A DNA stretch of 64,000 nt. It comes from Burkholderia sp. GAS332. Its GTDB lineage: Bacteria > Pseudomonadota > Gammaproteobacteria > Burkholderiales > Burkholderiaceae. Positions 1-64,000 of the stretch are shown piece after piece. The notes beneath the pieces are model-generated. The model made no database searches, had not been told where the DNA came from, and saw nothing but the letters and a program-made list of their open reading frames with translations. The stretch is taken from NCBI GenBank assembly GCA_900142905.1, contig FSRV01000003.1, forward strand, positions 740,683 to 804,682. Direction: 5' to 3'. The translations under genes and the position numbers were made by a program. The stretch's first letter is position 1; every line of letters starts with the position of its first letter.

Positions 1-1
1 C

Positions 2-322
2 CTGAAGGAAATGATCATTCGCGGTGGCGAGAACATCTATCCCAGGGAAATTGAAGACGTGCTGTCGGAGTTCCCTGGTGTGCTTGAAGCGGCAGTGATC
101 GGAGCTCCCCACGAGACCCTCGGTGAGACCGTCATTGCGTACGTCGCGTATCGCCCGGGATTCACCGGCAGTACGGATGAGCTGCATGAGCATTGCGCGA
201 GCCAGCTGACGCGCTACAAGAGACCCGTGGCGATCAACGTCATCGACAGCCTTCCGAAGAACGCGGTGGGTAAGATCGACAAGATGAGGCTGCGGGATCT
301 GTGGACGGCGCAGAACCCATGA
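2..322 (+). CDS. Acyl-CoA synthetase / AMP-dependent ligase, C-terminal part (5' end outside window)
   Basis: This is the C-terminal domain of an ANL-superfamily acyl-CoA synthetase, which activates a carboxylic acid as acyl-AMP and then acyl-CoA. The open frame runs in from the window edge and ends at a stop after about 106 visible codons. Seen: MIIRGGENIYPREIE, the hinge motif that follows the adenylation domain, and a C-terminal PKNAVGKIDKMRLRD segment whose GKID lysine is the family's catalytic lysine. The substrate cannot be inferred because the binding pocket lies outside the window. The SDR and GMC oxidoreductase downstream suggest fatty-acid or alcohol catabolism. Confidence 0.9.
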   Translation: MKEMIIRGGENIYPREIEDVLSEFPGVLEAAVIGAPHETLGETVIAYVAYRPGFTGSTDELHEHCASQLTRYKRPVAINVIDSLPKNAVGKIDKMRLRDLWTAQNP

Positions 323-540
323 TCTTGGTCAACAACCCATGTGCGCCCCTTTTGTCCGCGTGAGATAGCAAACCCACGGATCATCGATACGTAACTCATG
401 TCCAGTACCCCGGTCCGATAGGGCAATGCGATTGCAAGCTTGCCCGGAGAGTAGGGCGGACCTTGTGGCCAAGGGCGTGTTTGCTGGTCGCCGAATGCGA
501 TGCAGATCTCGATTTTGGACAGACGAAGGAGACAGTCGAA

Positions 541-1389
541 ATGAACATGCAGGTCACTGGGGCACAGGATAGTCACGCGATTCAACCGCCGAGCGAATCG
601 CTTATTCCGGGAGGGCGGCCAACTATCTTCGTGACGGGTGCTGCTTCCGGGATCGGTCGCGCCTGCGCCGAACTGTTTGCGCGGCGCGGTTGGTTCGTAG
701 GCCTCTACGATATCAATGCGGACGGTGCCGCCGCGGTCGCCGCGACCCTGGGTGAGGGCAACGCAGTCTCTGGCGCGCTCGACGTGAGCAATCCTGAAGC
801 GTGGCAGCGGACGCTCGCAGCATTCTGGGCCGAAAGCGGCCACCGGCTCGACGTGCTGCTCAATAATGCGGGCATTCTTTCATCGGGGCAGTTCCAGGAG
901 GTTTCCATAGCCAGACATTATGCGATGCTTGACGTGAATGTCCGGGGAATGATCACGGGTTGTCACTGCGCATTCCGGTACCTGCAGAGGACGCCCGGTT
1001 CCCACGTGATCAATATTGCGTCGGCCACCGCGATCTATGGCCAGCCCGAGCTTGCGACTTACTCGGGAACCAAGTTCGCCGTGCGCGGATTCACCGAAGG
1101 GCTAGACCTCGAATGGAGCAAGCTCGGCATCCGCGTGAGCGACATATGGCCAAGCTTCGTCAAGACCGCAATGGCTGATGGCTTCGACCATATCCCCAGT
1201 GCAAAGTCACTGGGCATTCGGCTGATGCCGGCTGACGTCGCATCCACTGTGTGGACTTGTGCGACGACACGGAGACTCATTCACAAAACGCACTGGACTG
1301 TCGGCCTGCAAGCCGGGCTACTGTCTCTCGCCACGCGTCTGGCGCCGCCAGCACTCAGCCGCTGGGTCGTCCGGCATATCGCGTTATGA
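541..1389 (+). CDS. Short-chain dehydrogenase/reductase (SDR)
   Basis: NAD(P)-dependent oxidoreductase of the classical SDR family, 282 residues. Seen: the nucleotide-binding TGAASGIG at residues 32-39, NNAG at 108-111, catalytic Ser near 161 and YSGTK with Tyr174 and Lys178. The start at 541 is chosen because GGAG lies about 8 bases upstream; an in-frame start at 463 would add a tail without family resemblance. The C-terminus (about residues 225-282) is extended compared with the usual 250 residues. It sits between an acyl-CoA ligase and a GMC oxidoreductase, so an alcohol, aldehyde or sterol-like substrate is plausible. The exact substrate is unknown. Confidence 0.88.
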   Translation: MNMQVTGAQDSHAIQPPSESLIPGGRPTIFVTGAASGIGRACAELFARRGWFVGLYDINADGAAAVAATLGEGNAVSGALDVSNPEAWQRTLAAFWAESGHRLDVLLNNAGILSSGQFQEVSIARHYAMLDVNVRGMITGCHCAFRYLQRTPGSHVINIASATAIYGQPELATYSGTKFAVRGFTEGLDLEWSKLGIRVSDIWPSFVKTAMADGFDHIPSAKSLGIRLMPADVASTVWTCATTRRLIHKTHWTVGLQAGLLSLATRLAPPALSRWVVRHIAL

Positions 1390-1671
1390 ACCGGGTACTC
1401 ATGCCTGTGTCCCCGATACCCGGCGGCAGTCTGCGCTCACGGCAAGGTCGTTATGCAAATGCTGCGCGATTGACGTAGGGTCTTGTTATGAGAATTCAGC
1501 GGGGATTACTTATAGAGATTAGTATATCTAATCAATTATTAATCGCACGAACTTGTTCACGAAAAAACTTTTTCATGTTCGAGCGCGTCGGCGCCTTGCC
1601 GCCGCACAGATATGTCGAGGTGTCCATGCACGGTGAAGACTCGCCCGGATGCACAGGAAGGGGAATTTAAT

Positions 1672-3336
1672 ATGGAAAACACTGCTTTCGACTTCGACTG
1701 GCTGGTTATCGGCTCAGGCTTCGGCGGCAGCGTCGCCGCGCTGCGCCTCGCGGAAAAGGGTTATCTCGTCGGTGTGGTCGAGCGTGGGCGGCGCTATCGT
1801 GATGAAGACCTCCCCAGGTCGGCCTGGCAGTTCGGCCGCTATTTGTGGGCACCTGCACTGGGGTTGAAGGGCATCATGCGCATGGCGCTATTTCGCCACA
1901 TCTTTACGCCCACCCAGAATGCCGTCGGCGGGGGCAGTATCGTGTACGGCGGCGTGCTGTACCGCGCCAAGCCAGGGTTCTTCGAGGATCAGCAGTGGCG
2001 CGCGCTCGGCAACTGGGACATGCTGCTGCGCCCGCACTACGATACGGCGGAACGCATGCTCGGCGTAAAGACGGTGCCATTTGATTCGCCCAGCCAGCAG
2101 TTGGCTCGGGAAATGGCGCAACACTTCGGCGCCGGAGACACATTTACTCGCGCACCCTGCGGGGTGTTTTTCGGCGAGCCAGGCAAGTTAGTCAAGGATC
2201 CCTATTTCGGTGGTGAAGGTCCCGACCGCACCGGATGCACGCGTTGCGGTGCATGCCTCGTGGGCTGCCGCGTCGGCGCCGTGAACTCGTTGTTGAAGAA
2301 CTACCTGTGGTTCGCCGAAAAGCACGGCGTGCAGATCATGGCCGAACGCGAGGTTGTTGACGTCACTCCGCTCGGTGCGCCCGACGGCAGTGAAGGCTAT
2401 CGCGTAGTCACGCAGCGTCCCGGCGCGTGGTTCGCCCGCGATAGACAGACCCACACCGCGCGCGGCGTGGTGTTCGCGGGTGGGTCGCTCGGCACCAACG
2501 AACTGCTGGCCAACTGCAAGCATGGTGGGTCGCTGCCTGGGGTCAGCGACCGCCTCGGCGAACTGGTGCGCACCAACAGCGAATCGATCCTGACTGTGCG
2601 CCTGCCCGAGGACCGCAAAACCTGGAACGATGTAACTGCGAGCTCGAGCGTGCATGTCAATTCCGATACGCACATTGAGTTCCTCACCTACGGTCGCAAC
2701 GCCGACTTCGTGAGCTTGCTCTACACGGTGTTGGTCGGCAAGGGCAACCGCCTGACGCGGCCGCTTAAGTGGCTGGGCAAAATCGCGCAGCATCCGGTGC
2801 AGTGGCTCAAGACGCTGTGGCCGGTCGGCTGGAGCCGACGCATGGTGATGCTGCTGGTCATGCAGGCGCTAGACAATGCGATCGCGCTGCGCGCCAGGAA
2901 ACGTTGGTTGCGTCGCGGATACCGACTCGCCACAGAGCAGAATCGCGCCAAACCCAATCCGACGTACATCGATGACGCCAACCGGGCAGCACAGTGGCTG
3001 GCCCAGCATACCGGCGGCATAGCCCAAAGCAACGTGCTCGAAGCGCTGGTGAACATTCCGACCACCGCCCACGTATTGGGCGGTGCCGTCATCGGCACCG
3101 ATTCTGCGAGCGGCGTGGTCGATCAATATCTGCGCGTTTTTGGCTACCGGAACCTGCTGGTGTGCGACGGTGCCGCTATGCCGGCAAATCCCGGAGTGAA
3201 TCCGGCGCTGACGATCACAGCACTTGCCGAGTACGCGATGGCGCAGATTCCGACGGCTGACGTGGCAAAACTGCAGCCTCGCACCAGGAGCCGGACTTCG
3301 CGTTGGGCCGGGGCGTTTTTGCATGAGCTTCGTTAG
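1672..3336 (+). CDS. GMC-family FAD-dependent oxidoreductase (cholesterol-oxidase-like)
   Basis: Flavoprotein of the glucose-methanol-choline family, 554 residues, oxidising an alcohol group. Seen: the FAD-binding VIGSGFGGS at residues 12-20, a Cys-rich CTRCGACLVGC segment near residues 190-200 that occurs in the cholesterol-oxidase-like GMC branch, and a C-terminal GMC block around HVLGGAVIGTD and GVNPALTITALAEYA. The start at 1672 follows an AGGAAGGGG purine run; the longer frame from 1612 overlaps this site and looks unrelated. No signal peptide is seen. The four clustered cysteines could bind a metal or Fe-S cluster, which is inference. Substrate unknown. Confidence 0.87.
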   Translation: MENTAFDFDWLVIGSGFGGSVAALRLAEKGYLVGVVERGRRYRDEDLPRSAWQFGRYLWAPALGLKGIMRMALFRHIFTPTQNAVGGGSIVYGGVLYRAKPGFFEDQQWRALGNWDMLLRPHYDTAERMLGVKTVPFDSPSQQLAREMAQHFGAGDTFTRAPCGVFFGEPGKLVKDPYFGGEGPDRTGCTRCGACLVGCRVGAVNSLLKNYLWFAEKHGVQIMAEREVVDVTPLGAPDGSEGYRVVTQRPGAWFARDRQTHTARGVVFAGGSLGTNELLANCKHGGSLPGVSDRLGELVRTNSESILTVRLPEDRKTWNDVTASSSVHVNSDTHIEFLTYGRNADFVSLLYTVLVGKGNRLTRPLKWLGKIAQHPVQWLKTLWPVGWSRRMVMLLVMQALDNAIALRARKRWLRRGYRLATEQNRAKPNPTYIDDANRAAQWLAQHTGGIAQSNVLEALVNIPTTAHVLGGAVIGTDSASGVVDQYLRVFGYRNLLVCDGAAMPANPGVNPALTITALAEYAMAQIPTADVAKLQPRTRSRTSRWAGAFLHELR

Positions 3337-3612
3337 GGGCGCTGGAATCGACCATCGATGCATCCGACAGTTTTGACATGTTTGAGCCGGTGCGACGCGA
3401 ACGAGGGCCGCCCGGCGCCCCGGTCGCTTCTTCTCTGGAGCGCTAGTGGGGGCATGGCGACAGGGCCACTCGCCCATCGTGACACTTCCGTCTGGCGACT
3501 GCAGCCGCTTCCTGCTCTGCGTCAATGCGAGCGGGATCGTGTCAGTGCCAACCCACCATACCGGGACTCGGAATCCTGGGGCCGGTCAGCTTCGAATCGT
3601 ACACAGGAGGCA

Positions 3613-3891
3613 ATGATGTTCAGAAAGGGACGCTCTATCGCGCAGGCGATTGCAGCGGGCAACTATCACCAGATCACGATATATCGCACCACTGAATCTG
3701 GAACCCGCCGCATTGTGCGCCACTACGACCCGCCGGCGTGCGAGTCACTCGACGAGGTTGTCGAGAGTTATCGAGCGTTGTTTGGCAGCCTGAGCGAAGG
3801 CTTCACCGCAGAAGGCAGTCGTATCGCCGGTGGCTCGAATCGGGGCCGCTATATCGAAGACGTTTGCGACGTGACGGAGCGCCTTCGATAG
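3613..3891 (+). CDS. Small conserved-looking hypothetical protein (92 aa)
   Basis: Not recognised. A perfect AGGAGG ribosome-binding site lies just upstream of two tandem ATG codons, which fixes the start much better than the longer open frame beginning at 3358. The protein starts MMFRKGRSIAQAIAAGNYHQ and has mixed charged composition, no signal peptide and no membrane segment. It stands alone between the GMC oxidoreductase and ompW. Confidence 0.6.
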   Translation: MMFRKGRSIAQAIAAGNYHQITIYRTTESGTRRIVRHYDPPACESLDEVVESYRALFGSLSEGFTAEGSRIAGGSNRGRYIEDVCDVTERLR

Positions 3892-3967
3892 CACCGTCGC
3901 GGCCCACTTCGTAGTTGTTTTGCCGTTTCATTTCAGCACCTATAGACGTAGAACCGGAGGAGACAGG

Positions 3968-4696
3968 ATGTTGCAGAAACGAGTAGTTGCAGTTGCCGCC
4001 GCACTGATGACAAGCACGGCCGCCCACGCGCAGAGCGCGGGAGATTTCGTCACGAACGTCGGCTGGCTTCACTTCGCGTTACAGGAGTCCAGCAAGCCGC
4101 TCACGGTCAATGCACTCGGCACCAGCGTGACGGCGGCGGGCTCCGGCGCATCAGTTGACAACGCCGATTCGTTGGGGTTCACCGGCACGTACTTTATTAC
4201 CGATCACGTTGCCACTACCGCTGTGCTCGGCATACCGCCGAAGTTCAGGCTGACCGGCACCGGATCCATCAGTGAGCTCGGCCAGATTGGCTCCGCGTAC
4301 GAGTGGAGTCCAGCGCTACTCCTGAAGTACTTTTTCAACGATGCCACGAGTAACCTTCGACCCTACCTTGGTGCAGGCGCGTCCTACGTCTGGTTTAGCG
4401 GAGTGAAACTCGAGCCGGCGAGCGCCGGGGGCGCCTTTCTGTATACGCCGACATTTGGGGGCGCCCTAACGGGGCCGACTAGCGCCAAGTTGAGCAACTC
4501 GTTTGCTCCGGTAGTCAATGCGGGGTTCACCTTTAACATCACCAAACATTGGTCGGTTGATGCTTCGCTTGCGTATATGTGGCTGTCAACCCGTGCAACG
4601 CTGACGACGCAGTCGAAACTGGGAACTGTCACCAGCAGCACGAAGCTCAAGCTTGATCCCATCATTTCGTTTGTGTCCGTTGCATACAAGTTTTAA
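3968..4696 (+). CDS. ompW: OmpW-family outer-membrane protein
   Basis: Outer-membrane eight-stranded beta-barrel of the OmpW family, thought to pass small hydrophobic compounds; 242 residues. Seen: a signal peptide (MLQKRVVAVAAALMTSTAAHAQ), then DFVTNVGWLHFALQESS, and family-like strands such as TGTYFITDHVATTAVLGIPPKF and a terminal aromatic residue (VAYKF). The start at 3968 is supported by GGAGGAGA seven bases upstream. It is monocistronic, with a strong local ribosome-binding site. Its place beside the oxidoreductases fits uptake of hydrophobic substrates. Confidence 0.9.
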   Translation: MLQKRVVAVAAALMTSTAAHAQSAGDFVTNVGWLHFALQESSKPLTVNALGTSVTAAGSGASVDNADSLGFTGTYFITDHVATTAVLGIPPKFRLTGTGSISELGQIGSAYEWSPALLLKYFFNDATSNLRPYLGAGASYVWFSGVKLEPASAGGAFLYTPTFGGALTGPTSAKLSNSFAPVVNAGFTFNITKHWSVDASLAYMWLSTRATLTTQSKLGTVTSSTKLKLDPIISFVSVAYKF

Positions 4697-4962
4697 CGCT
4701 ATTGCATTCCCCGCGAAGCGGTTTCGCTTCCGTGGCTCACATCCGAGGCAAGCGTAGACCACAGCGCAAGCGCCGCAGGTTCACAAATAAAAGTGGGAGC
4801 GTTCAATACCCAGGGGTAGCGACCCGGCCGCGCCCCGGGACCTATCGATAGATACTGTGACCTCGCGTATCCAGTCAAATGCACAGAGGACGCGGGTAGT
4901 TTCCATCGAAATGCCGCCCCGCAAAAGAAGCTACAGGCGATTAACACAAAGGACAACGAGAC

Positions 4963-5487
4963 ATGCATTTCTTGAACGATACGAGGACGACTGCGCGTGG
5001 CACCGTCAAGCGCGTGTGGGTCAGCGCAACGATCGCGGGCACACTGCTGGCTAGCGCAACGGCGGCGTTTGCCGATACTCCGGCTGGGCCGGCTGGCATA
5101 TGGCAAACGATCGACGATCGCACACACCAGCCCACAGCGCTCGTGCAGATTACCCAGAACGGAGACGGCACGCTCAGCGGCAAGGTCGTCAGGGGGCTTG
5201 GCGGGAACAACTCGCCCGAGCGCCGCTGCACGGAATGTACGGACGAACGCAAGGATCAGAAGATCCAGGGCATGTCGATCGTCAGGGAGATGAAACAGGA
5301 CGGTGACGAATGGGACGGCGGAAGGATCCTCGATCCCGTGAATGGCAAGGAGTACAGCTGCAAGATGCATCTTGAGGCCGGGGGACAGAAGCTCGTTGTG
5401 CGCGGCTATATAGGTTTCTCGTTGCTTGGCCGCTCGCAGATCTGGACCCGCCATAGCGATGTCACCGGGGCGTCAGCGCGGAACTGA
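4963..5487 (+). CDS. DUF2147-family exported protein
   Basis: Predicted periplasmic protein of 174 residues. Seen: an N-terminal positively charged stretch and hydrophobic signal (VSATIAGTLLASATAAFA), then the DUF2147 core beginning PAGIWQTIDD and containing the LSGKVVRGLGG and GGRILDPVNGKEYSCKM blocks that define the family. DUF2147 proteins have a lipocalin-like beta-barrel fold; their biochemical role is not established. An ACAAAGGACAACGAGAC leader supplies a modest ribosome-binding site. Two cysteines (RRCTECTD) could pair. Confidence 0.85.
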   Translation: MHFLNDTRTTARGTVKRVWVSATIAGTLLASATAAFADTPAGPAGIWQTIDDRTHQPTALVQITQNGDGTLSGKVVRGLGGNNSPERRCTECTDERKDQKIQGMSIVREMKQDGDEWDGGRILDPVNGKEYSCKMHLEAGGQKLVVRGYIGFSLLGRSQIWTRHSDVTGASARN

Positions 5488-6190
5488 GTTTTAGCACGCA
5501 CTGAGCAGAGGGCTGCCATTTCACATAAACGACCGCTTTGGGTGAATTCAAAAGCGGCGGGAACGGGTCTATGGAATTCAGTTTGGCTCGGGCGAGCGAT
5601 TCCCGGCCGGACAGAGTATTGACACGGAAAGTCATATCGGTTGTTCGATGCCTGCCATCATTCACAGGAATGTGAGTGCGCCACCGCGCGTTGCTGGCAG
5701 GCGTCGAACGAGCCTAAACGACTACCGCCGATAGCGCCCGGGCGAACGCTGGCCGGTGAGGCCTGCCTTGTAACTCGTTGTTCGAGTGAGTACCGCGGCT
5801 GATCACCTGCCGCGACCAGGTTGATTGAAACGATGCTGGCTCAGACAGAGTTAGCCCATTGGTCTCCCGAAATGGCTCACCTTTTGGTGTCCCGATCAAA
5901 ACAGGCAGATGCAACTAACCGTCTTGCGTTTTCTGCGACATCAGCACACCAAACCCCGGTCTGCAAGGAAGCGAGGGGCGCTCATGAACAAGAGGCCCGT
6001 ACCCCTGCAACCTGGGCGGGCGTCCCACACTGGCGATGGTTTTTTCTGTTGAATGTGAGTGTGAGCGAAGAGGAACAAGCGGATGCTGATTGCGGACGCG
6101 GCGCGTAGTGGCTATTGATAGCAGAAAATCCCACGACCCGTCCCGCTATAATCTGCCTGTTTTCAACCGCTTCGTGCAACCCCGGCATCC
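5488..6190. other. Intergenic region before the integrase island
   Basis: No gene could be supported here. An open frame at 5821-6108 has no ribosome-binding site and no recognisable pattern. A TATAAT hexamer at 6147-6152 lies about 40 bases upstream of the next gene and may be its -10 element, though no good -35 box is visible at the right spacing. This stretch may hold the left boundary of the accessory block. Confidence 0.4.
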
Positions 6191-6649
6191 GTGTCTTCCA
6201 GACGAAATAAGGCCCGTGGCACCCGGGTCCACAAACCGCTGACGAAGGCACTTTTGCTGCCGATGGATCGGACGTCCGCGAACGAGCAGTCTCTCGCCAG
6301 TCATCTTGCGCTGGTCGCGTGCCGCAGCGGTCACGGCAACGGACACCTCATCAATGAATTGATGCGCGCGGTGTACCTGGGCTGGTTCCTGCAGCGGGCC
6401 GGATATGGCATCTGCCCGGTCGAAGAGTTCAGGCTCGTCGAATACGCCGTCGAGGCGACATTGGCGCGTGCTCACGCGTGTGGCGAATGGCGGCTTCCGG
6501 AAGAGGCGATCGCCGCCTTCGAGGTGCTTCTTGCTCTCTACGACTCGCAGCTCGCGAGTGCTCCGCTGCACGAAGTACTCGCGGCGGAGCAGAAGCTCCG
6601 TGCGTTCCTGGCCGGGACGTCCCGTTCTCCCATTCCCGTGAGTACCTGA
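6191..6649 (+). CDS. Conserved small helical protein of unknown function (some homologues are labelled Fis-family regulator)
   Basis: A 152-residue protein starting at GTG. It has a basic N-terminus (MSSRRNKARGTRVHKPLTKA) followed by a largely helical, alanine/leucine-rich body. From memory, similar Burkholderia proteins beginning the same way carry a Fis-family label, but no clear Fis-type helix-turn-helix is visible, so I treat the function as unknown. It faces the integrase gene convergently. The TATAAT at 6147-6152 may be its promoter. Confidence 0.6.
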   Translation: MSSRRNKARGTRVHKPLTKALLLPMDRTSANEQSLASHLALVACRSGHGNGHLINELMRAVYLGWFLQRAGYGICPVEEFRLVEYAVEATLARAHACGEWRLPEEAIAAFEVLLALYDSQLASAPLHEVLAAEQKLRAFLAGTSRSPIPVST

Positions 6650-6743
6650 TTCCTGGCTGGACAGGTCGCGGCCGTTCGCGCGCCAGGCGGCCGTCGGCCT
6701 GTGGGTCAACGCGATCGCCTGGGCCGTCCGTCCGGGTTCGGGT

Positions 6744-8036
6744 TCATGGGTCGTGCTTCGCCGGACCGGGCTCTGCAGCCGGCGGCGTCTCCCAGTTCAT
6801 GCGGTGGCGTTTCACCGTTTCGCGATGGCGTTTGTCCTCTTCCTCGTGCAGGTAAAGGCTCGTGGTGTTCAGCGACACATGGCCGAGATTGTCGCGCACC
6901 GTGCGCAGGTCGACACCGCCGTCGGCCTGGTGTGAGCCCGAAGTGTGTCGCAGCCAGTGCGCCGAGGCGCGGTCCAGTTCATTTGCGCGATCCTTGAATT
7001 CAGGTCCGCGGGCGCGCAGCCCCGCGGCGGCGTTGCCGAATACGTTTTTGATCGCGTCGTGCACGGCTGAGCGCGACATGCAGCGGCGCTTTCCCCGGAA
7101 CGGGATCACCAGCGGCGCGTCGTCGGTGCGGCCTGGTAGCGGCGGGAGACCGTTCGCCTGCCGGTAACGGGCCAGTTCGGCGACCAGTTCGGGCGATGCG
7201 GGGACGGTCCGCTCCTTCTCGCCCTTGCCGACAATGTGAAGCCACCACTGCTCGCGTCCGTCGGCGCCGAGCCGGCGCGAGAAGTCGCCCATCGTTCCGG
7301 TGGCGACCTCGGAAACGCGCATGCCCTGCAGGTAGAAGAGGGTAGTGAGCCACCGGCAGCGCGCGGAGTACGCCTTCTGCAGCCCGGTGTCCTGCGGTAA
7401 CTGCCCGACAAAGCCTTTGACCTCATCCCACAGTGAAATCGACAGGTAACGCGTGACCCGCGGCGCCGCGCGTTTTCCACGCTGGCGCAGCAACGCCATC
7501 GGGTTGCCGCGCAGGTAGCCAGCGTCGACCAGCCAGGTGAACATGCCGTTCAGGATGATCAGTGCCTGCCGCTGGCTGGCCGGTGACAGCGGTCCGTTGA
7601 ATGGGCGCCAGCGTGCGTCGCCGCGCGCGTATTTGCCGCCGCTGGCCGACACCCAGCGGTTTTCGGGCTGCGGGTTGACGAGAAACACCCTGAACAGCAG
7701 CAGATCCTCGTGCGTGAGCGACGACAGCGGCTTGCCGAGTTGCACGACGGTCCACAGCAGCAGCCGCTCGGCCTCCTTGCGGTAGTTATCGAAGGTGGTC
7801 TTCGTGTCGGCGTAGTTGGCCAGCCACGCGCGCACCGCATCGAGGTCATTGCGGGCCGACAGTTGCGAATGCCCGGCGTCGCCCCGGTTGGTGCCGTCGC
7901 GACCGTCCAAGACGTTCCGGAATGACGAGGGTCTCGACAGGCTGCACGGACGCGATCTGGGTGGCTGACACGGTTCGGGCGGCTCCGGCGGGTGTGACAC
8001 GGTGACGGCCGGCACTCCCGGCCACATACACGACAT
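6744..8036 (-). CDS. Tyrosine-type site-specific recombinase (integrase), probably with an N-terminal frameshift
   Basis: Phage-integrase-family recombinase. Seen: an N-terminal SAM-like core-binding domain (WLANYADTKTTFDNYRKEAERLL), the catalytic Arg in GMRVSEVATG, a basic GKGEKERTVP beta-hairpin, HWLRHTSGSH carrying the HxxR pair, GHVSLNTTSLYLH with the second His, and the nucleophile Tyr. The first 55 residues read from 8036 are proline-rich and unlike a recombinase. Another frame encodes a better N-terminus (VSATQIASVQPVETLVIPE, from about 7971 or 8031) that would join near 7907-7911 if one base were removed. A one-base insertion or an assembly error is therefore likely. The gene is divergent from the KfrA-like gene. 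Confidence 0.85.
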   Translation of the reverse strand: MSCMWPGVPAVTVSHPPEPPEPCQPPRSRPCSLSRPSSFRNVLDGRDGTNRGDAGHSQLSARNDLDAVRAWLANYADTKTTFDNYRKEAERLLLWTVVQLGKPLSSLTHEDLLLFRVFLVNPQPENRWVSASGGKYARGDARWRPFNGPLSPASQRQALIILNGMFTWLVDAGYLRGNPMALLRQRGKRAAPRVTRYLSISLWDEVKGFVGQLPQDTGLQKAYSARCRWLTTLFYLQGMRVSEVATGTMGDFSRRLGADGREQWWLHIVGKGEKERTVPASPELVAELARYRQANGLPPLPGRTDDAPLVIPFRGKRRCMSRSAVHDAIKNVFGNAAAGLRARGPEFKDRANELDRASAHWLRHTSGSHQADGGVDLRTVRDNLGHVSLNTTSLYLHEEEDKRHRETVKRHRMNWETPPAAEPGPAKHDP

Positions 8037-8055
8037 TATGGGCCTAATGTCGTGT
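8028..8055. repeat. Perfect 11-6-11 bp inverted repeat beside the integrase gene
   Basis: The arms ACACGACATTA (8028-8038) and TAATGTCGTGT (8045-8055) are exact reverse complements separated by the 6-bp spacer TGGGCC. Two 11-bp recombinase arms around a 6-bp overlap is the layout of dif-type tyrosine-recombinase core sites. The site overlaps or abuts the integrase start and precedes the KfrA-like gene, so it may instead be an autoregulatory operator. Both readings are inference. Confidence 0.75.
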
Positions 8056-8068
8056 AATGCTCCATGTG

Positions 8069-8100
8069 CGTTGTATATTTAGCGTTTTACGTTGTATTAT
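8069..8100 (+). promoter_or_regulatory. Direct repeat CGTTGTAT with 21-bp period upstream of the KfrA-like gene
   Basis: CGTTGTATATT starts at 8069 and CGTTGTATTAT at 8090. The period is 21 bp, two helical turns, so both copies face the same side of DNA. A looser CGTGTAAT copy lies at 8051. Position between the dyad and the KfrA-like start suggests an operator for that protein. Confidence 0.4.
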
Positions 8101-8128
8101 TCACTTCTCCTAGTTCGGTCTTCTGTCC

Positions 8129-9163
8129 ATGTCTGACGCCCAGCCCGCTGTCCCGCCTGACGAGGCCCGCCTCGCCGCCGAAATCGACCGGCTGAAAGTG
8201 GAATTCCCCAGAACGCGCGAGCTGTACCGCGAAGTCTGTGCGCTGCTGTTTTTCCGCTTCGGCCAGACGCCGACCGCCAACCGGCTGTACCAGCTGGTCC
8301 GCCGTGGCAGCATGGGCACGCCCGCGGCCGTGCTTGGCGAGTTCTGGACGGAGTTGCGCGAGAAAAGCCGGGTGCGCATCGAGCATCCCGACCTGCCCGC
8401 CGATCTTGGTGCTGCCGCTGGCGAGCTGGTGTCGACCCTCTGGGCCCGCGCCACCGCGTCAGCGCAGGCCGCGCTCGACGCGCTGCGCGACGAGGTCGAG
8501 GCGCAGCGCGTCGAGGCGCAGCAGGCGGTCGTCGCCGCGCGGGACGAGCTGGGACGCGTGGAGACCGCGCTCGAGCAGCGCACCGCGGCGCTGCTGGCCG
8601 CGCAGGTCGAGATACGGGATCTGGACAGGGCACACGCCGAAGGCCACGCGCAGCGACAGGCGCTGGCGGCAGAACTTGAGCGGATCCGCGCGGCGCTGGC
8701 GGCGCGCGATCGCGAGCTGGTGGAAGTGAGGGAAGGGTTTTCGGGTGAACTTGAAAAGCTGCGTGCCAGTGCCGATCTGGCAGAAGATCGACTGCGGGCA
8801 GCCGAGAAACGTGCGCTGCTCGAGATCGAGCGTGAACGGGTTGCCAGCGCGCGCCTCCAGAAAGAACTGGTGGCCACCACGCGAAAGGGCGAGCAGGGCG
8901 AGACGCGGCATCGCAGCGAACTGCAGACCCTGCAGGCACAGCTCACGAATGCACGGCACCAGGCCGGCGTCCTTGAGGGCAACCTGGCAGCCGTCCGTGA
9001 CGCCAGCGCCGGCTACGCGCAAGAGCTCGGGATGCTGCGACAGCAGATGACGGGGGCGGTCGTCCCGCGCAGCTCAGGTCGCAAGGGTGGGGCTGTCACG
9101 GTACCCGCCCGCAAGCAGCCTCGTGCGACCCGCAAGGCGGCATCGGCGAAGAAGCCGGGATAA
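8129..9163 (+). CDS. KfrA-like DNA-binding protein with long coiled coil
   Basis: A 344-residue protein with an N-terminal KfrA-type DNA-binding region (about residues 15-85: EFPRTRELYREVCALLFFRF, LYQLVRRGSMGTPAAVLGEF) and a very long alpha-helical coiled coil (about 100-310, rich in Ala, Glu, Arg and Leu). The tail is basic (RATRKAASAKK). KfrA is a plasmid-encoded autorepressor whose coiled coil multimerises and aids partition or stability; this protein probably binds DNA near its own promoter. It heads a run of same-strand genes and is divergent from the integrase, which suggests a role in maintenance or control of the element. Confidence 0.8.
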   Translation: MSDAQPAVPPDEARLAAEIDRLKVEFPRTRELYREVCALLFFRFGQTPTANRLYQLVRRGSMGTPAAVLGEFWTELREKSRVRIEHPDLPADLGAAAGELVSTLWARATASAQAALDALRDEVEAQRVEAQQAVVAARDELGRVETALEQRTAALLAAQVEIRDLDRAHAEGHAQRQALAAELERIRAALAARDRELVEVREGFSGELEKLRASADLAEDRLRAAEKRALLEIERERVASARLQKELVATTRKGEQGETRHRSELQTLQAQLTNARHQAGVLEGNLAAVRDASAGYAQELGMLRQQMTGAVVPRSSGRKGGAVTVPARKQPRATRKAASAKKPG

Positions 9164-9167
9164 GCGC

Positions 9168-9371
9168 ATGAACCCGACCGCCCGGAAAAGGAAGAAGGCC
9201 GTCTGCCCACCGATCGGCGCGCTGATGCGGTATCGCGATCGCATCGTGCGCGTGATCGCCGAAGCCAGCGGTCAACGCGCGGTGATCGAGTCGGTCGACG
9301 TCAATGGCCGGTCGTTCCGCAGCGTGGTGAAATGGGCTAATCTGGCCGGTCTGAACGATCAACTCTTCTGA
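9168..9371 (+). CDS. Small basic protein of unknown function (67 aa)
   Basis: The frame starts four bases after the stop of the KfrA-like gene, so the two are probably cotranscribed. The N-terminus is basic (MNPTARKRKKA), followed by a beta-rich body (IGALMRYRDRIVRVIAEASG, RAVIESVDVNGRSF). The ATG at 9168 is chosen over 9087 because the latter overlaps the previous gene. It is not recognised and has no signal peptide or membrane segment. It could be a small nucleic-acid-binding accessory factor, which is a guess from charge only. Confidence 0.55.
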   Translation: MNPTARKRKKAVCPPIGALMRYRDRIVRVIAEASGQRAVIESVDVNGRSFRSVVKWANLAGLNDQLF

Positions 9372-9382
9372 CGCTGACCATC

Positions 9383-10255
9383 ATGCAGCTCGACATCTTC
9401 GCCGACAGCCGCGACGTCATGCTCCGCAACGATGTGCTGGATGCCCTCCACCGGCGCGATGCAGTCTCTGCCCGGCAGGCCTGGCAGAGACTGGCAGGCG
9501 AATTTCCCGAGGACGACACCCTGGCCGGGCTGGCGACATTGATCGATGTGCTCGAGGGCGATTTCGCCACGCCGTTCGCCGATCATCCGGCGCTGGCTGC
9601 CGCCTGTGGCCGCCTCAATGATGAGGTTGAACCGGCGGCGCGGCGGTTACTGGGCGACGCGCCCGGACGGGCGTGGGTGGCGTCATGCTGGCGGATGATC
9701 GCGCAGCAGGCCGCGGCCCTGCCGTTTCGCGCTGACGTCAGTGACCTTCACGCGGCGCCGCTCTGGCTGCGCGCGGGCGACTGGGACGAGGCCAGACGGG
9801 CCGTCGAGCGGATCGAGTCGTGGCGCCGGATCCCGGCTCCACTGACGTGGATGGCAGAGGTGCGACATCGCGCGGATGGGCTGGAGTCTGCGTTGCCGTT
9901 GCTCACCGAACTCGCCTGGCTGTCACCTGGCCGCCTGGCTGGTCTGTTGCACCGGCTCGCCGACGCGTCAATCGACACGTTGCGCAGAAAGTTCGACGCG
10001 AATTTCGAGGGGGCTGGCCAGACCGCCGACCTCGCGTGGTTTCCCGCCTGGGTGTTGATCGAAAAGCCAGGACTGGCACCGCTCCTGCGTGACGCGCAGC
10101 CGTCGCGCCAGACGGCCCCGGAGCGGGCGACGCGGCTGCTGCTGCAGATCCTCAGCCTCGAGCGTCAGGGCAGCCAGCATGAACTCGTGGAGCGCCGCAA
10201 GGCGCTGCGCGACCTGCATGCCGGCCTGTACGCCGCTTATATGAAGACGCGCTGA
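9383..10255 (+). CDS. Conserved helical protein of unknown function (290 aa)
   Basis: Starts MQLDIFADSRDVMLRNDVLDAL and continues as an alanine/leucine/arginine-rich, wholly helical protein with short TPR-like stretches (RRDAVSARQAWQRLAGEFPED; GDWDEARRAVERIESWRR). It follows the 67-residue gene by 11 bases, so it belongs to the same transcription unit. There is no enzyme motif, signal peptide or membrane segment. TPR-like helices would suit a protein-binding role, but I do not know the family. Confidence 0.65.
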   Translation: MQLDIFADSRDVMLRNDVLDALHRRDAVSARQAWQRLAGEFPEDDTLAGLATLIDVLEGDFATPFADHPALAAACGRLNDEVEPAARRLLGDAPGRAWVASCWRMIAQQAAALPFRADVSDLHAAPLWLRAGDWDEARRAVERIESWRRIPAPLTWMAEVRHRADGLESALPLLTELAWLSPGRLAGLLHRLADASIDTLRRKFDANFEGAGQTADLAWFPAWVLIEKPGLAPLLRDAQPSRQTAPERATRLLLQILSLERQGSQHELVERRKALRDLHAGLYAAYMKTR

Positions 10256-10275
10256 CACGGGCATGCCTGAAGTTG

Positions 10276-10706
10276 ATGACCCGTCCAACCGCTCACAGGT
10301 GGACATTCCCGGCCCGGTTCCGACGCGGTGCGTCTGGCCGGAAATCTGCGCTGCCGATCCAGCGTCTCAAGGCAGTCGTCGCGGAAATTCGCAGGCTGCC
10401 CGAAGGGAGCCTGTTGTCGCGGCCGATGGCGCCGTGTCTTTGCTCGGGAAGCTTTCGCCCGCACTCGAGCGGGTTGATAGTTCGTTCCGTGCACCCGGCA
10501 CAGCCGTGAACCGTGTAGTCGACGCACTGGTACCAGTCATGGCCGGAGTCGATGCGCCAGCCGTCATGCGGGAACGCTGGCTCGAGCGTCTGCGCGATGC
10601 GCTGCAGAATGATCAGATGCCGTACATCGAGCGTCCCGGTGAGCGTTGGGGCGAACTGCGTGTAACGCCCGCGATGCCTCCGCATGGGCTCAATCGGTAC
10701 GATTAA
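10276..10706 (+). pseudogene. Frameshifted gene of unknown conserved family
   Basis: The first part reads MTRPTAHRWTFPARFRRGAS and then RKSALPIQRLKAVVAEIR in one frame. The rest (EPVVAADGAV, LSPALERVDSS, GTAVNRVVDALVPVMAGVD, RERWLERLRDALQNDQMPYI) continues in another frame. Adding one base near 10405, where GCCC would become GGCCC, joins them as a single protein. The tail after WGEL looks truncated. Function unknown; it lies in the same direction as the surrounding hypothetical genes. Confidence 0.55.
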
Positions 10707-10737
10707 GCGCAACGCGATGGCAGGCGGCATTTTTACG

Positions 10738-11151
10738 ATGAGCAGAAGTCAGTACAGGATTGACATCATGGAAGCGTACAACCCGGAGCGCGGGCCGGAG
10801 CCTGGATCATGGCTTGAACTTGACGAACAGGAGCGGATTCTTCTGATTGAAACCTGGCATCGCGTCGCCCGGATCAAGCTCCCCAACCTCACGGCACATG
10901 CCGCGCTACATGTGATCGTCGAAAACCAGATTGCCCTGGGCCTTGAGCCCGTGCTCCGGGCGATGGATCGCCTCAGGAAACAGGGACTCACGCGACACGA
11001 TGCTATCCACGCGATCGGCTCAGTTGTCGCAGAGAATCTGTTTGGCCTTTTGAAGGCGGATCAGAACGACGATGCTGCTGCTTCGCAGGCGCGTTACTAC
11101 GCGGCGGTGGAGCGATTGACGGCAGTGAGTTGGCGCAGAGGTGAGCAGTAA
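10738..11151 (+). CDS. Conserved hypothetical protein, DUF1841-like pattern
   Basis: About 137 residues from the ATG at 10738 (a later ATG at 10768 is possible). Seen: EPGSWLELDEQERILLIETWHR and the His-rich helices LTAHAALHVIVENQIALGLE and HDAIHAIGSVVAENLF. The pattern of an AALHVxxENQ helix followed by a HxAxHAIG helix resembles DUF1841-type proteins. Its stop overlaps the next start (TAATG), indicating translational coupling. Function unknown; metal binding by the histidines is possible. Confidence 0.6.
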   Translation: MSRSQYRIDIMEAYNPERGPEPGSWLELDEQERILLIETWHRVARIKLPNLTAHAALHVIVENQIALGLEPVLRAMDRLRKQGLTRHDAIHAIGSVVAENLFGLLKADQNDDAAASQARYYAAVERLTAVSWRRGEQ

Positions 11152-11522
11152 TGCGGACACCACCGAAACTTCAACCCTGGTTTGATGCTCGTCACCGTTT
11201 CAGGTTGAGCCATATTCATATCCAGATGGCCCGCGAACTGGGATTGAATCCCCGAAAATTCGGATCACTGGCTCACGACCAGCAGGAGCCGTGGAAGCGC
11301 CCCCTCGCCGAATTTATCGAGCGCTGTTATAGCAAGCGCTTTGGTCGTTCGACCCCCGAACACGTGCAATCGCTGGAAGAAGTCGTGAAGCGTGCGGAAC
11401 AGCGACGCAGCGAGCGGCGGGAGAGAAAAGCCAGCAAAGCGGTTCCGCTAGCAGGGCCTCAACGTACCAATAGCGGATCAGGCGGAAAGCTGCCTGACCT
11501 GCACGAACATGGCAGTGAATAG
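11151..11522 (+). CDS. Conserved basic hypothetical protein (123 aa)
   Basis: The start codon shares a base with the previous stop (TAATG), so the two proteins are likely made in a fixed ratio. It begins MRTPPKLQPWFDARHRFRLS, has a middle region HIQMARELGLNPRKFGSLAH and ends in a highly charged Arg/Lys/Glu helix (EVVKRAEQRRSERRERKA). Basic composition suggests nucleic-acid or ribosome contact, but no known domain is recognised. Confidence 0.6.
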   Translation: MRTPPKLQPWFDARHRFRLSHIHIQMARELGLNPRKFGSLAHDQQEPWKRPLAEFIERCYSKRFGRSTPEHVQSLEEVVKRAEQRRSERRERKASKAVPLAGPQRTNSGSGGKLPDLHEHGSE

Positions 11523-11554
11523 ACTCGAAGGGGACGGACGCGACGGCCGTCTGG

Positions 11555-12412
11555 GTGGGTGATGCAGACCATTTGCGCCAAGGCTGCTTTCACTTTTACT
11601 TCCGAAACGCTTCTACTTTCGCTTCATGGCACGGCATCGCGGCGACCGACCGGGACTTCCCGCGCGACAACGCGCGCTTCCTGGATGGGCTGATCGCGGA
11701 AGTCCGGGCGGTTACCGGCCGCGTGTTTGGCGCCACCACCTACAGCCGGCTGCTGCGCGATGTCGCGCCGCAGGCCGGCGTCCGGCGCCATCCGAGTGCC
11801 CCGACGTTGCAGCGGGCGATCCTGCGCGCGCAGGCGCTGGCCCCGATCTCGCAGCCGGGCAGTGCGGACAGCCGGCCGGTCGATCTCGAACTGATGCGAC
11901 AGGCGCTGGCCCCCGTGGTCCGCGAGGCGCTCGCGCCCCTGTACGCGTCACAGCGCGAGCGGGGGGGCGGGCATGCAGGCGGCGCCGCTCCGGATCGTGG
12001 TGACGTGAACGCGACAGCGCAGAAGCCGCTGCTGCAGGCGGCGCTGGAAGATGCCCATGCGCGGATCCGGCGGCTTGAGCAGGACAATGCGCAGCTGCAC
12101 CGCGAACTCGGCGAAGCGCATGCGGCGCGGGATCTGGCCGGTGAACACGTGAACCGGCTGCTCGGTGATCTGTACGCGTCGATTGAACGCGCCGGCTTGG
12201 GCACGACGGCCCTCGCGCAGACGGCCGCGCAGCTGGCCGGCACCGAGCGGTTTCTCAAGATGCAGAACGATGCGGTGCGGCTGCAGGCGGGCGGGGAGGC
12301 GGACGCGCTGCGGGCACAGAACAGCCAGCTGCGCGAGCGCATCGATCATCTGCTGCTCGAAGTCGACCAGTACCGGCGCACCCTGTCGACCCGACCGTCC
12401 GGGAGTCGCTGA
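11555..12412 (+). CDS. Coiled-coil protein of unknown function closing the accessory block
   Basis: The frame opens at a GTG 33 bases after the previous stop. A globular N-terminal part contains RDFPRDNARFLDGLIAEVRA and TYSRLLRDVAPQAGVRRHPS. It is followed by a long coiled coil (about residues 160-280; RIRRLEQDNAQLHRELGEAH). In plan it resembles the KfrA-like protein at the other end of the block: a compact head followed by a coiled coil. Function unknown. The true start may lie elsewhere because the first 20 residues are unusual. Confidence 0.55.
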   Translation: MGDADHLRQGCFHFYFRNASTFASWHGIAATDRDFPRDNARFLDGLIAEVRAVTGRVFGATTYSRLLRDVAPQAGVRRHPSAPTLQRAILRAQALAPISQPGSADSRPVDLELMRQALAPVVREALAPLYASQRERGGGHAGGAAPDRGDVNATAQKPLLQAALEDAHARIRRLEQDNAQLHRELGEAHAARDLAGEHVNRLLGDLYASIERAGLGTTALAQTAAQLAGTERFLKMQNDAVRLQAGGEADALRAQNSQLRERIDHLLLEVDQYRRTLSTRPSGSR

Positions 12413-12902
12413 GCGCGTGGCACGCCGGCGCGGCTGGCCGCCCATCGGGCTGGTGCGCGGGCTCCGGCCGCCTTTCCCGGCGTTTGCGTCATGGCCGGTT
12501 CATGATGACTCCAGTTATCAGATGTGGCGATTTTTGCCGGAGCGGGAGCGCGCGGTTTCTCGCCTGCAAAAATAGCAGGGCAGGGCTGGCTGGGATGGAT
12601 TGGCGTGGGAACAGCGCCCGGGGTGAACGCCGTAAACGCGAAGGGCCCGCCATGTGGCGGGCCCTTGGATGGGTTGGGGAACAGAAAATGTAGCGGGACA
12701 CCGCCCAGACCCACACCCCTGACCCCTTGATAACCGTGCCGTCAAAAAAATGCGACGGGCTTGCTGAAGTAGGACGTACTATAGGCGGCCAGAGTTCCCC
12801 GGTCAACAAAAAGTCGCTTCAAAATGTGGCCTGGGAAACCAACCGTCAAAACTGCACGCCCCAAAACGCGTGCTTAAAAAGAACACCCGAAAAACAGTAA
12901 CG
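12413..12902. other. Gap between the integrase block and the defence island
   Basis: No convincing gene. It contains the strong hairpin at 12641-12666 and otherwise only short overlapping frames without ribosome-binding sites. The change from a tightly packed GC-rich block to more AT-containing sequence near 12730 suggests a module boundary. Confidence 0.4.
12641..12666. terminator. Strong GC hairpin, probable bidirectional terminator
   Basis: AAGGGCCCGCCA (12641-12652) is exactly complementary to TGGCGGGCCCTT (12655-12666) with two bases between. It follows the stop at 12412 and precedes the next gene. There is no long T tract, so termination strength is uncertain. Confidence 0.45.
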
Positions 12903-14693
12903 ATGAAACACGACTCCAGACTAGCACACTATCCGCTCACCCGCGAACAGACAGTGTTCGCGGGCGTCTGGTTCAATATGACGTACGCGTATTCGCTAGA
13001 CTCGCATCGCGTGCGCGTCATGCATGCGGTCAATATCCTTGAGGAATTGATGCGGCTGAACGCCTTCGCACACGCGAACGGCGAGGACCGCTGGATGGTC
13101 GGCCGCGAGGCGCTCAGCATCCTGGAGAGCGAGGCAGTGCTCAAGCGCCCGGCACTCCATACGCCGAGCGCAGCCATCCGCACGCTCCTCGGCAAGTCGT
13201 TCAGTGCGAAATATGACAAGGCGGCGATCGAGAAAGGACGCCCTTTGCTCGACTCTTACCTGCGTGAATACGTGAGCCAGTTACATCGCTGCTACGTCGA
13301 CGAGGTGATTCAGGGGATTCACGACGCGGTGCTCGCGCCGGATGGCCGGCCCGAGCTAGATCGTTTCAACGAGATCCGGTCGCTGACTGGCAGTCTGATC
13401 AGTTATCTGATCGCGCGCGGCCAAAGCATCGAAGGCCTCTTCCAGCTCTACCGGCAGGTGCTGGTGCCGATCAAGGCGCAAAAGAAGGAATACGTCTTCG
13501 CGCAGCGATTTGACCTACTCAAAAAACTAATCACGTCGGAACGTCGCACGTGGCGTGCAGTGTTTGCAATTGACGGGGTCACTGACACCAACACCTTTCC
13601 ACAGCGCATCGGCAACATCGAATTCACCTCCACGCCTCCCGCAGAAGTCGCTGCACTCTCCGGCATGAAAGAGCAGGGACACCGCCTGTTCGCCGTCGGC
13701 GAAGCGGATGCCGTTGATGCGCGCGCAGCTGGTCAGCTGATCCACGACCGCATCAACCGCGTGCTCGACCTAGTGCGGTTCGAATACGACCGGGCGAACA
13801 TAGTGGTCTCGGAGCAATTCGCTGTCCCAAAGTCGACCGCTGGCGGCTGGCGACTGCTGCCGATCCCGAAGGTGGTCCCGAACCCGCAGTCGTCGGTCAG
13901 CCCCGCCGAACTCGATGCGTTTGCACAGAATGTGGGCCGGCTGGTGACCGGCGACCGCTTTTCCGAAGAAGGCCGCGACCGGGTGCTCTCCGCTTTCAGG
14001 CTCTACCGGACGGGCGCCGACACCACCAGCTTCGAGAACAAGCTGGTCAACTGGTGGACCGGCCTGGAGTTTCTCGCCAAGGGGATGGGCGGGACCAGCT
14101 CCATCGGAGGCGCAGTCGAGGATACGGTTACGCCGATCCTGATGGGGGTGTCCGTAATCAACCATCTGACCGCGTATCGCGAGGTGCTCCTCGAGCAGTC
14201 GGTTGAACTCGTCGACGTAGCGAGCGGGCAACCGCTTGTCCTGAAGGAGCTGGACTTCGCGCAGCTCTACGACGTGCTCGCCCAGCCGGCACATCGCCAG
14301 ACGATCAACGACCGGCTGCGAAACCTGCCGCTTACGCAGATGCGCTTTGACCAGTTCATGGGCTTTCTGGCGTCGCCGGCCGACATGAACACGTTCCTCG
14401 AACGATCCGAACAGGGACTGCGCTGGCATCTGCAGCGCATCTGGCGCGCGCGTTGTGACATCGTCCACAGTGCTGGCCGTATGGTCAACATCGCACTGCT
14501 ATGTGCGAACCTTGAGGCGTACCTGAAGTCGGTCCTCACCGCGCAGCTCGCCGCATTCGGGCGCATCCCGACGCTCGCGAGTCCCCAGGAGTTTTTCATC
14601 CGGGCCGAGCACAGCTACGCGAGCGCGCGCGACGCGCTGGGTCGTCGCGACGCCGGGGCGCTCAAGGCGTTTCTGACGGAACTGAAGCCGTAA
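12903..14693 (+). CDS. HEPN-domain protein, ApeA-like (probable defence protein)
   Basis: A 596-residue protein of unknown specificity whose C-terminal quarter looks like an Apea-type HEPN domain. Seen: NKLVNWWTGLEFLAKGMGG followed about 110 residues later by RARCDIVHSAG, which fits the HEPN R-x4-H motif of RNase active sites. The N-terminal 400 residues are not recognised. ATG 12903 is preferred; an in-frame GTG at 12870 is possible and neither has a strong ribosome-binding site. HEPN proteins often act as RNases in abortive infection. Its position directly upstream of a Gabija-type pair supports a defence role, which is inference. Confidence 0.7.
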   Translation: MKHDSRLAHYPLTREQTVFAGVWFNMTYAYSLDSHRVRVMHAVNILEELMRLNAFAHANGEDRWMVGREALSILESEAVLKRPALHTPSAAIRTLLGKSFSAKYDKAAIEKGRPLLDSYLREYVSQLHRCYVDEVIQGIHDAVLAPDGRPELDRFNEIRSLTGSLISYLIARGQSIEGLFQLYRQVLVPIKAQKKEYVFAQRFDLLKKLITSERRTWRAVFAIDGVTDTNTFPQRIGNIEFTSTPPAEVAALSGMKEQGHRLFAVGEADAVDARAAGQLIHDRINRVLDLVRFEYDRANIVVSEQFAVPKSTAGGWRLLPIPKVVPNPQSSVSPAELDAFAQNVGRLVTGDRFSEEGRDRVLSAFRLYRTGADTTSFENKLVNWWTGLEFLAKGMGGTSSIGGAVEDTVTPILMGVSVINHLTAYREVLLEQSVELVDVASGQPLVLKELDFAQLYDVLAQPAHRQTINDRLRNLPLTQMRFDQFMGFLASPADMNTFLERSEQGLRWHLQRIWRARCDIVHSAGRMVNIALLCANLEAYLKSVLTAQLAAFGRIPTLASPQEFFIRAEHSYASARDALGRRDAGALKAFLTELKP

Positions 14694-14878
14694 TTGGTGT
14701 AGCGGCGGACGGTCTCCTTACAAGAAGCGCAGCACCGGATGAACGCGCACGTAGCATGGCACGGTTCAGCGAACTACATAAGCGATGCCGATCGTTGAAT
14801 TGACAATCGCGGACGAGCTGCTAGGTAGGTTTACCCCATACAATCTTACACACGAAACCAAAATGCCACGGGGGAAGC

Positions 14879-16471
14879 TTGCAGATCTCTAGAGTAATCG
14901 TGAAGAACTATCGCTGTTTGGAGACAGCAGATGTCACGTTGAATTCTGGGTTGAATATCATTGTCGGCAACAATGAGGCGGGAAAATCGACGTTGCTTGA
15001 ATCGATCCACTTGGCGCTAACGGGACAGTTGAATGGGCGCCCGATACAAGCCGAGCTGCATCCCTATCTGTTTAACGCGCGTGCTGTCTCGAATTACATA
15101 GCGTCCCTTCTAGCCAAGAAGCCTGTGGAGCCGCCATCGATCTTGATCGAACTCTACTTTGCCGACGATCCTGCACTCGCGAAACTGAAGGGCACTAACA
15201 ATTCCGTCGGGGCTGATCTACCTGGCACTGTCCTATCAATCGAGTTTAATCAAGATTATGCGGATGAATTCGAGACGTACGTCAAAGATCCGAGCCTGAT
15301 CCGCACGCTTCCCATTGAATACTACATCGTTAAGTGGCGCAGCTTCGGCGAGAACGATATTACGTCACGTGCAGTGCCGATCAAGCCAGCATTCATCGAC
15401 GCTAGCACCATTAGGAACAACGCGGCAGCGAGCCGCTACGTTGTTGACGTGGTGCGGGACAGCCTTAGCAAAGAGCAGAAAGTCGACCTCGCCTTATCGT
15501 ATCGGATGATGAAAGATGCGTTTATGGACGATGCCAAGGTAAGAGGGGTCAATGAGGCGCTCGCGAAGATCGCAGGGGAAATATCTGACAAGACGTTGTC
15601 GGTGTCGCTGGACACATCGTCGAGATCGACGTGGGAGTTCGGCGTGATGCCTCACCTTGACGATGTGCCACTCACACTGGTCGGTAAAGGCGAGCAGAAC
15701 GCTATCAAGATAAAGCTGGCAATGGAGTCGTCGTCCGAGTCGCACCTGATTCTGATCGAGGAGCCGGAAAACCATCTATCGTTCTCCAACCTCAACAAGC
15801 TCATCGGTCATATCGCCCAGCGTCACGGCGAACGTCAGCTCATCATCACGACTCACAGCAGCTTTGTGTTAAATAAGCTTGGCGTAGAGTCGGTCGTTCT
15901 TTTCCACTGCGGGCGCTCATTCCGCTTGAACAAACTGCTCCCTGATACGTACGATTACTTCATGCGTCTGCCCGGACATGACACACTTCGATTGATCCTT
16001 GCTGAGCGGGCGATTCTGGTTGAGGGACCGTCGGACGAGCTGATCGTTCAGGCTGCCTTCAAGAAGAAGTATGACAAGTCCCCTCTCGAGGCTGGCGTCG
16101 ATGTCATATCTGTCAATTCGCTAGCTTTCAAGCGCTTCCTGGAGATTGCCAAGCTACTCGAACGTAAGGTCGCAGTCGTCACTGACAATGATGGTAGCGT
16201 CGCGCGTCTGCAGAAGAAGTATGCCGGCTACGCAGGGCTTTCGCACATTAGCATCCACTATGACGCAGACGAGAGCTTCCGAACACTTGAGCCGCAGTTG
16301 CTCAAGGCAAATGGGCGCGTGACGATTGAGAAGGTATTGGGAAAAACCTTCTCCGACGATAACGAACTGCTCGACTACATGATAAGCAACAAGGCGGACT
16401 GTGCCCTCCAGTTCCTCCGGACGTCGACGCCCTGGACTGTTCCTCAGTACATTGACCATGCCATCGGCTAG
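14879..16471 (+). CDS. gajA: OLD-family ATPase/TOPRIM endonuclease, GajA-like (Gabija)
   Basis: Defence endonuclease with an ABC-type ATPase fused to a TOPRIM nuclease, 530 residues. Seen: Walker A GNNEAGKST near residue 30, Walker B LILIEEPENHLS near 295, the switch His in IITTHSS near 322, then TOPRIM AILVEGPSDELIV near 380 and TDNDG near 440 supplying acidic residues. It starts at TTG because GGGGGAAG sits just upstream and the nearby ATG at 14863 reads into a stop. It overlaps the downstream helicase gene by 14 bases, as expected for a class 2 OLD/UvrD pair. Slightly shorter than characterised GajA (about 570-580). Confidence 0.85.
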   Translation: MQISRVIVKNYRCLETADVTLNSGLNIIVGNNEAGKSTLLESIHLALTGQLNGRPIQAELHPYLFNARAVSNYIASLLAKKPVEPPSILIELYFADDPALAKLKGTNNSVGADLPGTVLSIEFNQDYADEFETYVKDPSLIRTLPIEYYIVKWRSFGENDITSRAVPIKPAFIDASTIRNNAAASRYVVDVVRDSLSKEQKVDLALSYRMMKDAFMDDAKVRGVNEALAKIAGEISDKTLSVSLDTSSRSTWEFGVMPHLDDVPLTLVGKGEQNAIKIKLAMESSSESHLILIEEPENHLSFSNLNKLIGHIAQRHGERQLIITTHSSFVLNKLGVESVVLFHCGRSFRLNKLLPDTYDYFMRLPGHDTLRLILAERAILVEGPSDELIVQAAFKKKYDKSPLEAGVDVISVNSLAFKRFLEIAKLLERKVAVVTDNDGSVARLQKKYAGYAGLSHISIHYDADESFRTLEPQLLKANGRVTIEKVLGKTFSDDNELLDYMISNKADCALQFLRTSTPWTVPQYIDHAIG

Positions 16472-17537
16472 CCGTATTGCGATTTGCGCTGCTGGCGGCG
16501 GAAAGACGACGCGTATTGTTGCCGATGCCGTATCTGCGGTCGGCGAAAGAGTGCTGTTGGTCACTTACACGCGTAACAACGAACAAGAACTCAAGGACCA
16601 TCTGTATAGTCACGGCCCGGTTATTCCTTCGAACATCGAGGTGATGACCTGGTTCGGATTCTTGCTGCGGGAGCTAGCGCGCCCCTACCGCCGTACGATG
16701 CATTCGCAGCGGATTGAGAGCATTCGTTTCGCTGAAGGAATTTCTGTCCCGTACGTTCCTGAAAGCAAGACATCGAAGCATTACTTCCTGGACGATCGGT
16801 ATATCTACTCCGACAAGATCGCGAAATTCATCCTCGAGTGTGATCGGCGTTCCGACGGCGCTGTCATGCGACGCCTTGCGATGCGTTTCGACCAGATTTT
16901 CGTAGACGAGGTTCAGGATATCGCTGGATATGACCTTGACCTCGTTGAACTGATGTTGAAGACAGGTATCAGACTGACGCTGGTCGGCGATCACCGGCAG
17001 GCCACGTTCGCAACAAATCATGGCAGGAAAAACAAGGCATTCGCCGGTATCAAAGTCATCGAAAAATTCCGTGCGTGGCAGAAGAGCGGACTTGCCGGCA
17101 TAGCTTATGAACAACACACGCACCGGTGTAATCAGCTAATCGCTGATCTCAGCGACACACTCTTTCCGCTGGAGCCGAAGACAACGTCTCTCAACCGCAC
17201 GTTCACTGGGCACGATGGAATTTTCATCGTGCCAACGGACCAGGTCCAAACGTACGTCGCAAAGTATTCGCCACAAATCCTCCGTTTGGACCGAAGAACC
17301 GATTGTGCAGGGCTGGACGCATTGAACTTTGGCGATTCGAAAGGCCTTACCTTCGGCCGTGTCCTGGTTTTTCCTCACGGGCTCGCAAAAAAGTGGCTTG
17401 CTACGGGCTCAGTCGCCCACATCGAGAAGTCCCTCGCCAAGATGTACGTTGGAATCACCCGCGCCAGGTACAGTTTGGCTTTCGTATTTGACCGGCCCGT
17501 TGGAATTCCAGGCGCAGTCAACCTGGGAGAAGGCTGA
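16458..17537 (+). CDS. gajB: UvrD-like superfamily 1 helicase, GajB-like (Gabija)
   Basis: Partner of the OLD nuclease, 359 residues. Seen: motif I CAAGGGKTTRI at about residue 10, motif II IFVDEVQDIAG near 150, motif III LTLVGDHRQATF near 175, motif V GLTFGRVLVF near 300 and motif VI YVGITRARYSL near 335. The whole helicase core is therefore present, but the protein is much shorter than characterised GajB (about 490), which implies reduced 1B/2B inserts. In Gabija the helicase-like subunit assembles with GajA and is thought to sense nucleotide or DNA signals during infection. The 14-base overlap suggests coupled translation. Confidence 0.83.
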   Translation: MPSASRIAICAAGGGKTTRIVADAVSAVGERVLLVTYTRNNEQELKDHLYSHGPVIPSNIEVMTWFGFLLRELARPYRRTMHSQRIESIRFAEGISVPYVPESKTSKHYFLDDRYIYSDKIAKFILECDRRSDGAVMRRLAMRFDQIFVDEVQDIAGYDLDLVELMLKTGIRLTLVGDHRQATFATNHGRKNKAFAGIKVIEKFRAWQKSGLAGIAYEQHTHRCNQLIADLSDTLFPLEPKTTSLNRTFTGHDGIFIVPTDQVQTYVAKYSPQILRLDRRTDCAGLDALNFGDSKGLTFGRVLVFPHGLAKKWLATGSVAHIEKSLAKMYVGITRARYSLAFVFDRPVGIPGAVNLGEG

Positions 17538-17900
17538 GCATCTAACGTGGATGCGGACGGCCCAGCTTGGAAAATTTATCATCGAGTTCGCTGAACCTAG
17601 ACGTCCAGTTGGGATCTAGCCCTGCGACCTATTTCGATCCGGTGATGCCGTTCATGCTGTAGCGTCGAGCGACCGCTGAGCGCGAGCAGACATCCAGCAC
17701 TACGGAACTGTTATGGGTCATTGGATAGTCAGGGATTGGCCTGCTAAACTGTGGCCGGCTATGCAAACAGCAAGGCTGCCACGCTCTCATTTGGCTGAAG
17801 TCCTGCTACAACATACATCGTATTGGCCTGAGCAACGGAACAGTATCCTTGCCCGTAGCGATGACTAGGTCTCGTCGCTAGTGGATCTAAGGATCTGAGA
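17538..17900. other. Intergenic region after gajB
   Basis: No gene, repeat or clear terminator seen. The AT content is higher than in the flanking genes. It presumably carries the promoter of the following interrupted gene, since no read-through signal is obvious. Confidence 0.35.
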
Positions 17901-18437
17901 ATGAGTGCCTTGCCCCGAGGTGGCTATCGTCAGGCTAGTAAAGAGAGGGATCAGGTGACAACCCAGAGGGACAAATACGCCGCCGGTGAGCAAGGGCTGG
18001 GCTACGTTTATCAGATTCGCTATGCGCTTGCGCATTTGATGAAGCAAGACGAGGCGCGGTCCATACTCATTGAAGCCGACGACGACGTTCAGGTCGTTGA
18101 TGTGGATGGCCAGAGCACGCTGATCTCGCTGAAGCACAAACAAGAGGGCGAGACCGTTGGCACGCTTTCTGTTGACTTCTGGAAGTCGGTTCGAATCTGG
18201 CTCGACCGCTACATCCGGGATGGGAAGATTGCCTGCGAGCACTCCTTTTGTATGGCCACGACGGCACGGGTCGGCCCAGACTCAATGTTGAGGTACTTCC
18301 TCGACAGTGCCGAACCGATCCCCAAGGATTTCGCGGAGCGGCTCATCGACGAGCTTGATAGGTCGACAACAGAACTCAGTTCCGAAATCAAGGCAACTCT
18401 CAATAAGCTCTCTAAAGACGAACGGGGCGACTTCTGA
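17901..18437 (+). pseudogene. N-terminal part of a nuclease-like (DUF4297/Mrr-type) defence protein, cut by the IS3 element
   Basis: The open frame encodes 178 residues. Seen: AAGEQGLGYVYQIRYALAHL, ILIEADDDVQVVD and STLISLKHKQEGET, then a Trp-containing helix (FWKSVRIWLDRYI). The order E...D...(I/L)SLKHK resembles PD-(D/E)xK-type nuclease domains at the N-terminus of DUF4297/Cap4 and ABC-three-component proteins. The stop TGA (18435-18437) is itself the terminal TGA of the IS3 element, so the rest of the gene is missing. No continuation was found beyond the element. Confidence 0.6.
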
Positions 18438-18474
18438 CCTTGCCCCTGTTCCGCGAATCCCATAACCGAGGGAA

Positions 18475-19365
18475 TTATGCGGCTCGTCCTTGCTGAGCTG
18501 CGAACCAGTTGTTCTCGAACGTCATGGGACTGACGTAGTCGAGTGTCGAGTGTAACCGGCGTGCATTGTAAAAACCCAGCCAGTCAATCACCTCATCCAT
18601 TGCAGCACGCCGCGTGGTGAAGTGCCGTCCATGCATACGTGCTACCTTCAGCGAACCCCACAGGCTTTCCGTCGGCGCATTGTCCCAGCAATCGCCGCGT
18701 CGGCTCATCGACGAGCGCATGCCGTAGGCCTTCAACGTGTCCTGAAACAGGCCGCCGCAATACTGGCTGCCCCGGTCGCTATGCACGATTACACCAGCCT
18801 CAGGGCGGCGCCGGAACCACGCCATGCGTAGCGCATCTGTGACCAGTTCCGCTTTCATGTGCGGCTGCATCGACCAGCCCACCACCTGCCGGCTGAACAG
18901 GTCGATGATGACCGCGAGGTAGACCCAGCCTTCGGCTGTCGCCAGATAGGTAATATCGCTCGTCCAGACCTGATTCGGGGCCGACGCCGTGAAGTTGCGC
19001 TCCAGGAGATTCGGTGCAACTGGCAGGTTGTGATTCGAGTTCGTCGTCGCGATGTACTTGCGCTTGTGCCGTGCACGAATGCCATGCTGCGCCATCAGCT
19101 TGCGAACCCGCTCCTTGCCTACACGCACGCCGCGCGCGAGCAGTTCCTTCCATATGCGCGGCCAGCCATATTCGCCTTTGACCTGCGCGTGAATCGCCTT
19201 GATGTGCGCGAGCAGGGCATCATTGCTCATGCGCCCTCTGTGCGGCTTGTCCTGGGCGGTGCGTTGCTGGCGCTGATGATATCCGCTCGGACTGACTTCC
19301 AGCGCTTCACATAGCACGGAGACTGGCCAGTGGTGTCGATTCCGGTCAATGAACGCGCACTTCAC
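18475..19365 (-). CDS. IS3-family transposase OrfB (DDE integrase domain)
   Basis: Catalytic part of the transposase, 296 residues. Seen: an HTH_21-like N-terminus (RHHWPVSVLCEALEVSPSGY), the first catalytic Asp in VWTSDITYLATAEG, the second in VIVHSDRGSQYC and the Glu in NAPTESLWGSLKVARMHG, giving the DDE triad of the rve domain. The C-terminus is complete (FYNARRLHSTLDYVSPMTF). It overlaps orfA by ATGA; an OrfAB fusion by -1 frameshift is likely (see orfA). Confidence 0.92.
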   Translation of the reverse strand: MKCAFIDRNRHHWPVSVLCEALEVSPSGYHQRQQRTAQDKPHRGRMSNDALLAHIKAIHAQVKGEYGWPRIWKELLARGVRVGKERVRKLMAQHGIRARHKRKYIATTNSNHNLPVAPNLLERNFTASAPNQVWTSDITYLATAEGWVYLAVIIDLFSRQVVGWSMQPHMKAELVTDALRMAWFRRRPEAGVIVHSDRGSQYCGGLFQDTLKAYGMRSSMSRRGDCWDNAPTESLWGSLKVARMHGRHFTTRRAAMDEVIDWLGFYNARRLHSTLDYVSPMTFENNWFAAQQGRAA

Positions 19366-19658
19366 ATCGACTCCTTCGCGAAGTACGCTGCGGCTTTTTT
19401 TAAAATATCTCGCTCCATCTTCAGGCGAGCCACTTCCGCACGCAACCGCGCCAGCTCCATCTGTTCCGGGCTCACAGGCTTCGTGCCTGCTCCGGCCAGC
19501 CTGCCTTCCCGGTCAGCCTTTACCCAGTTGTACAGCGTCTGCTCCACCACACCCAGTGTCGCCGCCACCGCCGCCATGCTTTGCCCGGCCTTGACCAGTC
19601 GCACCGCTTCCAGTTTGAACTCGAGCGTGTACTGCGCCCGCTTTGCCTTGCCCGTCAT
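19362..19658 (-). CDS. IS3-family transposase OrfA (HTH_Tnp_1)
   Basis: A 98-residue DNA-binding protein: YTLEFKLEAVRLVKAGQSMA is the helix-turn-helix start, followed by a leucine-zipper helix (LARLRAEVARLKMERDILKK). On the coding strand a run of seven A (19395-19401) forms an A-AAA-AAG slippery heptamer about 30 bases before the orfA stop, the usual place where IS3 elements shift -1 to produce the OrfAB transposase. Confidence 0.9.
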   Translation of the reverse strand: MTGKAKRAQYTLEFKLEAVRLVKAGQSMAAVAATLGVVEQTLYNWVKADREGRLAGAGTKPVSPEQMELARLRAEVARLKMERDILKKAAAYFAKESM

Positions 19659-19772
19659 CGTTTCTTCTCCTTGCTTGAGTTTACCTGCTCAGCAAGGGAT
19701 TCGTTTTACGGGGGCAAGCTCAGCGTGTATGCGGTTGGAAACTCGCATGTGTAATCGCAGCCAGCTTGTGGC

Positions 19773-21082
19773 TCAATCTGGAGAGTTCTCCAAAACATCC
19801 CATTCTGACCACTCGGGAATCGATCCGCGTCGAATAATGGTCTTAATTAGCTCGACGCACTTGAGTACCGCTTCGTCGATGATCGCTTCAACAGGCATCT
19901 TGGCTTTCAATATCTTCTTTGCCCCAGTCGCATCCTTGCCCTCGTGGACGAGCGTGCTTCTGATCTGGTACATCTCCTTTATCAAAGCAACGTTCCTCTT
20001 TCGCTCCTCCGCGTCGCCGCCAAGCAGGCGCGTCGATCGAACAGTTATTTTGTGGGTCATCTCAGCATTGCCCTGTCCCAAAAGCGCCTCAAACGCGATG
20101 GCAAGCTCCAGCGCTCGATCCCCGATACTTCTACGTCGCTGTGCCTGATTGAGGCGTTGAAGGGCTAAGCGGACTTTTCCCTTGGTGAAATCGTCTAGCT
20201 TCAGATACGCATTTACGATTTCGATCGCCTCGGTGGGATCAAGGGGGGGTAGTCATCTGACTTGTGGGGCAAAATTTCGAGCGCCCGCATCCGCCGTCCG
20301 TTTATTGACGACACGGCAAACTGGATGTCCGGATCACTGTACGCAAACCAAATATAGGCTGAGATCGGAACGCGGGGGCCAACCACGGTCAGAGCTAACG
20401 TGACTTCGCCTAGAAGTGTTTCATCAGCGAAATATCCTTTCGCTCCATCCTTGTCGTTATGGTTAGTGGTTGGGTCGAAGACCAGCGGTTCAACAATTCT
20501 TTCGAGAACGAGAGCGGACTTCGGTTGTACGAAATCAAGTGATGTCATGAGGACAGAGTCAGATGCGCCGAATTGGTAGTCGGTTAGCATCCGCTTCTGG
20601 GGGCCATCTGGGAGATCGGCTAGTGGAACGATCTTGACGCTTTTGGTCAGTGTGATCTCCTGGGCCACCGGTACACCCCAAAGAGCCTCGATCATCTTTC
20701 CCGCCGCTTTCTTGGTTCCAAGCACCTTAAGCATCCAGTCGATCGCCTCTTCCCCCGAACCAGACCGCATGGTTCTCTGTATCATCCGCTCGGCAACCTG
20801 CATCGGATAGAGGCATCCGCTGGAGGCGTCATCGTATGCTATGTGTAATGTGCGTTCACCAGGGAACCGTTTGTCTTGTTTGATCGAGGCTAGGATATCT
20901 GTAGCCAGAACTCCTACACGCATTCCTGCGTCGAATCGAACATCGCGGATGTCGGAATCGAGGGCCGTCTTCAATGTCATTTCACCGTAGGGCGTCTTGA
21001 CGGTTGCTTTGGATGCCGTCTCTAGTAGTTCAGAGAGACTGGCGGTGTCGCGCCGTTGTTTTGCCTTTCTGGGTGTATTCAT
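19773..21082 (-). pseudogene. ApeA-like HEPN protein, frameshifted at a G7/C7 tract
   Basis: Two frames together encode one protein of about 436 residues. The first (21082 down to about 20245) begins MNTPRKAKQRRDTASLSELL. The second carries LELAIAFEALLGQGNAEMTHK and YQIRSTLVHEGKD, the latter holding the HEPN R-x4-H motif. They are separated by a run of seven G on the + strand (20243-20249). With eight G the reading DDYPPLDPTEAIEIVNAYL continues without a break. Either the gene is off through tract slippage or the assembly lost a base. The C-terminus matches Apea-type HEPN proteins, so a defence RNase is likely. It lies 50 bp from the IS3 right end. Confidence 0.7.
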
Positions 21083-21106
21083 TTTCGTTCCTACGCATCG
21101 GGACCT

Positions 21107-21330
21107 TCACGAAGTCTTCGCGCCAAAGTGCTTGGCGAAATAGTCGATCATCTGCGCCGCCTGCGTCCCTTCACGGAATCGCTTCTGCTCAGCGAAGTTA
21201 GTAGACGGTACCAAGTGAATGAACTGATCTTCCGCGTACTGTGATAGCACGGCTTGCGGCTCCAGTAACGGCAACCGCAGCCCCGTGAGTCCGTTGGCGG
21301 CCTCGATCGCGGCGCCATAGCTTCCAGATT
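21107..21330 (-). pseudogene. 3' remnant of an unidentified gene just upstream of the HEPN gene
   Basis: One frame reads YGAAIEAANGLTGLRLPLLE, then QYAEDQFIHLVPSTNFAEQK and ends MIDYFAKHFGAKTS, with a stop 25 bases before the HEPN start. It looks like a genuine C-terminus but has no start; the sequence upstream switches to other fragments near 21330. Possibly the former first gene of a two-gene unit with the HEPN protein. Not recognised. Confidence 0.35.
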
Positions 21331-21434
21331 TCTGCCTTCTGCGTGGTGTTCAACCACGGTCTTCTTTGTCGTCCCATCGTGCTCCACTCTCCATTTCCGT
21401 ATTGGAACAGAGGTGTTGCATCGACCGGTTGAAT

Positions 21435-21797
21435 CCGCCGCGCGTAGTTTTGTCCATTTTCGTAGAAGTCCACGTTACGTTCGTAATAGAACGGCTCAAC
21501 GGCGTAATCGAGGAACATCAGCACAAGCAGGAAGCGTTTGTCTCAGACGTAGGTGACGCATTTGTGTTGCGACAGCACTGCGCGCTGCAGTTCCAGCAGT
21601 GGTCGCCGGTAGCCTGGCCGCCGCGCGAGCGCGTGGTATTTCAGTTCGGACGCCTGCAACCGAGGAAAATGCTCTCGAATCAACCGCGCGGCCTCGTCAT
21701 TGCTAATGGCCACCGCCGTGGCGCCTTGGAAGCGCTGCTCGTGGTTCAGTAGGTCATAACCCGTGTAGCCGCTCTCGTCGATGAAAAAGCAGTCCAT
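21435..21797 (-). pseudogene. DUF3800-family gene remnant with in-frame stop
   Basis: Begins MDCFFIDESGYTGYD, the acidic RNase-H-like start typical of DUF3800 proteins, and continues to SQHKCVTYV. A TGA at 21540-21542 then interrupts; the same frame resumes DKRFLLVLMFLDYAVEPFYY and NVDFYENGQNY. After about 21435 the similarity ends. The frame then reads a short MGRQRRPWLNTTQKAEIWKL stretch that resembles the N-terminus of some transposases. DUF3800 genes are common in defence islands; this copy is dead. Confidence 0.55.
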
Positions 21798-21949
21798 TCT
21801 GTCATCCTGATCATGCCGAATTGCCCGGCGAAGATAACGATATTCTGGCACCATTTCGCTCGTCCCGACATCTGCACGGTATAGACAGGAGACTCAGATG
21901 GCATTCACGGCCGGACACGTGCAAGCGATCATTGGGTTGGGTGGGCAGA

Positions 21950-22078
21950 ACCCCAGTCAGCATTGGGCAGAGTTCGACGTGTCCGTGGGGGGACACGATC
22001 GACAATGCGATCGCGTTATGCCCGAACTGCCATCGAGGCGCCCATCTCGGCGGGTATATTGGTGATTCCGCCGACTAA
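21950..22078 (+). pseudogene. HNH endonuclease C-terminal remnant
   Basis: The end of the frame reads DTIDNAIALCPNCHRGAHLG, the typical second half of an HNH nuclease motif (D..N.IALCPNCH...H). The first half appears in another frame as VSVGGHD just upstream, so a frameshift has broken it. A start with AGGAG before ATG 21898 may belong to the same gene. It ends about 20 bp before the IS110-derived repeat. Confidence 0.4.
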
Positions 22079-22097
22079 GAGATGGGGCCCGCCGGCG

Positions 22098-22360
22098 TTG
22101 ATAATCATGTAGCGGGCCAAGGCCTCGCGGCGAGCGGCCGAGGGGTAGAGTCGAGGTCAAGGTCAAGCAAACCCTTTGACCTGACGGAGGCCGACATGAA
22201 GTTCTGTGGAATAGACCTGCACTCGAACAACAGTGTGGTCGTGGTCAGTGACGCCGAAGACCGGATCGTACTGCAACGTCGCCTGCCGAATGAGCTCGGC
22301 GCAATCCTCGCGGCGCTGGTGCCTCACCGCGAAGATCTTGCGGGCGTGGTTGTGGAATCG
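22098..22360 (+). repeat. Left 263-bp inverted repeat = 5' end of an IS110-family element
   Basis: Base-for-base identical, in reverse complement, to 25899-26161. It starts TTGATAATCATGTAGCGGG and contains about 98 bp of leader plus the first 55 codons of an IS110-type transposase. Beyond 22360 the two copies diverge into the ends of the RIT element. Confidence 0.92.
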
Positions 22361-22444
22361 GCCTATTATGCAAGCCCCGGGATTATGCATGGTTTGTCTG
22401 TCGTTCCCAGGTGCGATCGCCCGAATTTTCGGGACTCCGGGTAG
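22196..22444 (+). pseudogene. IS110-family transposase N-terminal fragment (left copy)
   Basis: MKFCGIDLHSNNSVVVVSDA is the start of the DEDD (RuvC-like) domain, with the first catalytic Asp in GIDLH. Authentic transposase sequence stops at codon 55 (VVVES, base 22360), after which the frame runs into RIT terminal DNA until a stop at 22444. It is inactive. The ACGGAGG ribosome-binding site is retained. Confidence 0.85.
22361..22398 (+). repeat. RIT left terminal inverted repeat
   Basis: Begins GCCTATTATGCAAGCCCC and ends GGTTTGTC. It matches the reverse complement of 25861-25898 at 30 of 38 bases. Inside it ATTATGCA occurs twice, 14 bp apart, which may be two recombinase arm sites. Confidence 0.7.
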
Positions 22445-22524
22445 CGCCTCAGCAACGATAGACTTCGCATAACGGATCGTGCTCTTCTCAGATGGCTTCA
22501 CCGCCATCTCTGAGGAGAGCAACC

Positions 22525-23784
22525 ATGATCACGCAAGACGTTTCTGAAGTCGTCGCACGCAATCGCGCACGGAACGGCGTACTTGAACCAGTTGTCGGAG
22601 CTTATGCCAGATACTTGAGGCATCGCGGATACGCAAGTATTACTATCGAGAACTATCTGCAATGCGCGTCGCACTTCGGACGGTGGTTGACTGCGCAGCA
22701 CATTGATCTCGATCGCATCGATGAGCCGGTGCTGCATCGCTTCCTTACGGTGCACCTTCCCGTGTGCCATTGCTGCAAGCCAAGTCCTCGCACCCCCGCA
22801 AACCTTCGCCGCGCGCTCCGTCATCTGCTTCGCATGCTGCGCTCGGAGGGAATCCTTCCACCGAAATCGATGCTGATTTCTGAGGTTGTAAGCGAAGAGC
22901 TTCGGCGCTTTGACACGTATCTCAAGGATGTACGCGGGCTGGCTCCGGCAACGCGTCTCTACCGCCTGCGTTACGTCCATGATTTCCTGCTTGCCCAGTT
23001 CGGCTGGGGACCGATTGCGCTTGAATGTCTTAAACCAGATGACATATGTCGATTCGTCATTGATCGTGCCACAGGCTGTCAGCCCCGAACGGCCGGAATT
23101 ATTGGCGACTGTCTGCGTAGCTATTTGCGTTTCCGGCGTTTGCAGGGGCAACCTACTGAAGCCCTGACTGCCGCAGTCCCCAGAGTCGCCCACTGGTGCC
23201 TCGCGGCGTTACCGGATTCCCTTACCGATTCCGAACTCAAGGGCTTCGTGAATGCCTTCGATCGTACGTGTCCAACCGGCCGACGCGACTACGCGATGGC
23301 CCGCTGCCTGGTAGACCTGGGCTTGCGGGCGAGCGAGGTGGCGTCTATCCAGCTCGATGACCTGGACTGGCGAGAAGGCACGCTGCGGATTGCCAAAGCG
23401 AAGGCAAAGCGCACAACACTCCTGCCGTTGCCTGCGCAGACGGGACGTGCGATTGTGGACTACCTGCGTTTCGGCCGCCCCAGGACAGATAGCCGCGCCC
23501 TGTTCGTGCGGCACCGCGCTCCGCGCGATGAGCCAGTGGGACCGAGCCTGGTGCGTAACGCCGTACGCTGCGCCTACGCTCGATGTGGCCTGGCTCACCG
23601 GTGGACCGGGACCCATGTGCTACGCCATTCCGCCGCATCAAGGTTGCTTAGAGGAGGGGCAAGTCTCAAAGATATCGCCGATCTGTTGCGCCACCGCAGC
23701 GTCAATACGACGACCATCTATGTCAAAGTCGATCTGCCCAGGCTCACCGCCGTCGCGTTGCCCTGGCCGGGGAGACTCACATGA
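22525..23784 (+). CDS. RIT tyrosine recombinase A
   Basis: First recombinase of the trio, 419 residues from ATG 22525 with GAGGAGAG upstream. Seen: an N-terminal core-binding domain (RHRGYASITIENYLQCASHF), the catalytic Arg in DLGLRASEVASIQLDDLDW, a basic hairpin with AKAKRTTLLPLP, HVLRHSAASRLLRGG with the HxxR pair, LRHRSVNTTTIYVKVD with the second His and the Tyr nucleophile. All catalytic residues are present. It overlaps the next gene by ATGA, indicating coupled translation. Confidence 0.92.
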   Translation: MITQDVSEVVARNRARNGVLEPVVGAYARYLRHRGYASITIENYLQCASHFGRWLTAQHIDLDRIDEPVLHRFLTVHLPVCHCCKPSPRTPANLRRALRHLLRMLRSEGILPPKSMLISEVVSEELRRFDTYLKDVRGLAPATRLYRLRYVHDFLLAQFGWGPIALECLKPDDICRFVIDRATGCQPRTAGIIGDCLRSYLRFRRLQGQPTEALTAAVPRVAHWCLAALPDSLTDSELKGFVNAFDRTCPTGRRDYAMARCLVDLGLRASEVASIQLDDLDWREGTLRIAKAKAKRTTLLPLPAQTGRAIVDYLRFGRPRTDSRALFVRHRAPRDEPVGPSLVRNAVRCAYARCGLAHRWTGTHVLRHSAASRLLRGGASLKDIADLLRHRSVNTTTIYVKVDLPRLTAVALPWPGRLT

Positions 23785-24731
23785 AGCCCGCCACCACCAT
23801 GGTCTCCCTGGTCGAGGACTACCTCGAATACCGGCGGCGACTCGGCTTTGCCCTGGAGAGTGACGCGAGGCGGCTGCTGTGCTTTGCTCGCTTCGCCGAT
23901 CAGGTCGGTCATCGCGGTCCGATCACGGAGGAACTCGCCTTACGTTGGGCCAGTTTATCGACCCGCACCACCGCCATCACGAGGGCGGGCCGATTGAAGA
24001 TCTTGAGCCCATTCGCCAAGTATCGTCTGCAATTTGATCCCACCACCGAAATTGCTCCGCCCGGACTTTGTGGACCGGGATACCGACGGCTAACCCCGCA
24101 TATATATTCGGAGGAGGAGATCAAGGCGTTATTGGTTACTGCGCGACAACTTCCGCCCACCGGTGGCCTGCGTCCAGTTACCTGTGAAACCGTCTTCGGT
24201 CTGCTCGCCGCTACCGGTTTGCGTATATCGGAGGCGTTGGCTCTTCGGCGCCTGGACGTAGACGTCGAACGCGGCCTGCTCACGATCCGGCAGAGCAAGT
24301 TTCGCAAATCGCGTCTGGTTCCTCTACATCCGACCACCACCGAGGCCCTCCGTGCCTATGCGTGTGATCGCGATAAAAGGTTACGCGCGTCAACGACCGA
24401 CGCGTTCTTTGTGTCGGACAGCGGCAGACCGATGAACTATCGCCAGATCGAATACGCCTTCGCCTGTCTTCGCGTACAGCTGGGATGGCGGGCTCGAGGA
24501 GGTCACCCGCACCCACGCATCCACGACCTGAGGCACAGCTTTATCTGCCGCCGTCTGATCGGCTGGTACCAGGAGGGAATCAATGTCGACAACTCGATGC
24601 TTGTGCTCTCCACCTATGTCGGACACACCCAGGTCACCGACACTTTCTGGTATGTGACGGGAATACCTGAGCTGATGGCCATTGCTGGCGATCGCTTCGA
24701 GCGCTTCGCCCAAGGAGGCAGCCATGCCTGA
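23781..24731 (+). CDS. RIT tyrosine recombinase B
   Basis: Second recombinase, 316 residues. Seen: EDYLEYRRRLGFALESDARR at the N-terminus, the catalytic Arg in TGLRISEALALRRLDVD, IRQSKFRKSRLVPLHP hairpin, HDLRHSFICRRL (HxxR) and YVGHTQVTDTFWYVTG carrying the His and Tyr. Its start overlaps recombinase A by 4 bases and its end overlaps recombinase C by 8 bases. It probably acts as part of a heteromeric synaptic complex, which is inferred from the obligate trio arrangement. Confidence 0.92.
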   Translation: MKPATTMVSLVEDYLEYRRRLGFALESDARRLLCFARFADQVGHRGPITEELALRWASLSTRTTAITRAGRLKILSPFAKYRLQFDPTTEIAPPGLCGPGYRRLTPHIYSEEEIKALLVTARQLPPTGGLRPVTCETVFGLLAATGLRISEALALRRLDVDVERGLLTIRQSKFRKSRLVPLHPTTTEALRAYACDRDKRLRASTTDAFFVSDSGRPMNYRQIEYAFACLRVQLGWRARGGHPHPRIHDLRHSFICRRLIGWYQEGINVDNSMLVLSTYVGHTQVTDTFWYVTGIPELMAIAGDRFERFAQGGSHA

Positions 24732-25730
24732 ACTGCATTCATCCCCAACGTTTGCGCAGTTGATCCAGCAGTTCTTTCTGGAGCACCTGATGCAGCAACG
24801 TAACGCCAGCCCTCGAACTGTGGCAGCTTACCGCGATACCATGCGGCTGCTTCTCCAATTTGTTGAACAGCGGCTGCACCGACCACCTGAGCGCGTGGCA
24901 CTCAGCGATCTTGATGCACCGCTGATCCTTGAGTTCCTTAACCACCTCGAAGTGGGGCGCAACAACAGCATCCGCAGCCGCAACCTTCGACTTGCCGCCA
25001 TTCGCTCGTTTCCCACTACGCAGCGTTCCGAGCCCCGGAGTCGCTTCGCACGATTCAACAGGTTCTTGCGATCCCAACGAAACGCTACGAACGCCCGCTA
25101 GTCCGCTTTCTCTCACGAGACGAAATATGTGCATTGCTCGACGCTCCCGACCCCAACACGTGGTGCGGCCAGCGCGATCGAGTGATGTTGGCAACCCTCT
25201 ATAACACCGGCGCCCGGGTGTCCGAACTCATCGGCATACGCGTGGGTGACGTCGAACTGGACAGAAGCCCTTCAGTACGTCTCCACGGCAAGGGTCGCAA
25301 GGAACCTGCGGTCCCGCTTTGGCGCAGCACCGCGAGCCAGATCCGGCTCTGGCTGCGGCAGATTGGTGCCTCACCTGAACAGCGGCTCTTTCCAAATCGC
25401 TCCGGCGGACCGATGACGCGCACCGGAGTTACCGATCGACTTAACCTCGCGTACCAGGGAGCGGCAACTCGTTGCTCAGGGTTCAATGCCCGACGCATCT
25501 CACCCCACCTGGTTCGGCACGCGACTGCCATGCATCTGCTCCAGGCTGGCGTTGACCTGACAGTCATCGCGCTGTGGCTGGGTCACGAGAATCCAGCGAC
25601 TACGCACATGTACATAGAAGCAGACCTGGCCATGAAGGAACGAGCCCTGAGTGCACTCCAGGCGCCCCAGAGCAAGCAGCGCCGCTACCGGCCGACTGAC
25701 CGCCTGCTGCAGTTTCTCGATGGGCTGTGA
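24724..25730 (+). pseudogene. RIT tyrosine recombinase C, frameshifted
   Basis: The N-terminal half (FAQLIQQFFLEHLMQQRNAS ... RNLRLAAIRSF) ends in the frame starting at 24724. The rest continues in another frame as SHYAAFRAPESLRTIQQVLA, then TGARVSELIGIRVGDVELD, HLVRHATAMHLLQAGVD and LGHENPATTHMYIEAD with all catalytic residues. One extra base in the TTTCCC run at about 25009-25014 would restore a single protein of about 335 residues. Recent mutation or assembly error cannot be told apart here. Confidence 0.8.
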
Positions 25731-25832
25731 TTATGCACGTCCCAAAGAGCCCGGGCGGTCCGCGAAGGCTGTGAGGCTCGCGCATCCGGATGGGTCGCGC
25801 GGCGTGGTTTGCATTGCAGTTCACATTGGCAC

Positions 25833-26063
25833 TTACGCCGCGCAATCCAATCCGCTCAATGACAAACCGTTCATAATTCTGGGGCGCGTATAATAGGTCG
25901 ATTCCACAACCACGCCCGCAAGATCTTCGCGGTGAGGCACCAGCGCCGCGAGGATTGCGCCGAGCTCATTCGGCAGGCGACGTTGCAGTACGATCCGGTC
26001 TTCGGCGTCACTGACCACGACCACACTGTTGTTCGAGTGCAGGTCTATTCCACAGAACTTCAT
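25833..26063 (-). pseudogene. IS110-family transposase N-terminal fragment (right copy, inverted)
   Basis: Reads the same MKFCGIDLHSNNSVVVVSDA start as the left copy. The first 55 codons (25899-26063) are identical in DNA to the left copy; after that the frame enters the RIT right end. The 3' part of the IS110 gene is absent from this window on both sides. Confidence 0.85.
25861..25898 (-). repeat. RIT right terminal inverted repeat
   Basis: On the + strand it begins GACAAACC and ends TATAATAGGT. It is the partner of 22361-22398. The 130 bp between the recombinase C stop and this repeat contain no gene. Confidence 0.7.
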
Positions 26064-26161
26064 GTCGGCCTCCGTCAGGTCAAAGGGTTTGCTTGACCTT
26101 GACCTCGACTCTACCCCTCGGCCGCTCGCCGCGAGGCCTTGGCCCGCTACATGATTATCAA
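25899..26161 (-). repeat. Right 263-bp inverted repeat = 5' end of an IS110-family element
   Basis: Exact reverse complement of 22098-22360, checked base by base. Its outer end lies 8 bp beyond the stop of the neighbouring LysR gene, so that gene is not visibly truncated. Confidence 0.92.
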
Positions 26162-26169
26162 AGCCGCCG

Positions 26170-27123
26170 TCACGCGAGCAACGTCAAAGTCTCGAACAAC
26201 GCGAGGTCTTCCTTCCGGGCGGAGCGCGCATGCCGGCGTATGGCCTGCAGCAGGCATTCCACAAAGCAGCGCGCCGCGCTGCTCAACGTGCCGTTTCTGC
26301 GCGTAATGGTGGACAGCCCGATCGGCTCGAAGCGTTCCTTCAGCGACAGTGCCCGAAGCGGTATCCGAAACGACGGCGCGGCAGCGATGATCGCCGGGCA
26401 CCACGTGCACATATCGGCGTTCTCGACAAGGATCTGTTGCATCCCTAGTGATTGCGCGCGGACGATGCGTTGCTCGTCGAGCATCGCGCCGTGCCGGTAA
26501 AACAGGTATTCAAGGAGTGTCTCCCGGCCATCTGGCGCGAAATTCAGCACCCAATCCTGGTCGAGCAGATCGTGAATCGAGCGGCAGGCCTGGCGAGGAT
26601 GTCCATCGCGGACCAATATCGCGGTTTCATAGGTCAGGATCGGCTCGCAGGCGAACTCCTGCATCGCCGCTGACGAATGCAGCGGACCGATCGCAAAGTC
26701 CATGTCGCCGGTGCGCAGCAGTGGTTGTGCTACAGCCATCAGACTCTCGAAGAGTTCCAGTCGCACGTTGGGCATCCGCTGCCGGAACGACAGCACCGTC
26801 TCGGTCAGAAATGTCAGCGTGATCCAGGGCGTAATGCCGATACTGAGCCGTTCCTCCGACCGCCCGCGTAGCCGCGACAGATCGTTTTGAGCGCGGGATA
26901 ACTGGTTGAGCGCGAGCTTCGCATGGGTCAGCAGCACCTTGCCGTACTCCGTCAGGCTGATGCCTTCAGTTGCGCGCACCAGTAGCGGCAAGCCTTGACT
27001 CGTCTCGAGTTCGCGCAGCGCGCGGGTGACCGCTGCCTGTGAGAGACCGAGCGCGCGCGCCGCCCCTCGGATGCTGCCCGCCTCGGCGCTCGCGACCAGT
27101 GCCTGTAATTGATGCAGTTTCAT
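26170..27123 (-). CDS. LysR-family transcriptional regulator
   Basis: LysR-type regulator of 317 residues. The start is set at MKLHQLQALVASAEAGSIRG, not at the longer frame beginning 27162. The winged HTH contains RGAARALGLSQAAVTRALRE, and the effector domain follows from about residue 90 (RLSIGITPWITLTFLTETVL). It is transcribed divergently from the M20 hydrolase at 27273 across a 150-bp gap that holds an inverted repeat, so it most likely controls that gene and the importer behind it. It is a paralogue of the LysR at 44001-44930. Confidence 0.9.
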   Translation of the reverse strand: MKLHQLQALVASAEAGSIRGAARALGLSQAAVTRALRELETSQGLPLLVRATEGISLTEYGKVLLTHAKLALNQLSRAQNDLSRLRGRSEERLSIGITPWITLTFLTETVLSFRQRMPNVRLELFESLMAVAQPLLRTGDMDFAIGPLHSSAAMQEFACEPILTYETAILVRDGHPRQACRSIHDLLDQDWVLNFAPDGRETLLEYLFYRHGAMLDEQRIVRAQSLGMQQILVENADMCTWCPAIIAAAPSFRIPLRALSLKERFEPIGLSTITRRNGTLSSAARCFVECLLQAIRRHARSARKEDLALFETLTLLA

Positions 27124-27139
27124 CGGGCCTGTGATTGAG

Positions 27140-27158
27140 TGACAACAAACGGTTGTCA
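27140..27158. promoter_or_regulatory. Candidate LysR operator between divergent genes
   Basis: TGACAAC (27140-27146) and GTTGTCA (27152-27158) form a perfect 7-bp dyad with a 5-bp spacer in the lysR/M20 intergenic region. The half-site AGTGACAAC recurs at 44937-44945 before the paralogous pair. Confidence 0.45.
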
Positions 27159-27272
27159 TCATAACAATCTTGCAGCTTCCCCTACGGATTTTCGCTGCAT
27201 ACGATTCGCCGCGTCAGACATTTTCCAGGGCGCGCGTTCATAGCGCGCCGACCTGTCCAAGGAGTCGTTCGA

Positions 27273-28442
27273 TTGAAGCTTGACGCTGTTTTGCCCGGCA
27301 TTTCTGCTATTCAGGAAGACATGATCGCTTTGCGGCGGCGGATTCATGCACACCCGGAACTCGGGTTCCAGGAGCAGGCTACGAGCGATCTCGTTGCCGG
27401 CTGTCTCGCCGAATGGGGCTACCGTGTCACGCGCGGCCTCGGGCAGACGGGCGTAGTCGGCACGATGACAACCGGCGTTGGTCGATCACTCGGCCTGCGC
27501 GCCGATATGGATGCGCTGCCGATCCATGAGGCGACTGGCCTTTCGCACGCAAGCCGCGTCGACGGCGTCATGCATGCGTGCGGTCATGACGGCCACACCG
27601 CGATGCTGTTGGCGGCGGCGCGCCACCTAGCCGGCAACCGTGCGTTCGAGGGTACGCTAAACGTCATCTTTCAGCCTGCAGAGGAGGGGCTTGGCGGCGC
27701 GCGGGCGATGCTCGACGACGGGCTGTTCGAGCAGTTTCCATGTGACGCGGTGTTCGCGATGCACAACGTGCCAGGCTATCCGGCAGGCCACCTCGGTTTC
27801 GTGAGCGGCCCGTGCATGGCATCCGCCGACGAGGTGACGATTCGCGTGACCGGGCGCGGCGGCCATGGCGCCGCGCCCCATCACGCGGTCGATCCGGTGG
27901 TTGTGTGCTCGTCGATCGTGATGGCTTTGCAGAGTGTCGTCGCGCGTAACGTGGATCCGTTTGCCCAGGCCGTGGTCTCGGTCGGGGCGATTCACGCGGG
28001 GACTGTATCCAATGTGATTCCGGCGTCGGCCGAGATGCGGATGAGTGTCCGGGCGCTCGACCCGGCGGTTCGCGACATGCTCGAGCAACGTATCGAGGCT
28101 CTGGCGCACGGACAGGCGGCAAGCTACGGCGCGCAGGCCGACGTCCACTATGTGCGTTGCCATCCCGTGCTCGTCAATCATGCGGCCGAAACCAGATTCG
28201 CAAGGCAAGTCGCCGAGGAATGGTTGGGCTGCGATGGTCTGATCGACGATCTCGGCCCGTGCATGGCGAGCGAGGACTTCGCGTTCATGCTGCAAGCGCG
28301 TCCGGGCTGCTACTTTTCGATCGGCAACGGCGTGGGCGAGCACGGCTGTGCACTGCATAACCCGAAGTACGACTTCAACGACGACTGCCTTGCGATCGGG
28401 GCGAGTTACTGGGTGAAGCTCGCCGAGAAATTTCTGCAGTGA
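27273..28442 (+). CDS. M20-family metal-dependent amidohydrolase (hippurate hydrolase-like)
   Basis: Peptidase M20D family, cutting N-acyl amino acids such as hippurate; 389 residues. Seen: LRRRIHAHPELGFQEQ, RADMDALPI, the metal-binding HACGHDGHTAMLL near residue 105, FQPAEEG with the catalytic Glu near 138, and CMASEDFAFM near 330. The TTG start at 27273 is chosen because AAGGAG lies 8 bases upstream; the next in-frame ATG is at 27321. Divergent from its likely LysR regulator and followed by an amino-acid importer, so released amino acids or acyl amino acids are probably taken up by that system. Exact substrate unknown. Confidence 0.9.
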   Translation: MKLDAVLPGISAIQEDMIALRRRIHAHPELGFQEQATSDLVAGCLAEWGYRVTRGLGQTGVVGTMTTGVGRSLGLRADMDALPIHEATGLSHASRVDGVMHACGHDGHTAMLLAAARHLAGNRAFEGTLNVIFQPAEEGLGGARAMLDDGLFEQFPCDAVFAMHNVPGYPAGHLGFVSGPCMASADEVTIRVTGRGGHGAAPHHAVDPVVVCSSIVMALQSVVARNVDPFAQAVVSVGAIHAGTVSNVIPASAEMRMSVRALDPAVRDMLEQRIEALAHGQAASYGAQADVHYVRCHPVLVNHAAETRFARQVAEEWLGCDGLIDDLGPCMASEDFAFMLQARPGCYFSIGNGVGEHGCALHNPKYDFNDDCLAIGASYWVKLAEKFLQ

Positions 28443-28544
28443 ATGGGCTGCGCACCTGACGTTCTTAGCTGATGCGCAGCCCGTTCGATATGTATGCCGA
28501 GGTCTGGTTCCGAACCGACCGACAACCTAGGAGGAGATACTGAA

Positions 28545-29333
28545 ATGAAAAAGACGATTGCAGCGCTCTCGCTAACCCTTATGACGCTGTCGGGCATCGC
28601 CCACGCGGCTGACTGGAGCGGCAAGGAAATCCGCCTCGCCGTTGATCCAACCTACCCGCCGTTGGAGTACAAGATGCCGGACGGCACGCTGACCGGGTTC
28701 GGTGTCGACATTGCAAACGCGCTGTGCGCGGAACTGCACGCACGCTGCGTCTGGGTGGAAACCAGTTTCGACGGCATGATTCCAGGCCTGCAGGCGCGCA
28801 AGTTTGACGCGATCGCGTCGTCGATGACCATCACGCCCAAGCGCATGCAACAGATCGCATTCACCAACAAGATATCGAACGCTCCTGCCCGCCTGGTGGT
28901 CAGGCGCGGCTCGAACCTGTTGCCGAGCGCGGCCTCGCTCAAGGGCAAGCGCGTTGGCGTGGAGCAGGGTTCGAGTCAGGAAGACTACGCTCGCGCGCAG
29001 TGGCAGCCAGCGGGGGTGGAAATCGTTTCTTACCAGAATCAGGACCAGGTGTACGCCGATCTGACATCGGGCCGGCTTGACGCCTCGTTTCAGGCTTCGA
29101 TCGAAGCCAGCGACGGCTTCCTGAAAAAGCCCCAAGGGAAGGATTTCATGTTTTCGGGCCAGCCCATCGAGGATCCGAAGTACTTCGGCCTCGGTGACGG
29201 TCTCGGACTGCGCAAGGATGATGTCGCTCTGCGCGAGGCGTTCAATCAGGCGCTGGCGACCATTCTGGCAAACGGGACGTACGCCCGCATCAACAACAAG
29301 TACTTCGATTTCGATGCCTACGGCGCGAAGTAG
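28545..29333 (+). CDS. Polar amino-acid ABC transporter, periplasmic binding protein (HisJ/ArgT type)
   Basis: Substrate-binding protein of 262 residues, family 3. Seen: a signal peptide (MKKTIAALSLTLMTLSGIAHAA), then LAVDPTYPPLEYKMPDGTLT with the family ligand loop, GFGVDIANALCAEL, FDGMIPGLQARKFDAIASSM and GVEQGSSQEDYA. GGAGGAG precedes the ATG. A basic amino acid or opine is the usual ligand of close relatives; the precise ligand is not deducible. The matching permeases and ATPase follow at 30961-33166, separated by a porin gene. Confidence 0.9.
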   Translation: MKKTIAALSLTLMTLSGIAHAADWSGKEIRLAVDPTYPPLEYKMPDGTLTGFGVDIANALCAELHARCVWVETSFDGMIPGLQARKFDAIASSMTITPKRMQQIAFTNKISNAPARLVVRRGSNLLPSAASLKGKRVGVEQGSSQEDYARAQWQPAGVEIVSYQNQDQVYADLTSGRLDASFQASIEASDGFLKKPQGKDFMFSGQPIEDPKYFGLGDGLGLRKDDVALREAFNQALATILANGTYARINNKYFDFDAYGAK

Positions 29334-29496
29334 TCAGGTCAAACGGTCTCTGTCGGTTCTGTATGCTATCGCATGAATTCCGATGGAGGCTTTGACAGAG
29401 GTGTCCGCGACGCGGTAAGGACCCAGAAGGCTGAGTTGTTGCGGTGTGATCTTAAAGTACAGCTATATTGATATTATAAAATATTAGGATACCATA

Positions 29497-30654
29497 GTGA
29501 AAAGAGTGATTGCAGCCGTGTCGCTATCTGCCTTAACGGGCATTACGTATGCGCAGAACGGTGTCACACTTTACGGTCGCGTGGACAACGGCATTCAATA
29601 TCAGACGGGCCTGGCTACAGGCCACCAGGTGAGCCTGGAGACGGGGAACTGGGCTCCATCTGAATTCGGACTGAAGGGAGCCGAGGATCTGGGGGGCGGA
29701 ACAAAAGCGATTTTCCGGCTGGAGGCAGGTCTCGATACATTGAATGGGACCTCCATGGGATCGCTCTTTGGACGTCAGGCCACCGTTGGGCTGACAAGTG
29801 ATGTCTGGGGCACATTCAAGCTCGGCAACTTCGGAAGCTATGAAATCCAGCAGGACAGCTTTGATGTCGACCCGCAGGTCATGCAACTGTATGCGCTGTC
29901 AACTCTGGTTCGCGGACGCAACTGGTCCAATGCTGGCAACGGTCTCGAATACACTTCGCCGACTTGGGGCGGTTTGACGATCAAAGGGCAGTACGACCTG
30001 ACAAACAGCACCACATGGAATGCTGGCAATCCGGGCAGCGGGCAAGTTGGGGCGCCGCAAGGGCGCTCAGACGGCATCAAGGCGCAATACGATGGAGCGA
30101 ACCTTGAATTGCTCGCAATCTACGATGAAATTCGCGATTCCAACGGCCAGTTTAGCAACGTGTATACCGCCTCGCGGTCTGCTCTCGTTGGCGGCACCTA
30201 TCAGGTTGGCCCCGTGAAATTCTATGCTGCGTACCAGCACCTGAGCGCGCCCAGCGCGTCGGACTATGGCTATTTCGGTACTTCGACGCCGACCACGCAG
30301 CCGGGCGGCGTTTCCTTGCCGACGGTGGTCGACCATGAATGGGCGGGTGCGACGTGGCAGGTCAGCTCATTTACGGCTCTGACGGCTGCCGTTTATCACG
30401 CAAATGCGAACAAGGGGAATGGCAACGCGACGATGTTCACGCTGTCCGGGACGTATAACCTGTCGAAGCGCACGTTCCTGTATTCGGAGTTGGGCTATAT
30501 CCGCAACAGCTCGACCTCGAACATTGGGTTGGACGATGGCAACTATGGTGCGAATGTGAACAATGATCCGGTCAACGGTAGTAGCAGCAACACCAATCCG
30601 GACTACGGTCACGGCCAACTTGGGGCATTCGCAGGCATTGTGACTCAGTTCTAG
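29497..30654 (+). CDS. Gram-negative trimeric porin (Burkholderia OmpC-like)
   Basis: Outer-membrane 16-stranded porin, 385 residues. Seen: a signal peptide ending AYAQ, then NGVTLYGRVDNGIQYQTG, GLKGAEDLGGGTKAIFRLE in the constriction-loop region, alternating beta strands, and the C-terminal signature GQLGAFAGIVTQF ending in Phe for barrel assembly. The start is GTG; an AT-rich promoter-like stretch with TTGATATTATAAAATATT lies immediately upstream. It is inserted between the binding protein and the permeases of the ABC importer, consistent with co-operation in uptake. Confidence 0.92.
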   Translation: MKRVIAAVSLSALTGITYAQNGVTLYGRVDNGIQYQTGLATGHQVSLETGNWAPSEFGLKGAEDLGGGTKAIFRLEAGLDTLNGTSMGSLFGRQATVGLTSDVWGTFKLGNFGSYEIQQDSFDVDPQVMQLYALSTLVRGRNWSNAGNGLEYTSPTWGGLTIKGQYDLTNSTTWNAGNPGSGQVGAPQGRSDGIKAQYDGANLELLAIYDEIRDSNGQFSNVYTASRSALVGGTYQVGPVKFYAAYQHLSAPSASDYGYFGTSTPTTQPGGVSLPTVVDHEWAGATWQVSSFTALTAAVYHANANKGNGNATMFTLSGTYNLSKRTFLYSELGYIRNSSTSNIGLDDGNYGANVNNDPVNGSSSNTNPDYGHGQLGAFAGIVTQF

Positions 30655-30960
30655 GTCTGAGCGCGGTCACAGTGAATAAGTATCGCAAACCACAAAGCGA
30701 GCGATAGGACATCCCGGTGCAGCCTCATCTGCCTGACAGAATCAGGTAAGCGATATTGAACAGATGGGCTGCGCATCTAGGGAAGGGCAGGTACGTTCAC
30801 ATCGTCGTGTCGTTCGCGTTCCTTTAGGTGTGGCGAGCAGGTAAAGCAGACACCATTGTCATTCGCCGCTTTGTCTTTGCCTTATCTGGAGGAGTCGCGA
30901 GTTGGTTCCAGATTGTGCAGAGTGGTTTCCATGGTTGAGTCAACGTGAAGGATATAGGTC
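30655..30960. other. Intergenic region between porin and permease genes
   Basis: No gene or strong hairpin recognised. GAAGGATATAGGTC just before 30961 provides the ribosome-binding site for the first permease. Confidence 0.35.
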
Positions 30961-31650
30961 ATGTATTTCCAAGGCTTCGGTCCCGCGCTTTTTGCGGGTG
31001 CTTGCGAGACGATCGAACTCGCGATGTTGTCGCTGGCGATCGCATTCGTCCTTGGACTCTGCGGCGCCGCGGCGAAATTGTCCGGGCGGCGCTTGCTGGT
31101 TCGCTGCGGTGCGGTCTACACCACCCTGATCCGGTCGACGCCAGATCTGGTGCTTATGCTCCTGCTCTTCTACAGCACCCAAATACTGCTGAATAGCGTT
31201 ACAGATGCGCTCGGTTTTGCGCAAATCAACATCGATCCGTTCACCGCCGGCGTGCTGACGATTGGTTTTATCTATGGTGCCTACTTCACCGAAACGTTCC
31301 GAGGTGCGTTACTTGGCGTGCCCCGAGGTCAGTTGGAGGCGGGCGTGGCATACGGCATGTCCGGTTGGCAGGTGTTCCACAGGGTCATGTTTCCGCAGAT
31401 GATGCGCCTTGCGTTGCCGGGCATCGGCAACAACTGGCAGGTGATCGTCAAGGCGACCGCACTTGTCTCGATCATCGGTCTGTCGGATGTGGTGAAGGCT
31501 GCGCAGGATGCGGGCAAGGCGACCCAGAATTTCTTTCTGTTCACACTGCTGACTGGCGCCGTCTATCTTTGCATTACCACCGTGTCTAATGTGGTTCTGG
31601 CATGGCTGGAGGTGCGATATGCAGCAGGTGTGAGGCGGGCGGCGACATGA
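30961..31650 (+). CDS. Amino-acid ABC transporter permease (HisQ-type)
   Basis: Inner-membrane permease of 229 residues with about five hydrophobic helices (for example ETIELAMLSLAIAFVLGLCG). The family EAA-loop is seen as GVPRGQLEAGVAYGMSGWQVFHRVM, which docks the ATPase. The conserved N-terminal segment TLIRSTPDLVLMLLLFY matches His/Glu/Gln/Arg/opine permeases. Its stop overlaps the next start (ATGA). Works with 31647 and 32384 and the binding protein at 28545. Confidence 0.92.
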   Translation: MYFQGFGPALFAGACETIELAMLSLAIAFVLGLCGAAAKLSGRRLLVRCGAVYTTLIRSTPDLVLMLLLFYSTQILLNSVTDALGFAQINIDPFTAGVLTIGFIYGAYFTETFRGALLGVPRGQLEAGVAYGMSGWQVFHRVMFPQMMRLALPGIGNNWQVIVKATALVSIIGLSDVVKAAQDAGKATQNFFLFTLLTGAVYLCITTVSNVVLAWLEVRYAAGVRRAAT

Positions 31651-32372
31651 TGGACATCATCCGCCAGTACTGGCAGAACTACCTGTTCACCGATGGATAT
31701 CAATTCACCGGCCTTGCGATCACGCTATGGCTTCTCGTCGCATCCATCGTGTTGGGTTTCGTGCTCGCACTGCCGCTCGCCATTGCACGTGCCTCAAGCA
31801 ACCGCTTGCTCTCGGCGCCGGTATGGTTGTTCACGTACGTTTTCAGAGGGACGCCGCTCTATGTGCAGTTGCTCCTCTGCTACACGGGGCTCTACAGCCT
31901 GCAAGTCGTGCAGTCACATGCCCTGCTGGACAGTTTCTTCCGGAGCGCCATGAACTGCACTCTGCTGGCATTCGCGCTGAACGAGTGCGCGTATGTGACC
32001 GAAATCATAGCAGGTGCGATCAAGACGACCCCGTACGGTGAAGTCGAGGCGGGTTATGCGTTTGGTATGTCGCGGTTCACACTCCATCGACGGATCGTGC
32101 TGCCCTCTGCGTTGCGCCGTGCGCTGCCTATGTACAGCAACGAAGTGATACTGATGTTGCATTCGACCACGCTGGCATTTACCGCCACCGTGCCCGACAT
32201 CCTGAAAGTCGCGCGAGACGTCAACTCTGCGACCTATGCCTCTTTTGAGGCATTCGGTATCGCAGCGTGTCTGTATGCATCTATCGCCTTTTTGCTGGTG
32301 TGGATCTTCAGGAAGCTGGAGAAGCGCCTGCTGGCCTTTCTTGGTCCGGCAAGCGCCGCCCGTAATCATTGA
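31647..32372 (+). CDS. Amino-acid ABC transporter permease (HisM-type)
   Basis: Second permease, 241 residues. Seen: [20 protein letters not shown], the EAA-loop [23 protein letters not shown] and about five membrane helices. The ATG at 31647 is selected because it overlaps the previous stop by four bases. Forms the heterodimeric pore with HisQ. Confidence 0.92.
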
Positions 32373-32383
32373 CCGTGACAGAT

Positions 32384-33166
32384 ATGACTATCCAACCCAA
32401 ATACAAATTGATCGTTGACGATGTGCATAAGCGTTTCGGGAGTCACGAGGTACTCAGAGGCGTATCGCTGAAAGCCAGGGCCGGCGATGTCATCAGCATC
32501 ATTGGGGCAAGTGGGTCGGGGAAAAGCACGTTCCTGCGGTGCATCAATTTTCTAGAGCATTCGGCTTCCGGGCGCATTACCGTGGGCGGTGAAGAGGTCC
32601 AGATGGTACGGGACAGGGCAGGGACGCTGCGCGTCGCGAGCGCAGCCCAACTTAGAAACGTCCGTACTCGTCTCGCCATGGTTTTTCAGCACTTCAATCT
32701 GTGGTCGCATCTCACTGTTCTTGAGAACGTTGTCGAGGCGCCCATCAGCGTGCTCGGAATGAGTCGTCGCGACGCGCACGAACGCGCCCGGCATTATCTG
32801 GCGAAAGTCGGGCTTGGCAGGGAAGTGGAGGCGCGCTACCCGTCGCATCTTTCAGGTGGCCAGCAGCAGCGTGTCGCGATAGCCAGGGCTCTCGCGATGG
32901 AACCGGAAGTGTTGCTGTTTGATGAACCGACATCAGCCCTGGATCCCGAACTGGTCGGCGAGGTGTTGCGCGTCATGCAGGCGCTCGCCGAAATTGGGCG
33001 CACAATGGTCGTCGTGACGCATGAGATGGGATTCGCGCGGAATGTATCGAATCATGTTGTTTTCCTCCACCGTGGAAAGGTCGAGGAGGAAGGTGCTCCA
33101 GGCGAGGTTCTCGTCAGGCCGAAAAGCGAACGTTTGACGCAGTTTTTGTCGGGGAATCTGAAATAG
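32384..33166 (+). CDS. Amino-acid ABC transporter ATP-binding protein (HisP/GlnQ type)
   Basis: ATPase of the importer, 260 residues. Seen: Walker [10 protein letters not shown] near residue 42, signature [19 protein letters not shown] near 160, Walker [16 protein letters not shown] near 180 and the switch His in [10 protein letters not shown]. The start is ambiguous: TTG 32369 overlaps the permease stop, GTG 32375 and ATG 32384 are also in frame, and none has a strong ribosome-binding site. ATG is shown. Confidence 0.92.
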
Positions 33167-33333
33167 GCGCAGGTGCTCTCTTGGCGGTGTCGGGGGACTT
33201 CGTACACGACGCATATCCACATACCCATTCTATGTGAGCGTATGCGGGTCCTTTGCTTACAAATTAGCTCACGGTGTTCGTGTACGAGGTCACCACCGTT
33301 CCTCGAGTCGGTCTTTTTCCTGGACGAGTCGGG

Positions 33334-34431
33334 CTAGAACTTGGCCCGTATGCCGACACCAAACGTGTCGCCGGCCGGTTGAGCGGAGAATTTGTCGGAC
33401 ATGTATGCCGCGTAGAGATCCGTGCGCTTGGACGATGGGTAGTCGTAGCCGAGTGCATATGTGCTGCGTTTTTGGTTCAATCCACCCGCATCCTTCGAGT
33501 ATGCATACGAGGCCATGACGGTGCCGCCTGCCACGGGCACAGTGAAGCCGCCTTGACACGTGTTCACGTGATAGTCGCCTGTCGCAACTGAGTTCCTCGT
33601 GAACATGTACTGGCTGTACAGCTTGACGAACTTGAGGTCATATGTAACGCCGAGTTGGGCGATGCTCTGGCTACGCAGGCCTGCCACGACATCGGCGGCC
33701 GCCGGATTGGCAAAGTCGCCCGCCACGGTGTTGAAGTTCATATATTGATAGGCGGCGGTCGCCGCGAGCGGGCCATTGAAATACAGAACCTGTGCGCTGT
33801 CCTTGTGCTGGCTGGCGAGGCTGGCCTGATTTCCAAGCGCGTACATGACGCCGCCAGTCAGTCCGCCAAAGCTCGGTGATGAGTAGCTGACGGCGTAGTT
33901 CCAGCTCGAATCTCCGAGGCTGCCCTGATCCGTCGTGTAGGCGGGGAACGTGCCCATGCCCAGGTACGTGTGATAGATCATCGGCGAAAACTGGAACGAA
34001 TCGGCGAATGGGTTGAACAGGATGGTCGAGATAAACAGTTGGGCTGTCAATCGACCTGCCGCGAGCGTGCCGTACGGGGACTCGACACCGACATAGGCGT
34101 TGCGGCCGAAAAACGTGTCGCCGGCGAAACGTCCAGATTGCCCGTTCTGTGGACGAAAGAACGCTTCAAGCGCGAATATCGTCTTGAAGTCACTGCCGAG
34201 ATCTTCACTCCCCTTGAAGCCCCAGTAGGAGGTCGACATGCCGCCTCCGCCTAGTTCCCATGTGCGCTGGGCACCTGGCGACTTCTGCGAGCCAACCCAT
34301 TCGTCTATTTGTCCGTAAAGCTGTACGCTGGATTGCGCGTGAGCGGTCCCGACGATTAGCACCATTCCGGCGGTGGTTACCGTGATTGCTGTACTCAAGG
34401 CGGGCCAGTTAAGTTGCCTGAATGATTTCAT
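33334..34431 (-). CDS. Gram-negative trimeric porin (Burkholderia OmpC-like)
   Basis: Outer-membrane porin, 365 residues from the start at 34431, which has GGAGGAG upstream. Seen: a long signal peptide ending GTAHAQ, then SSVQLYGQIDEWVGSQ, GSEDLGSDFKTIFALEAFF, GDTFFGRNAYVGVESPYG and a terminal VGIRAKF. It lies downstream of and in line with the carbamoylase/hydantoinase genes but behind a terminator, so it has its own promoter in the AT-rich sequence 34440-34505. Confidence 0.92.
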   Translation of the reverse strand: MKSFRQLNWPALSTAITVTTAGMVLIVGTAHAQSSVQLYGQIDEWVGSQKSPGAQRTWELGGGGMSTSYWGFKGSEDLGSDFKTIFALEAFFRPQNGQSGRFAGDTFFGRNAYVGVESPYGTLAAGRLTAQLFISTILFNPFADSFQFSPMIYHTYLGMGTFPAYTTDQGSLGDSSWNYAVSYSSPSFGGLTGGVMYALGNQASLASQHKDSAQVLYFNGPLAATAAYQYMNFNTVAGDFANPAAADVVAGLRSQSIAQLGVTYDLKFVKLYSQYMFTRNSVATGDYHVNTCQGGFTVPVAGGTVMASYAYSKDAGGLNQKRSTYALGYDYPSSKRTDLYAAYMSDKFSAQPAGDTFGVGIRAKF

Positions 34432-34508
34432 AAGATTCTCCTCCGTCGTACTGTTTTTTGATATTGAAAAGCGTGTCAAATTTTCTGTAATATAAATAGG
34501 ATTACTAA

Positions 34509-34544
34509 TAAAAATGTGTCACCACGACGAAGTCGTGATGACAC
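34509..34544 (-). terminator. Rho-independent terminator of the hydantoinase-carbamoylase genes
   Basis: Stem GTGTCACCACGAC (34516-34528) pairs with GTCGTGATGACAC (34532-34544), 12 of 13 pairs, loop GAA. Read on the - strand it is followed by ATTTTTA. It begins 9 bp after the carbamoylase stop. Confidence 0.8.
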
Positions 34545-34552
34545 TTCTTGCG

Positions 34553-35812
34553 CTAGGCAGGGCGCAGCGTTTCGTCCAGATTCAGAATGGACTGGTACAG
34601 CACGCGTGTACCGTCAAGCAGGCTGGAAGGCTCAATCCATTCCTCGGGGCAATGGCTGCGTCCGTTCAGGCAGGGAATGAAGATCATGCCGATGGGTCCG
34701 GTGGGAGCCAGATACACGGCATCGTGGCCCGCACCGCTCGGAAGGCGCATGGACGCGTAGCCCAGGCTGCCGGCTGCAGTCTCCACCGCTTGCATAACCA
34801 GAAGCGAGCAGTCGGTCGGTTGGGCACGGCTGACGGTGGCCAGTTCTGCAGTCAACCGTAGTTCGCTGAGGTCATTCTCGACCGTTGCCATCACGGCTTC
34901 CGGGAAGTTGTCCAACACTTGCTGATTATCGCTGCGTACCTCCAGCATCAATTCCACCTTGCCGGGCACGGCGTTAGGCACATTGGGCGTCATGGCGATG
35001 CGGCCGATGGTGGCGACCACGTAGTGCGGATTGCCACTGAGCTTGCTCGCGCGTTGATGTGCCGCGTCGATAACGCGTGCGGCTCCAACCAATGCGTCAC
35101 GTCGGATGTCCATTGGGGTGGTACCGGCGTGGTCAGGCTGGCCGTTGACGGTGATGAGTGCACGGCGAATGCCGACGACGTTGGTCACGACCCCGATCGG
35201 GAGCTCGCGCGCCTCAAGGACAGGCCCTTGTTCGATATGCAACTCCACAAATGCCGCCGTGTCACCAGCAACGCGCAAGGGCACGTCCAAAGCAGCGGGG
35301 TCGCCACCGATGCGACGGATGCCCTCCGCCAATGATTCACCCTTGGCGTTGCGTGCGGATAGCATGTCGGCGTGAAGCTGACCCGATAGCGCGCGGCTTC
35401 CCACACAGGAGATGCCGTAGTCGCTAGGTTCCTCAGAGAGGAAGTCGATCACCTCGAAGGGATGTGCTAACTCGAGACCGGATTCTTGCATGGCATGCGC
35501 TACCTCGATGCCGGCCAGTACGCCGATGATGCCATCGAAGCGGCCGCCGCCTACCACCGTGTCGCAATGCGAGCCTGTGACGATGGGCTTGAGGCCAGGT
35601 TCGCGCCCGGCGCGCGAGCCTATCAGGTTCCCGCCGGCATCCTGCCGTACGGTCAGGCCGGCCGCTTCGAACTCCTGTCGTAGCCAGGCGCGCGCCTCTT
35701 CGAACAGCGGTGAAAAAGCTCGACGCGTCCACGGGACATCAGGCAGTGTCATTCGCGACAAGGCTTCGACACGTGACCACAAGCGTTCAGCGTTAAGGGG
35801 AGGCAAGGACAT
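34553..35812 (-). CDS. Zn-dependent N-carbamoyl-amino-acid hydrolase / allantoate amidohydrolase family (M20)
   Basis: Hydantoinase/carbamoylase-family amidase of 419 residues that removes a carbamoyl or ureido group. Seen: TGSHCDTVVGGGRFDGIIGV with metal His and Asp, DFLSEEPSDYG with the catalytic Glu pair, VELHIEQGPVLEARELPIGV, NGQPDHAGTTPMDIRRDAL at the dimerisation domain, and GRSHCPEEW near the C-terminus. It follows the hydantoinase-like gene by 38 bases, so the two probably act in sequence: ring opening, then decarbamoylation. Allantoate or N-carbamoyl-amino acid are both possible substrates. Confidence 0.88.
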   Translation of the reverse strand: MSLPPLNAERLWSRVEALSRMTLPDVPWTRRAFSPLFEEARAWLRQEFEAAGLTVRQDAGGNLIGSRAGREPGLKPIVTGSHCDTVVGGGRFDGIIGVLAGIEVAHAMQESGLELAHPFEVIDFLSEEPSDYGISCVGSRALSGQLHADMLSARNAKGESLAEGIRRIGGDPAALDVPLRVAGDTAAFVELHIEQGPVLEARELPIGVVTNVVGIRRALITVNGQPDHAGTTPMDIRRDALVGAARVIDAAHQRASKLSGNPHYVVATIGRIAMTPNVPNAVPGKVELMLEVRSDNQQVLDNFPEAVMATVENDLSELRLTAELATVSRAQPTDCSLLVMQAVETAAGSLGYASMRLPSGAGHDAVYLAPTGPIGMIFIPCLNGRSHCPEEWIEPSSLLDGTRVLYQSILNLDETLRPA

Positions 35813-35850
35813 ACGGGTTCCAAAAGAGGGATAAATGAGGTGGAGGACGG

Positions 35851-37206
35851 TTACGTGAGGCGCGGGCGGAGGAAACGGCCGTGGCCCTTTTCGTTGACGA
35901 TGTGTCCATCAACGTAGACCTGCTGGCCGCGGCACCAGGTGGCCGCCACACGCACGGTGAACCTGCGGCCTTCGAAGGAGCTCCACTTCACCGCCGACAG
36001 ACTGTCGGCCGGATCGAACGCGTAGTGCTCGGGTTTAAGGATCACGATATCGGCGTCCTGGCCGACAGCCAGCGAACCTTTGCGATCATCCAGCAGAAAG
36101 TGGCGGGCCGGATTGCGGCAAAGCTGTTCGACTACCATGGTGGGCGCAATGCCGTGTTCCTCGCAGCCGGTCCAGAACGCTGGCAGCAAGGTTTCCAGGC
36201 CAGGGCCGCCCGAGGCATTCTTGAAGATGTCAGGGTGCTCTTTGCGTTCAAGTCCCCAACTGACGTGGTCCGACGAGACAAAGGTGCATTCGCCGCGGGC
36301 GATGTGCGTCCACAACAGATCGACTTCGGCCTTGGGCCGGATCGGCGGATAGTGCTTGGTCTTGGCGCCAAATCGTCGCGTATGCTCTTCGTGATTGAGC
36401 ATCAGGTACTGCACGCAGGTTTCGATGCTGGCCCTGTGCCCGACGCGGCGGTACATGTTGCACAGATCAAAGCCGCGCGAGGTCGAGACGTGCACGGCAT
36501 GCGCGCGGGCACCGGTCTCGGCGCCGATCTCGTAGATGATGCCGGTCGCCAGGTTCTCGATCAGGGGCGTGTGCGCCCTCTGGAATGCATCCCACCCCGT
36601 ATCACCGACCTCGACCTGGCTGGCGATGTTTTTGCGCGTGAGTTCTTGCATCTGGTTGTGAACGGCGCATGCGAGCCCCGATGGAGCTATCAGCCGAAAG
36701 GCCTCGTAAAGCTCGTCCTCAGCAACGCGGGGAAACCGTCCTGGTGTGGCTTCGAAGGTAGAGAACTTGAAAGCGCAGACACCGCCATCGATGAGGCCGG
36801 CGGCGGCCCGAAGACCATGGATTTCGTTTAACGTGCCAAATAGAGCCACGTCCACGTGGCAGTCGCGCTCGACCTCAGCAATCTTGGCATCGAGTGTGGC
36901 ACGCGACGCCACAGGTTCAGGATCGTCGTAAGGCATGTCGACCATGACGGTCACGCCACCGGCGGCCGCCGCGCGCGAAGCCCAGCCCAGCCCCTCCTGC
37001 CCGCACTGGCTGCCTGAGTGAACCTGGCCGTCGACGACACCGGGAAGAATCCACTGTCCGCGCGCATCTACGGTGTCGCGTGCGCCCGGCGCGGCACCCT
37101 CGCCGCGCGCCACCACCTTGCCGTCTCGAACGGCAAGCCAGCCGCTTTCGACCACCCCGTGGGCCTCCACGATATTGCCGCGAACTACCAAATCGAAATC
37201 GCTCAT
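35851..37206 (-). CDS. Cyclic amidohydrolase (hydantoinase/allantoinase/dihydroorotase-like) with altered metal motif
   Basis: Amidohydrolase-superfamily protein of 451 residues. Seen: DGQVHSGSQ at residues 59-67 where family members normally have DxHxH, so the first metal His is Gln61 while His63 remains. Other ligands are present: a candidate carboxylated Lys in CAFKFSTFE, His in CAVHNQMQE, His in AHAVHVSTSRG and Asp in SSDHVSWGLE. AAGGVTVMVDMPYDDPEPV marks the allantoinase/hydantoinase branch. The gene precedes a carbamoylase, fitting a two-step cyclic ureide pathway. The single His suggests a mononuclear site or unusual substrate. Confidence 0.82.
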   Translation of the reverse strand: MSDFDLVVRGNIVEAHGVVESGWLAVRDGKVVARGEGAAPGARDTVDARGQWILPGVVDGQVHSGSQCGQEGLGWASRAAAAGGVTVMVDMPYDDPEPVASRATLDAKIAEVERDCHVDVALFGTLNEIHGLRAAAGLIDGGVCAFKFSTFEATPGRFPRVAEDELYEAFRLIAPSGLACAVHNQMQELTRKNIASQVEVGDTGWDAFQRAHTPLIENLATGIIYEIGAETGARAHAVHVSTSRGFDLCNMYRRVGHRASIETCVQYLMLNHEEHTRRFGAKTKHYPPIRPKAEVDLLWTHIARGECTFVSSDHVSWGLERKEHPDIFKNASGGPGLETLLPAFWTGCEEHGIAPTMVVEQLCRNPARHFLLDDRKGSLAVGQDADIVILKPEHYAFDPADSLSAVKWSSFEGRRFTVRVAATWCRGQQVYVDGHIVNEKGHGRFLRPRLT

Positions 37207-37436
37207 GATTTTCCCACCTGATCCGATCGTTAACCTGGCCGCTAGTGTATTAAGCGACGTGTCAGAACGTCCTATACCAATATGTGCGTAGCGATTAATC
37301 GAGTGTTATGGATTGTCGGAACGATGGTCGACCCGACGGCGGTGGCTGCTCCCCTGCTGCGGAACGCCGCGACCCGCATTCCAGGCGAGGCATTGCAGAT
37401 CAGCGCGCGGCGATTCGGGGATAGGGGACTACGGCC

Positions 37437-38321
37437 TCAGGAGCGCAGTGACTCCAGAACGGAAATGAATTCCACCGCCAGCCGGGATAACGGCTGGAAC
37501 TGAATGCTGAAAACGTCGATGGGTGCGTTGATCTCCGGTGCAATCGGTTTCGTCACGATATTGGACCAGATCGGCCCCTGCATCGTAATTTCATCCACCA
37601 GGGCGACGCCAATCCCCGCTTGCACCATTGCGCAGGCCACATGAGCTTGCGTGACTTCAACACGAGGGAGCGGTTGGCCTGCATCGTTGCCGAATAACTG
37701 TTGGACCAGTTGGCCAAATGGAATGTCGCTGTTGTATCCAACCAGCGGCTCGTCGATCAGGTCGCGCGTCGTAATTTCATCTCGCGCTGTCAAGGCGTGG
37801 CCGGCGGGAAGCGCAGCGACGATACGATTCCTGTACAGCGGCCGGATTTCAAGGCTGGGGTGAGCAACCGGCATATACGCGATGCCCAGTTCCACCTGAT
37901 GCGTCAGCAAGCCTTTGAGGAGGGCTCCTGGTATCAGAGTGTGTAGAGCGATCCTGATATCAGGGTAGCGCTGACAGAAAATGGCAATGGCGCGCGGCAT
38001 CAACGACTGTCCGATGTTCGGACTGCACGCCACGCGCAGCTGTCCGATGCGATTCTCGACCAGATTCTCAGCTACATCGTTGACCCGTTGCACGCTCTCA
38101 TACAGCGAACTGACTTCCTCGAACAGCCGCTGAGCCTCGGGTGTTGGATAAAGGCGGCCCTTGATGCGCTCGAACAGCAGAAAGCCGAGGCGCTGCTCCG
38201 TATACGAGATCAAGCGACTTACCGCTGGCTGGGACACCAACAGCAACCTTGATGCTCCGCTGATGGAGCCGCTGAGCATGATGGCCCGAAAGACTTCGAT
38301 CTGGCGAAGGTTGATCTTCAT
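37437..38321 (-). CDS. LysR-family transcriptional regulator
   Basis: LysR regulator of 294 residues. HTH: GSISGASRLLLVSQPAVSRL; effector domain from about residue 90 (GQLRVACSPNIGQSLMPRAI). It is divergent from ubiD with a perfect T-N11-A dyad 10 bp from its start, so control of the ubiD-ubiX-carrier unit is the best inference. It also lies upstream of the hydantoinase gene in the same direction, so a role there is possible. Confidence 0.9.
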   Translation of the reverse strand: MKINLRQIEVFRAIMLSGSISGASRLLLVSQPAVSRLISYTEQRLGFLLFERIKGRLYPTPEAQRLFEEVSSLYESVQRVNDVAENLVENRIGQLRVACSPNIGQSLMPRAIAIFCQRYPDIRIALHTLIPGALLKGLLTHQVELGIAYMPVAHPSLEIRPLYRNRIVAALPAGHALTARDEITTRDLIDEPLVGYNSDIPFGQLVQQLFGNDAGQPLPRVEVTQAHVACAMVQAGIGVALVDEITMQGPIWSNIVTKPIAPEINAPIDVFSIQFQPLSRLAVEFISVLESLRS

Positions 38322-38330
38322 AACATGATG

Positions 38331-38343
38331 TTAATTGGGTCGA
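38331..38343. promoter_or_regulatory. Candidate LysR-binding dyad (T-N11-A)
   Basis: TAACATGATGTTA is a perfect 13-bp palindrome around one central base and matches the LysR T-N11-A consensus. It lies between the divergent lysR and ubiD genes, 10 bp from the lysR start, where it could give autoregulation and activation of ubiD. Confidence 0.6.
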
Positions 38344-38542
38344 ACAGATAAGCATAAGACATTTTACCTCCAGGCGGTCTACACTTTCTCTGACTCGATC
38401 GGCATGGCCGCAATTCAGGCCTGGGAGAATGAGCGTCCTTGCTCTGGAGACCGGCAGGCGTCATTGCCGCCGCGTGCGGGACAGCATGGCGCTCCAGGCC
38501 AGGTGGCGCGGCCGCTACTCACATATCCGAAAAGAAACGACC

Positions 38543-39979
38543 ATGAGCTTCAGAGCAAACACGTCTGGATTGGCAGCGCGGGATTCCCGGTGCCAGTCGA
38601 TGCGCAACTTAGTCGATGAGTTGCAACAAAGCGGACAACTTCTGCACGTCGCCGCTCCGGTCGATACCCGATACGAGATGTCGGCGTATCTGGCGCAACT
38701 GTCCAGCGGCCCGGCTGTGCAGTTCGATGCAGTCGAGGGACACGCGTTGGCCGCTGTCGGCAATTTGCTCAATTCGCTTCCTCGCATTGCGCACGGCCTG
38801 GGCACGACGCAGGCCGCCATGCAACAGCGCATTATCGATGCGATCGATCAGGGCGTTGCCCCGATCCGGCTAACTGACGGGCCCTGCCAGCAGACGGTGA
38901 TCGGCTCACCGGACCTGCAGAAGGAACTGCCCGCGCCACTGTTTTTCCCGAAGGAAACCGGCCCTTACATTACCGCGGGTGTGATCTTTGCGCGTGACAG
39001 CGCGACCGGAAGAGGAAACGTGTCCTTTGCGCGGATCAAGATGCTGCAAGAAAATTTCGGCATGGTCGGCATTGCACCGAATCATCACCTGGCCGTCATG
39101 GCGCGTGCGGCGAGGGAGCGGGGTGAAAAGCTGCAGATTGCGGTCACCATTGGCAACCATCCGGCAATCCTGATCGCCGCGGCGCTCTATCTGCGCCTGG
39201 GCGACGACGAACTGGAAGCCGCAGGTGCGCTGTTGGGCGCGCCCGTGCAAACCGTGGCTTGTCGAACGATCGATCTGGATGTGCCGGCGCATTGCGAAAT
39301 CGTGCTGGAAGGTACGCTCGACATCGATGTCCATCACGAGGAAGGACTGGTGTCGGAGTATCACGGCATGTATGAGCCCTATGGCAGTGGCCCTGTTGCG
39401 GAGTTCCATTGCCTGACACGGCGCGATGATGCTCTGTTTCAGATAATCCAGCCTGGCTACTATCCCGAACATACGCTCATCGGCGGAGTGGCGATCGCCG
39501 CCGGACTGGCGAGAACCCTCCGTGCTGCAGCGGTCCCGGTGCGCGAAGTGGCGGTCGCACATGGGGGCTGTGGCCGCCTGAACGCGGTCGTCAGTCTGCA
39601 CGCCCACCGCGCTGGCGAAGCAAGGAAAGTCATGTTCGCCCTGTGGGGCAACGTCAACCTGATCAAGAATGTGACTGTCGTCGATGACGATGTCGATCCG
39701 TGGGACGCAACCCAGGTCGAATGGGCAGTCGCCACGCGCATGCGTCCCGACCGCGATTTACTGATCGCACCAGGTGCCCGCACCGACCGGTCTGAGCCCA
39801 TCAAGCAGAATGGCCTCGCCAGCAAGATGGGGATGGACGCGACTCGCAAGGATGCCGATCGCCCTGACTGGGATCGGGCCGTTCCTCCGCCCGACATGAT
39901 GGAGAAGGTTCGCGCGAAACTCGCGGGTGCAGGCGATCTCGATGTCGCGGACAACGGCAGGGGGCTAGATGGGCGATAG
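38543..39979 (+). CDS. ubiD: UbiD-family decarboxylase
   Basis: Prenylated-FMN-dependent decarboxylase, 478 residues, acting on aromatic or alpha,beta-unsaturated acids. Seen: MRNLVDELQQSGQLLHVAAP at the N-terminus, FPKETGPYITAGVIFARDS, ENFGMVGIAPNHHLAVMARA and VTVVDDDVDPWDATQVEWAV, all family blocks. ATG 38543 is used; ATG 38599 at MRNLVDELQ is also plausible. It overlaps by 11 bases the gene for its cofactor-making partner UbiX and is followed by an MHS carrier, so it probably serves catabolism of an imported acid, not ubiquinone synthesis. Confidence 0.9.
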   Translation: MSFRANTSGLAARDSRCQSMRNLVDELQQSGQLLHVAAPVDTRYEMSAYLAQLSSGPAVQFDAVEGHALAAVGNLLNSLPRIAHGLGTTQAAMQQRIIDAIDQGVAPIRLTDGPCQQTVIGSPDLQKELPAPLFFPKETGPYITAGVIFARDSATGRGNVSFARIKMLQENFGMVGIAPNHHLAVMARAARERGEKLQIAVTIGNHPAILIAAALYLRLGDDELEAAGALLGAPVQTVACRTIDLDVPAHCEIVLEGTLDIDVHHEEGLVSEYHGMYEPYGSGPVAEFHCLTRRDDALFQIIQPGYYPEHTLIGGVAIAAGLARTLRAAAVPVREVAVAHGGCGRLNAVVSLHAHRAGEARKVMFALWGNVNLIKNVTVVDDDVDPWDATQVEWAVATRMRPDRDLLIAPGARTDRSEPIKQNGLASKMGMDATRKDADRPDWDRAVPPPDMMEKVRAKLAGAGDLDVADNGRGLDGR

Positions 39980-40586
39980 TACCGGCTCCGCTCGACAGCA
40001 ACCCCGTCGCATCATCGTCGGAATGAGCGGGGCGTCCGGAGCGATATATGGCATTCGACTGTTAACGCTCTTGCGCAGTGTCGGTGTCGAGTCGCATCTG
40101 GTCGTCAGCCGGTCCGCTCAGGTCACGCTGGCTTGCGAAACAGATTTGCGACTGGCCGACCTGCAGACGCTGGCTGACGTTACCTATGCCAATGGCGATA
40201 TCGGCGCCGCTATCTCCAGTGGTTCGTTCCGCGGAGATGGAATGGTGATCGCGCCGTGCTCGATCAAGACGCTGTCAGAAGTTGCCGGCGGTTGCACAAC
40301 GTCGCTACTGTCTCGTGCCGCTGACGTCATTCTGAAGGAACGTCGTAGGCTGGTACTGATGGTACGGGAAACGCCACTCCATGCAGGCCACATCCGCAGT
40401 ATGGCCGCGGTCACTGAAAGCGGGGGAATCATCTATCCGCCTGTACCGGCTTTTTACGCCAAGCCGGCCTCACTGGAAGAGATGGTCGATTACACACTGG
40501 GCCGTGTCTTGGACCTGTTCGACCTCCACGTGCCAATAACCGGGCGATGGACCGGTGCAGGCAATGCGGTTGCCACGACAGCGTGA
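39969..40586 (+). CDS. ubiX: UbiX-family flavin prenyltransferase
   Basis: Makes prenylated FMN for UbiD, 205 residues. Seen: VGMSGASGAIYGIRLLTLL binding flavin phosphate, SSGSFRGDGMVIAPCSIKTL, and LVLMVRETPLHAGHIRSM, which are the FMN/dimethylallyl-phosphate site blocks. Its start overlaps ubiD, so the two are translated together. Confidence 0.92.
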   Translation: MGDSTGSARQQPRRIIVGMSGASGAIYGIRLLTLLRSVGVESHLVVSRSAQVTLACETDLRLADLQTLADVTYANGDIGAAISSGSFRGDGMVIAPCSIKTLSEVAGGCTTSLLSRAADVILKERRRLVLMVRETPLHAGHIRSMAAVTESGGIIYPPVPAFYAKPASLEEMVDYTLGRVLDLFDLHVPITGRWTGAGNAVATTA

Positions 40587-40840
40587 CTTCCAAGGTCTGA
40601 ATTTTTCCAGCGTTGATCGACAGGGTAGTCATCCTACGCGCTTAGGTATCCTATCGATTAGCAGTCGATCTGATCGGAATTCTTTGTGAAGACAAGTAAG
40701 CTTTGTGACAGGCGAGAACGCAGCGACCGCATACAGTTGCCCGGCATCAATCCGCCGACGCGGAGATCGCCCGGCAGAACGGATATCTGATTTACAACAT
40801 GCAAAAATCAACCGACGCGACGATCGTCAGGAGTTTCGAC

Positions 40841-42190
40841 ATGAAAGAGGTTGTACTTGATCCAGAGGGCGGGGACGGTAGTATTCCGGTGGATTACGAG
40901 GCCCCCCGCACCCCAAATGAGGTAAAGGCCGGACGGCGTGCCATCATTGCCGCGTCAGCCGGCAACGCGCTGGAATGGTATGACTTTACGGTCTACGCAC
41001 TATTTGCCGTCTATATCGGGCAAAACTTCTTTCATAACAACAACCCGACGGTCCAGTTGATGGGTTCCTTCCTCGCCTTTGGCCTGGGTTATGTTGCGCG
41101 TCCGCTTGGCGCGTTGCTGCTAGGCTCCTACGGCGATCGAAAAGGCCGGAAGGCTGCGTTGACATTGACGATCATACTGATGGCTTCAGGCACCTTGCTG
41201 ATCGCGGTGGCGCCGCCTTATGCGGCCATCGGAATTGGCGCGCCGCTCCTGATCGTATGCGGTCGCGTGCTGCAAGGCTTCTCTGCCGGTGGTGAGGTGG
41301 GCGGGGCGACCGCCTTCCTCGTCGAGCACGCGCCAGCAGGTCAGAAAGGCCAGTACGCTTCCTGGTTGCAGGCAAGCATGGGTATCTGCAACATACTCGG
41401 TGCGCTGGTGGCCACCATGGTAACGACAGTCTTCACGCAGAATCAGATTAACGAGTGGGCATGGAGAATCCCGTTTGTTATTGGACTTGCGATCGCTCCC
41501 ATCGGGATCTGGATGCGCACGACGCTTGATGAAACGCCGCAATTCAGACTGGAAGAAGAGCGTCTGAGGCGCCAGGGTGTGACGAAGAGAACCCCCTTGC
41601 TGCAAGTGATCCACGATTACCCGAAGCAGTTGCTCGCGGGCTTTGGTCTGTCGATTCTGTGGGCTGCTGGCCCATACGCATTGGTCATCTTCATGCCGGT
41701 CTACGTGCAAAAATCGCTTGGGTTTGCGGGTTCACAGGCATTCCTCGCCGCATTTATTGGCAATATCTTTCTGACTGCGGGTTGTGTCTTTTCCGGCACG
41801 CTTTCGGACAGGTTTGGTCGTCTTAGAGTGATGCGTTGCGGTGCCATTGCGCTATTGGTTGGTGTCTATCCGCTGATGATGTGGTTAAAAGCCTCACATA
41901 CCACGACAACATTGGTCATTGTTCAGTCGGCATTTTGCACAATGATTTCGCTGTTCGTCGGAGTCGCTCCTGCCGCTCTGTCGGAGATGTTCCCGACCGC
42001 AGTCCGTTCATCAGGCATGTCGCTTTCCTACAATACGGCCGTTACGCTCCTGGGTGGTTTCGCGCCGGCCATTCTCACCTGGATCACCTACACCACAGGC
42101 GTGGCATTTGCTCCAGCTCTTTATGTGATGGGCGCGGCCATTATGACCCTCGTCGCGATTGCATTTCTGCCAGTGGCAAGTGAGCGCTGA
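40841..42190 (+). CDS. MFS transporter, metabolite:H+ symporter (MHS) family
   Basis: Twelve-helix proton symporter, 449 residues. Seen: AASAGNALEWYDFTVYALFA at helix 1, the MHS/MFS loop LGSYGDRKGRKAALTLTIIL, GRVLQGFSAGGEVGGATAFL on helix 4 and the second-half loop GTLSDRFGRLRVMRCG. ATG 40841 is chosen because CAGGAG lies 7 bases upstream; the in-frame ATG 40799 has no site. It follows ubiX and probably imports the acid decarboxylated by UbiD. Confidence 0.9.
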   Translation: MKEVVLDPEGGDGSIPVDYEAPRTPNEVKAGRRAIIAASAGNALEWYDFTVYALFAVYIGQNFFHNNNPTVQLMGSFLAFGLGYVARPLGALLLGSYGDRKGRKAALTLTIILMASGTLLIAVAPPYAAIGIGAPLLIVCGRVLQGFSAGGEVGGATAFLVEHAPAGQKGQYASWLQASMGICNILGALVATMVTTVFTQNQINEWAWRIPFVIGLAIAPIGIWMRTTLDETPQFRLEEERLRRQGVTKRTPLLQVIHDYPKQLLAGFGLSILWAAGPYALVIFMPVYVQKSLGFAGSQAFLAAFIGNIFLTAGCVFSGTLSDRFGRLRVMRCGAIALLVGVYPLMMWLKASHTTTTLVIVQSAFCTMISLFVGVAPAALSEMFPTAVRSSGMSLSYNTAVTLLGGFAPAILTWITYTTGVAFAPALYVMGAAIMTLVAIAFLPVASER

Positions 42191-42269
42191 AGGATGTGGG
42201 ATCCAGGCTCGCCCACGGACTGCCCGATCGAGGGCACTAGCAGGTTGCTGAGCTTGGGCGAAACGATTG

Positions 42270-43106
42270 GGCTGTGGTGCAAATTACAGGCGCGCGCGCG
42301 AAACGGCGTGTTCACCATTGCATTATCGTGCTGAAAGGACCGCCTTCCAAACAGCGGGCGCAGTGGTATCTTTGAGGCGCAACCGTGCGAGGTTGAACTG
42401 ACCTTTGCGAATGCGATGCATCAACTCGACGCCCGATATCGTAATGGCCGCATTCCTGAAGCGTTTGAAACCGAGCATTGCATTGACCCTGGACTTGATG
42501 TTGCGATGATCCTGCTCGATCAAATTGTTCAAATACTTCGACGATCGCAACGTTGTGTCCGCGGGCAGAAACTGGTCCACCTTCATTTCGCGCACCGCGC
42601 GGTGAGACGCCGCATAACCGTCCAGCGTGATTGTCTTCGGAGCGAGCCCTTGACTCCTGATCGTTTTTGCGAAGAAAGCCTTGGCCGCAGTGACATCGCG
42701 CCTGGGGCTGAGCCGGAAGTCGACCGTCTTTCCTGCGCGGTCAACTGCACGGTAAAGATAGGCCCATTTGCCGCGGAGTTTCACATACGTCTCGTCGACT
42801 CTCCACGCACGACCAGCGGATTTCGCAAACCGATCCCAGCGCTTGAGAAACTCCGGCGTGAAGCGTTTGACCCAGCGCATGATTGTAGTGTGTGCCAGCG
42901 ACAGCCCGCGTTCGGCCATTCTTTCAACGAGGTCTCGAAAGCTGAGCTTGTAACGCAGAGACCAACGCACACAAAGGACTATGACTTCGCGGTCAAAGTG
43001 GCGGCCGTTAAACAGCCTGTCGATGTCTACCAGCTTGCTCATAGCCTTCTCGCGCTCGTCAAAACCCAACCTTAACCTACCAGCTGCTCCGATTTGCACC
43101 GGAGCC
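42270..43106 (-). mobile_element. IS6-family insertion sequence (copy 1)
   Basis: 837 bp with terminal inverted repeats GGCTGTGGTGCAAAT (left) and GGCTCCGGTGCAAAT (right, reverse-complemented), 13 of 15 identical. It carries one transposase. Expected 8-bp duplications are absent (AACGATTG left, GTATCGAG right), and the right flank begins inside a truncated SDR gene, so an IS6-mediated deletion or cointegrate event is likely. Confidence 0.85.
42323..43042 (-). CDS. IS6-family transposase
   Basis: DDE transposase of 239 residues. Seen: FDREVIVLCVRWSLRYKLSF at the N-terminus, WRVDETYVKLRGKWAYLYRA with the first Asp, TITLDGYAASHRAV with the second Asp and NLIEQDHRNIKSRVNAMLGF with the Glu. The start at 43042 (MSKLVDIDRLF) is used; the longer open frame reaches outside the element into the flanking SDR remnant. 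Appears intact. Confidence 0.92.
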   Translation of the reverse strand: MSKLVDIDRLFNGRHFDREVIVLCVRWSLRYKLSFRDLVERMAERGLSLAHTTIMRWVKRFTPEFLKRWDRFAKSAGRAWRVDETYVKLRGKWAYLYRAVDRAGKTVDFRLSPRRDVTAAKAFFAKTIRSQGLAPKTITLDGYAASHRAVREMKVDQFLPADTTLRSSKYLNNLIEQDHRNIKSRVNAMLGFKRFRNAAITISGVELMHRIRKGQFNLARLRLKDTTAPAVWKAVLSAR

Positions 43107-43672
43107 GTATCGAGAAGGTAGCGGCGCAACTGATCGCGGACTATCCTGACCTCAACGTGCTGATCAACAACGCAGGGATCATGCAGCCTGACCAGGCGGG
43201 CGGCCACATCGACGACGCGTTGATGGTGTCCACCATCACGACCAACCTGATGGGGCCGAGCCGCATGACGTCGGCGCTGATCGATCATCTGAAGACCCGG
43301 AACGACGCGGTTGTCGCCTATACCAGTTCGGTCCACGCTTTTGTGCCGCTGGCTGCGACGGCGGTGTATTCGTCGACCAAGGCGGCATTGCATTCGTACG
43401 TCCTGTCGCAACGCTTCATGCTGCGGGACACGAAGATTCGCGTACTCGAGATCGCCCCGCCCTGGGTGCGCACGGACCTCATGAACAGCCGCGAGGCCGA
43501 ACAGCCGATGCCGCTTGACGCGTTCATCGACGAAACGATCGCTGTCCTCGGAAGCAACGCAGATGAGATTCTGGTCGAAGGCGCGAAGCTGTTCCGCGGC
43601 AACCCGGGGCCCGGTGAACACGACCTGGTCAACGGCTTCAATGCACAGATGGCGGAAGTGTTTGGGGGATGA
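43107..43672 (+). pseudogene. SDR-family oxidoreductase, N-terminus removed by IS6
   Basis: Coding sequence begins exactly at the IS6 right end and reads VAAQLIADYPDLNVLINNAG. It retains NNAG, the Ser and YSSTK catalytic residues and a full C-terminus (LVNGFNAQMAEVFGG) but has lost the TGxxxGIG cofactor-binding start. It resembles DltE-like SDRs. It lies convergent to a LysR remnant that probably controlled it. Confidence 0.8.
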
Positions 43673-43767
43673 TTCGCTGCCTGTCGGATACGTGACGCAG
43701 GCAACCTCTGAGCAGAACGGGTCGCTCGTGATGGAAGCGTTCGACATCCCTGTCCCACGAGCGGAGA

Positions 43768-43965
43768 CTACGTCGATGCCGAGCGCTTCTCGTATGTGAC
43801 CCGGATGGTCTGTTGTCGCGTCACGCCCAGTTCGGCCTCAATGGATTGAATGCTGCGGGACAACGCTGGCTGACTCAGATTGACGTCGGTACTGGCACGA
43901 CTGAATGTCAGATTCTGTGCCAAGCCCAAGGCGTGACGAAGTTTACGGGTAACTGGCAACGACAT
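43768..43965 (-). pseudogene. LysR-family regulator N-terminal remnant
   Basis: MSLPVTRKLRHALGLAQNLT is followed by a LysR helix-turn-helix (VNLSQPALSRSIQSIEAELG), then similarity ends after ELGVT and the frame stops 13 codons later. The effector domain is absent. Confidence 0.65.
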
Positions 43966-44000
43966 CCATCTTGCGGCAGTCTCGTTTCGCTACGGTAAGT

Positions 44001-44930
44001 TTACCGTGGCGACCCGCGAAGCATATTGGGGGAGATTTGCGCGCGCTGCACGACCTCCATGATGCAGCGGATGAACTGCTCGGAGGCGCGAGTCAGGATC
44101 GCGCCTTCGCGCTGCAGAAGCTGCAATTTAAGCGGCGGATGCGAGCGGACGAAATCGAGCGTGACGAATTGCCCAGCGATGTTAATCGCACCGAGCGCAT
44201 GCGCCGACCATGCGCTGACCACCGCATCGAAGGTGACCGCGAGGTTGTAGAGAAGCGCCTGCGATGTGCAGCGCGTCATTCTTGGGGGCGGCAAACCGTG
44301 CTGGCGGAACAGGTCCGCAATGTAGGCCGGATAGATTTCGGTCGTGTCGACGTGCAGCCATTCTGCATCGGCGAGGTCCACAATCCGCGTCGCCTTGGCG
44401 AGCTCACCGTCGCGCCGCACCGCGAACGCGGCCGGAAACGATAGCAGATCGACGCAGTGAATCGATGCATCGAGGAACGGCTCGCTCGGCGACGCCAGCG
44501 CGAAATCCAGCGTGCCCTTGCGCAGATTGTCGAGCAATCTGGCGGTGGGGTGCTCGAGAAACTCGACCTTAACCTTCGGCGCTTCAAGGCGGAACTGCGC
44601 ATACGCAGGTGGCAGCACGGTGAGCGCGGCGAGCGGCATCAGGCCGACTGCAATCCTGCCTTCCTGCGCGCCTCGGTCCTGCGCCATCTGCTCTTCAGCG
44701 CGCGCCAGCTCGGAGACGATGAGCCGCGCACGGCCCAGCAACGAGCGACCGCTCGCAGTCAGGGTCACGCCATTGTTGGTGCGCCCGAGCAGCTCGACAC
44801 CAATGTCTGCTTCGAGTTCGCGGATGGCCTTGGTGATCGCCGGCTGGCTGACGAACAACACCTTCGCCGCACCGTTGATGCTGCCGTGATCGGCGACGGC
44901 GACGAGGGCGCGGAGTTGATGCAGCTTCAT
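44001..44930 (-). CDS. LysR-family transcriptional regulator
   Basis: LysR regulator of 309 residues. HTH: GSINGAAKVLFVSQPAITKA; effector domain from about residue 90 (RIAVGLMPLAALTVLPPAYA). ATG 44930 starts MKLHQLRALV; a GTG two codons upstream is also in frame. It is divergent from the M20 hydrolase at 45105 and paralogous to the LysR at 26170-27123, which is likewise divergent from an M20 gene. Confidence 0.9.
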   Translation of the reverse strand: MKLHQLRALVAVADHGSINGAAKVLFVSQPAITKAIRELEADIGVELLGRTNNGVTLTASGRSLLGRARLIVSELARAEEQMAQDRGAQEGRIAVGLMPLAALTVLPPAYAQFRLEAPKVKVEFLEHPTARLLDNLRKGTLDFALASPSEPFLDASIHCVDLLSFPAAFAVRRDGELAKATRIVDLADAEWLHVDTTEIYPAYIADLFRQHGLPPPRMTRCTSQALLYNLAVTFDAVVSAWSAHALGAINIAGQFVTLDFVRSHPPLKLQLLQREGAILTRASEQFIRCIMEVVQRAQISPNMLRGSPR

Positions 44931-44979
44931 CGACACAGTGACAACTCCAGGGTAAACGAATATGACCAGCAGTTATTGG

Positions 44980-44993
44980 GATAAAACTTTATC
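44980..44993. promoter_or_regulatory. Candidate operator in the lysR/M20 intergenic region
   Basis: GATAAAACTTTATC is a 14-bp dyad with 6-bp arms and an AC centre. It lies near the middle of the 174-bp gap between the divergent genes. Confidence 0.4.
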
Positions 44994-45104
44994 ACTATTT
45001 TGTCCCCGATTCGGCCCATAGACTGCATCTCGTCGAATCGCACTGGAAGCCTGACGGGCAGTGTTTTCTGGGATCGCGATCGATGACTTTTGCTGGAGAA
45101 CACG

Positions 45105-46286
45105 GTGCAGCAGGCAATAAGGATTCCGCGGGAACTGCAGGAACACATTAGCGAATTCGTCGAATTGAGGCGCCGCATTCACGCGCACCCGGAACTGGGC
45201 TTCGAGGAGATCGAGACGAGTCGGCTCGTCGCACGGCAGTTGCGCGCATGGGGTTATGAGGTCACGGAAGGTGTCGGCGGCACGGGGGTGGTCGGCCAGT
45301 TGAAGGCCGGCCGAGGCCTGCGCTCGATCGGCATCCGCGCAGACATGGACGCGCTGCCGATTGTCGAGAACACGGGGCTGCCGTATGCGAGTCGCGTTCC
45401 TGGCAAGATGCACGCGTGCGGGCACGACGGCCATACCGCGATCCTCCTCGCTGCCGCGCATCATCTTGCGCATACCCGGCGCTTCGACGGCACGCTGAAT
45501 CTGATTTTCCAGCCCGCGGAAGAGGGGCAAGGCGGCGCGCTGCGCATGATGGAAGACGGCCTGTTCGAGCGTTTCCCCTGTGATGGCGTCTATGCCCTGC
45601 ACAACGCACCGGGATTGCCAGTCGGGGCGTTCGTGGTGCAAAGCGGGCCGATGGCGGCGTCGTCCGACGCCGTGACGATCACGCTCAAAGGCATAGGCGG
45701 GCACGCGGCGCAGCCACACGAAAGCCGCGATCCGGTGGTGGCCGCCGCTAGCATCGTGATGGCGCTGCAGACGATCGTGGCGCGCAATGTGCCCGCTGCA
45801 GACGCGGCTGTCCTCACGGTCGGTGCGATTCAGGCCGGCGCAGCGCATAACGTCGTGCCGTCGACGGCGCGGGTGCTGGTCTCAGTGCGTGCCACGCGGC
45901 CGGAGATCCAGCAGCAGATTGAGGTGCGTGTACGCGAGATCGTTGAGTTCCAGGCGCGCAGCTTCTGCGTCGAGGCAAACATCGATTACCAGCATGTCTC
46001 GTGCGTGCTGATGAACACGCCCGCGGAAACCGCGTGGGCGCACGCCGCGGCCGCCGACGTCGTCGGCGCCGAAAACGTGCTGCCGCTGCCGCCGGGCGTA
46101 ATGGGCAGCGAGGATTTCTCGTGGATGCTCGAGCGCGTGCCCGGCTGCTACGTCGGCCTCGGCAATGGGGAGGCGAGCCGAGGCGGCTGCCTGTTGCACA
46201 ACCCCGGCTACGACTTCAATGACGACGCGCTACCGGTCGGCGCCAGCTACTGGGTGAATCTCGTCGAGCGCTACCTCGCCGCATAA
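45105..46286 (+). CDS. M20-family metal-dependent amidohydrolase (hippurate hydrolase-like)
   Basis: Paralogue of the hydrolase at 27273; 393 residues from GTG 45105, preceded by TGGAGA. Seen: LRRRIHAHPELGFEEIETSR, RADMDALPIVENTGL, metal-binding HACGHDGHTAILL, FQPAEEGQGG with catalytic Glu, and GVMGSEDFSWML. Divergent from its likely LysR regulator. The downstream acyl-CoA ligase could activate the acid released when an N-acyl amino acid such as hippurate is cleaved. Confidence 0.9.
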   Translation: MQQAIRIPRELQEHISEFVELRRRIHAHPELGFEEIETSRLVARQLRAWGYEVTEGVGGTGVVGQLKAGRGLRSIGIRADMDALPIVENTGLPYASRVPGKMHACGHDGHTAILLAAAHHLAHTRRFDGTLNLIFQPAEEGQGGALRMMEDGLFERFPCDGVYALHNAPGLPVGAFVVQSGPMAASSDAVTITLKGIGGHAAQPHESRDPVVAAASIVMALQTIVARNVPAADAAVLTVGAIQAGAAHNVVPSTARVLVSVRATRPEIQQQIEVRVREIVEFQARSFCVEANIDYQHVSCVLMNTPAETAWAHAAAADVVGAENVLPLPPGVMGSEDFSWMLERVPGCYVGLGNGEASRGGCLLHNPGYDFNDDALPVGASYWVNLVERYLAA

Positions 46287-46306
46287 CCTCCGGCGCGACC
46301 GCAAGC

Positions 46307-46332
46307 CCGCGCACTCGCACTCGCACTCGCAC
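46307..46332 (+). repeat. Short GCACTC tandem repeat
   Basis: Four consecutive GCACTC-like hexamers between the M20 hydrolase and the AMP-ligase genes. Non-coding; may vary in copy number. No function inferred. Confidence 0.5.
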
Positions 46333-46430
46333 GGGACGAGCGGTGCGCCGCTTCCGAACAAGCGCTGACCGCAATCCGCTTCGCATGAACCGAACAAGCG
46401 GAATGCCTATCGACCCTCATCCAGGACAAC

Positions 46431-48347
46431 ATGCTGACACCGCTGGCCAATCTGACCGATATCGAGGCGCTGGAACGCGCCGATCCCTACGCTTGCGACC
46501 GCCTGAGTAGCACTTACGAGATGCTTCGGCAAGGTGCGGCAATCGATCCCGACGCGCGCGCGCTGTCGTTCTTCGCCCGCACCGAGGATTTCGCGCAGCC
46601 TCACGCGTGGAATCACCGCGAATGGTTCACTTGCGTGACACGCACCGCGAACATGCTGCGCGGGCTCGGCGTGCAGCGAGGCGACGTGGTGGCCTGCATG
46701 CTGCCGAATCTGCCGGAAACGCATCTGGCGATTTGGGGCAGCGAAACCGCGGGCATCGCGTTTCCGGTCAATCCACTGCTTGATGCCGGGCAGATCGCCA
46801 CGCTGCTGCATGCGGCCGACGCACGCTGGCTGGTGACGCTGGGCCCGGCGTCAACGCCGGGCCTGTGGGAGAAGGCACTTGATGTCGTCGATGAGGTCGC
46901 GACGTTGCAAGGGGTGCTAGCGGTCGATGGCGCACGTTACGCTCCAGGCGCTGTCGCCACCGTGCCACTGCCCGCGACCATCGGTAAGCACGGCGCGCGC
47001 GTGCTCGATTTTCACCGGACCCTGGAGGCCGCACGCGGCGATGCGCTTGACTTCGCGCCGCCCGCGGCGACCGACATTGCGTCGTACTTCGGCACGGGTG
47101 GCACCACCGGCTTGCCGAAGATCGCGACGCGCACGCATCGCACCGAGACGGCCAACGCGTTCGAACTGGGCGCGATGTTCGGCGACGCCCTCTTCGCCCC
47201 TGGCCGCACGCTCTTCTGCGGCCTGCCGCTGTTTCACGTCAACAGCCAGATCGGCCTCGGTCTCGCGCCGTGGGCGCGCGGCGCGCACGTGCTGCTGGGG
47301 CCGCCCGAAGGGTATCGCGCAAACGGACTGATTGAACGGTTCTGGGAGATCGTTGAACATCATCGCGTGGTTACGTTCTCGGGCGTGCCTACGCTCTATG
47401 CCACGCTGCTGAACACGCCGGCAACCGGACGCGACCTATCGAGCCTGCATTGCGGGATCTGCGGCGCGGCATCGATGCCGGTCGAACTGTTGCATCGCTT
47501 CGAGCAGCAAACGGGCGTACGCATCATCGAAGGCTACGGCCTGACGGAGGCCGGCTGCGCGTCGTCGATCAACCCGCCGGGCGGCGTGTCGCGCACCGGC
47601 AGCGTTGGGCTGCGCCTGCCATGGCAGGACATCCGGATCCTGATCGTCGATGAGCAAGAACGGTATCTGCGCGACGCCGACGCAGGCGAGACAGGCGTGG
47701 TCGCCATCAGCGGTCCGAACCTGTTCGCTGGCTACCTCGATCCGCGCCACAACGCAGCCGTGTGGATCGACCGACCCCCCGCGTCTGGCGGCGCGCAGCG
47801 TTGGCTCAATACGGGGGACCTCGGACGCGTCGACGCGGACGGCTATCTCTGGCTCACCGGAAGAAAGAAGGACTTGATCATTCGCGGCGGACACAACATC
47901 GATCCTCAATTGATCGAAAAACCGCTGCATACCCATCCCGCAGTGGGGCTCGCTGCCGCGATCGGGCGGCCCGACGCGCACGCCGGCGAAGTACCCGTCG
48001 CCTACGTGCAGCTGCGCACGGGCGCAGTTGCGAGCAGCGACGAACTGCTGGCGTACGCGGCGGCGCATATCGGTGAGCGGGCGGCCGTCCCGAAGCGCGT
48101 GCATATCCTGCAGGCGTTGCCGCTGACAGCCGTTGGCAAGATCTTCAAGCCGGCGCTGCACCGACTCGAGATTGAATCGGTCGTACGCGACGAGGCAGCG
48201 CAGTGTGGGGCCGTGCTGGAGCGGCTCGAAGTGGTGGCCGATGCACGGCGAGGGTGGATAGCGCGTTATTGCGTCACTGGGGAAAGCGCGTCGCTGGAGA
48301 GCCGGCTGGGCCTTTATACGTTCGGCACGCACAAAGAGCGGGGCTGA
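46431..48347 (+). CDS. AMP-dependent acyl-CoA synthetase/ligase
   Basis: ANL-superfamily ligase of 638 residues. Seen: phosphate loop FGTGGTTGLPKIATRTHR near residue 220 (variant of the usual TSGTTG), CGAASMPVELLHRFEQQTG, RIIEGYGLTEAGCA near 370, TGDLGRVDADGYLWLTGRKK near 465 and LIIRGGHNIDP. A terminal AVGKIFKPAL segment provides the catalytic Lys. The C-terminus extends about 70 residues past this Lys. Cotranscription with the M20 hydrolase is likely and suggests activation of the acid it releases. Confidence 0.88.
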   Translation: MLTPLANLTDIEALERADPYACDRLSSTYEMLRQGAAIDPDARALSFFARTEDFAQPHAWNHREWFTCVTRTANMLRGLGVQRGDVVACMLPNLPETHLAIWGSETAGIAFPVNPLLDAGQIATLLHAADARWLVTLGPASTPGLWEKALDVVDEVATLQGVLAVDGARYAPGAVATVPLPATIGKHGARVLDFHRTLEAARGDALDFAPPAATDIASYFGTGGTTGLPKIATRTHRTETANAFELGAMFGDALFAPGRTLFCGLPLFHVNSQIGLGLAPWARGAHVLLGPPEGYRANGLIERFWEIVEHHRVVTFSGVPTLYATLLNTPATGRDLSSLHCGICGAASMPVELLHRFEQQTGVRIIEGYGLTEAGCASSINPPGGVSRTGSVGLRLPWQDIRILIVDEQERYLRDADAGETGVVAISGPNLFAGYLDPRHNAAVWIDRPPASGGAQRWLNTGDLGRVDADGYLWLTGRKKDLIIRGGHNIDPQLIEKPLHTHPAVGLAAAIGRPDAHAGEVPVAYVQLRTGAVASSDELLAYAAAHIGERAAVPKRVHILQALPLTAVGKIFKPALHRLEIESVVRDEAAQCGAVLERLEVVADARRGWIARYCVTGESASLESRLGLYTFGTHKERG

Positions 48348-48554
48348 ACGCCGTCGCGGTCTGGCGTGCGGCCGGGGGCCCCCCAGCAGACTGACGAGCA
48401 GCGGGAACGCTTCTCCGCTGTGGCCATTTATTGAAGGAATCCTAATTAAATAGCCGGGCGCGAACCCGACCAGGTAAGTGAGAGTGAGGGGCCAGTCAGG
48501 ATCAGGCTCCATAAATCGTGGCACATGTACGACAAACGCTTTGGGGAGAAGTGA

Positions 48555-49607
48555 ATGAAAAAAGTAGTGGCAGCGATGATTATGATGACCGCGGGCGTCG
48601 CGCACGCGCAGTCGAGCGTGACGCTGACGGGCGTGATCGGCGGCGGGTTCCGGTGGCAGGACGGTGTCAAGGGCGGCTCGCAGTTCGGCTTCGACAACAA
48701 CAGCGTGACCGGAAATAGCTTCGGGATCCGCGGCAAGGAAGATCTGGGCGGCGGTGTACAGGCGATTTTCGATCTCGAGAGCGGGTTCTACTCCGGCACG
48801 GGTTCGCAGTATCTGACGAACACGCTGTTTTCCCAGGCCGCCTATGTCGGGCTGGTGGGCGGCTTCGGCCGCTTGACCTTCGGCCGCCAGTTCAGCGCAT
48901 TCGAGGATCTTGCGCTGGTGCTCGATCCGAGCCTCGGGCGCGGCAGCGCGCCGACTGTGCCCGCCGCGTTCTACGCGACGAATCCGTTCAATTACGACTC
49001 ACGTTTCAGCAACACAGTGAAATACCGCGTGAAGTTTGGCGGGCTGGCATTCGGTTCCAGCTATTCGCTGGGCGGCGTTGCGGGCGATATACGAGCCGGA
49101 TCGAGTTGGTCCTTCTCGACGTTGTATCAGTACCAGACGCTGTCGGCCGGCATCAGCTATCAGCACTCCTACAATAGCAACGCTTCACAATGGGCACAGG
49201 CGGTCGAGGCGGGCGGCACCTGGCAACTGGGCGCCGCCCGGCTGTATCTCAACTATACGACGCTCGCCGTGACAGGCGCGTCAGCATTCGCCCCGCAGCG
49301 GCGCGACAAGATCCCGGCAGGTGGCATCGTCTACCAGGTAACGCCGGCGTTGCAGTTGACCGCCGCGTTCTACGACGATATCGCCGCCAACCTGGGCAAC
49401 GTATCGGACGCGGGCGGCCACAAGATCACGTCATATCTGATCGCCGAATATTTCTTGTCAAAGCGTACTGAACTCTATGCCGAGGTCGATCGCAACGGTT
49501 TGTCGGGTGCCGACAAACTTGACCCGGTGAACATAGCGGCATTCAATTTGCGGCCCGGCGCGAGTGCGTCCACGGGCGTCTCGATCGGCGTGCTGACGCA
49601 GTTCTGA
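48555..49607 (+). CDS. Gram-negative trimeric porin, first of two paralogous porin-BON cassettes
   Basis: Outer-membrane porin, 350 residues. Seen: signal MKKVVAAMIMMTAGVAHAQ, then SSVTLTGVIGGGFRWQDGVK, GKEDLGGGVQAIFDLESGF, FFLSKRTELY-like strands (YFLSKRTELYAEVDRNGLSG) and terminal VLTQF. It shares long stretches with the porin at 53710-54789 (RLTFGRQ, GGVAGDIRAG, EYFLSKRTELYAE). GGAGAAGTGA precedes ATG. A BON-domain gene follows. Confidence 0.92.
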   Translation: MKKVVAAMIMMTAGVAHAQSSVTLTGVIGGGFRWQDGVKGGSQFGFDNNSVTGNSFGIRGKEDLGGGVQAIFDLESGFYSGTGSQYLTNTLFSQAAYVGLVGGFGRLTFGRQFSAFEDLALVLDPSLGRGSAPTVPAAFYATNPFNYDSRFSNTVKYRVKFGGLAFGSSYSLGGVAGDIRAGSSWSFSTLYQYQTLSAGISYQHSYNSNASQWAQAVEAGGTWQLGAARLYLNYTTLAVTGASAFAPQRRDKIPAGGIVYQVTPALQLTAAFYDDIAANLGNVSDAGGHKITSYLIAEYFLSKRTELYAEVDRNGLSGADKLDPVNIAAFNLRPGASASTGVSIGVLTQF

Positions 49608-49617
49608 ACGGGCTGAG

Positions 49618-49640
49618 GGCCCGGCATCCAACGCCGGGCC
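49618..49640. terminator. Hairpin after porin gene
   Basis: GGCCCGGC (49618-49625) pairs with GCCGGGCC (49633-49640), loop 7 bases, 10 bp after the porin stop. Without a T tract it may only attenuate transcription into the BON gene. Confidence 0.4.
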
Positions 49641-49699
49641 GCCGCGCTACAGAGCCGGCGCGCCCGCGCGACCTGAAACATAGACCGGAGAACAACACG

Positions 49700-50080
49700 A
49701 TGCATCAAGTCAAATGTCTCAATGTGCTGACGGCCGCCGTGTGCGCGCTCGTTATGACCCACGCCGTGGCGCAAGGGGGCGGGTCGGCCGTTCCCGGCGA
49801 CATGGGGCAGACCGCCGCGGCGCCCTTCGCTGGTTCGATGCCCGCAAAGGCGCGGCGCGCGGCGAGCCGGAAACTCGTGAAGCGTATCCAGCAGGTGTTG
49901 GGTCGGATCCGCGGTTTGAACTCCACGCGCCTCGTCGTGACGGCTGTGGATGGCGCGGTGACGCTGTCGGGTTCCGTGCCGGATCCGAGCCAGATTGGGC
50001 TCGCGGAGGAGGCTGCGCGGAAGGTGGACGGCGTGCGGTCCGTGGAGAACCGCATACGTGTGAGCGCGCTGAACTATTGA
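49700..50080 (+). CDS. Exported BON-domain protein (OsmY-like)
   Basis: A 126-residue periplasmic protein: signal peptide (VLTAAVCALVMTHAVAQ), then one BON domain from about residue 55 (KRIQQVLGRIRGLNSTRLVV, GAVTLSGSVPDPSQIGLAEE, VDGVRSVENRIRVSALNY). BON domains bind phospholipid or other surfaces. It follows a porin as does its paralogue at 53124-53645, so the pair appears to be a unit; its role with the porin is unknown. Confidence 0.88.
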   Translation: MHQVKCLNVLTAAVCALVMTHAVAQGGGSAVPGDMGQTAAAPFAGSMPAKARRAASRKLVKRIQQVLGRIRGLNSTRLVVTAVDGAVTLSGSVPDPSQIGLAEEAARKVDGVRSVENRIRVSALNY

Positions 50081-50104
50081 GCGCGGTTGCTCGACCTGGT
50101 GCAA

Positions 50105-50134
50105 GACAGGCCCGCCGGCTACGGCGGGCCTGTC
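50105..50134. terminator. Bidirectional terminator between convergent genes
   Basis: GACAGGCCCGCCG (50105-50117) pairs perfectly with CGGCGGGCCTGTC (50122-50134), loop GCTA. It lies between the BON gene (+) and the amidase gene (-), both of which end here. Confidence 0.75.
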
Positions 50135-50142
50135 CTTGTCCG

Positions 50143-51543
50143 TCAGCGGACGTTCGGCACCACCGGCCAGGCGCGCTGTGCGGGACGCATGGACTCCCAG
50201 TGCCGCGCCATTCGCAAGACGCCGAGATCATCGAAGCGGCGACCGGCAATCTGCAGGCCGATCGGCAATCCCGATGCAGTGTAGCCACAGTTGATCGATG
50301 CGGCCGGCTGCTCGGACACGTTGTACGGCATCGTGAACAAAGTGTCGACGAAAACCTTCCGCTGCGACGGAGCGAAGCACGGCGCTTCGGCGGCAAACGG
50401 CTGATGCGCGGCCACGGGCGACAGCACGTAGTCGAACGCGTGCGTGGCAGCTACAGTCGCCGCGCGCATCTCAATGATGCGCAGCATCGCCTGGTAAAGG
50501 GTCGCGCCGCTGATGTCGCGGCTGTCCTGCGAAGCTTCCCGCAGAATCGGCAGTACCCGCTCGCTGCGTGCCTCTGGCATGTCCTTTAGCATCATATGCA
50601 TGCGCATCGAGAAGGACGTGACCGCCGCTTCGTACATGTCGGGCCTGAGCCAGTTCGGTAGCGGTTCGACGTGCGCGCCGGCGCGCTCGAAGGCGCTCGC
50701 CGCGCCGCGGATTGCTCGCTCCACTTCCCCGTCGACAGAATAGCCGCAGCCGGGGTCGAGCCAGAGCCCGATCCGCACACCGCGCAACGACTGGCTGTCG
50801 AGTGTGTTCCAGTCGAGCGAAGCGGGCGGCAGGTTCATGTAGTCGCGCATGTCGGGCTGCGACAGCACGCTCATCATCAGCGCGGCGTCCTCGACGGTGC
50901 GCGTCATCGGACCTGCCACGCGACCTTGGAACGGTGGGTCGATCGGCACGCGGCCAAGGCTTGGCTTGAGGCCAAATATGCCGCAGAAGCTTGATGGAAT
51001 GCGGATCGAGCCGCCGATATCGGAACCGACGTGCAGCGGGCCGTACCCGGCCGCCGCCGCTGCGCCCGCGCCGGAACTCGATCCGCCCGTGTTCTTCGTC
51101 AGGTCCCACGGATTGCGCGTGAGCGGATGGAAACTCGACAGCGCCGCCGCGAGCATGCCGTAGTCCGGCATCGTGGTCTTGGCGACGAACACCGCGCCCG
51201 CTTCGCGCAAGCGCGCGGCGGGCGGCGCGTCGGCCGTCGCTGGCCGTAACTCAGAAGCGGCGCTGCCAAGTGGAATCGGCACGCCTTTCGTTGCGATGTT
51301 TTCTTTGATCGTCACCGGCACGCCGTCGAGCGGTCCGAGGGGCACACCGTCCGCCCAGCGTCGCTCGGATGCGCGAGCCATCACGAGTGCCTGTTCACGA
51401 TCAAGCGCGTAGGTTGCGTGAATATGCGGCTCCCAGGTCTCGATGCAATCCAGCACGGACCGCGTGACTTCGACGGGCGAGAGCGTCCGGTCGCGATAGC
51501 GGGCGAGCAATGCGGTAGCACTGAGTTCGTTCAGTTTCGTCAT
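50143..51543 (-). CDS. Amidase (amidase-signature family)
   Basis: Ser-cisSer-Lys hydrolase of 466 residues that cleaves carboxamides. Seen: catalytic Lys in GVPVTIKENIATKG near residue 80, the Gly/Ser-rich NTGGSSSGAGAAAAAGYG near 150 and the nucleophile region VGSDIGGSIRIPSSFCGIFG near 175. C-terminal LSPVAAHQPFA and PIGLQIAGRRFDD are also family blocks. It precedes an MHS carrier on the same strand only 70 bp away in order carrier then amidase, consistent with uptake followed by hydrolysis. Substrate unknown. Confidence 0.9.
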   Translation of the reverse strand: MTKLNELSATALLARYRDRTLSPVEVTRSVLDCIETWEPHIHATYALDREQALVMARASERRWADGVPLGPLDGVPVTIKENIATKGVPIPLGSAASELRPATADAPPAARLREAGAVFVAKTTMPDYGMLAAALSSFHPLTRNPWDLTKNTGGSSSGAGAAAAAGYGPLHVGSDIGGSIRIPSSFCGIFGLKPSLGRVPIDPPFQGRVAGPMTRTVEDAALMMSVLSQPDMRDYMNLPPASLDWNTLDSQSLRGVRIGLWLDPGCGYSVDGEVERAIRGAASAFERAGAHVEPLPNWLRPDMYEAAVTSFSMRMHMMLKDMPEARSERVLPILREASQDSRDISGATLYQAMLRIIEMRAATVAATHAFDYVLSPVAAHQPFAAEAPCFAPSQRKVFVDTLFTMPYNVSEQPAASINCGYTASGLPIGLQIAGRRFDDLGVLRMARHWESMRPAQRAWPVVPNVR

Positions 51544-51612
51544 GTAGCGTTTCCAGTAGGGACGGGATGCGGACGGCGCCAGGTTGCGCCGACGCGGTGC
51601 GGCGTGCAGCCG

Positions 51613-52908
51613 TCAGACTTCGCGGCTGCGCGGATAGAGCATCACGGCGACGAGGCTGACCATCAGCGATGCGAATACGTACCAGGCGGGCGCGAACGGA
51701 CTGCCGGTTTTTGCAATCAACCAGGTGACGAAGAATTGCGCGGAGCCGCCGAAGATCGTGACGCCGAGGCTGTAGATAACCGACATGCCGGTGGCGCGAA
51801 ATGCCTGCGGCAGCCCTTCGAGCATCAGCGCGCCGCCCGCGCCATAGCCCATCGACATGCAGACGGCGATGGCGACACTCAGCGCAAGAATCAGCGCGAC
51901 ATTGTGCGTCTGCGTCAGGACCAGGAAGGTGGGAAAGATCATCCCGAGGGCGATCAGCGCGCTGATGACGGGCAGCGTCTTGCGGCTCTTCATACGGTCA
52001 CCCAGCCAGCCGAAGCAAGGACCCGTGACGAGGATCGTCGCGCTCGACGCGCACACCGAAGCAAACGCCAGGGTACGGGGCATGTGCAAGACCGTCGTCA
52101 TGTACGTGGGCATGTAAAAGATCATGATGTACATCGATGCAGTCGAGCCCATCATCATTAAGGCACCAAGGGCGACTGTGCGACCGTGCTCCGCGATCAG
52201 CCGACCGGCACGCGGCGGCTCACCGCCGACCACCAGCGTTTCGTCGAGCTGCCGCCGGATCACCCAGCCGACCGGCCCGATGAGCAGGCCAATCAGAAAC
52301 GGGATGCGCCATCCGTAGCTTTCGAGCTCCGACGTGGAGAGCGTCGCGGCGAGCACCGCGCCAGTCGCGGCGCCGAGCAACGCTGACGCGCCCTGGCTTG
52401 CGCCCTGCCAGCTCACGTAGAAACAGCGCCGGCGCAGCGCGGCTGATTCAAGCAGGAAAGTCGACGCGACGCCGATCTCGCCGCCCGCAGACAGTCCCTG
52501 CAACAGACGCCCGACGACCAACAGGATGGGAGCGGCGATGCCGATCTGCGCGTAGGTCGGTATAAGGCCGATCAACGCAGTGCCCGCCGCCATCAGAGCG
52601 ATCGTGAGCGTCAGTGCCGCCTTGCGTCCGCGGCGATCCGCATGCAGGCCGATCAGCACCGCACCGAACGGACGGATGGCGAAACCCGCGCCGAAGGTGG
52701 CGAGCGAAAGCAGCAGTGATGCGTTGGGCGAAGCGGCGGGAAAGAACAGCTTGCCGATGATGGCTGAGAAGAAGCTGTAGACCGTAAAGTCGTAGACTTC
52801 AAGTGCGTTGCCGAGCGAGGTTGCGACAATCGCCCGGTAGCTCGAACGCTTTGGTGCGACGGGATGCGCTTGCGCCAGCGCTGCTTTCGTGAATTCGGAG
52901 GAAGACAT
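51613..52908 (-). CDS. MFS transporter, metabolite:H+ symporter (MHS) family
   Basis: Twelve-helix symporter, 431 residues. Seen: ATSLGNALEVYDFTVYSFFS at helix 1, LIGLHADRRGRKAALTLTIA loop, GRLLQGLSAGGEIGVASTFL on helix 4, and LGDRMKSRKTLPVISALIAL in the second half. It transcribes toward the amidase gene. Its 5' half and promoter are repeated with some divergence at 61841-62610. Confidence 0.9.
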   Translation of the reverse strand: MSSSEFTKAALAQAHPVAPKRSSYRAIVATSLGNALEVYDFTVYSFFSAIIGKLFFPAASPNASLLLSLATFGAGFAIRPFGAVLIGLHADRRGRKAALTLTIALMAAGTALIGLIPTYAQIGIAAPILLVVGRLLQGLSAGGEIGVASTFLLESAALRRRCFYVSWQGASQGASALLGAATGAVLAATLSTSELESYGWRIPFLIGLLIGPVGWVIRRQLDETLVVGGEPPRAGRLIAEHGRTVALGALMMMGSTASMYIMIFYMPTYMTTVLHMPRTLAFASVCASSATILVTGPCFGWLGDRMKSRKTLPVISALIALGMIFPTFLVLTQTHNVALILALSVAIAVCMSMGYGAGGALMLEGLPQAFRATGMSVIYSLGVTIFGGSAQFFVTWLIAKTGSPFAPAWYVFASLMVSLVAVMLYPRSREV

Positions 52909-53113
52909 ATTGACGAGTGCTCGACAAGGGAAACTGCGGTTCCCGGCGGCGCAACGTGATACAAGCGGAAGGATGCGTTACGCCGCCGGTCGGTGCAGCG
53001 ATCTTAGGCAGAAAAAAAACGCATCGCGAATCACTTGTTCTTATGGTTATAACCGGCGATACCCGTGGGGCACAGAGACGCGCAACGAGGAAGGGCAATA
53101 GGGTTACGACCTT
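52342..53113 (-). repeat. Duplicated segment A (5' half of MHS gene plus upstream region)
   Basis: Aligns without large gaps to 61841-62610, roughly 90 percent identical by eye, including the noncoding upstream part. A GGTTATAACC palindrome upstream of the gene (about 53045-53055) is intact here and altered by one base in the other copy. Similarity stops at both edges abruptly. Confidence 0.8.
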
Positions 53114-53123
53114 GCTGATCACT

Positions 53124-53645
53124 TCAAGCGTTCCCCGGCGCTGCTCGGTCCGGACGTTGGCCGATGCTTGCAGACGGGCGTTCGAACGTCGACTTCGCAC
53201 AGATGCCGGCAATTGCACGGGCCGAGTCGGCGGCCCGCCGGCTACAGGGGCAAAGCGGTTCCTGAATCCATAAAAGTGGCTGCCCTGAAATGTGCAGGAC
53301 GTGTTGGACCGTATTCACGCCCTCGACTTGCTGTGCGGTATCGACGGCTAGCGCAATCTGTCCGTCTTCCGGCACAGAACCAGATAGCGTCACATGGCCG
53401 TCGCGAGCTCGGACGATGATGCGCGTGGCGTTCAAGCCCCGAGTTCGCCCAAGCGCAGTCTCGATCTTATGGGCGAGTTTTCTGTCCGCTTTTTTCGACG
53501 CTTGGGCTGACGTCGTGGCGGATGCGCCAGGCGCTTCCGCCGTATTACTTGTGGCGCTGTCTGTGGGCTGAGCGGAAGCGCCACCTGTAACGGCCAGAAG
53601 CGTCGCCACCAAGAGTCCTTGCAGAATTCGATTGTGACGAGTCAT
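53124..53645 (-). CDS. Exported BON-domain protein with atypical C-terminal tail
   Basis: Paralogue of the protein at 49700, 173 residues from MTRHNRILQG, preceded by AAGGA. Signal peptide VATLLAVTGGASAQ, then a BON domain (KLAHKIETALGRTRGLNATR, GHVTLSGSVPEDGQIALAVD, VEGVNTVQHVLHIS). Unlike its paralogue it does not stop there but runs on for about 55 residues of arginine/alanine-rich sequence with three Cys, which looks like read-through of a lost stop or a frameshift. It follows a porin gene on the same strand. Confidence 0.82.
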   Translation of the reverse strand: MTRHNRILQGLLVATLLAVTGGASAQPTDSATSNTAEAPGASATTSAQASKKADRKLAHKIETALGRTRGLNATRIIVRARDGHVTLSGSVPEDGQIALAVDTAQQVEGVNTVQHVLHISGQPLLWIQEPLCPCSRRAADSARAIAGICAKSTFERPSASIGQRPDRAAPGNA

Positions 53646-53709
53646 GTCATTCCTTCGGTCAATATCAATGAGCGGATTGCGCAAGCGTTTTACGCCGTCG
53701 CTGCGGATT

Positions 53710-54789
53710 CTAGAGCCGCGTCATGAGTCCGACCGATGCGCCGATCAGCGTGTGGCCGCCTGGATTCAGTCCGAGTGCGGCAATGTTGGCCGGATCGTAG
53801 CGGTAGGTGCCGGAGAAGCCGTTGCGATCCAGCTCGGCGTAGAGTTCGGTTCGCTTTGAGAGGAAATACTCGGCGATTGCATAGCTCGTGAGCTTGTGGC
53901 CACCCGCACCTTCGACATTGCCGAGGTTGCCGGCGATATCGTCATAGAAAGCTGCGGTGACCTGGAACGTTGGTGTGAATACCCACACGACGCCACCGCC
54001 CGGAATCCTGTCGCGCCGCCTTGGCGCGCTTACGGCGCTTCCCGTGACGCTGAGGTCGTTATAGCTCAGATAGAGGCGCGCGCTTCCAAGCTGAAGCGTT
54101 CCGCCAGTCTGAAAGGTCTGCGCCCATTGCGTTGCGCTCGCGTTCCATGTCTTCTGATAGGAGGCGCCACCCAGCAACGGCCCCCACTGGTACATCGCCG
54201 AGCCAGCGAAGTTGGTGCCGGCACGCGTGTCGCCCGCGACACCACCTGGAGAATAGCTGGCTCCGAAGCGGAACCCGCCGACCTGCCCGATATACTTGAT
54301 CGTGTTGTTGAATCTCGAATCAAGCGTGAAGTAGTTCGTGCCGAACATGACGCCCGGCTCGATGGCGAGGGACTGGCCGTTCCCTCCGGTCGGGTCGAGG
54401 AGAATGCCGAGGTCTGTGTTTGCATTTAGTTGCCGACCGAACGTCAGACGGCCGAAATCCCCTGTCAGGCCAACAAAGGCCGCTTGCGAGAACAGCGTGC
54501 CCGGCGTTTTCAGCGCCCCCGTGCCGCTGCTGAAAGCCGTCTCGAGCTTGAATATGGCTTTGAGACCGCCGCCCAGGTCTTCCTTGCCGCTGAGCCCGAA
54601 CTGGTTGCCATTAATGATGGTGTTGTCAAAACCGACTGCACTTCCGCCCTTGAGGCCGTTCGTCCAGCGCATGCCGCCGCCGACGTCACCATATAGTGTT
54701 ACGCTCGACTGAGCATGCGACGTGTTCGAGAATAGGCTCAGCACTGCCGCCGACAGCGCGATTTTCAAACAGGGTGCAAATAGTTTCAC
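53710..54789 (-). CDS. Gram-negative trimeric porin, second porin-BON cassette
   Basis: Outer-membrane porin, 359 residues. The GTG at 54789 is used because GAGGAGAT lies just upstream; it gives the signal peptide KLFAPCLKIALSAAVLSLFS ending SHAQ. Seen: SSVTLYGDVGGGMRWTNGLK, GKEDLGGGLKAIFKLETAF, FGRLTFGRQLNANTDLGILL, EYFLSKRTELYAELDRNGFS and terminal VGLMTRL. Close paralogue of the porin at 48555 in inverted orientation. The last residue is Leu where other porins here end in Phe. Confidence 0.92.
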   Translation of the reverse strand: MKLFAPCLKIALSAAVLSLFSNTSHAQSSVTLYGDVGGGMRWTNGLKGGSAVGFDNTIINGNQFGLSGKEDLGGGLKAIFKLETAFSSGTGALKTPGTLFSQAAFVGLTGDFGRLTFGRQLNANTDLGILLDPTGGNGQSLAIEPGVMFGTNYFTLDSRFNNTIKYIGQVGGFRFGASYSPGGVAGDTRAGTNFAGSAMYQWGPLLGGASYQKTWNASATQWAQTFQTGGTLQLGSARLYLSYNDLSVTGSAVSAPRRRDRIPGGGVVWVFTPTFQVTAAFYDDIAGNLGNVEGAGGHKLTSYAIAEYFLSKRTELYAELDRNGFSGTYRYDPANIAALGLNPGGHTLIGASVGLMTRL

Positions 54790-54854
54790 CTGATCTCCTC
54801 TCATAATTAGTATCGCTAAGTAGATGCTGCTGCTGAAACGGGGGCGAAGCGCGA

Positions 54855-54873
54855 GGCTACGCTTTGCGTAGCC
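54855..54873. terminator. Hairpin upstream of the porin gene
   Basis: GGCTACGC (54855-54862) pairs with GCGTAGCC (54866-54873), loop TTT. It lies between the truncated gene ending at 54902 and the porin start, where it could end transcription of the former. Confidence 0.4.
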
Positions 54874-54901
54874 GGTCGCTAGCCGGCCACGCGAGGCGTG
54901 C

Positions 54902-55243
54902 TTATCCCAGGATCTCGATCAGTGAACTGATGTGTCCTCGACCGCCAATGCCATCGTCGCTGACCTCGACATACCAGGCGGTCCTGCTGCCGTCCTTGAT
55001 CTCGATTGCTGCGGCGAATTGATCACCCGCCTCCACCATGGGCACGGAATGCCATTGAGCGGCGCGCCAGTCCAAAGTCGGTTTGTTATGTGAGTAAAAC
55101 AGCTTGACCGTCGGGGCAGACGTATCGGTTCCGATTCGCGCCGTCACTTCCAGTTTTCCGGTCCGTACCTGACCTTGCACCTCGATCGTGGGAATGCGGC
55201 GCCCGAGAAACGTATGGGCAAGCCACATACGCCACGCTGACAG
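54902..55243 (-). pseudogene. C-terminal fragment of an unknown exported-hydrolase-like protein, cut by IS6
   Basis: 113 codons remain, starting at the IS6 left end with LSAWRMWLAHTFLGRRIPTI and ending AWYVEVSDDGIGGRGHISSL. The pattern of a helix, then a beta-rich domain ending TAWYVEVSD recalls the C-terminal part of PhoPQ-activated pathogenicity-related (PqaA) proteins, but this is only a resemblance. The upstream 5' part is missing. Confidence 0.45.
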
Positions 55244-56065
55244 GGGTTCCGTTGCAGTAAGGCGGTCCGCTATGATGTGCGGAACGACACGAACGACTGA
55301 AAGCTCGATGAAGACGTTGAATCCGGCGGTGGCCCGAGTGCTCAAACGCCTGCATTATCCGCTCGAGGTGATACCGACTTGCGTGCGCTGGTACGTGGCT
55401 TATCCGCTGAGCCCGCGGCACCTTGAAGACATGATGGCTGAGCGCGGCGTTTCGGTCGATCATTCGACTGTGCACCGCTGGGCCATCAAGCTGTTGCCGG
55501 TGCTGGAGAAAGCGTTTCGCCTCCGCAAGCGGCCGGTTGGCAAGAGCTGGCGGATGGACGAGACCTGCATCCGCGTCAAGGGGGAATGGCGAAATCTCTA
55601 CCGGGCCGTCGACAAGGACGGCAACACCGTCGACTTTCTGCTACGGGCCCATCGGGACAAGACTGCAGCCCGGCGTTATTATGAGAAATCGATCGCCCAG
55701 AATGGTGTGCCCGAGACGGTAACCATCGACAAAAGCGGCGCCAATCTCGCCGCGCTCGAAGCGATCAATGCTGAGCGTGAAACGTCCATCAAGATCCGCC
55801 AGTCGAAATATCTCAATAACCTCGTCGAACAGGACCATCGGGCGATCAAGCGACGCACGCGGCCCATGCTGGGGTTCAAGACTTTTCGCTGTGCCCGGAT
55901 CCTTCTGGCCGGCATTGAGGTTATGCGCATGATAGCGAAAGGACAGATGAAGTGTGCTCGCGGAACCGATCCGTCCGCTGCTGATCAATTCTACGACCTT
56001 GCAATATAAGCAGTACTTCGCATGTCGATCTCGGTCATCCCTCGGAACTTACAGCGACAAAGCCC
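55244..56065 (+). mobile_element. IS6-family insertion sequence (copy 2, different from copy 1)
   Basis: About 822 bp. Candidate ends: GGGTTCCGTTGCAGTAAG at the left and, reverse-complemented, GGGCTTTGTCGCTGTAAG at the right (13 of 18 match). No matching 8-bp flanks (GCTGACAG against GTTGTGGT). The left flank truncates a coding sequence. Confidence 0.75.
55308..56009 (+). CDS. IS6-family transposase
   Basis: DDE transposase of 233 residues from ATG 55308. Seen: YPLEVIPTCVRWYVAYPLSP, SWRMDETCIRVKGEWRNLYR with first Asp, VTIDKSGANLAALEAI with second Asp, NNLVEQDHRAIKRRTRPMLG with Glu, and the full C-terminus PSAADQFYDLA. Clearly a different IS6 lineage from the one at 42323. Appears intact. 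Confidence 0.92.
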   Translation: MKTLNPAVARVLKRLHYPLEVIPTCVRWYVAYPLSPRHLEDMMAERGVSVDHSTVHRWAIKLLPVLEKAFRLRKRPVGKSWRMDETCIRVKGEWRNLYRAVDKDGNTVDFLLRAHRDKTAARRYYEKSIAQNGVPETVTIDKSGANLAALEAINAERETSIKIRQSKYLNNLVEQDHRAIKRRTRPMLGFKTFRCARILLAGIEVMRMIAKGQMKCARGTDPSAADQFYDLAI

Positions 56066-56231
56066 GTTGTGGTGCTTTCGACTTCATGGGAATGCATGGT
56101 TGACTCCAGAAAGTTGGAAAGAAAGTTCCGGGCTAGGGAACTGCAGGGATTCCGTCAGGACTCGACCCGGATAGGAGTCCTGATAGAAACTGAAGGAGTC
56201 GGGTAGCTCGGGCACGCCGCTCCTGCTGTGC

Positions 56232-57064
56232 TTACGCCTTCATCTGGCGCATGGCGTCAGCCAGCATCCAGAGGTCGCGGTTAAGCTTCACGTTCTGGTC
56301 GATGCCGGTAAGGGGGCGTGTGGACATGGAACGGCCTGTGCGCGAACGTCCGTGCAGGCCTCCCTTGGTGAGGTTTTCCTGCACACGGTTAAAGACGGTC
56401 CAAAGGTCGTCGCGGCGATCCTCGAAGCGACGCGGCGCGAGCAACTGGCTGTCGGTGACAGGGGCCGGTGCCTGTGGGTCGGTCGGATCGTAGCGCAGCG
56501 CGAGTGCTGAGCGGGTGAACGCATGCTGTTCGTCCCCTCGAGTGTAACGGCGTGCATACCTTCCTTCTGCTCGCGGATCAGGTCGAAGTCGTCGAACACG
56601 TCGAACGCGCCGTTGATAACGTTCTGGACGATGTTGCCCTTGTGCGGGACACGGATATCGGAGACGTTGTCGCCTGCCACCATGCCGTTCTGGCATACGA
56701 AGCGCAGCACGCCCGCGAGCATCTGGTAGCTACTGGTGCCGTCGTGCGAATTGGGCAAGATGATCTCATTGGCTTCGTCGCCGGTGATCTGGTCGGCGTG
56801 GCGAAGCCGCCTCATGTGTTTCGTGTACTCAAGGCGGTCGTCATGGCGTACGCGGGTCTGGCAGACCATGAAAGGCTGGAAGCCTTCGTTGCGCAGGCCG
56901 CGCAGCACGTCGATGGTCGGAATGTAGGTGTAGCGCTCGGAGCGGCTTTCGTGCTTGCCGTCCGCGAAGATGGACGGGGCAACGCGGCGGATCTGGTCGT
57001 CCGACAGGGGCGAGTCGGCGCGAAGAATCGGGGAGCCGTAACGGAAAGAGGAAGCGAATTGCAT
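56232..57064 (-). pseudogene. DUF932 (plasmid/phage-type) protein, frameshifted
   Basis: Begins MQFASSFRYGSPILRADSPL after a GGAG site and contains DUF932 blocks (YIPTIDVLRGLRNEGFQPFM, EIILPNSHDGTSSYQMLAGV, FVCQNGMVAGDNVSDIRVPH). The frame breaks at a GGGG run near 56533; with one more G the protein continues DEQHAFTRSALALRYDPTDP and ends LWMLADAMRQMKA. Full length would be about 278 residues, normal for the family. DUF932 proteins are common on conjugative plasmids and ICEs; function not established. Confidence 0.78.
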
Positions 57065-57460
57065 GGCAATCTCCACAAGAAAAACGTTGAACGGTGTTGC
57101 GCTGACCGGGATGAGCCGCCGCGCGGCGAGCGAGAATGTGGAGGCCGCATGCGGCCTTCACCTAGACGGTTCTTGAGAGGTTTTGCGTCAGGGGTTGAAG
57201 CCCATCAGGGTCGAGACGCGGAGCGCAGCTTGACGCGAAGCGCGAAAACCCGGCCCGCTGTGTGAGCGGAGGGAGACGCCCCGCCGGCAGCCAGTTACGT
57301 GACATTGCAATCGAGTGGGTACAACCGGCGAGCCCATCGCTCATCCTCCGCGTCATCGCCCGCGCCCCAGTCGACTTACCATTCTGGCAATCGGAATGCG
57401 CTAACATGTCTGTCACCGCCGGACGGCAAATCGGTTAGAACAACCGGAAAGGGAATCAAG
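57065..57460. other. Intergenic region with a near-perfect 24-bp palindrome
   Basis: Separates two divergent plasmid-type genes. No coding sequence supported. The palindrome at 57138-57161 (separate entry) is the only clear structure. It is followed by GC-rich DNA with short inverted repeats. Confidence 0.4.
57138..57161. promoter_or_regulatory. 24-bp palindrome, candidate operator
   Basis: GTGGAGGCCGCA is followed directly by TGCGGCCTTCAC, complementary at 11 of 12 positions. It lies about 75 bp upstream of the DUF932 gene start between divergent genes. Confidence 0.4.
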
Positions 57461-58438
57461 ATGCGGTCCGCACTGGACCGCGAGGGGAATGTCTGGTCAG
57501 TCGAAGCGCTACAGGCTCGTCACGACGAGCAACGGGAGACTCCTGATCTTGTTTGTGATCACCCGCCGTGTGGATGCGCAGTGCGCTTTGTGCATCGATA
57601 CCAGCAGAACCGGTCCAACCGGATCGAGCCAATCGACGTACCGGCCTATATTGGGCTCACAAGTGACTCCGAACATGTCGCCGGATGCCGGTATGACGCA
57701 CCGTGCAGGTTGACGGCCATTGTCGCGGACTCCGATCCGGATTTCATCAAGACACTCGAGACCGGAAAACGCGAGTTGCGCCTGCTGGTCCTGCACAACG
57801 GTCTGCGTGGGAAGGGGCTTTCCGGCACAAGGCTGACAGGAACGGGCACGGCCACTGGAACGTCGGGCGGGAACACTACGATCGATGTCACCCAGTCCGA
57901 AAAGAAGTTCTCCAGCTATCTGCGCACGACGGCGGATCTCGTTGCATTGGGTGCGCTTTGTGAATCGGATGCGTTCCTGGCATCGGAACTGGTCCGGCGT
58001 TTCGGTACCCGGCGTATTGCCTGGAAGGAATTTTACTTTGAGCGGGAACGCTATGACGACGCCTGGGAGCTTGTGAGAGCGGGCGGGTCAAATGCATTCC
58101 CGATTGCACCGGCGGGCACCGTGCACACCCACCACATACCGTCGCCGGGCGGAAAGTATGGAAGCAGCTTTCTGAATTGCCACGCGCTATACCGCACAAC
58201 CGGCGATCCCGACCGTGTGGAAACGTTTGAAGCCAGCATTGCTCATGAAGACGGGAAATGGCTTGCTGACTTTCCGGCGGGCACGGATATCGTCATGTCC
58301 GGTATCTGGCGACTGCTGGACCGGGTCGAGAAGGAGGGGAAGGACCCACGCAATCCTTCCAGGATCGTCACATACGTGACGCACAAGTTGATGCTTCAAC
58401 CAAAATTCCGGCGCCAGGTTATCGGCGCTGGGGTGTAG
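57461..58438 (+). CDS. Plasmid/ICE-type hypothetical protein with N-terminal Cys/His cluster
   Basis: 325 residues from ATG 57461, preceded by AAAGGGAATCAAG; the longer frame from 57299 is not used. Seen: an N-terminal cluster CDHPPCGCAVRFVHRYQ and then HVAGCRYDAPC, which together could bind zinc, followed by LVLHNGLRGKGLSG and a Thr/Gly-rich linker, then an alpha/beta C-terminal domain (YLRTTADLVALGALCESDAF; ERERYDDAWELV). Not recognised as a named family. Divergent from the DUF932 gene, with which it may have travelled. Confidence 0.65.
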   Translation: MRSALDREGNVWSVEALQARHDEQRETPDLVCDHPPCGCAVRFVHRYQQNRSNRIEPIDVPAYIGLTSDSEHVAGCRYDAPCRLTAIVADSDPDFIKTLETGKRELRLLVLHNGLRGKGLSGTRLTGTGTATGTSGGNTTIDVTQSEKKFSSYLRTTADLVALGALCESDAFLASELVRRFGTRRIAWKEFYFERERYDDAWELVRAGGSNAFPIAPAGTVHTHHIPSPGGKYGSSFLNCHALYRTTGDPDRVETFEASIAHEDGKWLADFPAGTDIVMSGIWRLLDRVEKEGKDPRNPSRIVTYVTHKLMLQPKFRRQVIGAGV

Positions 58439-58599
58439 TGATCGAAAAAATAAAAATTGTCAGCGGGAAATAAAAAGTGTCACGGATTTGGCGATCACCC
58501 TACTATTTGGGACGATCGAGTTCTGCCGGAGTTGCCGGGGTGGTGGCATGCAGTTGTTCGCAATGGGGTCTCGAGGTGCTGGCGAAGGTTTGACGTGCA

Positions 58600-58784
58600 G
58601 GGCCGGCGACTACGGGCGCATTATCCGGACGCTTAAAGAGCAATGCGTGCATCGGCATCGATTCGAGACGCTGCAACACGCCAGCCGTGTGATTACCGAC
58701 TGGATTCAGTTTTACAACCATCGATGGCCCCACCAGCCGCTGAAGATGAAAACACCGGCTGAGGCATTCGCTTTAGCTGCTTAA
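58600..58784 (+). pseudogene. IS3-family transposase C-terminal remnant
   Basis: IIRTLKEQCVHRHRFETLQH, then ITDWIQFYNHRWPHQPLKMK and TPAEAFALAA are the classical end of an IS3-type OrfB. The rest of the transposase is missing. Nearby repeated TGTCA motifs at 58459-58484 may be the end of another element. Confidence 0.7.
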
Positions 58785-58986
58785 CCTGTGCAGGTTTGGC
58801 TGGGTCAATACACAGGAACCTACGCGGGCGGCGAGTTCTGGCCGACTTTGGGAAAAACTAGCAATAAAGCAACCTATGGCTACCCCAAACTTTATTGTCC
58901 GCTCGTGGCACTGGAGCGCTTGCTGTCAGCTCCAATGCGTCGCTCACGAACGTCTGGCTGGAGCAACCAAAAAGCGATGCCGACAT

Positions 58987-60957
58987 TTACCCGCCGCTCA
59001 AGGCTGAAGTGGGCACGACCGGGACCACAACGCTGGACGGATGTGTAGCGTCGCTATAGATCGTTAGCACGCCAGCGAGCGAATTGAGCAGTGTCGGAAT
59101 CGGCGGGATGCCTTGAGGCAAGTCGCTGGCACCAACGGCCACGCGCAGGCTATGACCTTGAGCAATCATCGCACTGGTCGGGAATATCTCCACCGGTACC
59201 ATCACGGCGTTGCCGCTACCTACGGCTTGCACCGATGCTTGGGTGTAGGGATGCCAGGGCTGAATCATCAGCCCGTTCATGTAGCGAGAACGGGTGGTGT
59301 CTACCGCGCGCAGCGAGGCGGTCTGGGTGCCGTTGGTCAACGGCGTGGCGTTGCCGTTGCTGTCGACGTCGTCAACCCTTACAGATAGGGCGGCGTCGCT
59401 GGCCGTGGTCGAAATCCACACATCCGCCTCGATCGGACCATTGATATAGGTGTCACTGGTCATCGGCGACGTCTGGTATTTCACGTCGGTCTGCTCCGCC
59501 AGGTCATCGTTGGTTTGACAGGGCAGGGGAATCACCCCGGTGATCCCGGCCGTCCACTGAGACAGGCTAATGGAGCAGAGACCATTGAGCGGCTCCTGCA
59601 CAACTTTGTTGGATGCCTCGCCAGCCGTCGATGCGGTGGACGACAGGCTGCGATCACCGTGTAGGAGCAATTTCTCGGCCTGGACCTGGGGATTGGGCCA
59701 GTCGGTTGCGGTGACGAAATGATTGTAGCCGTAGACGTACTGGGTGACGTTGGGAAGCTGGTCTGCGCCTACGTCCATGCCCTTGACGTACTGGTCGAAC
59801 CACTGGAGTTCGATATGGTCGAGCACGGGCACACCGTCTGCCGGCAGGTCGGCTTGGCCGGAAGTCGCCTGGATATGGGTCCAGGGACCGATCAATAGCT
59901 TGGCTGGAACGTGAGTTTTGAGCTCTTCGTAACTGATCGGCTCACTACGCTGGAAAATGTCGTGCAAGCCGCCGACGATGAAGGTTGGCACGGCGATCTT
60001 GCCGTCGTTCTCCAACGGTGATCGTATCGCCCAGAAGTTGCCGTCCTCGGCTGTTGAGGGATCGCCGCTCAAACCTTGCAGAAGGAGCGGCACCTGGAAA
60101 TCCGTCACCGCGCCTTCGATATGATCGAGAATGGCCGTAGCGCCCAGAGCAGGATTGGTCAGTGCGATCGGATCCATCAGGCTCAGGGCCGACACCGCGC
60201 TCAGCCAGATCGGTACGAAGGTGGTATTCATCTGTCCGCCCGTGAAGACGATGTCGCGGTAACCATCCCCGATCGGCGCGATCGGGAAGGCAGCCTTCAC
60301 GGCGGGATGATCCTGCGCGGCAGTGATGATGGCGGCAATGGCAAGGTAAGAAGTGCCCCACAGGCCAATGCTGCCGTTACACCAGGACTGGTGGGTTACC
60401 CAATTCTCGACGTTGGCGTAGTCGGACTGCTCGGTGGTGCCGAAAGCATCCCAGGAGCCCGTGGATTGACCCGTGCCGCGTACGTCCACGACGACGGTCG
60501 CATAACCGTGTTCGATGATGTATGGGTCAGCGCCATGAAACAGCCCGGTATATTGATCGACTTCGGCGTTATAGGCGGTCTCGACCAACACCGTCGGAAA
60601 GTTGCCCGGTATGGCATTGCCGTTGCTGTCGGCCGGCAGGGTCACGAAGGCCGCAAGCTGCGTGCCGTCGGGCATGGTGATGTACTGAGTATTCTCTGTC
60701 ACCGTGTTGGGATACAGCACGGGTGGGTTGTAGTCGACCCATTTGGCGCCGCTGTTGCTTTTGATCGAAGTACCCGGTTGGCTGGTCAAAGCGCGGGTAC
60801 CCAAGGTTGTCCAAGTCGTGCTTCCTGAGGCAGATGTGCCGTTGGAAGGAGCGGTGCTGTTCCCGCTGTTCCCGCAGCCGGTTAGCAGGATCGCAAGCAC
60901 CAGAGTCTGGCCAACAGAAAACCACAGCCGGTGAAGCGGCGTCTTTTTCGTTTTCAA
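58987..60957 (-). CDS. CocE/NonD-family hydrolase, predicted lipoprotein
   Basis: Alpha/beta-hydrolase of the X-Pro dipeptidyl-peptidase/cocaine-esterase class, 656 residues. Seen: signal peptide with lipobox LLTGC (Cys28), a Ser/Thr/Gly-rich linker, YITMPDGTQLAAFVTLPADS, ATVVVDVRGTGQSTGSWDAF, nucleophile Ser in GLWGTSYLAIAA, Asp in VGGLHDIFQRS and His in IGPWTHIQA, then a beta-jelly-roll C-terminal domain (SPMTSDTYINGPIEADVWIS). It likely hydrolyses an ester or amide at the cell envelope. It is flanked by IS scraps on both sides, suggesting it was carried in with them. Confidence 0.87.
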   Translation of the reverse strand: MKTKKTPLHRLWFSVGQTLVLAILLTGCGNSGNSTAPSNGTSASGSTTWTTLGTRALTSQPGTSIKSNSGAKWVDYNPPVLYPNTVTENTQYITMPDGTQLAAFVTLPADSNGNAIPGNFPTVLVETAYNAEVDQYTGLFHGADPYIIEHGYATVVVDVRGTGQSTGSWDAFGTTEQSDYANVENWVTHQSWCNGSIGLWGTSYLAIAAIITAAQDHPAVKAAFPIAPIGDGYRDIVFTGGQMNTTFVPIWLSAVSALSLMDPIALTNPALGATAILDHIEGAVTDFQVPLLLQGLSGDPSTAEDGNFWAIRSPLENDGKIAVPTFIVGGLHDIFQRSEPISYEELKTHVPAKLLIGPWTHIQATSGQADLPADGVPVLDHIELQWFDQYVKGMDVGADQLPNVTQYVYGYNHFVTATDWPNPQVQAEKLLLHGDRSLSSTASTAGEASNKVVQEPLNGLCSISLSQWTAGITGVIPLPCQTNDDLAEQTDVKYQTSPMTSDTYINGPIEADVWISTTASDAALSVRVDDVDSNGNATPLTNGTQTASLRAVDTTRSRYMNGLMIQPWHPYTQASVQAVGSGNAVMVPVEIFPTSAMIAQGHSLRVAVGASDLPQGIPPIPTLLNSLAGVLTIYSDATHPSSVVVPVVPTSALSGG

Positions 60958-61295
60958 GAGTATCTCCCCCTACTGACTATATTTTTATTGGGAACGAAGA
61001 TTATTCAAACGATTCCCCTCAATACATTGGTCGCAGCGACATTAGCAAATCAACGTATTAAATCAACGTTCGTTTAACTGTTAATCGATATGCGGCCGGT
61101 ACTACCACATCCATTTCCGCTCTTCACGCACTGCTTCAGGTAGATGCATCATCCGCGCGGCGAAGTCGCAACGTTTGGTCTTCAGCTAACAGTCTTGAGC
61201 GACCGCTATTCGGCAGCGGAGTTCGAGTTTTAAAGGTCCGGAGTTGGCTGGCAAGTGATCGTTGAGTGTCACAGCTGAACGATTGCGGACACTCA
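60958..61295. other. Intergenic AT-rich region
   Basis: No gene supported. It is clearly more AT-rich than its flanks and carries two direct copies of AAATCAACGT (61047-61056 and 61060-61069), possibly part of the hydrolase gene's promoter region. Confidence 0.4.
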
Positions 61296-61687
61296 TCAGG
61301 TGTTTGAGCGAAAGGCAGGGTGGGGATGGGACGAGTTGTACGCCCGCACACCGGTTATGCCAATCGCAACCCTGACGGACTTGCCCACCCGGCTCAACAT
61401 TCCTACCAGTGTGTCGATAGTGAATTTCCGACCTTCCTGCTCAGCACATCCAATACGCGCGGGCGCGAAACCATCAGGATCTGAGCGGCGTCCGCCTGTT
61501 TCAGATGATTTTTCGCGATCCAGGTCGATAACTCAGCCATCAGCTGCTCTTTCAAGCGCCGCGTGTCGTTGATCTGCTTTTGAGAGGCATCGAACAGGAG
61601 CTTAGCTCCCGCCGGGGGGGAGCCAAGCTCCAGAAACAGGTTGGCTCCTCGCTTCGTCACATGACGAATTTCAGTGTCAACCTTCAT
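61296..61687 (-). pseudogene. XRE/HigA-type antitoxin, frameshifted
   Basis: Starts MKVDTEIRHVTKRGANLFLE after GGAGG and contains a helix-turn-helix (HLKQADAAQILMVSRPRVLD). The frame stops at 61403, but adding one A in the GGAAATTC run at about 61423-61430 continues it as TIDTLVGMLSRVGKSVRVAI, typical of this antitoxin group. The expected toxin lies immediately upstream and is truncated. Confidence 0.65.
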
Positions 61688-61808
61688 TTTTGATCCTCCG
61701 CGCGTTTGCAACGGCGCGATAACGAATGATGGCAATGTCGATGTCATGCTTTATCTTCGCCTGGGACTCCTTTTTAAAGCAATGGACGATGTAGAGAGCT
61801 TCCTCAGG
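61677..61808 (-). pseudogene. Toxin of HigB/Gp49 type, C-terminal remnant
   Basis: EEALYIVHCFKKESQAKIKH and DIDIAIIRYRAV match the end of phage-Gp49/HigB-like toxins. It overlaps the antitoxin start by about 11 bases, as in intact modules. The 5' half is gone, replaced by the duplicated MHS segment. Confidence 0.6.
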
Positions 61809-61840
61809 CTATGGCGACATAGAACACCCGGAAGGAAAGA

Positions 61841-62406
61841 GTCGAGGCAAGCACCGCGCCAGTCGTGGCGCCGAGCAACGCTGACGCGCCCTGGCTTGCA
61901 CCCTGCCAGCTCACATAAAAACAGCGCCGGCGCAGCGATGCTGATTCAAGCAGGAAAGTCAACGCGACGCTGATCTCGCCGCCCGCCGACAGTCCCTGCA
62001 ACAGACGCCCTGCGACCAGAAGAATGGGAGCAGCGATGCCGATCTGTGCGTAGGTCGGTATGAGGCCGATCAACGCAGTACCGGCCGCCATCAGACCGAT
62101 TGTGAGCGTCAGTGCCGCCTTGCGTCCGCGGTGATCCGCGTGCAGGCCGATCAGCACTGCGCCGAACGGACGGATGGCGAAGCCCGCACCGAACGTGGCG
62201 AGCGAAAGCAGGAGCGATGCGGTGGGCGAAGCGTCGGGAAAGAACAGCTTGCCGATGATCGCCGAGAAGAAGTTATAGACCGTGAATCCGTAGACATCGA
62301 GCGTGTTTCCGAGCGAGGTTGCGACCATCGCGCGGTAGCTCGAACGCTTTGGTGCGACGGGATGCACTTGCGCCAGCGCTGCTTTCGTGAATTCGAACGA
62401 AGACAT
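61841..62406 (-). pseudogene. MHS transporter N-terminal fragment (duplicate of 51613-52908)
   Basis: Encodes the first 188 or so residues of an MHS carrier (ATSLGNTLDVYGFTVYNFFS, LIGLHADHRGRKAALTLTIG, GRLLQGLSAGGEISVALTFL) closely similar to the intact carrier at 52908. The coding sequence breaks at 61841, where the broken toxin-antitoxin module begins. A Tyr-Asp to Tyr-Gly change in the first helix removes an Asp conserved in the family. Confidence 0.8.
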
Positions 62407-62610
62407 ATTGACCAGTGCTCGATAAGGGAAACTGCGGTTTCCGACAGCGCGACGTGATACAAGCGGACGGACGCGTTACACTGCCGGTAGGTACAGCGAT
62501 CTTAGGTAGAAAAAAACGCACCGCGAATCACTTGTTCTTATGGTTATAACAGGCGATACCCGTGGGGCACAGAGGCGCGCAACGAGGAAGGGCAATAGGG
62601 TCACGACTTT
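61841..62610 (-). repeat. Duplicated segment B (partner of 52342-53113)
   Basis: Shares the 5' half of the MHS gene and the following noncoding sequence, including GATCTTAGG(T/C)AGAAAAAA and TTCTTATGGTTATAAC. Beyond 62610 there is no further similarity to the other copy. Confidence 0.8.
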
Positions 62611-62903
62611 GCAAGTCTGCGATCGGTCGCACGCGACCCGCAACACCGGTACGGACGATTGCCATTCATCCAGGTTCATAACACGTTCTTTTAGATCCAC
62701 GAACTGGACTATAGATCGATCATCCTATTGAGTTGACGGGCCCGTATTCCAGGCGGCTGGTGAAGAACTGAATTTGAGTGGCAAGCGGGCTGGCCCAATC
62801 TACCCCTTGCGAATTTGGAGCCTCGACTCGTGATCGCGGCGCTCCTGAATCTTTGAAGCCGGGCATGATGTTCGTCCGGGGCTCGATGTAGCGATGGGTC
62901 GCC

Positions 62904-63083
62904 ATGACCACACGCGCACAGCGCGAAGTGCACCGCCTGCTGACTGCACCGGTAGCCGATGAGCAACGCTTGGCTCTCGACCAACTCCTTTTGCCGCTTA
63001 CCGGTCGCCCCGTCAGTAAGCTGGCGTGGCTACGGCAATCGCCGGGCGAACCCAGTGCGAAAGCCGTTGTCGCACATTCATGA
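62904..63083 (+). pseudogene. Tn3-family transposase N-terminal (DUF4158) remnant
   Basis: The frame reads QREVHRLLTAPVADEQRLAL, then DQLLLPLTGRPVSKLAWLRQ and SPGEPSAKAVVAH. The LD.LL...G...S.LAWLRQ.PG.PS pattern is that of the DUF4158 domain at the start of Tn3 transposases. Only about 59 codons remain and no catalytic domain follows. Confidence 0.45.
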
Positions 63084-63178
63084 TGAACGCTCCTTTGCCG
63101 TGGACGTCGCGACGTCTCCACTCCGGTATAAAAATCTCTAGGGTAGCGAGAGTCGTCCATCACATCAGAGTCATTGCG

Positions 63179-63982
63179 TCAATATCCCGTGTGCCCCGGT
63201 AGGGGGCCGTTTGATCGATCACTTCTACCAAACGCGACGAGATGTTCCTTAACGGTACCCGTAATTGCCGTGAGATCTGAACCAATCGCCACGAAATCGT
63301 ATCCGCAGTCGACATAACGTTGCGCCGCTTCAGTCGTCCCTGCGACAGTCCCGATCGGGCGGCCTCGTTTGTGGCATACCTTTACTGCCAATTTCATCAT
63401 GTCCTGGACTTCAGGATGTAGCACGTCACCAAGTCGACCCAAACTGGCCGCAAGATCGTTAGGACCGACGAATATCGCATCAACTCCTTCCACAGACGCG
63501 ATTTGATCCAGTTCCACGAATGTGTTTGCGGTTTCGACCTGAACTATCGCCGCCAGGTTGCTTTGACAGATTTTCAGGTAGTTCTGCACTGCCCCATAGC
63601 GACTGGCGCGCTGAACTCCCGCCACCCCACGTATCCCCGCGGGCGGGTATCGCATTGAGCGAATTGCCTGCGCAGCATCATCAGCGCCCTCAATCATCGG
63701 AAACATTAAAGTCTGCGCCCCGGCATCTAGGACACGCTTGACGACAACAGGATCGTTCGTCGGTATTCTCGTCACGCAGCCAGCAGGTGTTCCTGATATG
63801 GCGCGCTGAATTTCCACGACATCACCCAGGTCCAACGGCGAATGCTCCATATCTACGACGACAAAATCGATACCAGTCCAACCGATTGCTTCTGCACAGG
63901 TTGCCGATCCAGACATCAACCATGTACCGACTTGCAGTTCTTTGTTGTCTAGTCTCTGCTTGAATAGATTAGTCACTTGCAT
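63179..63982 (-). CDS. HpcH/HpaI-family class II aldolase
   Basis: Metal-dependent pyruvate aldolase family, 267 residues, splitting 4-hydroxy-2-oxo acids such as 4-hydroxy-2-oxoheptanedioate or 2-keto-3-deoxy sugar acids. Seen: VGTWLMSGSATCAEAIGWTG, the catalytic-base region FVVVDMEHSPLDLGD, RIPTNDPVVVKRVLDAGAQT, the metal Glu in AAIVQVETANTF and the metal Asp in IFVGPNDLAASLG. AAGGA precedes the ATG at 63982. Likely the end of a catabolic unit extending beyond the window. Confidence 0.9.
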   Translation of the reverse strand: MQVTNLFKQRLDNKELQVGTWLMSGSATCAEAIGWTGIDFVVVDMEHSPLDLGDVVEIQRAISGTPAGCVTRIPTNDPVVVKRVLDAGAQTLMFPMIEGADDAAQAIRSMRYPPAGIRGVAGVQRASRYGAVQNYLKICQSNLAAIVQVETANTFVELDQIASVEGVDAIFVGPNDLAASLGRLGDVLHPEVQDMMKLAVKVCHKRGRPIGTVAGTTEAAQRYVDCGYDFVAIGSDLTAITGTVKEHLVAFGRSDRSNGPLPGHTGY

Positions 63983-64000
63983 CAGAATTTTCCTTGTCAG

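Follow-up and report, generated by a model that had tools for sequence, protein, structure and literature searches.

A decayed RIT element between mirror-image IS110 5′ halves in Burkholderia sp. GAS332, probably formed by recombination between RIT insertions

RIT elements consist of three adjacent tyrosine recombinase genes, overlapping by 4-8 bp, in about 3.5 kb of DNA with terminal inverted repeats, and the part of the 2012 survey used here also mentions a palindromic sequence near RIT ends and a RIT within a transposase gene, with mobility not yet experimentally demonstrated at that date (PMC3414803). Several cooperating tyrosine recombinases and site-specific insertion are likewise described in the consulted parts of two papers on Tn554, SE and GInt (PMC10214605, PMC5385486), and in the latter the orientation of Tn554 insertion is determined by TnpC (PMC5385486). 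Here we describe a RIT in a stretch of 64,000 nucleotides of Burkholderia sp. GAS332 (hereafter the window) that is flanked on both sides by the same end of an IS110 element. The IS110 family comprises elements with RNA-guided transposases; in the window each arm is a 5′ half from this family, unable to encode a full transposase.

The RIT and its IS110 arms

The features of the locus are as follows:

22094..22098, plus strand: flank of IS110 copy A, GGCGT, directly upstream of TGATAATC
22098..22360, plus strand: 5′ end of IS110 copy A (263-bp arm), holding the first 55 transposase codons if ATG 22196 is the start
22361..22398, plus strand: left terminal inverted repeat of the RIT (ritA side), abutting IS110 5′ without a palindromic linker, as compared with loci L011, L013 and L057
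22525..23784, plus strand: ritA, tyrosine recombinase of 419 aa (PF00589, 5.9e-27; HVLRH motif)
23781..24731, plus strand: ritB, tyrosine recombinase of 316 aa (PF00589, 1.7e-21; HDLRH motif)
24724..25730, plus strand: ritC, frameshifted near 25,013 (two frames, 24682-25101 and 25134-25730)
25861..25898, minus strand: right terminal inverted repeat of the RIT (ritC side), abutting the IS110 5′ half, likewise without a linker
25899..26161, minus strand: 5′ end of IS110 copy B (263-bp inverted arm), from the arm comparison
26162..26166, minus strand: flank of IS110 copy B, GGCTT on the minus strand

A first-pass annotation had described the arms as exact reverse complements enclosing 3538 bp of three-recombinase RIT with imperfect 38-bp ends, and this description held in full: 22098-22360 and 25899-26161 show 0 mismatches over 263 positions, and the RIT ends match at 30 of 38. 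A repeat search extended the ungapped inverted pair to 309 nt at 97% (22090-22398/25861-26169). The annotation's count of 55 IS110 codons per arm depends on ATG 22196 being the start, and its reading of both sides as 5′ pieces agrees with the match of the arms to the 5′ end of an intact host copy.

Within the RIT, ritA and ritB are open and overlap by 4 bp and ritB and ritC by 8 bp, with PF00589 present in ritA, ritB and the second ritC frame. The ritC gene is open in the related loci L011 and L013 and interrupted in the window, where it is probably inactive, and the window copy is a decayed member of the RIT elements. Only 168 bp separate the end of ritC from the end of the RIT, without an additional conserved gene such as those of SE and GInt. 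RITs of the same clade lie in IS110 genes of other genomes, which is evidence of mobility of a purely comparative kind.

The intact IS110 copy lies on the same replicon as the window site (C3:430.6-431.8 kb) and encodes a transposase of 337 aa that scores 184.6 bits with NF033542 (cut-off 140). This copy and the arms disagree at a single interior position and at the base bordering the RIT on the left. At the window site itself only 5′ halves surround the RIT, and no full transposase lies between two IS110 ends. Five other loci (L003, L179, L180, L181 and L004) carry GGC(T/G/C)(T/C) as the flank before the IS110 5′ end. In the window the outer edges of both arms coincide with the IS110 5′ terminus beside two different GGC(T/G)T flanks, the one of copy B lying next to the lysR stop codon at 26170, and for this reason the arms seem to stem from two independent IS110 insertions, not from duplication of one fragment.

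Insertion at one IS110 codon and the one-sided palindrome

Related RITs split IS110 at the codon used in the window. L011 (98% nt identity) and L057 (86% aa in RitB) have the arrangement 5′-RIT-3′, whilst L013 (85% nt) carries the RIT in the opposite orientation, so that the annotation's premise of one IS110 site entered in both orientations is upheld. L012 (84% nt) shows the 5′ side only, and partial RITs of L179 and L180 lie at the same codon. The IS110 target proteins of L011, L012, L013 and L057 are 60-66% alike to the host copy, and over the first 57 aa those of L179 and L180 reach 96% and 88%. Among 48 RIT loci surveyed for IS110 halves, duplicates included, these occurred only in L028/L057, with L060 giving a weak IS110 match; we therefore claim IS110 targeting for the clade of the window RIT alone.

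In all three loci readable on both sides (L011, L013 and L057) a palindrome lies between the RIT and the IS110 3′ half. At the window site no palindrome is present, and IS110 and RIT meet without a linker at each side; two 5′-type junctions joined together should look like this. Such palindromes measure about 20-40 bp in typical insertions, and a palindrome on one side only is a general feature of RIT insertion: at the threshold used, 39 of 62 scored loci had it on one side (20 left, 19 right), one on both and 22 on neither, and the control pieces gave 4 of 118. A second RIT of the host, at C3:53 kb and C3:456 kb, lies within an IS91-like gene in both orientations, and its palindrome keeps to one side of the target; across the target families that were compared, the palindrome side follows the target and not the orientation of the RIT. 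A single fixed form of the putative circle agrees with the direction of the palindrome centre in L249, L255 and the G044 copies, but not in the G292 pair or in L258 versus L254.

Mirror-image junctions and their origin

Other RITs show insertion in either orientation, a palindrome on one side and mirror-image junctions of both classes. A 5′-RIT-5′ arrangement is found between diverged IS66 copies in L192, a locus of a draft genome in about 630 contigs, and in Rhizobium CB3171; the arms of L192 and L257 are 71% and 72% identical, respectively, and, being so diverged, represent two different IS copies in each case. The converse 3′-palindrome-RIT-palindrome-3′ arrangement is found at L255 and L249, in the hosts Rhodovastum and Croceicoccus OT19. 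When Croceicoccus OT19 was compared with E4A9, its 3′-3′ junction bounded an inverted block of about 36 kb, the other end of which lies in IS-rich DNA; the reciprocal 5′-RIT-5′ junction is absent from the OT19 plasmid.

Several further candidates were set aside. L217 (163-bp arms, 99%) extends to the contig boundary on either side and may be an assembly artefact, and in L187 the RIT is joined to part of another RIT. The arms of L234 and L245 (70% and 84%) were not matched to target halves, those of L267 (over 3.2 kb) were not scored as 5′ or 3′, group II introns lying at the RIT ends, and those of L269 are ISAzo6 copies. The 112-bp arms of L262 and L270 adjoin rit genes and look like RIT ends. 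L021, L090 and L240 show inverted matches of unassigned origin and were left out of the junction classes.

We consider it probable that the window structure arose from RIT insertions in opposite orientation in two IS110 copies followed by recombination between the RITs. Two copies of one IS110 element would have occupied different sites, and both would have received a RIT at an identical codon (near 55), the two RITs facing opposite ways relative to IS110. The joined ends of a putative RIT circle (inverted repeat, palindrome, inverted repeat) would be close to a perfect palindrome, and insertion in either orientation would be possible because either side could then recombine with the target. 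Exchange between the two RITs, perhaps catalysed by RecA or by Rit proteins, would leave a single RIT between the 5′ half of copy A and that of copy B, the latter inverted, with 3′-palindrome-RIT-palindrome-3′ as the second product. As a counterpoint, the perfect identity of the arms also fits copying of one 5′ end.

The window event may have inverted DNA, deleted it or fused two replicons. Searches of the 3-contig host genome gave no 3′ IS110 fragment, no second copy of the window RIT or of the whole inverted unit, and no close match to the palindrome (allowing ≤3 mismatches gave one unlike match, at C3:7281). The first-pass annotation had proposed opposite insertions followed by recombination, with the site as an inversion breakpoint; both orientations, the 5′-5′ and 3′-3′ junctions elsewhere and the Croceicoccus inverted segment speak for its model, but the reciprocal product that it proposed searching for, a RIT with inverted IS110 3′ fragments, was not found in the host genome. 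A deletion between two convergent IS110 copies would give the window structure without a reciprocal product, and given these absences an inversion is no more likely than a deletion or a later loss. As to gene order, the left flank (19700-22097) matched 87 of 144 genomes of the genus, almost always over short or repeat-like stretches and at most over 360 bp at 76% (G447), and the right flank had some match in 141 of the 144. Among five relatives fetched, only G389 has the whole right block, which is collinear over 26172-40586 and set there in another context: an MFS gene, 62% identical (aa) to the window MFS at 40799, adjoins lysR, and genes beyond lysR have matches scattered over host C1 and C2. 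The inverted 14.4-kb block at which this MFS gene hints was not used, 62% comparing with 74-88% for 11 other block genes (porins lower).

A different route, which we regard as unlikely, is site-specific capture, in which an unused crossover site between RIT end and palindrome recombines with an empty IS110 elsewhere to give 5′A-RIT-5′B and 3′A-palindrome-3′B. It requires a single RIT insertion, hence fewer prior insertions, and fits the RIT end and palindrome forming a symmetric unit with two equivalent borders, as in the perfect 34-bp palindrome at the RIT end of L057, and the short, mutually similar sequences (GAAAGA, GAACGA) that recur in L061/L062 where the RIT meets the palindrome, the palindrome meets the target and the RIT meets the target. 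It does not, however, yield the 3′-palindrome-RIT-palindrome-3′ structure of L249 and L255, and a 3′-palindrome-3′ junction was not found in the host genome, the sole genome searched for one. A related and more general proposal, possible though doubtful, is that RITs attach through a palindrome with two-fold symmetry and two equivalent crossover points, of which integration uses one, the other staying live between RIT and palindrome and able to fuse a second target copy to the free RIT end; if so, a symmetric-site RIT would be a built-in rearrangement device that stitches IS copies together and leaves mirror-image IS halves as its scar.

Fold-back duplication, the inverted copying of one IS110 5′ half around the RIT by template switching or gene conversion, would suit identical 263-bp arms sharing one base not found in L003, the most similar other copy, but should not halt exactly at the IS110 terminus, as both arms do beside their differing flanks, and the equivalent arms of L192 and L257 come from different IS copies; we hold it to be very improbable. 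About as improbable is a composite mobile unit in which IS110 5′ ends serve as extended terminal inverted repeats, the alternative raised in the annotation: identical arms ending at the IS110 terminus would fit, yet the host genome has one copy only, the outer flanks follow IS110's own pattern, and 5′ plus 3′ halves flank the RIT in three of six further IS110-RIT loci (L011, L013 and L057; L012, L179 and L180 are one-sided). Plasmid records included none covering 80% of the window-unit query. Least credible is an assembly error joining two host insertions, since although a 3.5-kb repeat could mislead an assembler, the genome is in 3 contigs (100% complete, 3.12 contamination), the window RIT was found once, and related architectures occur in complete plasmid records.

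Comparison with known elements

Repeated IS copies recombine to rearrange genomes, a repeated mobile element serving as the crossover segment. Compared with such plain IS-IS recombination, the crossover favoured here would lie in another element that both IS copies carry within them; two mirror-image IS halves would thus remain at the junction as a recognisable scar, and past events would become countable in finished genomes. RITs recur on large replicons, as do their IS66, IS110 and IS91-like targets, and RIT recombination could therefore plausibly cause inversions, deletions and replicon fusions. The resulting picture is testable: a symmetric attachment site, orientation-free entry at a fixed transposase codon and a scar upon recombination of two insertions.

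With the RITs described in the part of PMC3414803 used here, the window RIT shares the gene trio, size and terminal inverted repeats; the fixed IS110 codon, the two orientations, the target-side palindrome in the families checked and the RIT-bridged 5′-5′ and 3′-3′ junctions are seen here and go unmentioned in that part of the survey. Such mirror junctions are unmentioned in the consulted parts of PMC3414803, PMC10214605, PMC5385486 and PMC8138268, and may have been described in Ricker 2013 or Van Houdt 2009. As far as the same sources go, Tn554, SE and GInt each own a further conserved gene (TnpC/Srap/GinD), whereas RITs are without one, and RIT insertion here is about 50:50 by palindrome side, in contrast to the TnpC-set orientation of Tn554 (PMC5385486).

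Arms and surroundings of the window site

Three adjoining parts make up the site:
22098-22360, left IS110 arm
22361-25898, recombinase-in-trio (RIT) element with ritA, ritB and ritC
25899-26161, right IS110 arm, inverted relative to the left

The host genome comprises 10.4 Mb in three contigs, the window occupying C3:740683-804682. The 263-bp arms are inverted and identical to each other, and since an inverted-repeat search also took in the imperfect 38-bp RIT ends, it returned a single pair of 309 nt (97%). Judged by the intact host IS110 at C3:430.6-431.8 kb (337 aa; NF033542, 184.6 bits, cut-off 140), which differs by one interior base, both arms are IS110 5' ends, and the exact 263-bp match upholds the first-pass annotation, which had described two identical, inverted IS110 5' arms. 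The flank directly ahead of TGATAATC reads GGCGT at the left arm and GGCTT at the right, and in five further members of this IS110 group GGCTT (L003, L179), GGCCT (L180), GGCGT (L181) and GGCTC (L004); a search for the IS110 terminus in L184 gave no match. Since the arms end at the IS terminus beside differing, IS110-like flanks, they fit two separate IS110 insertions. The RIT occurs once in the host genome, with ritA and ritB open and a frameshift in ritC near 25,013, and because ritC is broken this copy has probably lost the ability to move on its own.

Among the relatives fetched, the right-hand block is present only in G389, where its surroundings are different. The shared block ends at 40586-40799, where no IS110 or RIT match was found, and is followed by an MFS gene that matches the G389 MFS gene adjoining lysR better than any other in the host, a placement that hints at an inverted 14.4-kb block. 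To the left, an IS3-family-like element (18475-19658; two ORFs, an rve domain in the larger) lies 2.4 kb from the RIT site, and 14879-17537 encodes an ATPase whose end is TOPRIM-like and, after it, a UvrD-like helicase, together a putative Gabija-like pair.

Target codon and palindrome

Relatives were drawn from a species-genome scan (16 loci) and a RitB search of 398 family genomes, of which 63 gave a match (1e-40). In L011 (P. ferrariae; 98% nucleotide identity to the window RIT) and L057 (G369; also fetched as L028, one locus) IS110 codons 1-57 lie ahead of ritA and the remainder behind ritC, whereas in L013 (P. tuberum) the RIT is reversed at the same codon, bearing out the earlier suggestion that the RIT may enter one IS110 site both ways. 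In L012 the 5' IS110 side alone is visible, L179 (G414) and L180 (G441) retain RIT fragments of ~530 and 276 bp at that same codon, the rest of the RIT being absent from the stretch, and L014/L058 carry the window RIT type at a contig end where the flank is unreadable. Among 48 loci checked, no further RIT was bordered by IS110 halves, L060 giving one weak IS110 match.

A palindrome (perfect, 34 bp, in L057) separates the RIT from the IS110 3' half in L011, L013 and L057, irrespective of which RIT end is there, and the host's intact IS110 is without it. The palindrome likewise keeps to the same target side in G380, with identical RIT copies in opposite orientations in an IS66 gene, and at both host copies of a second RIT (C3:53 kb and C3:456 kb), whose target is an IS91-like gene. 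From their translations, we take the targets of G380, L191 and L192 to be IS66 and that of the host's second RIT to be IS91-like; IS66 names for plasmid loci come from record annotation. An intact IS66 on another plasmid of Croceicoccus E4A9 is 100% identical to the flank of plasmid locus L255 and ends 8 bases into the palindrome.

Removal of duplicate fetches (L027-L056 except five) left 132 places, and leaving out 42 with no inverted repeat found, 19 with arms >60 bp and 9 with short flanks gave 62 scored loci, near-identical copies included. The palindrome was on the left only in 20, the right only in 19, both sides in 1 and neither in 22, the last taking in L258 and L253 despite a visible shorter or imperfect palindrome; control pieces 400 bp further out scored 4/118.

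Mirror-image junctions in other genomes

Left flanks were compared with inverted right flanks by translated match (1e-4) at those RitB places (80 of 151, counting duplicate fetches) with at least 500 bp each side. Some inverted match appeared at 29, in most cases a short one or one located at the ends of the RIT itself. The window and L192 had clear inverted target halves, and the matches at L021, L090, L240 and L245 were ambiguous. L192 brings together the 5' ends of two IS66 copies (tnpA plus the beginning of tnpB; 71% alike), and misjoins at repeats are possible in draft genomes such as those of L192 and L217. L191 carries the same RIT (99.7%), there with a palindrome beside an apparent IS66 3' half.

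On plasmids, 24 RIT loci were taken from 88 matching records, mostly the highest-ranked and picked before their flanks were seen; three had a clear mirror-image junction and one an unclear one. L257 joins two IS66 5' parts (72%), both reaching TGRIWTYV, with no palindrome seen at the junction. L255 and L249 have 3' halves at both sides, each with a palindrome, L249 with an IS1595 between left arm and ritA. In L267, the unclear case, the outer arms are identical over >3.2 kb, and group II intron genes (ltrA; 3000-6700) stand at both RIT ends; the intron may have targeted RIT palindromes. At L059, L084, L088 and L251 two RITs stand face to face with their ends almost touching, as though one had entered beside or into the end of another.

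Croceicoccus OT19 shares its RIT with E4A9, where it is a normal insertion whose ritA end faces the palindrome and 3' half. One OT19 plasmid carries a normal insertion facing the opposite way (863.9 kb) as well as a 3'-palindrome-RIT-palindrome-3' locus (583.7 kb). E4A9 730000-737738 corresponds to OT19 528502-536242 in the same sense; the segments that come after it in E4A9, 745601-761621 and 1-19994, correspond in reverse to OT19 575413-587387 and 537130-557895, separated in OT19 by ~17 kb of other DNA, with several IS differences. From this order and sense, the inverted block is bounded at one end by the RIT junction. Its opposite end is IS-rich and without a RIT, which implies either loss of the reciprocal joint or an inversion that used a different partner at that end. 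The DNA adjoining on the right in OT19 is matched in E4A9 only by IS66 copies and over short stretches (64-84%).

A proposed route to the junctions

The target codon is fixed, both orientations occur, the palindrome is one-sided and both junction classes exist. The joined ends of a RIT circle would form a nearly symmetric IR-palindrome-IR, integration at either border of which would give either RIT orientation. One circle form inserting both ways should make the palindrome centre read oppositely at the two RIT ends, as seen in L255, L249 and identical G044 copies (L063 versus L064/L065), but not in G292 copies L068 versus L071 or in L254 versus its relative L258; because the centre can turn over, its polarity was not used as proof.

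Oppositely oriented insertions would then recombine into two mirror classes, the window being of the 5'-5' class. Had the two IS110 copies lain in direct orientation on a single replicon, an inversion would result, as the first-pass annotation proposed; had they faced each other, a deletion, which fits the host searches better because it needs no reciprocal product and none was found in the host. Replicon fusion would also be possible. The host's second RIT is present as two 3396-bp copies (L231, C3:49.2-58.8 kb; L232, C3:452.0-461.6 kb; 100% identical), oppositely oriented and ~400 kb apart, and this pair could serve as substrate for a rearrangement of the type proposed for the window.
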